From an uncultured Eubacteriales bacterium (lineage in GTDB: Bacteria; Bacillota; Clostridia; Peptostreptococcales; Anaerovoracaceae), in NCBI GenBank assembly GCA_902797195.1, contig CADBRY010000015.1, positions 1 through 17,737 of the forward strand: a stretch of 17,737 nt of DNA, read 5' to 3'. Both the position numbers and the translations under genes were made by a program. The notes beneath the pieces are model-generated. The model saw only the letters and a program-made list of their open reading frames with translations, was not told the DNA's origin and ran no database searches. Of the stretch, positions 1-17,737 are shown one piece after another. Positions within the stretch are counted from its first letter, which is position 1, and the number at the start of each line of letters is the position of its first letter.

Positions 1-20
1 CAGTGCATCAAGTCCTCCTC
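1..20 (-). other. Ribosome binding site and start codon of a gene running off the left edge
   Basis: On the minus strand an AGGAGGA motif (positions 19-13) is followed five bases later by an ATG whose A is at position 8, so a gene probably starts here and continues left of the window. Only two codons are visible, so the product cannot be named. It follows the leftward operon in the same direction but lies beyond the terminator at 118-164, so it may have its own promoter in the AT-rich stretch 70-117. Confidence 0.3.
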
Positions 21-117
21 GAGTCATAGCTCATCTAATAGTCCTCAATGCCATCCTTCAGCATCTCAATGCTTTCTTAGTCATGTATATAGTGTAGCAA
101 ATGCATGTAATGTATAT

Positions 118-164
118 ACTCCTATAATAAAAATGACGCCCCGCATCATACACGGGAACGTCAT
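118..164 (-). terminator. Rho-independent terminator of the leftward operon
   Basis: ATGACG (133-138) pairs with CGTCAT (159-164), and CCCG (140-143) pairs with CGGG (153-156). On the minus strand the stem is followed directly by a T-rich run. It lies 14 bases beyond the stop of the 208-residue gene, as expected for the end of the relaxase/RepA operon. Confidence 0.65.
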
Positions 165-177
165 ATTTATTTTAATC

Positions 178-804
178 TCAAATGTGGCAATCCACCACAG
201 TAAGGATCCAATCCGGATCAGCTGTCTCCAGGAAGCGTTCTTTATAATGCTCCATCCATTCACGCTCTTCCTCTGGTGTCCCATAATAATAACCAAATAA
301 GTCGTCGGGATCCCATAAGTTATGCCATGTACCATCAGGCAATATGACTGCGAATGTAAAAAACTGTGACCGATATTTCGCATAGCTCTCACGGTCTCTA
401 TAGAGCTCTCGGATATACTCTGCCGTATTATCATCGATATCAAAGGATTCGCCCGGCTCTGGTTTTTTGTGGTCTATTACAACATCCCAAATACGCGAGT
501 ATAGTTTATAGTTTTCCTCATCAATTGCAAAATCACAATCCCCTACTCTGGCTGAGTCAACAAGCTTGCCTCCGCTTCTCAGACTCTCACTATATCTTCC
601 TCCTACACACCAATCATCAAATTTATATTTGAAATTGTATGGCATATAATGGATACTTCCATCTTGTACACGGGCACCACTTGGAAACTCCTGTTGTGTG
701 GACCCGATATATAACGCATCAAAACCGTAATACTCAAAGGGAGCAAGAAGTTCCTCAATGTCCTGGTCTTTCCTATGAAATACTGCTAAGCTGTAATGGC
801 TCAT
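178..804 (-). CDS. Hypothetical protein of mobile elements, 208 aa
   Basis: I do not recognise a named family. The protein is soluble, acidic and rich in aromatic residues, with no signal peptide or membrane segment. It opens with MSHYSLAVFHRKDQDIEELL and has a DDWCVGGRYSESL stretch near residues 63-75. From memory, similar proteins with a DW-x-x-GGR-W/Y core occur in Firmicutes phages and integrative elements without known function. The ATG at 804 is preceded by GGAGG seven bases upstream. It is the last gene before the terminator at 118-164 and is separated from the upstream repA-like gene by 176 bp with no recognisable gene, so it may be the distal gene of that operon. That gap holds a small TGCCAT-aaa-ATGGCA inverted repeat of unknown meaning. 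Confidence 0.75.
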   Translation of the reverse strand: MSHYSLAVFHRKDQDIEELLAPFEYYGFDALYIGSTQQEFPSGARVQDGSIHYMPYNFKYKFDDWCVGGRYSESLRSGGKLVDSARVGDCDFAIDEENYKLYSRIWDVVIDHKKPEPGESFDIDDNTAEYIRELYRDRESYAKYRSQFFTFAVILPDGTWHNLWDPDDLFGYYYGTPEEEREWMEHYKERFLETADPDWILTVVDCHI

Positions 805-980
805 GGCTTTTCCTCCTGCCGTTTATCGGCTCTTTTAACTAGTGTTTTCTGATTTATGTACAGATTCTTTGCCTCCGTCTCCGCCGAATACATTTCTGCT
901 GGGTTTTCCTTCACGCACTATCCTGCCATAAAATGGCATGCCCTAAAATTACACCCTGCAGCCGGTACCATATGAATGTT

Positions 981-2183
981 TCAGGTATCTGGTTTTTCAT
1001 TAATCTGCCCAATTCGTGACAGAAAGAATTGCTGTCCGGCATTATTGCGTTTTTCAGCGACTTCTACGCCAAGGGTCCTTTCGATCAGGAACTTGTTTTC
1101 CCGTATCCATTTTGCAAATCCTTTCGCCTCTCCGATCCATCCGATATCGGGCCAGTGTTGAGCTTCCTCAATCAAATCTGAAGGGCGGAAAGAGATCGTA
1201 TTCCCCTTGTGATTACGCCAGACAGACGCGATGGCTTTAAACTGTGAAGTGCTCAGGATCTCTTCCTCCTGCCGTCGGTTTGCAATTTCCTCCGAATTTC
1301 CCATAACTGTCCATTTCAGATCCTTATACTCACAGATAAGATCCAGGTTTTCTATATCATTCCCTTGTGCCAGAAGATGGACCTCGGAATCCGTTGTGTG
1401 TCTTCTATAAAGGCCGATAATTACATCCGCATTTGCCGGAAGGGCGTTTGTTCCGTACCCAAGGCTCAGGGGATTGATACCACTTCCAGAATCCATCTTC
1501 GTCTTGTGGTGTATGATTATAACTGTGATTCCCATTTGCTGCGCTTGTCTGCGAAGGTCCCCATATAACTTGGTCTCTTCCATAAACATGCCTTTTTCTC
1601 CGATGCTCGGATACACCTTGGACAAAGTGTCGATGACCACCAGGCGAAGATCCGGATAGCGCTGTTTGTAAGCAATCAATTGCTCTTCAAGTCCCGATCT
1701 CAGCATCTCAATGCCATTGGTTACAATAACAAATTTTTCCAGGTCATCCATATCTGCCCCCATGCGGATAAGTCGTTCCTGTGCCCGCTCAAAGTTACTT
1801 TCGAGGTCGAAATATACGACTGTCCCTTTGCTGACCTGCCAGCCGAGAAAAGTCCCGCCGGTAGCCACGGCTATTGAAAACTGATATGCGAATAATGTCT
1901 TGCCGCTTTTATAATCTGCAATAATAACGGTCACACCAGGTGGAATAAAACCTTCTGCCAGCCAAACACGCCGCGGGAATTCAATCTGGGCAAGCATCTT
2001 TACGGATAACCCACGCGGCGCATAGATTTTTTTGAGTTTCCCGTCCTTTTGTGTAATCATCTCAAAATTCTTATCTTCCAGTTTGTTTTCCCCTTGTTCA
2101 GAATCAGAGATGATTTGTTTTATATTTTCCTCTGTTGGAGGCGGCATCAAAGCCGCCTCCTGCCTCTCAATAGTAGTCTGCAT
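981..2183 (-). CDS. RepA-like AAA/RecA-fold ATPase (replicative helicase type), 400 aa
   Basis: This is a RecA-fold P-loop ATPase of the RepA/AAA_25 type, probably a hexameric helicase supporting replication of the element after excision. The P-loop ADYKSGKT is at residues 89-96, the Walker B strand LRLVVIDT at about 179-186, and an IIIHHKTK sensor-like strand at about 222-229. The C-terminal 100 residues look like a helical or winged-helix region. The start is ATG at 2183: it has a GGGAGG site eight bases upstream and begins MQTTIERQE. The longer frame to 2342 has no such signal and would run deep into the upstream gene. The gene overlaps the 158-residue gene before it by 17 bp, so the two are probably translationally coupled. 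The ATPase type is clear from the motifs. The replication role is inferred from the family and from linkage to a relaxase; a DNA-repair RecA-like role is less likely. Confidence 0.8.
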   Translation of the reverse strand: MQTTIERQEAALMPPPTEENIKQIISDSEQGENKLEDKNFEMITQKDGKLKKIYAPRGLSVKMLAQIEFPRRVWLAEGFIPPGVTVIIADYKSGKTLFAYQFSIAVATGGTFLGWQVSKGTVVYFDLESNFERAQERLIRMGADMDDLEKFVIVTNGIEMLRSGLEEQLIAYKQRYPDLRLVVIDTLSKVYPSIGEKGMFMEETKLYGDLRRQAQQMGITVIIIHHKTKMDSGSGINPLSLGYGTNALPANADVIIGLYRRHTTDSEVHLLAQGNDIENLDLICEYKDLKWTVMGNSEEIANRRQEEEILSTSQFKAIASVWRNHKGNTISFRPSDLIEEAQHWPDIGWIGEAKGFAKWIRENKFLIERTLGVEVAEKRNNAGQQFFLSRIGQINEKPDT

Positions 2184-2643
2184 TTCTGTATCCTCCCTCA
2201 TACATATAATAGTCATAACCCTCGTTGTTCGATTCTTTAAGGATTGATTCCATCTTTGCATCAAGCGCTTCATCAAGCGATACATAGATCCTGTCCTCGG
2301 TTGAATACCGATCAGCATCAAGCAATTCGTTAAGCTCCTCACCCATAAGTCTCAGCCTCGAATCCGTCAGCTCAACGATTGCCCACTTGCAATCAAAATC
2401 TCTTGCGCAGACCATAAATGTTGCCAAACTGAAGAGGATGTCATTTCTTGTATATATCGGAGAGCAAATGGTTATATCAACATGGCATCTCCTTATCTCA
2501 GGCTCTTCTTCCAACCACGATTGTACTGAGCCTAACCCCCCTCGTATCTGTACAACCGGTATCTCATTATCAAGCACAACTGTGCATCGTAATTCACGAA
2601 ATCCCATCAGATCCGTTCTTACATCTATTACAATGGTTCTCAT
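2167..2643 (-). CDS. Hypothetical protein, 158 aa, coupled to repA-like gene
   Basis: No family is recognised. The start is ATG at 2643 (MRTIVIDVRTDL), with GGAGG nine bases upstream; the longer frame to 2757 would overlap the gene before it and lacks a site. The first half alternates strands and charged turns (RTIVIDV, CTVVLDN, CHVDITIC). The second half is acidic and probably helical, ending in a tyrosine-rich tail (YDYYMYEGGYRNADYY). There is no signal peptide or membrane segment. It sits 35 bp after the coiled-coil membrane gene and overlaps the repA-like start by 17 bp, which places it firmly in the mobilisation/replication operon. An accessory role in replication or relaxosome control is possible but unsupported. 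Confidence 0.7.
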   Translation of the reverse strand: MRTIVIDVRTDLMGFRELRCTVVLDNEIPVVQIRGGLGSVQSWLEEEPEIRRCHVDITICSPIYTRNDILFSLATFMVCARDFDCKWAIVELTDSRLRLMGEELNELLDADRYSTEDRIYVSLDEALDAKMESILKESNNEGYDYYMYEGGYRNADYY

Positions 2644-2678
2644 GGTGTAAATCCTCCTGCCTTTACGGCAATTAATGT

Positions 2679-3002
2679 TTAAATATGAAGCAGTTTCCAA
2701 ATAGTTAGTATGAAAACCGCCAGTATTACTGCTAGTATGAATGCTGTCATACGCCATTTTTCAATCGTCTGCATTTGACTGGAAGTCTTTGCCATCAGAT
2801 GCCGGTTAGCGTCTTGGAGGTCTTCGATATGTTTTTGCTGAATTGTTGCAAGATTTTTCAGCACACGGTTTTTTTCCCGAATCCTTCCAATCAATCTTTC
2901 CTGCTCTTTCAACAGCCGCGATTGCTCCAATGTTTGATTCTGCAACTCTTCTGCCAGTGTGAGAATCTCTTCTTCCCTGTAGAAGTCGTCTTGCCCGCTC
3001 AT
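2679..3002 (-). CDS. Coiled-coil protein with C-terminal membrane anchor, 107 aa
   Basis: Residues 8-80 form a long charged helix with coiled-coil character (runs of E, Q, L, K, R, such as EEILTLAEELQNQTLEQ). Residues 85-104 (MTAFILAVILAVFILTIWKL) are one hydrophobic span, so this looks like a tail-anchored membrane protein facing the cytoplasm. The ATG at 3002 lies inside the relaxase gene in another frame; the two frames share 197 bp. Its ribosome binding site is weak (GGGGG seven bases upstream), which suggests translation coupled to the relaxase. A plausible role is to hold the relaxosome at the membrane or near the coupling protein, inferred only from position and topology. The clean heptad pattern and membrane span argue that this frame is real despite the overlap. 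Confidence 0.7.
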   Translation of the reverse strand: MSGQDDFYREEEILTLAEELQNQTLEQSRLLKEQERLIGRIREKNRVLKNLATIQQKHIEDLQDANRHLMAKTSSQMQTIEKWRMTAFILAVILAVFILTIWKLLHI

Positions 3003-3891
3003 CCAATTGCCCCCGTTTGTGTATTAATCTTCCCAGCTCAGCCGCCTCGGTTTTTCCAATTTCAACCGCCTGGTTATAAGACCGGATCTGTCGGTTCTCT
3101 TCGCATCGCTCCGAAACACCGCCATTGCTTTCCAACTTACGAGCTGCTGTTCCTTCGTGTTGTGTCGGGATTTTCTCACTTCCCTGACGTATATAGCTAC
3201 GGTGATCGACCCGGACCTTGAGGCCTTTTTTCTGCAACGCTTCGTTAACTGCTTCTGCCCATGCGCTGCGCCATGTCTCAGCAAGTTCCCGATCGTTCCA
3301 GTCATTTGCTTTCACCAACACCCGTTTCCATTGTTTCCTGTTTCCCTTCCCGACTTTTTGTCGTCCGGTTTCTGAATCAATGATGGGAATACGGTTACCA
3401 CATGGATCAAGTTCGTATTCTTTACGTTCTTTAACGTCCCATGTGCCATCCTCACGGATTCCGCGAAGCGTCAGCAGAATGTGTACATGCGGATTTGAAG
3501 GCTTACCGTCCGGACAATGAATACTGAAGTCCGCACACATGCCTTTTTCCACAAAAGTGCTCTTGATATATGACCGTACCAGCCCGATTTGTTCTTCTGG
3601 TTCCAATTCGACGGGCAGCGCAATCTCTATATTACGGGCAAGCTGCGCATTCGATGCATGTTCTGACTGTTGGACTGCCGCCCATAACGTTTTCCTGTAC
3701 TTATATGCAGGAGGAGCATGCTCGCAGAGCATTACTTCTTTATATATAAGGTCTTTTCGTCTGCTGTAATCATGTGTACGCCCGGTCTCCGGATCTCGCA
3801 GTCTTGATCGAGACTGGTACGCTGCGGCAGCGATAGCGGAATGACCCTCGCTTCGCTTTACCAGCTTAATTGAATAATGAAATATCGCCAT
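2806..3891 (-). CDS. mobA: MobA/MobL-family (MOBQ) relaxase, 361 aa
   Basis: This is the relaxase that nicks oriT and leads the single strand into a recipient. It opens with MAIFHYSIKLVKRSEGHSA, followed by AAAAYQSRSRL with the likely catalytic tyrosine at residue 25. Later come H125 and the HUH metal motif NPHVHILLTLR (H135, H137). The region around residues 228-247 (VDHRSYIRQG, PTQHEG) is also typical of MobA/MobL. The ATG at 3889-3891 has an AAGGAAG site seven bases upstream. The protein is short for the family, and its last 65 residues overlap a coiled-coil gene in another frame, so the C-terminus may be little constrained. It reads away from the probable oriT at 3936-3991, the usual arrangement for these genes. 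Confidence 0.93.
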   Translation of the reverse strand: MAIFHYSIKLVKRSEGHSAIAAAAYQSRSRLRDPETGRTHDYSRRKDLIYKEVMLCEHAPPAYKYRKTLWAAVQQSEHASNAQLARNIEIALPVELEPEEQIGLVRSYIKSTFVEKGMCADFSIHCPDGKPSNPHVHILLTLRGIREDGTWDVKERKEYELDPCGNRIPIIDSETGRQKVGKGNRKQWKRVLVKANDWNDRELAETWRSAWAEAVNEALQKKGLKVRVDHRSYIRQGSEKIPTQHEGTAARKLESNGGVSERCEENRQIRSYNQAVEIGKTEAAELGRLIHKRGQLDERARRLLQGRRDSHTGRRVAESNIGAIAAVERAGKIDWKDSGKKPCAEKSCNNSAKTYRRPPRR

Positions 3892-3935
3892 ATCATTACT
3901 TCCTTTTTCCGTAGTTTTAACCGCCCTCCGCGAAG

Positions 3936-3991
3936 GAGCGCACTTGACACCCCTCCCGGGTGTCTATAAGTGCGCTCTTACGCTGTAAGAG
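3936..3991. other. oriT: Probable origin of transfer (oriT) of MOBQ type
   Basis: GACACCC (3946-3952) and GGGTGTC (3958-3964) form a hairpin with a five-base loop. It is followed at once by TATAAGTGCGCTCTTA (3965-3980), which contains a TAAGTGCGC core like the nic region of RSF1010/R1162-type oriTs. A flanking pair, GAGCGCACTT (3936-3945) and AAGTGCGCTC (3968-3977), extends the stem around a three-base bulge. A second hairpin, CTCTTAC-gct-GTAAGAG (3975-3991), follows. The site is 45 bp upstream of the relaxase start. The assignment rests on motif likeness and position; the exact nick is not shown. Confidence 0.75.
3944..3970 (+). promoter_or_regulatory. Possible rightward promoter overlapping oriT
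   Basis: TTGACA (3944-3949) and TATAAG (3965-3970) are spaced by 15 bp, slightly short of the optimum, and would drive the rightward transfer operon starting at 4171. The spacer is the oriT hairpin, so relaxase bound to oriT would be expected to block this promoter. The hexamers are seen in the sequence; the regulation is inferred. Confidence 0.35.
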
Positions 3992-4170
3992 ACTGCATAA
4001 ACATCTTGTTCGAAATGATTATGCTCAGAAAACTTTCAATTCTGGCATCAACAAGAAAAAAAATAATTTGGGAGAAAAGACATGGAACGAAGTATGGTGA
4101 ATCTCCTTTAAAACGTGCGATTAATTCAATAAAAAAAAACATAATTAAAGAAAAAAAGGAGAGAAAGCCT

Positions 4171-4497
4171 ATGGCAACATCAAGATCTTTAGCGGAAAGA
4201 ATAAATGACCTGCAACAGCGTCAGGCACAGCTGCGTGAACAGGAACGCGTTCTGAAGGCAAGAAAAAACACAGAAGAGCGAAAAGCCGACACACACCGGA
4301 AGATCATGGTCGGAGCAACGGTAGAGTCTGTTCTTGGCAGGCCAATAGAGCAAGAAGAGCTGCCAAAGCTACTGCGCTACCTGCACGACCAAGAAAATCG
4401 AGGCAGGTACTTCAGCCGTGCGATGAATGAAGAATGTAATCAGAAACTACATGATGATGGTTACGACGAAGATGATAATGAAAGGAGTCAGATATGA
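4171..4497 (+). CDS. TraD/MobC-like relaxosome accessory protein, 108 aa
   Basis: This small, highly charged helical protein resembles the conjugal-transfer TraD/TraC accessory proteins that work with Ti-type and MOBQ relaxases. A coiled-coil-like helix at residues 7-40 leads into KADTHRKIMVGATVESVL (39-56), which matches the RKI-x-x-GA core I associate with that family. The tail is acidic. The start is ATG at 4171 (MATSRSLAER), with AAAGGAGAG seven bases upstream; an in-frame extension to 3970 would begin inside oriT and lacks a site. It is the first gene of the rightward operon, and its stop overlaps the next start by four bases. The likely role is binding near oriT to help relaxase loading. 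The family assignment is moderate and made from memory. Confidence 0.65.
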   Translation: MATSRSLAERINDLQQRQAQLREQERVLKARKNTEERKADTHRKIMVGATVESVLGRPIEQEELPKLLRYLHDQENRGRYFSRAMNEECNQKLHDDGYDEDDNERSQI

Positions 4498-4787
4498 TCA
4501 AGACAATAGATGATTTTTTGTCAAAAATGTCGCTGGAATGTGAAATGCAGGATGCGATGAACGCGGTATCAAAAATGATGTCACGGTATCAGAAAGAAAA
4601 TCTATTTGACTGTGTCAAAGAATCGCCGACTTCAGCAGTATCAAAAATTTACTACCTCTTTCGGGAGTACGATAAAAATGCCGATTATTACCACGATTCG
4701 GAAATTGACACCCTGCACTATCTGGAGAAAATCTTTAAACTCGTAGCAAAGGGATATGAGGAGCTGGAGGAGATGATCAATGAGTAA
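4494..4787 (+). CDS. Hypothetical helical protein of transfer operon, 97 aa
   Basis: No family is recognised. The sequence looks wholly alpha-helical and mildly acidic, with no membrane segment or signal peptide. The ATG overlaps the previous stop (ATGA), and its own end overlaps the coupling-protein start by 8 bp, so the three genes are translationally coupled. Sitting between a relaxosome accessory gene and the coupling protein, it is a candidate relaxosome or coupling-protein adaptor. That role rests on position alone. Confidence 0.7.
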   Translation: MIKTIDDFLSKMSLECEMQDAMNAVSKMMSRYQKENLFDCVKESPTSAVSKIYYLFREYDKNADYYHDSEIDTLHYLEKIFKLVAKGYEELEEMINE

Positions 4788-6267
4788 CTGGCTGAATCCT
4801 TACGACATGCCACCGGGGCTACTATTGCTTCTTATTCCCCTGGGATTGTTTATCTGGGGGGAGTATTTGCATGTCAAAAGCCTGAGTACATACCAGACAT
4901 CCAGGCAAAAGCTTGCAGCTCAGACTCCGTCAATACCGAAACAGTGGAAGAGCCTGTTGCCGACATCCAGCATAATCATTGGGAAAACGGACAACCGCCA
5001 CTATTTTGCAGTCCCCGAGAAAGATAACCTGCTGAATGTCCTCCTGCTGGGCGGTTCCGGATCCGGAAAAACATCCGGGCCGCTCGCCTGCACCATTCTC
5101 CAAAATGCAAAGGACCGTATCGAACATCCAGAAGACACTATCACATACATGTGCGTTGATCTCAAGGGAGAGATCCACCGTCTTATTCCGGATTCTCTCT
5201 ACGTAAAGATCGACCCCACCGACCGGTATCACAGCGTTGGATGGAATCCGTACTGGCGGCTCACCTCTGTAGACAAACCATCCGATGACCTGAAGATCGA
5301 AGTATTCAGCGGCATTTCAAAAAGCCTGATCCCGGTGTCAGACAAAAACCGATACTTCAGCGATAATGCGACCATCATGCTTTCAGGCTTTCTTGCCTTT
5401 GGTTTCGAGCATAAGGAAACAATGGTTGATACTATCCTGAAGCTGCTCACAAGTGATGTTCCAACATTGCTTGCTGAGACCTGCAAAAGTCTGGATCCAG
5501 ACAGTGTAGCCGGTTTCTTCCTAAAGAAATTTTCCGGAAAGAGCAGCGAAGGATTCGAAGATGTCTGCAGCACAATGACCACCAGTCTCTCCTGCTTTTC
5601 TCTACAGGAGGTCCAGTACGTCCTCAGAGATAACCCCTTGATGATAGGTCCGGACAAGGTGAGGGAAACGAACGTCTTTTTGGCTGTTCCTGACAACCTT
5701 ATGACGGAAAGCCAGTTTGCCCCTATCTTCCGCATGATACTGGAGCAGCAGATGACTTACCTCACGATGCAGCTTCCTGTAGGAAATGCACATCCTGTAG
5801 GAATCCTGATCGACGAGTTCTACGCCATCGGTGCGCTGTCCATCATCAAGCATCAGCTTTCCATCTGCCGTGGATACGGTGTCTTCATCTTCCTGTGTAC
5901 ACAGAGCATCGCAGGAATAGAGGAACACTATGGCAAGGAAGGCGCCCGCATCATCATGGAAAACTGCCGCGTGAAGATAATCCTAGAGCTGACAGACAGC
6001 AACTCAGCCGCAGCTGCAGTGGACTGGTGCGGCACCTATCAGGAACGGATGGTATCAAGAAATAACAGACATAATTCCGGTCTTACCGTCACCTGGCAGC
6101 AAAAAAACGTCTTTGACAAGTCCGACTTTACAAATCTTGTCGCCCGGCAGCGAATTATCGTCATTACGCCGACTGGAATGAATCAAATACAAAAACTCCA
6201 ATGGTTCAAAACACCATATTTCAAGGAGATACATGACAACTACTGCGGTCCGCCGCAGAACCAATAA
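4780..6267 (+). CDS. VirD4/TraG-like type IV coupling protein, 495 aa
   Basis: This is the membrane ATPase that links the relaxosome to a secretion channel and pumps DNA. A single hydrophobic segment (about residues 11-27, PPGLLLLLIPLGLFIWG) anchors it. The Walker A motif is GGSGSGKT (91-98), and Walker B is VGILIDEFYAIGAL (340-353). FLCTQSI and the DKSDFTNLVARQRIIV stretch near the C-terminus also fit the VirD4/TraG family. At 495 residues it is on the short side, with one membrane span where many relatives have two, so the N-terminal periplasmic loop seems to be missing. It is coupled to the preceding gene by an 8-bp overlap. No VirB4, VirB6 or other channel gene is visible, so the channel is encoded left of the window or borrowed from another element. 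Confidence 0.92.
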   Translation: MSNWLNPYDMPPGLLLLLIPLGLFIWGEYLHVKSLSTYQTSRQKLAAQTPSIPKQWKSLLPTSSIIIGKTDNRHYFAVPEKDNLLNVLLLGGSGSGKTSGPLACTILQNAKDRIEHPEDTITYMCVDLKGEIHRLIPDSLYVKIDPTDRYHSVGWNPYWRLTSVDKPSDDLKIEVFSGISKSLIPVSDKNRYFSDNATIMLSGFLAFGFEHKETMVDTILKLLTSDVPTLLAETCKSLDPDSVAGFFLKKFSGKSSEGFEDVCSTMTTSLSCFSLQEVQYVLRDNPLMIGPDKVRETNVFLAVPDNLMTESQFAPIFRMILEQQMTYLTMQLPVGNAHPVGILIDEFYAIGALSIIKHQLSICRGYGVFIFLCTQSIAGIEEHYGKEGARIIMENCRVKIILELTDSNSAAAAVDWCGTYQERMVSRNNRHNSGLTVTWQQKNVFDKSDFTNLVARQRIIVITPTGMNQIQKLQWFKTPYFKEIHDNYCGPPQNQ

Positions 6268-6288
6268 GAAGAAAGGAGGTCCACCACC

Positions 6289-6963
6289 ATGGACAGAAAA
6301 ATATTACTTACAGAAGAAATGCTGCCGCAGATACGGGAGATGATTTCCCCCTGCGTCTTATCAAAATCACAGCTGGAGGAATATCCTCCATGCCCACACC
6401 GAGCGATCCCCGGAACGGATCTCGTGGCCTGTGTACAGATCATCCGGGATAACCGCAGCGCAATCGGAACCGATTCGCTGATGCATGCGCTTCACATGAC
6501 CCAGAAGGAAATACTGGATCTTGCCGTACAGAATCAGCGTGAACACGCTTATACCCTTACGCCGCTCACGTCTATGATCGGTTCTATGACCGGAATGGAG
6601 ATGGAAAAGGCACAGATCCCTGTTCTCCTCCTCAGCAACCGGGGAATGATGATGGGGGCAGGCGAGATCCTGAACCGGGAAGCAATGGAAGAAGCTGCAA
6701 AAGTCCTAGGTGATGACATCATCATCCTGCCGTCATCCAAGCATGAGGTGCTGCTGGTTTCAGCAAGAGATGCAGATATACCAGTGCTGGAGGAAATGGT
6801 CCGTTCTATCAATGACACAGTTGTCTCTGACGCAGACAAACTTTCCGACAGTGTTTACAGCTATGACTCGCTGGCACACAGTTTCTCCATGCCGTCGCAG
6901 ACAGAAGCAATGTCGGAGAGCTCTTCCATGTCAAGCCATGTGGAAGGAGGATTGCGGATATGA
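6289..6963 (+). CDS. DUF5688-like protein, 224 aa
   Basis: The core QIPVLLLSNRGMMMGAGEIL (109-128), followed by GDDIIILPSSKHEVLLVSAR (141-160), matches what I remember of DUF5688, a family of unknown function frequent in Lachnospiraceae mobile elements. The N-terminal half includes CPHRAIPGTDLVACVQIIRD. The C-terminal 40 residues are serine-rich and probably disordered. There is no membrane segment. It starts at ATG 6289 with AAGGAGG nine bases upstream, 22 bp after the coupling-protein gene, and its stop overlaps the next start (ATGA). It is short compared with the relatives I recall, so the N-terminal part may be reduced. Its role is unknown. Confidence 0.7.
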   Translation: MDRKILLTEEMLPQIREMISPCVLSKSQLEEYPPCPHRAIPGTDLVACVQIIRDNRSAIGTDSLMHALHMTQKEILDLAVQNQREHAYTLTPLTSMIGSMTGMEMEKAQIPVLLLSNRGMMMGAGEILNREAMEEAAKVLGDDIIILPSSKHEVLLVSARDADIPVLEEMVRSINDTVVSDADKLSDSVYSYDSLAHSFSMPSQTEAMSESSSMSSHVEGGLRI

Positions 6964-7151
6964 GAACGATAAAAAATCTTGACGCGACCGACTTCATTAT
7001 CAATTTATATGAACAGCTTGCGCGTTGGAGAAGTGCCCGAAATGCACGAAATGTAGGAAATGAAGAATTCCGCGAAGCTGTTCGTACGCTTCCGGAGGGA
7101 ACTGTTCTCCGGATAGATATCCCTAGAGGTGATATCCATGCCTACGACTGA
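6960..7151 (+). CDS. Small hypothetical protein, 63 aa
   Basis: No family is recognised. It is a small basic helical protein ending in a short strand-like segment (GTVLRIDIPRG). The ATG overlaps the stop of the DUF5688-like gene by four bases, and its 3' end overlaps the RadC-ArdC gene by 14 bp, so it fits the operon tightly. Residues 27-35 (NARNVGNEE region) are encoded by three GAAATG repeats spaced exactly 9 bp apart. The same motif recurs in the intergenic region after the next gene, so this reading frame may also serve as host for a DNA-level signal. Confidence 0.55.
   Translation: MRTIKNLDATDFIINLYEQLARWRSARNARNVGNEEFREAVRTLPEGTVLRIDIPRGDIHAYD
7039..7062. repeat. Three GAAATG repeats at 9-bp spacing, inside a gene
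   Basis: GAAATG occurs at 7039, 7048 and 7057, each exactly 9 bp from the next. In reverse complement this is the CATTTC unit that recurs at 8652-8871, so copies in opposite orientation flank the RadC-ArdC gene. Confidence 0.6.
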
Positions 7152-8637
7152 AACAAAAAGCACTTCAGCATACCAACTTCCAGAAGTCCGAATCCGACTG
7201 GCAGAAGGTCCGGACACGCTTTACAGCCACGAACAGCTTTCGACACCGAAAGATGCAGCTCATATCATAGGAGAGACCCTGCTGAAAGACATGGATCGGG
7301 AGATTCTTGTTGCGGTCAGCCTAGATACCAAGCTTCGTCCGATCAATTATTCCATCGTATCAGTTGGAACTCTTTCCGAGAGCGCGGCACATCCAAGGGA
7401 GATCTTGAAATCTGCCGTTCTGTCCAATGCCTCCGGTCTTTTGCTTCTGCATAACCACCCAAGCAGTGATATAACACCGTCTGCTCCGGACCTGCAGCTG
7501 ACATCAAGGATGCGTGAGGCCGGAGAATTAATGGGCATCCCCTTGATAGATCACATCATTGTAGGTGGAGGGAACGGCACATACTACTCGATGTCAGAGC
7601 ACGACCAGTTACAATCACAAGGCAGTAGTCTCATTGTCGGCGAAAAAGGCAGCACGTACCAGGTCAGCCGAAAAGAGAAAGTCGCTGCCCTGACAGACCG
7701 ACTGAAATCCGGTGTGACAAACTACCTGAACGGCGAGAAATACATGGAATTACTGCGAATGATGGGACGTTTTCACCGGTATTCGGTCAATAACACACTC
7801 CTCATTGCGATGCAGCGGCCGGATGCAAGTTCCGTCGCATCCTATACCACCTGGAAAGCTCTGCACCGGCAGGTAAATGCTGGTGAGAAGGGAATCCAGA
7901 TCCTGTGCCCGACTCCCTTTAAGAAAACGATCGAGAATGAGCGACTCGACCCTACATCGGGACTCCCAGTGAAAGATGCTGCCGGGAATCCGGTCAAAGA
8001 CACAGTGGAACATACCTATACCGGCTTTCGTGTCGGTTATGTCTTCGACATCTCCCAGACCTCCCAAATTCCGGGAACAGAAGAAATCCAGCTGGAACCG
8101 GTCAGAGAGTTACTCGGCAGTGTGCCGAACTACGATGACATGATCCGCGCTGTATCTGAGATTGGCAGTGTACCAGTAAGGTTCCAGCATATAGCATCTG
8201 CCGCCAAGGGTTATTTCTCCCTATCTGACCAGGAAATCGTCATTCGTCCGGAGATGAGTGAGCTTCAGACGCTGAAAACGCTGATCCATGAGGAAGCACA
8301 TGCCCGCCTGCATAATACCAAAGATATCAAAGGAAAGAACAGTACTTCGGACCTGTTTTCCAGGGAAGACAAGGAAATGCAGGCTGAATCTATCGCATTT
8401 GTCGTGGCAAGTTCGTATGGCCTCGATACCAGTGAGTACAGCTTCCCCTATGTGGGAACATGGGCTGGAGCTCTAGAAAAACTGGTCCCAAACCTTGAAA
8501 TCATCAGGGAAACCGCCTGTGAGATGATAGGAGAGATCGATATGACCCTGTCTCAGATACAGACTGACCATATCGCAGAACAGGCATTCCTGGCAGAACA
8601 GGAGACAGCCACTTCCTCCAGGCATATCTCCATGTAA
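7138..8637 (+). CDS. RadC/JAB domain fused to ArdC-type antirestriction protein, 499 aa
   Basis: Two units are fused. Residues about 30-160 form a RadC-type JAB domain with the metal motif HNHPSSDITPSAPD (H105, H107, D118). Residues about 180-300 resemble the ArdC N-terminal single-strand DNA-binding region (RYSVNNTLLIAMQRPDASSV, then TTWKALHRQVNAGEKGIQIL). Residues about 340-440 form an ImmA/IrrE-like zinc protease with HEEAH (384-388) and a downstream glutamate in AESIAFVVASSYG. ArdC proteins shield incoming single-stranded DNA from restriction and are carried by conjugative elements. ATG 7138 has AGAGGTG six bases upstream and is preferred to the in-frame GTG at 7129. It is the last gene of the rightward transfer operon, before the terminator at 8783-8840. 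Whether the JAB part cleaves anything is unknown. Confidence 0.85.
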   Translation: MPTTETKSTSAYQLPEVRIRLAEGPDTLYSHEQLSTPKDAAHIIGETLLKDMDREILVAVSLDTKLRPINYSIVSVGTLSESAAHPREILKSAVLSNASGLLLLHNHPSSDITPSAPDLQLTSRMREAGELMGIPLIDHIIVGGGNGTYYSMSEHDQLQSQGSSLIVGEKGSTYQVSRKEKVAALTDRLKSGVTNYLNGEKYMELLRMMGRFHRYSVNNTLLIAMQRPDASSVASYTTWKALHRQVNAGEKGIQILCPTPFKKTIENERLDPTSGLPVKDAAGNPVKDTVEHTYTGFRVGYVFDISQTSQIPGTEEIQLEPVRELLGSVPNYDDMIRAVSEIGSVPVRFQHIASAAKGYFSLSDQEIVIRPEMSELQTLKTLIHEEAHARLHNTKDIKGKNSTSDLFSREDKEMQAESIAFVVASSYGLDTSEYSFPYVGTWAGALEKLVPNLEIIRETACEMIGEIDMTLSQIQTDHIAEQAFLAEQETATSSRHISM

Positions 8638-8651
8638 ATCCCCATGACGTG

Positions 8652-8777
8652 CATTTCCGACATTTCCTGCATTTCCGTCACTACAGTAGTTTCTCTCTGT
8701 ATACCTACACTTCCCTCATTTCCTGCATTTCCTACACATGCACCAACCTGCATCAGATGTATAAAATGCACGAAATG
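8652..8777. repeat. Phased CATTTC 9-bp repeat clusters
   Basis: CATTTCC occurs at 8652, 8661 and 8670, and again at 8717 and 8726. Two inverted copies, AAAATG (8763-8768) and GAAATG (8772-8777), follow. Within every cluster the spacing is exactly 9 bp, and the unit is roughly TGCATTTCC. Together with 8851-8871 they fill most of the 318-bp gap between the convergent operons. The short frames that run through them are low-complexity products of the repeat and I do not call them genes. Confidence 0.65.
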
Positions 8778-8782
8778 TACCA

Positions 8783-8840
8783 TTCCTTCAAAAAACCGGC
8801 AGCGCTCTGTCACACTCGGAGCAACTGCCGGATTCTTTTG
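8783..8840. terminator. Bidirectional terminator between convergent operons
   Basis: CCGGCAG (8796-8802) pairs with CTGCCGG (8825-8831), with an inner GCTC/GAGC pairing. On the minus strand the stem is followed by TTTTTTG, giving a strong terminator for the leftward defence operon. On the plus strand it is followed by ATTCTTTTGTT, serving the transfer operon more weakly. Confidence 0.75.
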
Positions 8841-8850
8841 TTCACACGTT

Positions 8851-8871
8851 CATTTCGTGCATTTCATGCAC
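8851..8871. repeat. CATTTC pair and palindrome
   Basis: CATTTC occurs at 8851 and 8860, again 9 bp apart. The second copy is the centre of a palindrome GTGCAT-TTC-ATGCAC (8857-8871), so this may be a protein binding site. Confidence 0.5.
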
Positions 8872-8955
8872 GTGAGTCACTTTTTTGTGGGTTATAATAC
8901 TGTGTAAAGTGAATTCTCACAAATGTATTTCATTTTCTCGTAGTAGTAATATTGA

Positions 8956-9879
8956 TTACGAAATAGCTATGACTTTTACATCTGCACCATTCACATCAAG
9001 GATAGCGCCCAGTCTCTGTTGCATTAGATTTCTCGGCTGCTTCTTCAGCGGATTATTTAGCAGCAACAGTTTATTGTTTGATACATTATATCTTGCTGTT
9101 GTGCCCGTCACCTGATCACGCACCAAGATGCTTTTACCATTCTCTATCTTAGGAAGACTCAGTATCTCCTCAATAAACCTTTTGCTTGCAGCCAGAGATT
9201 TCTCTCTACTGATAGTATCGAGCAATGATACACCTCCGAGCTGATTCACAAGGACGAAGAACCTTCTCCGGTCAGTCTCATTCAGTACATTGTCATATTC
9301 CTTAAGTGCCTGAAGATTTCCCAGAATCAGGTTTTTAGCCCTCCCAAGGGAACGCTCCGTTGTACCAACCTGCACATCCTGTCTTTTCAGAAGAAAATTC
9401 ATATACTCGTATGGATCACTGTTATCTTCATCATAGGACAAAAACGGAATCCAAAATAACCTTGCAACGCCATTTCTCACATAACCAGCTCTGTCGTTCA
9501 GATAACGGTTATGAATCTTTGAAATACCGTCCTTTCTGTCTTCTGCAGAAACTGTCCAACGGGCTTTCATATAGTTCCAGCACATAAGATGTGTCATATA
9601 AGCCCATAACCGCCAGTCCGTAGCTTGCAGGCGGTTGATTTTTCCCCGGAATGCGTTATAAAGGATTTTGGCATTCTCAGCATCTGTTGAGGCATCTCCA
9701 GGATTCAGCTCAAAATCATCAACTTCTATCCCTGAATCAAAGAAATAATTTGGGGCATCTTTTTTCAGGAAAAAGTCATCAAGCCATGGTTCACTTTCCG
9801 TGGCATAGCGGTCAAAAAGACTTTCCGCTTCACCTCGAAGAATATCAAGGGCATTCTGTCTAAAAAAATTCAACTTCAT
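8956..9879 (-). CDS. DUF6339-like protein, last gene of the GHKL ATPase cassette, 307 aa
   Basis: This soluble, mainly helical protein has a conserved-looking core, ATDWRLWAYMTHLMCWNYMK, at residues 111-130, followed by RW at 132-133. From memory this resembles DUF6339, a family of unknown function; the name is tentative. The C-terminal 60 residues change to a strand-rich, basic segment (KSILVRDQVTGTTARYNVSNN, PLKKQPRNLMQQRLGAI) that could contact DNA. No nuclease motif is evident. The ATG at 9879 has GAGG seven bases upstream and lies 12 bp after the previous stop, so it belongs to the same operon as the GHKL ATPase. It ends just before a strong terminator. Its role is probably as a structural or effector partner of the ATPase, inferred from the operon alone. 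Confidence 0.7.
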   Translation of the reverse strand: MKLNFFRQNALDILRGEAESLFDRYATESEPWLDDFFLKKDAPNYFFDSGIEVDDFELNPGDASTDAENAKILYNAFRGKINRLQATDWRLWAYMTHLMCWNYMKARWTVSAEDRKDGISKIHNRYLNDRAGYVRNGVARLFWIPFLSYDEDNSDPYEYMNFLLKRQDVQVGTTERSLGRAKNLILGNLQALKEYDNVLNETDRRRFFVLVNQLGGVSLLDTISREKSLAASKRFIEEILSLPKIENGKSILVRDQVTGTTARYNVSNNKLLLLNNPLKKQPRNLMQQRLGAILDVNGADVKVIAIS

Positions 9880-9891
9880 ACCAGTACCTCG

Positions 9892-10743
9892 TCACATCCC
9901 CATATCATATATAACCTGCAGTGCGCTGGAGTAATTATCTCCCAACATTTCCTGCGCCGTACTGATTGGATTATTAAGCAACTCCTGTACTTTTGCCTGA
10001 TCACCACCTGCCATCTTTTCTATATAAGCCCTGAGTGATTTATACCAGGAATTTTCAGAAAAATCGTTATCATCGTCCAGAGTCATATTGGAGATAGCAT
10101 ATGTAAGCGCCGGAATAGATAACACTGCATTCAACAAAAGGATTTGATTGGCTGTATTGGTGCCGGCAGCCATATATAATCCGTATTCCTTTGATGGGAG
10201 ATATACGTAGATATTGTCTATCTGGCTGAGATCCACTTCCATTCTTGTGATGTCATCCCTATCCTTTACGGTAATGACAGAGTTCGGTTTCCTCACCTCA
10301 TCAGCTTTGTAGTATGCGGTAAACCATATCGACTGTCCGATACCAACGATATCGTTTTTCTTAACTCCTACAGTGACGCCCTTAAAGCCATCCACAAAAT
10401 CATCGTTGTAATATGGATATAGATCTTCCATCGCTATGATACAGGGAGAAAGATCAACTCTCTCGTGTACATCAGACGCTTCAATAAAAAACGGCTCATT
10501 TTCCTTAACGTAATGGATAGTTCTAAGCCAGGTAGAAGTACACTGAATCTGGATAGCATAGCTAAACAATCCATCAGCAATAATCTTTTTGATGCCGTCG
10601 TTATTTACGGAAAACCTAGGAATAATTCTGAATCCGGAAGGCTCTCTCAACACCTCAATGCTGCTGCTGAAGGATGTCGTTTTAAACTGTTCCGTTTCCT
10701 CCTGAAGCAGAGGATAGGGATAATTGATTTTATTGTTCAGCAT
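9892..10743 (-). CDS. Unrecognised protein of the GHKL ATPase cassette, 283 aa
   Basis: No family can be named with confidence. The first 200 residues are rich in predicted strands (FSYAIQIQCTSTWLRTIHYV, SIWFTAYYKADEVRKPNSVI), with a YPYPLL motif near the N-terminus. The last 80 residues look helical (SWYKSLRAYIEKMAGGDQAK). There is no membrane segment, signal peptide or obvious catalytic motif. The ATG at 10743 overlaps the end of the ATPase gene by 14 bp, so translation is coupled and an equal-ratio complex is likely. The beta-rich front with a helical tail suggests an adaptor or sensor rather than an enzyme. That reading is inference. Confidence 0.7.
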   Translation of the reverse strand: MLNNKINYPYPLLQEETEQFKTTSFSSSIEVLREPSGFRIIPRFSVNNDGIKKIIADGLFSYAIQIQCTSTWLRTIHYVKENEPFFIEASDVHERVDLSPCIIAMEDLYPYYNDDFVDGFKGVTVGVKKNDIVGIGQSIWFTAYYKADEVRKPNSVITVKDRDDITRMEVDLSQIDNIYVYLPSKEYGLYMAAGTNTANQILLLNAVLSIPALTYAISNMTLDDDNDFSENSWYKSLRAYIEKMAGGDQAKVQELLNNPISTAQEMLGDNYSSALQVIYDMGM

Positions 10744-12664
10744 ACGCCTTCACCTCCAGTCCGCATCTTCTGTTCTGATCCAACTGAAGTAAGATAGTTA
10801 CCCGCTCACCTTTTCGAATATCTCCCACCAAAACCTTCCCACCGTAACTTCTGGCTTCTCTGCCGTTAATAAATGCCTTGCTGATCTCGGCGGCGCCATT
10901 ATTCTGATCATCACTGTTTACATTGATCTGAAGAGAAAGGTTCTTGAGATTCTTATCAGAAGAGAAAGAAACTACATACTGTCCTGTTTTGTCATCAAAC
11001 GGTGTAACTACACCCTTAATCTCCACCTCTGACACAGTCCCGGTCTTCTTCCCTCTTCGATTATTCGGCTTTGGATTTCCACCTCCTCCTGGCTTCTTTT
11101 CCTGCTTTTCATCTTTCTTCTTCTTTTTCTTGGTACCACTGTTAGACTTCACAGTAGAGACCACCGGTTTGCTCTTGGAGGAACCACCCGCCTTAGTCTC
11201 CATAGATAATGGTTCATAATTGAGGAACGCGTTTTCCTCTTCCTTATTGTCGCCTACGGAGAAGTTATTCTGCAAATAATCACTCAACCCAAAAGCATCG
11301 TGCGAAGGTACATCCAAGTTTGGCATCTCGCCCCTTATTTTGCCAAGAATCCACTTATGGATATTTCCGATGACAGCATCAGCCTCTTTTTTGTTGCCCT
11401 TATATATTGCTGATGACCACTCGTTATGAGCCTGTCCCTCGCATTTTCTCAGGAAGGAATCGATGTTATGCTCAGGCGTCGAGTCAACAGCATTATTACC
11501 GGTTGCAATAAAGATTCCGTTGAAGCGCGCACCTATCTTCCAGCCTCTGTCTTCACAGATACCCATTCCAGAACGACGCATCTCATAGATCGCCTTATCT
11601 TCAATAGACGGATCTACCAGAAGATATAACCCCACCTCTCCGCGTTTGATAGTGGAAGGCGTTTCGATAAAATGCTTCATTTTCGGATTTTGAAGAATGG
11701 AGAAAAACCTTGGTGCTGTAAAATCAAACTCCTTGCTTTCAATGTGGTCTTTATGCCACTGCTCAAAAAAAACCATCTGTTCGTTAAGGTTATCCTTTCG
11801 AAACTCTAAAGTTCGATCCACAGCTTTTATTCTAACAATGAGCCTGCCATCATAGATAACGTAAAAACAGTATTGCAGAATACTCAAGGCAATCTGCTCC
11901 ATCCAGTCATCATCTGATTCGAATCCAACTGCAATGACGTCTGTTCCGTATTCGTCCCTGCGAAAAACCTCTGGAACCTCATTCATATCAAAAATTGCAG
12001 GGCATCCCGTCTCAACGGAATTGCCGAACACACCCACATTACGCCAAGTGCCGCCATTTTCTTCAAAGGAAGTTAAAATAGTTTTCCCTTGAAATGCTGT
12101 TTCGTTCTCCGTATTCTTCGTTGCATACAGAACCGTTCTTAAAGCAGAGAAGCTATAGGGAGCAAACTTGCCAACGCCGTGAGAACCGCCTTGCCCATTG
12201 CTCTTATTGGTAGCGCCCGTCTGTCTCACCAGAGTAGACCACCCCGTTCCACGGAACTTGGTCACACCTGACAGACCTGTCGTATTATAGTCGCTGATTT
12301 TAAGGACAGGGATCGTTTCCTGTTGAATAAGGAGGTTAGACTTTCTCTTCCATTCAGCCACTGTTTGTCCGTCATCAGTATCCTCTGGGAAAGCCTCCGA
12401 GCATCGTTGAATGACTTCATTCAGACGGGAAAGCCCCGGAATCTCTCCCGCAGGCACATCAAAAAGGGCAAACTCCACAATCACCGGCTCTGAATCAGGC
12501 AGTGCAGGATTCTTTGCATCAAGGGAATTCTGGAGAATCTCCTTTGCAAGCCCTCTGTATGGATGCCCTTCAAAGATACCTGTATTTGCATCGTTCGGGC
12601 CCACAAAATCAGAGATGGCGCCTTTTTCGAACATCCACTTATAATCATCATTCCATTCGAACAT
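10730..12664 (-). CDS. MutL/MORC-like GHKL ATPase, 644 aa
   Basis: The GHKL (Hsp90/MutL-type) ATP-binding fold is clear: the N-box EILQNSLDA at 42-50, the DxG-like ISDYNTTGLSG at 124-134 (D125), and the glycine-rich lid GGSHGVGKFAPYS at 159-171. The middle portion resembles the S5-like transducer domain. Residues about 496-545 are a very basic linker (runs of K, R, G and P), and a strand-rich C-terminal domain follows. GHKL ATPases of this kind are known from comparative genomics as partners in restriction-modification and defence operons, where they are thought to act as ATP-driven DNA clamps. ATG 12664 is preferred because GGAG lies seven bases upstream; the ATG at 12670 is too close to that site. 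It follows a small helical gene by 11 bp and overlaps the next gene. The target and trigger are unknown. Confidence 0.85.
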   Translation of the reverse strand: MFEWNDDYKWMFEKGAISDFVGPNDANTGIFEGHPYRGLAKEILQNSLDAKNPALPDSEPVIVEFALFDVPAGEIPGLSRLNEVIQRCSEAFPEDTDDGQTVAEWKRKSNLLIQQETIPVLKISDYNTTGLSGVTKFRGTGWSTLVRQTGATNKSNGQGGSHGVGKFAPYSFSALRTVLYATKNTENETAFQGKTILTSFEENGGTWRNVGVFGNSVETGCPAIFDMNEVPEVFRRDEYGTDVIAVGFESDDDWMEQIALSILQYCFYVIYDGRLIVRIKAVDRTLEFRKDNLNEQMVFFEQWHKDHIESKEFDFTAPRFFSILQNPKMKHFIETPSTIKRGEVGLYLLVDPSIEDKAIYEMRRSGMGICEDRGWKIGARFNGIFIATGNNAVDSTPEHNIDSFLRKCEGQAHNEWSSAIYKGNKKEADAVIGNIHKWILGKIRGEMPNLDVPSHDAFGLSDYLQNNFSVGDNKEEENAFLNYEPLSMETKAGGSSKSKPVVSTVKSNSGTKKKKKKDEKQEKKPGGGGNPKPNNRRGKKTGTVSEVEIKGVVTPFDDKTGQYVVSFSSDKNLKNLSLQINVNSDDQNNGAAEISKAFINGREARSYGGKVLVGDIRKGERVTILLQLDQNRRCGLEVKAYAEQ

Positions 12665-12675
12665 CCGCATACTCC

Positions 12676-12927
12676 TTACTGATTGAGAGAAAATCTCTTA
12701 GGCCCTTTGGAATCAGATTTGTTGAATCTTCCCTTTGCTTCCGCCACTGCCTCTTCAATCGCCTTGAATATCTGATCGATGTCTTTTTTAGAATATTCGT
12801 AAGCATTTGCGTTTGAAAGGTTTCCAAGAAGCTGTACTGTATCAATAATTTTATTCGTTCTCGCTTCCGCGATTCTCACAAACTTTTCTCTTTTCGATTC
12901 ACCGGCATTTTTAATTTCATCTTTCAT
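12676..12927 (-). CDS. Small charged helical protein, first gene of the GHKL cassette, 83 aa
   Basis: No family is recognised. It is a short, strongly charged, helical protein (MKDEIKNAGESKREKFVRIA) with a central YEYSKKDIDQIFKAIEEAVA segment and a basic tail. I chose ATG 12927 because GGAG stands six bases upstream; the TTG at 12939 would also be in frame. Its stop overlaps the ribosome binding site of the ATPase gene, so expression is linked. It could be a small regulator or a partner of the ATPase; nothing in the sequence decides between these. Confidence 0.65.
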   Translation of the reverse strand: MKDEIKNAGESKREKFVRIAEARTNKIIDTVQLLGNLSNANAYEYSKKDIDQIFKAIEEAVAEAKGRFNKSDSKGPKRFSLNQ

Positions 12928-12972
12928 ATTATTCTCCAAATATTTGTAAATTTGTGTTTGCTATACATCACA

Positions 12973-13001
12973 ATGGTATCACATATTTAACAAATACACA
13001 A
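12973..13001 (-). promoter_or_regulatory. Possible promoter of the GHKL cassette
   Basis: On the minus strand TTGTGT (13001-12996) and TACCAT (12978-12973) are 17 bp apart, and the -10 is preceded by TGA, an extended -10 element. It lies between the vsr terminator and the cassette, which implies the cassette is transcribed separately from the restriction operon. Confidence 0.4.
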
Positions 13002-13029
13002 GCGTCGTGATAAATATTCTTTTATGAAA

Positions 13030-13060
13030 TAAAAAAGCGCGCGTCAAAATAGCGCGCGCT
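13030..13060 (-). terminator. Rho-independent terminator after vsr
   Basis: AGCGCGCG (13036-13043) and CGCGCGCT (13053-13060) form an 8-bp GC stem with a nine-base loop, followed on the minus strand by a run of six T. It starts eight bases beyond the vsr stop codon and closes the restriction-modification operon. Confidence 0.85.
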
Positions 13061-13067
13061 AAGTGAT

Positions 13068-13517
13068 TCATATTTCAAAATAGATATCATCAGATTCTGC
13101 AAATGTTTTTATTATATTAACAATATTTTCCAAATATTCTTCGTTCTTTGAGGCTTCTTTGATGGTACATTCCCATATTACAAGGCATTTAACGCCTTCT
13201 TTTTGAAGCTCTTCTCTTACTGCAGCATCTCTTCGGATATTTGCAGCGAACTTCTTCTGCCAGAATTCCACATTTGACTTTGGAATATAAGCATATTTGC
13301 ATCCCTGATGCCTGTGCCAAAAACACCCATTCACAAATAATGCTGTGCGATACTTTGGAAGATAGATGTCAGGTTTACCAAATACTCTCTTATCTGCAAT
13401 ACGGTACCGTAATCCCCGCTTAAAAAGTTCTTTTCGAAGAAACATCTCCGGTCTCGTATCCCTGGACCGAATCGCTGCCATATTCCGGCTTCTGTCCTCT
13501 TTGGATTTAATATCCAT
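13068..13517 (-). CDS. vsr: Very short patch repair endonuclease Vsr, 149 aa
   Basis: Vsr nicks DNA beside the T of T:G mismatches that arise when 5-methylcytosine deaminates, starting repair back to C:G. The family signature is intact: MAAIRSRDTRPE (13-24), FGKPDIYLP with the catalytic aspartate at residue 50, and NGCFWHRHQGC (63-73), which carries the aromatic pair F66-W67 that wedges into DNA and the zinc-binding cysteines and histidine. Its length matches known Vsr proteins. The start overlaps the stop of the EcoRII-like nuclease gene by one base (TAATG). Linkage to a C5 methyltransferase is the usual context, since that enzyme creates the mutable base. It is followed directly by a terminator. 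Confidence 0.95.
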   Translation of the reverse strand: MDIKSKEDRSRNMAAIRSRDTRPEMFLRKELFKRGLRYRIADKRVFGKPDIYLPKYRTALFVNGCFWHRHQGCKYAYIPKSNVEFWQKKFAANIRRDAAVREELQKEGVKCLVIWECTIKEASKNEEYLENIVNIIKTFAESDDIYFEI

Positions 13518-14689
13518 TACAGAGCTTCCATCTCCTTCACATAGCTCACAAAGTTGCCGATAGTCCAGATTCTTTCCTGCTTATCTGGCGGATAAGCCTT
13601 GATATATGCCTTAGGAACAACAAGAATAACTTTCTCTGCAAGCATTTCATCCATTTGCGTAGAGGAGATTCCCTGCTGCATCGTACAGAGGTATTTATAT
13701 CCATCTCGAAGTCTATCCGCTTCGTTCAGTACCTGCCTCCACCGATCCTTACATGTGGTCTTTGCTGCCAGTATGCACAGTTTGCTAATTTCAAATGATG
13801 AATTATGATAGTCCTCCACAGAGGGAAAAATAAAGTCCGGGCGTTTATTTCCTTCAGTGACTCCCTGCGCTGTGTACCGAATGTTATTCCCATCAAAAAT
13901 TGCAGCCAGATGATGCTCTAGGCTCTTGCCGGCGCGGCTCTTACGTCGATTCAACACCTTATTCGCCGTCGTTATAAAGTCATCTACTGAACTGAATCCT
14001 CTGGATACTGTATTGCCGTATCGCGAACGCTCAATTGCTCGAAACAAACGATATTCTTCCTCTGTCCAATCAAGAAGGAGTTTATCGGGATTTGATCTCA
14101 TCAACGATTTGTTCAGATAAACTTGATAAGAGATTATCCTTGCCGCTCTTGACATTTCCTCTGATGAAGGAAACTCCACATTTAAACCACTGATAAACGC
14201 ATCTATTGCTGCTTTTTCTTTCACCTCAGGATTAACCAGGTCCAGTTCAATCGGTCGATTGGTTTCTGCCGGCGTCAGGCCAAAAGCATCAAGAAAATTT
14301 TGTATGTCATACTCTGTATTCAGAAGATATGCATCATAGTAGTCGTTTGCTTGCTTCGCAAACACAAACAGTGCACCTGTATACTCTGGCCGCAGTAAAG
14401 AAAAGCCTCTGCCAAATCTTGTGAGGCGAAGTTCTCCTTTGCTCTCATACCAGGTAAAAACACTGTCCGTTTCTATATCATTTTGCCATTTCACCTTAAC
14501 TGCTTTTTTTAAGATATGATTATCTTTCAGTTCTTGATCCGTAAAAAACAGGTTCTTGGCTGTTTTGGACAGAAGAATCCCTACCTGATGTCCGCCTGTT
14601 TCTCCACTATCATTTGCAGAAAGAAATTTACAGAAAGCCTCCTTCGCCATTAATACAGCATCAATTGCTAACTGGGACAAATCATTCAT
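13517..14689 (-). CDS. EcoRII-family type II restriction endonuclease, 390 aa
   Basis: The C-terminal half reads like the EcoRII catalytic domain: [15 protein letters not shown] (248-261), [14 protein letters not shown] (282-295) and [19 protein letters not shown] (308-326), which hold the PD-(D/E)XK-type active site. The N-terminal 170 residues match the position of the EcoRII effector domain, which needs a second copy of the site to activate the enzyme. The length is close to the 404 residues of EcoRII. Its likely target is unmethylated CCWGG, assumed from the family and from the Dcm and Vsr neighbours, not read from the sequence. The ATG overlaps the methyltransferase stop by four bases (ATGA), so the nuclease is made only after the methyltransferase message. 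Confidence 0.9.
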
Positions 14690-15798
14690 TTTTCTTCCTC
14701 AAGTCTTTGGATTTCCGACAACACCAGCTCTGCTACGTTCTGAATCAATGGTACAACCACAGAATTACCAAACTGCCGATAAGCCTGGGTGTCTGATACC
14801 TCTATCTTAAAGCTGTCGGGAAAGCCCTGTAATCGGGCACATTCTCTTGGTGTAAGTCTTCTGGGATTCTTTCCATCCTGCAGAATTAGAATCTCAGAAC
14901 CATCTTTATAATATCGAGCACTTAATGTCCTTGAAATACCATCCTCCGGCGCCAGCCCATACCCAAAACCATTTCCGGCAGCACGATGCTTTGCCGCATA
15001 GTTCTGCAGATACTCCCATAACTTATCTGAAAGCGTATACTTATTATCAACATGTGTTTCAAGTATGTCACGCATAACAGGCTTTGGATCCACGGGCGTC
15101 AAATCAAAAGCAAACTTATAATCCTTTCCATATCGTTCCCTGTCAAAGCCAACTATTATGATTCTTTCTCTGTGTTGAGGAACATAATTCTGTCCATCCA
15201 GCACCTGATAAAACACCTCATAATTCAGTTCATCCAAGCACTCCGTGATAACCTTGAATGTCCTCCCTCCATCATGGCTTTTCAGATTCTTAACGTTCTC
15301 AAGAAGAAATGCTTTCGGTCGCTTTGCCCGTATAATCCGGCATACATCAAAGAAAAGTGTACCCTGTGTCTTATCTTCAAATCCGGTGGCCCTGCCTAGG
15401 CTCTGCTTCTTGGACACTCCGGCAATAGAAAATGGCTGGCATGGGAACCCGGCAACCAGAATATCGTGATTTGGTATACTCCTTGCGTCAACCTTAGTAA
15501 TATCTCCATCCGGTTGCTCTCCAAAGTTAGCAAAATATGTCTGCTGGCAATACTTATTCCACTCATTGGAATAGACGCAATGCCCACCTATGTTTTCAAA
15601 AGCCAATCTAGTTCCGCCGATGCCAGCAAATAGATCTATGAAGGTGAAATCAGCTTCCTTTTGTTGATCAGCCTTTTTTCGTTGTGCCATCTGCATGATT
15701 GCAGACGATATTGCATCCTGTATAGAGGAATCGGCAGACATTTCAGCAAGTGCCTCGTATACAGAGTCTTCGAGTCGTAAATGTAACTGTTTAGCCAT
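14686..15798 (-). CDS. dcm: DNA cytosine-5 methyltransferase with N-terminal RHH-like segment, 370 aa
   Basis: This enzyme moves a methyl group from S-adenosylmethionine to cytosine C5 and protects the host from the partner nuclease. The conserved motifs are in order: DLFAGIGG (55-62), GFPCQPFS (117-124) with catalytic Cys120, ENV (167-169), QHRERI (208-213), [13 protein letters not shown] (315-327) and GNSV (344-347). The target recognition region lies around residues 220-310. Residues 2-40 ([18 protein letters not shown] and on) look like a ribbon-helix-helix DNA-binding fold placed before the catalytic domain, unlike many stand-alone Dcm proteins. M.EcoRII-type enzymes are known to repress their own operons, so this segment may do the same. 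The ATG at 15798 has AAAGGAT upstream. It is the first gene of a coupled operon with the nuclease and vsr. Confidence 0.93.
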
Positions 15799-15815
15799 GT
15801 TTATCCTTTCTGGGA

Positions 15816-15872
15816 ATTATAATATACCTCTTTTGACCCAATATAGCACAATTTCTTCGATGCCTTCAATGC
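15816..15872 (-). promoter_or_regulatory. Promoter and possible operator of the restriction-modification operon
   Basis: On the minus strand a TATAAT (15821-15816) lies upstream of the methyltransferase start; no good -35 hexamer is present at normal spacing. Further upstream, CTTCGATGC (15855-15863) and CTTCAATGC (15864-15872) form a 9-bp tandem repeat with one mismatch. Tandem short repeats are what ribbon-helix-helix proteins usually bind, so this may be the operator for the methyltransferase N-terminal segment. Confidence 0.35.
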
Positions 15873-16035
15873 CTCTGAGTAAATTCCTATACAATATTTT
15901 TCCCCACCATGTACTTCTACCCCTATGGCTCTTTAACAAACAGCAGTTCTCTTGAAAATCTTACAATTTTCTTAACAATCGCCCTGTTCACTCATTTTCG
16001 ACCTAATTTTTACCACAAAATTCACATAACCTGGA

Positions 16036-16065
16036 GGCAGAGAGGCGAGAGGAGGAAACTCTGCC
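16036..16065 (+). promoter_or_regulatory. Hairpin with Shine-Dalgarno-like loop upstream of the integrase
   Basis: GGCAGAG (16036-16042) pairs with CTCTGCC (16059-16065); the purine-rich loop holds AGGAGG (16050-16055). It lies in the integrase leader, about 40 bp before the likely start. No in-frame start codon stands at the right distance from this AGGAGG, so it may have a regulatory role or mark an unrecognised start. Confidence 0.35.
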
Positions 16066-16106
16066 GTCAACCAGAACATCCTGGCGCGCACCAAAACGCC
16101 ATTAAA

Positions 16107-17405
16107 ATGAAGCAACGTAACAATTTTTCAGAGGAACTGCGCAATCTGCTTGTCACTCAAAAAGAGTCTGATGTATTATCAGTATGTGGTGCGGATAACG
16201 TCGAAGTGTTATCCAATATGTTAGAACGAGCAAAAAGGAAACAATTTGTATTAGGCTGTCATGACCGTGCAATCACCCAGATAGCATCTGGCAAAAAAGC
16301 AGGGAAGTGGAAAACCTACGTTGGAAACCCGAGAAAGGAGGTTCTTCGTTCATCGGAATCTGAACTGATTGACTATCTGTATAGCTACTACATGACCGAA
16401 CAGCATAAAACCCTGACGTATAGGGAAGTCTTTGACGATTTCATGGAGTACAAAGTAAGTCAGCTGAATCGAAGCAAGACGTCGATCGTCAAATACAGAA
16501 ACGTCTATAATCGCTTTGTGACAACAGAAATCGCAAATACAAGAATTGCTGATATTACCGACGATATGCTTCTTGATTGGATACGCGGTATTGTAACGAC
16601 TATCCATCCAAAACCCGAGGCCTTTCGGAAACTGGTCCAGCAGGTAAAGAGTACGTTTGAATATGCTGTGCGGAAAAAGTACTGTACAGACAATCCCGCA
16701 TACTATATAGATATCCACCTTTATCTTAAGGATTGCGAGAATGTTCAGAAGCTTGACGAGGAAAAAGAGTTTTCAAAAGCAGAGATCGCTTTACTTTGGG
16801 ACGATGGAATTAAAAATGCTTCAAATCCCCGCTCATTGATGAGCATGCTTGCTTCCTGTACCGGGATGCGAGCCGGGGAACTCCCTGTTCTTCACTGGTC
16901 TGATATAGGGGAGAAGTTCATTCATATACATCGCCAGCAGCTGAGGACCACTGAAAACGGTAAAGATGTGTTTTATGAAGTTGGTTATACAAAGGATGAG
17001 CGTATACATCCCCATGGCGGACGTTACTTTCCAATTACCGATGATATTCGTTTCGTTCTTGAACTTGCCAAAAAGCTGCCGGGTGCGGAATCTGAATATG
17101 TTTTTCATGACAAAAACGGCAAAGCGCCCACGAAAGACAGCTACGCATATCGTCTTCGCCGCAGATGTAATAAGCTCAATATAACCACAACCAATAATCA
17201 CTCTTTCCGTATGGCTGTGAATACCCGCCTCATAGAGCTAGGAGTAGATTCGGCAAAGAGAGCCTTAATTCTGGGGCATTCGGTTGAAACAAATGAACGC
17301 CATTATTCTCTTACAGACCGCAGAATGCTTGATGACCTGGAAAAAATCTTTTCCGGAGATAATGCTCCTTCTCCTGAAGAGAAAGACAATCATTCTGTAG
17401 CATAA
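16107..17405 (+). CDS. int: Tyrosine recombinase integrase, 432 aa
   Basis: This integrase catalyses site-specific insertion and excision of the element. The catalytic set is complete: R255 in TGMRAGEL, H365 and R368 in NNHSFRMAVN, H391 in LGHSVETNERHYS, and the nucleophile Y400. Residues about 95-210 form a core-binding SAM-like domain (TYREVFDDFMEYKVSQLNRS). The first 90 residues, basic and helical, probably bind arm sites. I chose ATG 16107 (MKQRNNFSEEL) because the protein reads normally from there; no good ribosome binding site precedes it, and the frame is open to an ATG at 15909, so the start is uncertain. It points toward the tRNA-Arg locus 38 bp downstream, the typical position next to attP. 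It is divergent from the restriction operon; the 308-bp gap holds the promoters for both. Confidence 0.92.
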   Translation: MKQRNNFSEELRNLLVTQKESDVLSVCGADNVEVLSNMLERAKRKQFVLGCHDRAITQIASGKKAGKWKTYVGNPRKEVLRSSESELIDYLYSYYMTEQHKTLTYREVFDDFMEYKVSQLNRSKTSIVKYRNVYNRFVTTEIANTRIADITDDMLLDWIRGIVTTIHPKPEAFRKLVQQVKSTFEYAVRKKYCTDNPAYYIDIHLYLKDCENVQKLDEEKEFSKAEIALLWDDGIKNASNPRSLMSMLASCTGMRAGELPVLHWSDIGEKFIHIHRQQLRTTENGKDVFYEVGYTKDERIHPHGGRYFPITDDIRFVLELAKKLPGAESEYVFHDKNGKAPTKDSYAYRLRRRCNKLNITTTNNHSFRMAVNTRLIELGVDSAKRALILGHSVETNERHYSLTDRRMLDDLEKIFSGDNAPSPEEKDNHSVA

Positions 17406-17438
17406 AAAAACAGCCGGAAGTATTTAAAACTTCCGGCT
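17404..17438 (-). terminator. Terminator after tRNA-Arg, convergent with int
   Basis: AGCCGGAAGT (17412-17421) and ACTTCCGGCT (17429-17438) form a perfect 10-bp stem with a seven-base loop. On the minus strand a run of seven T follows, so it ends the tRNA transcript. In the plus direction there is no T run, so it stops int transcripts poorly. Confidence 0.75.
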
Positions 17439-17442
17439 TCCC

Positions 17443-17516
17443 CGTTCCCGCCGGGATTCGAACCCGGGGCCTCACGCTTAGGAGGCGTGCGCTCTATCCT
17501 GCTGAGCTACGGAAAC
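17443..17516 (-). tRNA. tRNA-Arg (anticodon CCU), complete and probably element-borne
   Basis: Read on the minus strand the cloverleaf is complete: acceptor GTTTCCG/CGGGAAC with one G-T pair, D-arm GCTC/GAGC, anticodon stem CACGC/GCGTG with loop CTCCTAA (anticodon CCU, reading AGG), and T-arm CCGGG-TTCGAAT-CCCGG. The discriminator base is G, and CCA is not encoded. It differs at many positions from the broken tRNA-Arg at 17646-17685, so it is a separate gene and not a repaired copy. It lies between the integrase and the element's right end. A weak promoter-like TTGAGT/TTTAAA pair stands upstream in the minus direction near 17565-17595. Confidence 0.93.
17477..17487. repeat. Attachment-core-like 11-bp repeat, copy within the intact tRNA
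   Basis: CTTAGGAGGCG is identical to 17646-17656. It covers the anticodon loop and the 5' anticodon stem. As the only stretch shared around the breakpoint, it is the likely crossover core, though shared tRNA function could also explain the identity. Confidence 0.5.
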
Positions 17517-17572
17517 AATATTATATATATCAAGGCTGCTTTGCCGCCACGATATCCTCGTAATTTAAAAGA

Positions 17573-17588
17573 TGTCACCCACTGTCAC
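17573..17588. repeat. Two TGTCAC direct repeats, possible integrase arm sites
   Basis: TGTCAC occurs at 17573-17578 and 17583-17588, one helical turn apart, between the intact tRNA and the broken one. Short repeats beside an attachment core are often arm-type integrase sites or excisionase sites; this is inferred from position only. The rest of 17517-17645 is AT-rich with no gene. Confidence 0.3.
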
Positions 17589-17645
17589 TCAATCGCCGTT
17601 ATCAAAAATGGCTTAAAATAAGACGTTTCCGCTTCTTATCGTTCC

Positions 17646-17685
17646 CTTAGGAGGCGAGTGCTCTATCCAGCTGAGCTACGAAGAC
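17646..17685 (-). pseudogene. 5' half of a tRNA-Arg(CCU) gene, cut in the anticodon loop; element right end
   Basis: On the minus strand the sequence runs GTCTTCG, D-arm GCTC/GAGC, 5' anticodon stem CTCGC, and loop CTCCTAA with anticodon CCU. After CTAAG it turns into unrelated DNA, so the 3' anticodon stem, T-arm and acceptor are missing. The break coincides with the 11-bp CTTAGGAGGCG shared with the intact tRNA, which marks the probable attR. Sequence from about 17657 to 17737 would then be host chromosome. The missing 3' half should lie at the element's other end, left of this window. Confidence 0.75.
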
Positions 17686-17737
17686 ATATTCAATTTTTGG
17701 CTTATTTACAGGCTTTTCAGCCCTCCGGAGCCACCCG

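Follow-up and report, generated by a model that had tools for sequence, protein, structure and literature searches.

What becomes of a host tRNA gene when a mobile element enters its anticodon loop and the sequence beyond the break does not rebuild it? The question is raised by the right end of a 17,737-nucleotide stretch of DNA, here termed the window, which makes up an entire contig (C15) in a 78%-complete assembly (G000; 1.55 Mb in 300 contigs) from an uncultured Eubacteriales bacterium. There, a complete tRNA-Arg(CCU) gene adjoins a tyrosine integrase gene and, beyond 129 bp of intervening sequence, lies the 5' half of a second, different tRNA-Arg(CCU), as ARAGORN, Rfam and a match of 35 of 40 letters between the two bear out. 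In the original prediction this arrangement was read as an insertion that breaks the host tRNA gene, with the element bringing a tRNA of the same anticodon; the anatomy is confirmed here and the mechanism is supported as far as sequence tells. It is very probable that the window's element, through the action of its integrase at the tRNA-Arg(CCU) anticodon loop, splits the host gene and supplies a replacement tRNA. The contig ends only 52 bp past the orphan 5' half and the left end of the element is absent from the window assembly; because that end is unassembled, the decisive evidence is provided by relatives.

Gene content of the element

Judged by its gene content, the window is best described as the right end of a putative integrative mobilizable element, not of a temperate phage. 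The contig combines an integrase, a MobQ relaxase and a coupling protein, and the left part of the element lies beyond it. The tyrosine integrase is encoded on the plus strand at 16107–17405 (open frame from 15909; PF00589, 1.1e-11; PF22022, 3.7e-7; phrog_1 integrase, 6.4e-35), the MobQ-type (MobA/MobL) relaxase on the minus strand at 2806–3891 (NF041496, above its cut-off), and a VirD4/TraG-like coupling protein on the plus strand at 4780–6267 (a profile match, with NCBIfam matches below their cut-offs). Profile and PHROGs matches further identify an AAA_25 ATPase (981–2342, minus strand), perhaps a replicative, RepA-like protein, and a fusion of RadC-like and ArdC-like antirestriction domains (7129–8637, plus strand). 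A compact defence cargo occupies 8956–15798 on the minus strand, in which a three-gene candidate defence set, PDC-M33 C/B/A (8956–12670; defence-system search), adjoins genes for a Vsr nuclease, an EcoRII-type restriction enzyme and a C5 DNA methylase (13068–15798; profile and defence-system searches).

Ten window proteins were compared with PHROGs; the matches comprised integrase, replication-like ATPase, DNA repair, antirestriction and unknown families, and none belonged to structural, packaging or lysis families. An assignment of the integrase to phages or plasmids was considered and rejected, as just five phage and two plasmid records match it, all at <27% identity; among 50,697 phage records, none gave a match covering 80% of the integrase. 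A scan of viral contigs, with the reach of close relatives, returned three pattern stretches, none of which codes for a relative of the integrase.

A complete tRNA gene and an orphan 5' half

The complete, putatively element-borne tRNA-Arg(CCU) lies on the minus strand at 17443–17516, with CCA not encoded. It scores 67.5 bits against Rfam, is the only complete tRNA-Arg(CCU) that ARAGORN calls there, and folds as a cloverleaf with an energy only modestly under that of shuffled sequences (z -1.79; 10 of 200 shuffles fold as well or better). Read along the minus strand from the right end of the contig, the order is a 52-bp flank, the orphan half, the 129-bp spacer, the complete tRNA, a terminator-like hairpin and the convergent integrase gene.

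The orphan (17646–17685, minus strand) is 40 nt long, stops at the break, and is identical to the first 40 letters of the complete tRNA at 35 positions. The break had been placed within a core common to both tRNAs, and so it proved: the core CGCCTCCTAAG, the putative recombination site, lies at 17646–17656 on the minus strand at the right junction, and its two exact occurrences in the whole assembly are both in the window's two tRNAs. The tRNA pattern of the broken copy is lost directly after CTCCTAAG, with 3 of 5 stem pairs remaining. The claim that the sequence past the break cannot rebuild the tRNA also stands, since ARAGORN finds no tRNA in the orphan and the adjoining part of the spacer, and the orphan region reaches 17.2 bits in Rfam, under the cut-off of 29.

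Relatives with the same layout

One integrase scan of genome contigs returned four loci at 43–47% identity (L040, L041, L042 and L043), which represent three distinct elements, L041 and L042 holding the same tRNA region. L040 and L043 are in Lachnospiraceae MAGs, L041 and L042 in Oscillospiraceae and Clostridia MAGs. All four present the same order, namely chromosome, orphan 5' half, a spacer with arm-like repeats, a complete but different tRNA-Arg(CCU), and integrase, with a distance of 127–183 bp, core to core, between the orphan and the complete tRNA. Because the same arrangement is found in 4/4 integrase-related loci, the layout is not a product of chance. Genes beyond the orphan look chromosomal in L040, L041 and L043 (translations, by eye), ftsH in L041 being one example, and because chromosomal genes occupy that place, the 52 bp upstream of the broken tRNA in the window, from 17686 to 17737 at the contig end, are by analogy taken as DNA outside the element. 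Orphan halves extend through CTCCTAAG in 10/10 loci compared, a few extra stem letters being present in genomes G073, G074 and G075. When G073 and G074 were queried with the flank plus 5' half, two matches were obtained in each, the orphan and the element tRNA (10 of 22 candidates scored in each). Cargo varies among the elements: the G074 element carries a relaxase and a coupling protein, the L041 element a REP_ORF2-G2P-type replication protein, and the G073 element a resolvase-like gene (by eye).

The window's spacer (17517–17645, minus strand), the presumptive right attachment arm of the element, aligns to the G073 and G075 spacers better than the best of 100 shuffles, and to the G074 spacer not above the best of 100 shuffles; among the spacers of the window, G073, G074 and G075, the alignment score of five of the six pairs is more than 4 points above that of the best of 100 shuffles. 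Within it is the direct repeat TGAGTGA-N3-TGGGTGA (17575–17591, minus strand), putatively a pair of arm-type integrase sites. L040, L041 and L043 carry an exact TGAGTGA-N3-TGAGTGA, from which the window's version departs by one mismatch, and in the window the motif is not significant alone (1 found against 0.20 expected; present in 33 of 200 shuffles). Repeats on either side of the core are expected for a lambda-like integrase. GAGTGA-type repeats do flank the core on both sides in G073, where they would serve the integrase as arm-type sites, and the window shows the right side only.

Directly 3' of the complete tRNA, before the end of the convergent integrase gene, is an intrinsic terminator-like hairpin (17412–17438, minus strand; 1 found, 0.3 expected). 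No strong promoter for this tRNA was detected in the window, which offers a weak match only (1 found, 0.6 expected). The G073 and G074 spacers hold TTTACA-17-TATAAT upstream of the tRNA, plausibly its promoter. Because the window's spacer shows only a weak promoter match, an alternative is that transcription of its tRNA starts at the promoter of the host tRNA and passes through the orphan half.

Both ends of the element in one relative

The L040 locus lies on contig 1 (486 kb) of G073, where the element is 9.2 kb long and spans 37.9–47.1 kb. At the left junction, at 47.1 kb, GTGAGTGATCACTCAA is followed by CTCCTAAGCGAAAG and then by a tRNA 3' half, and the 14 letters CTCCTAAGCGAAAG are common to the right and left junctions. 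This 3' half pairs with the anticodon stem of the orphan at 5/5 positions and with that of the element tRNA at 3/5 (by eye). Rather than being the host's native half, it is part of a second integrated element, whose integrase, split into two frames, is found just beyond the left junction. The native host 3' half lies at 76.9 kb, 39 kb from the orphan, and together with the orphan it makes up a complete tRNA-Arg(CCU) identical at 75/75 letters to the intact genes that three related genomes carry (G086, G082 and G092). In the stretches fetched from these three, no orphan half adjoins the intact gene and no integrase of a 19-member panel is present. ARAGORN detects no tRNA in the G073 orphan plus its spacer, and in G073, the sole relative in which both ends are seen, element sequence does not restore a tRNA at either junction. 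The same 75 letters can be assembled in G074 from two contigs; there the 3' half is on a separate contig and the sequence next to it differs, so that a link to the element is unproven.

The matching 3' half sought on the strength of the original prediction was therefore found in the relative G073, and not in the window's assembly, where the left end is unassembled. Its counterpart, an intact gene without an insertion, is represented by the 75/75-letter genes of G086, G082 and G092 for the G073 target; for the window, it is represented by the family-mate G316 only, which has an intact tRNA-Arg(CCU) beginning GTCTTCG.

In the L161 stretch of G092 (600–2910), two loose tRNA 3' halves lie after the intact host tRNA and appear to be the remains of several insertions. 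One of these halves is joined to the left-end motif of the present element family, from which it follows that G092 also had insertions.

Sister integrases beside intact tRNA genes

An alignment search through 397 genomes of the family to which G073 belongs (E <= 1e-40) gave 12 hits, comprising G073, G718 and ten more distant integrases at 29–37% identity. The G718 contig starts exactly at the core and continues into a tRNA 3' half. Eight of the ten distant integrases adjoin an intact tRNA, which is tRNA-Leu in seven cases and tRNA-Gly in one, and no orphan half was found beside any of the eight readable distant loci (best upstream alignment 16–24, against 70 in G073). The remaining two are L244, in which no tRNA is seen, and L245, which is truncated. 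A branch with 92% support sets apart the five tRNA-Arg(CCU) integrases, G718's included; the integrase of L151, a locus described below, is far away in the tree, among the rest. The intact tRNA beside the distant integrases is presumably a rebuilt one. Because relatives at 29–37% identity sit beside unbroken tRNA-Leu or tRNA-Gly, one subgroup appears to have switched, and the replacing strategy appears to have arisen within an integrase family that otherwise leaves an intact adjoining tRNA.

Stacks of orphan halves

A query composed of host flank plus 5' half was used to search G073 and 60 relatives (the kinship of the genomes not being given), and matches were obtained in 48 of the 61, with a readable tRNA-Arg(CCU) locus in 40 of these 48. 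A single complete tRNA-Arg(CCU) gene is present in 27 of the 40. In eight, a complete tRNA-Arg(CCU) is preceded upstream by at least one orphan 5' half; G073 and G074 were already known as such, and the others are G085, G091, G097, G103, G105 and G131. Two more have an orphan half near the contig end (G076, G087), and in three the sequence breaks off at the core or shortly beyond it (G083, G088, G126). In a further eight genomes (G081, G084, G094, G100, G106, G120, G124 and G134), the gene is absent from the stretches examined. ARAGORN confirms the complete tRNAs at L218, L219, L222 and L224. All the orphan halves reach through CTCCTAAG and are without a T arm; most lose the stem immediately, those of G073, G074 and G075, and perhaps also the outermost of G103, keeping a few more of its letters. 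The spacers sort into about four groups.

Three orphan halves are present in G091 and two in G103. Stacks of up to three suggest repeated takeovers, since each newcomer would split its predecessor's tRNA and leave the 5' half of that tRNA behind, and a series of such events would be expected to build up a stack. The integrase of G091 belongs to a distant family, and the replacing strategy therefore probably arose more than once. In G103 and G085, the element may have been lost or overlaid and its tRNA retained.

Two of the loci have features of their own. At L151 (2398–2880), three successive tRNA-Arg(CCU) orphan 5' halves are followed by a complete one, and the locus lies beside an integrase from another family. 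At L154 (6124–6440), the complete gene is preceded by two orphan halves whose tRNA-Arg(CCU) types differ greatly, with 22 of 40 letters alike, and two rRNA-methylase-like genes lie further downstream (by eye).

Two simpler accounts of the stacks were rejected. Not all of them were made by the window's integrase family: the L151 integrase is distant and five other stacks are without an integrase of the panel. The 19 panel integrases (tblastn) are missing from L150, L152, L153, L154 and L155, several of which are short stretches, and no panel integrase lies near the G085, G097, G103, G105 and G131 stacks. Nor do outer orphan halves decay with age, as the odd half at L154:6291 shares its D-arm with complete tRNAs in G107 and G061, and the outermost half resembles an Escherichia coli-type tRNA-Arg. 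Separately, one end of each of four contigs (L159, L197, L223 and L237) coincides, exactly or nearly so (to a few bases), with the CTCCTAAG core, which suggests that assemblies break at the repeated core or where occupied and empty sites are mixed.

Proposed mechanism and alternative explanations

In the mechanism that we favor, the tyrosine integrase would recombine a short attP core, consisting of CTCCTAAG and a few further bases, with the host tRNA-Arg(CCU) at its anticodon loop. The host 5' half would remain outside the right end and the 3' half would move to the far left end, and the element's complete tRNA-Arg(CCU) with its terminator, located between the right arm and the integrase, would take the place of the lost host gene. 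The anatomy is shown by the window and by three further elements; a single relative displays both ends, and three related genomes have the intact target. By analogy, the window's element would behave likewise at its unseen left end.

A canonical insertion, in which the integrase-side end rebuilt the host tRNA to give the complete gene and an unrelated, earlier element left the orphan as its scar, is unlikely. This explanation draws on the distant integrases, which adjoin intact tRNA-Leu or tRNA-Gly in exactly the same orientation and without an orphan in 8/8 readable loci, and on the fact that scars at tRNA-Arg(CCU) are common in G073-related genomes, with five stacks lacking an integrase of the 19-member panel. 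However, a scar left by an unrelated element sits poorly with spacers that are alike, from orphan to tRNA, within the same integrase group (5/6 pairs), and the left junction in G073 has the same 14 letters as the orphan junction and pairs with the anticodon stem of the orphan rather than with the stem of the complete tRNA. We consider it very improbable that the arrangement is a pseudogene or an ancient tandem duplication of tRNA-Arg with no connection to the element: two similar tRNA sequences with 35 of 40 letters in common do stand next to each other, yet the matching 3' half in G073 contradicts such an origin for the family, every orphan compared runs through the same core without a T arm, the spacers differ between groups, and one stack mixes tRNAs of different origin.

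The least credible of the explanations considered is that the element restores the 5' part of its target, so that the complete gene would consist of an element 5' half and the host 3' half, the orphan being the displaced host 5' half. The complete gene should then be at the opposite end; instead it is flanked by the orphan, at a distance of 129 bp, and on the opposite side by the integrase, and although the orphan is indeed a 5' half, the far end in G073 carries a 3' half.

Under the favored mechanism of splitting and replacement, the element's tRNA would be expressed and charged, and its supply would make integration tolerable and tie the host to the element. As tRNA-Arg(UCU) is probably able to read AGG by wobble, this dependence may be partial where a tRNA-Arg(UCU) exists; among the matches listed, tRNA-Arg(UCU) is present in several members of the window's genus.

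The host of the window

A third tRNA-Arg(CCU), which the original prediction had named as a point to check, was looked for in G000 by pattern, Rfam and core searches and none was found, nor was a loose tRNA-Arg(CCU) 3' half; both absences are weak because the assembly is 78% complete and in 300 contigs, and the contig stops 52 bp beyond the orphan. By pattern search, a CCU tRNA or half is present in 3 of 49 genomes of the window's genus (G000, G061 and G064) and was not seen in the other 46. A broken tRNA-Arg(CCU) would thus be unusual for the genus and the host of the contig is uncertain. Because the CCU tRNA or half is absent in 46/49 genus genomes, the contig may be misbinned, or the CCU gene may be dispensable in this genus. 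Two further fragments were noted: a loose tRNA-Arg(CCU) 3' half in the genus-mate G064 (L256, 1501), and, in the genome of the window itself, the 3' fragment of a tRNA that seems to be of another isotype (L033, 1501–1521, G000:C258), perhaps the end of a different integrated element.

Relation to known systems

The closest parallel is tRNA-dependent lysogeny, described for temperate phages of Actinobacteria, in which the need for the tRNA was proven experimentally (Guerrero-Bustamante and Hatfull 2024, PMC10865867). In the available portions of that report, the targets are tRNA-Lys, tRNA-Ile2 and tRNA-Leu, a Lactobacillus prophage is mentioned as a possible further case, and the phage integrases are likewise expected to use repeats on both sides of the core. 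The principle given there is the same, with a tyrosine integrase, an att core in a host tRNA and a tRNA carried by the element itself; a short att core in the host tRNA and a right junction that is not rebuilt are true of the window and its relatives, and the 14-bp repeat is present at both ends in G073. In contrast to the phage cases of that account, the present system concerns a putative mobilizable, non-phage element, a tRNA-Arg(CCU) target and Clostridia-type MAGs, is known from sequence alone, and adds stacked scars that suggest repeated takeovers on the tRNA-Arg(CCU) side.

Sinorhizobium meliloti prophages provide another case, in which, according to the accessible text, a host tRNA gene is substituted by a foreign one and the authors draw the comparison with tRNA-dependent lysogeny (PMC11476347). 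Those are phage-related sequences in Alphaproteobacteria, whereas the window carries a putative mobilizable element in a Clostridia-type MAG. The phiLM21-like prophages, as far as the excerpted account goes, do not substitute, their tRNA genes being rebuilt, and the earlier Sinorhizobium case is only cited there (PMC12429752). Islander tRNA islands likewise have a tyrosine integrase adjoining a tRNA gene; as characterized in the portion of the source at hand, they restore the disrupted gene with their own sequence (PMC4383910), unlike the window's right junction. Among the matches listed, from a literature mostly without subscription journals, there was no report of tRNA-replacing integrative conjugative or mobilizable elements. 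Integration with tRNA replacement is known from some phages; here it appears in a putative mobilizable element that is not a phage.

Implications

The evidence is evenly poised on a broader reading, in which the tRNA-Arg(CCU) of Lachnospiraceae and neighbouring Clostridia would be a serially captured, often mobile-origin, AGG-specific tRNA acting as an addiction module, one integrase group having switched from rebuilding to replacing. As part of the same reading, unrelated elements of at least two integrase families and about four spacer families would each have broken the tRNA of the previous occupant and put their own in its place. If this is true, the cell's only AGG-specific tRNA would often derive from mobile DNA, also where the element itself has since disappeared, and the orphan halves would form a readable record of past takeovers. 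Comparison of sister integrases with and without an orphan half can address how the rebuilding and replacing strategies relate, a question left open in the available text of PMC10865867. A strategy reported for phages in the papers found would extend to mobilizable elements by which restriction and candidate defence genes are spread among gut and rumen bacteria, which suggests that a decoding gene could be owned by a mobile element.
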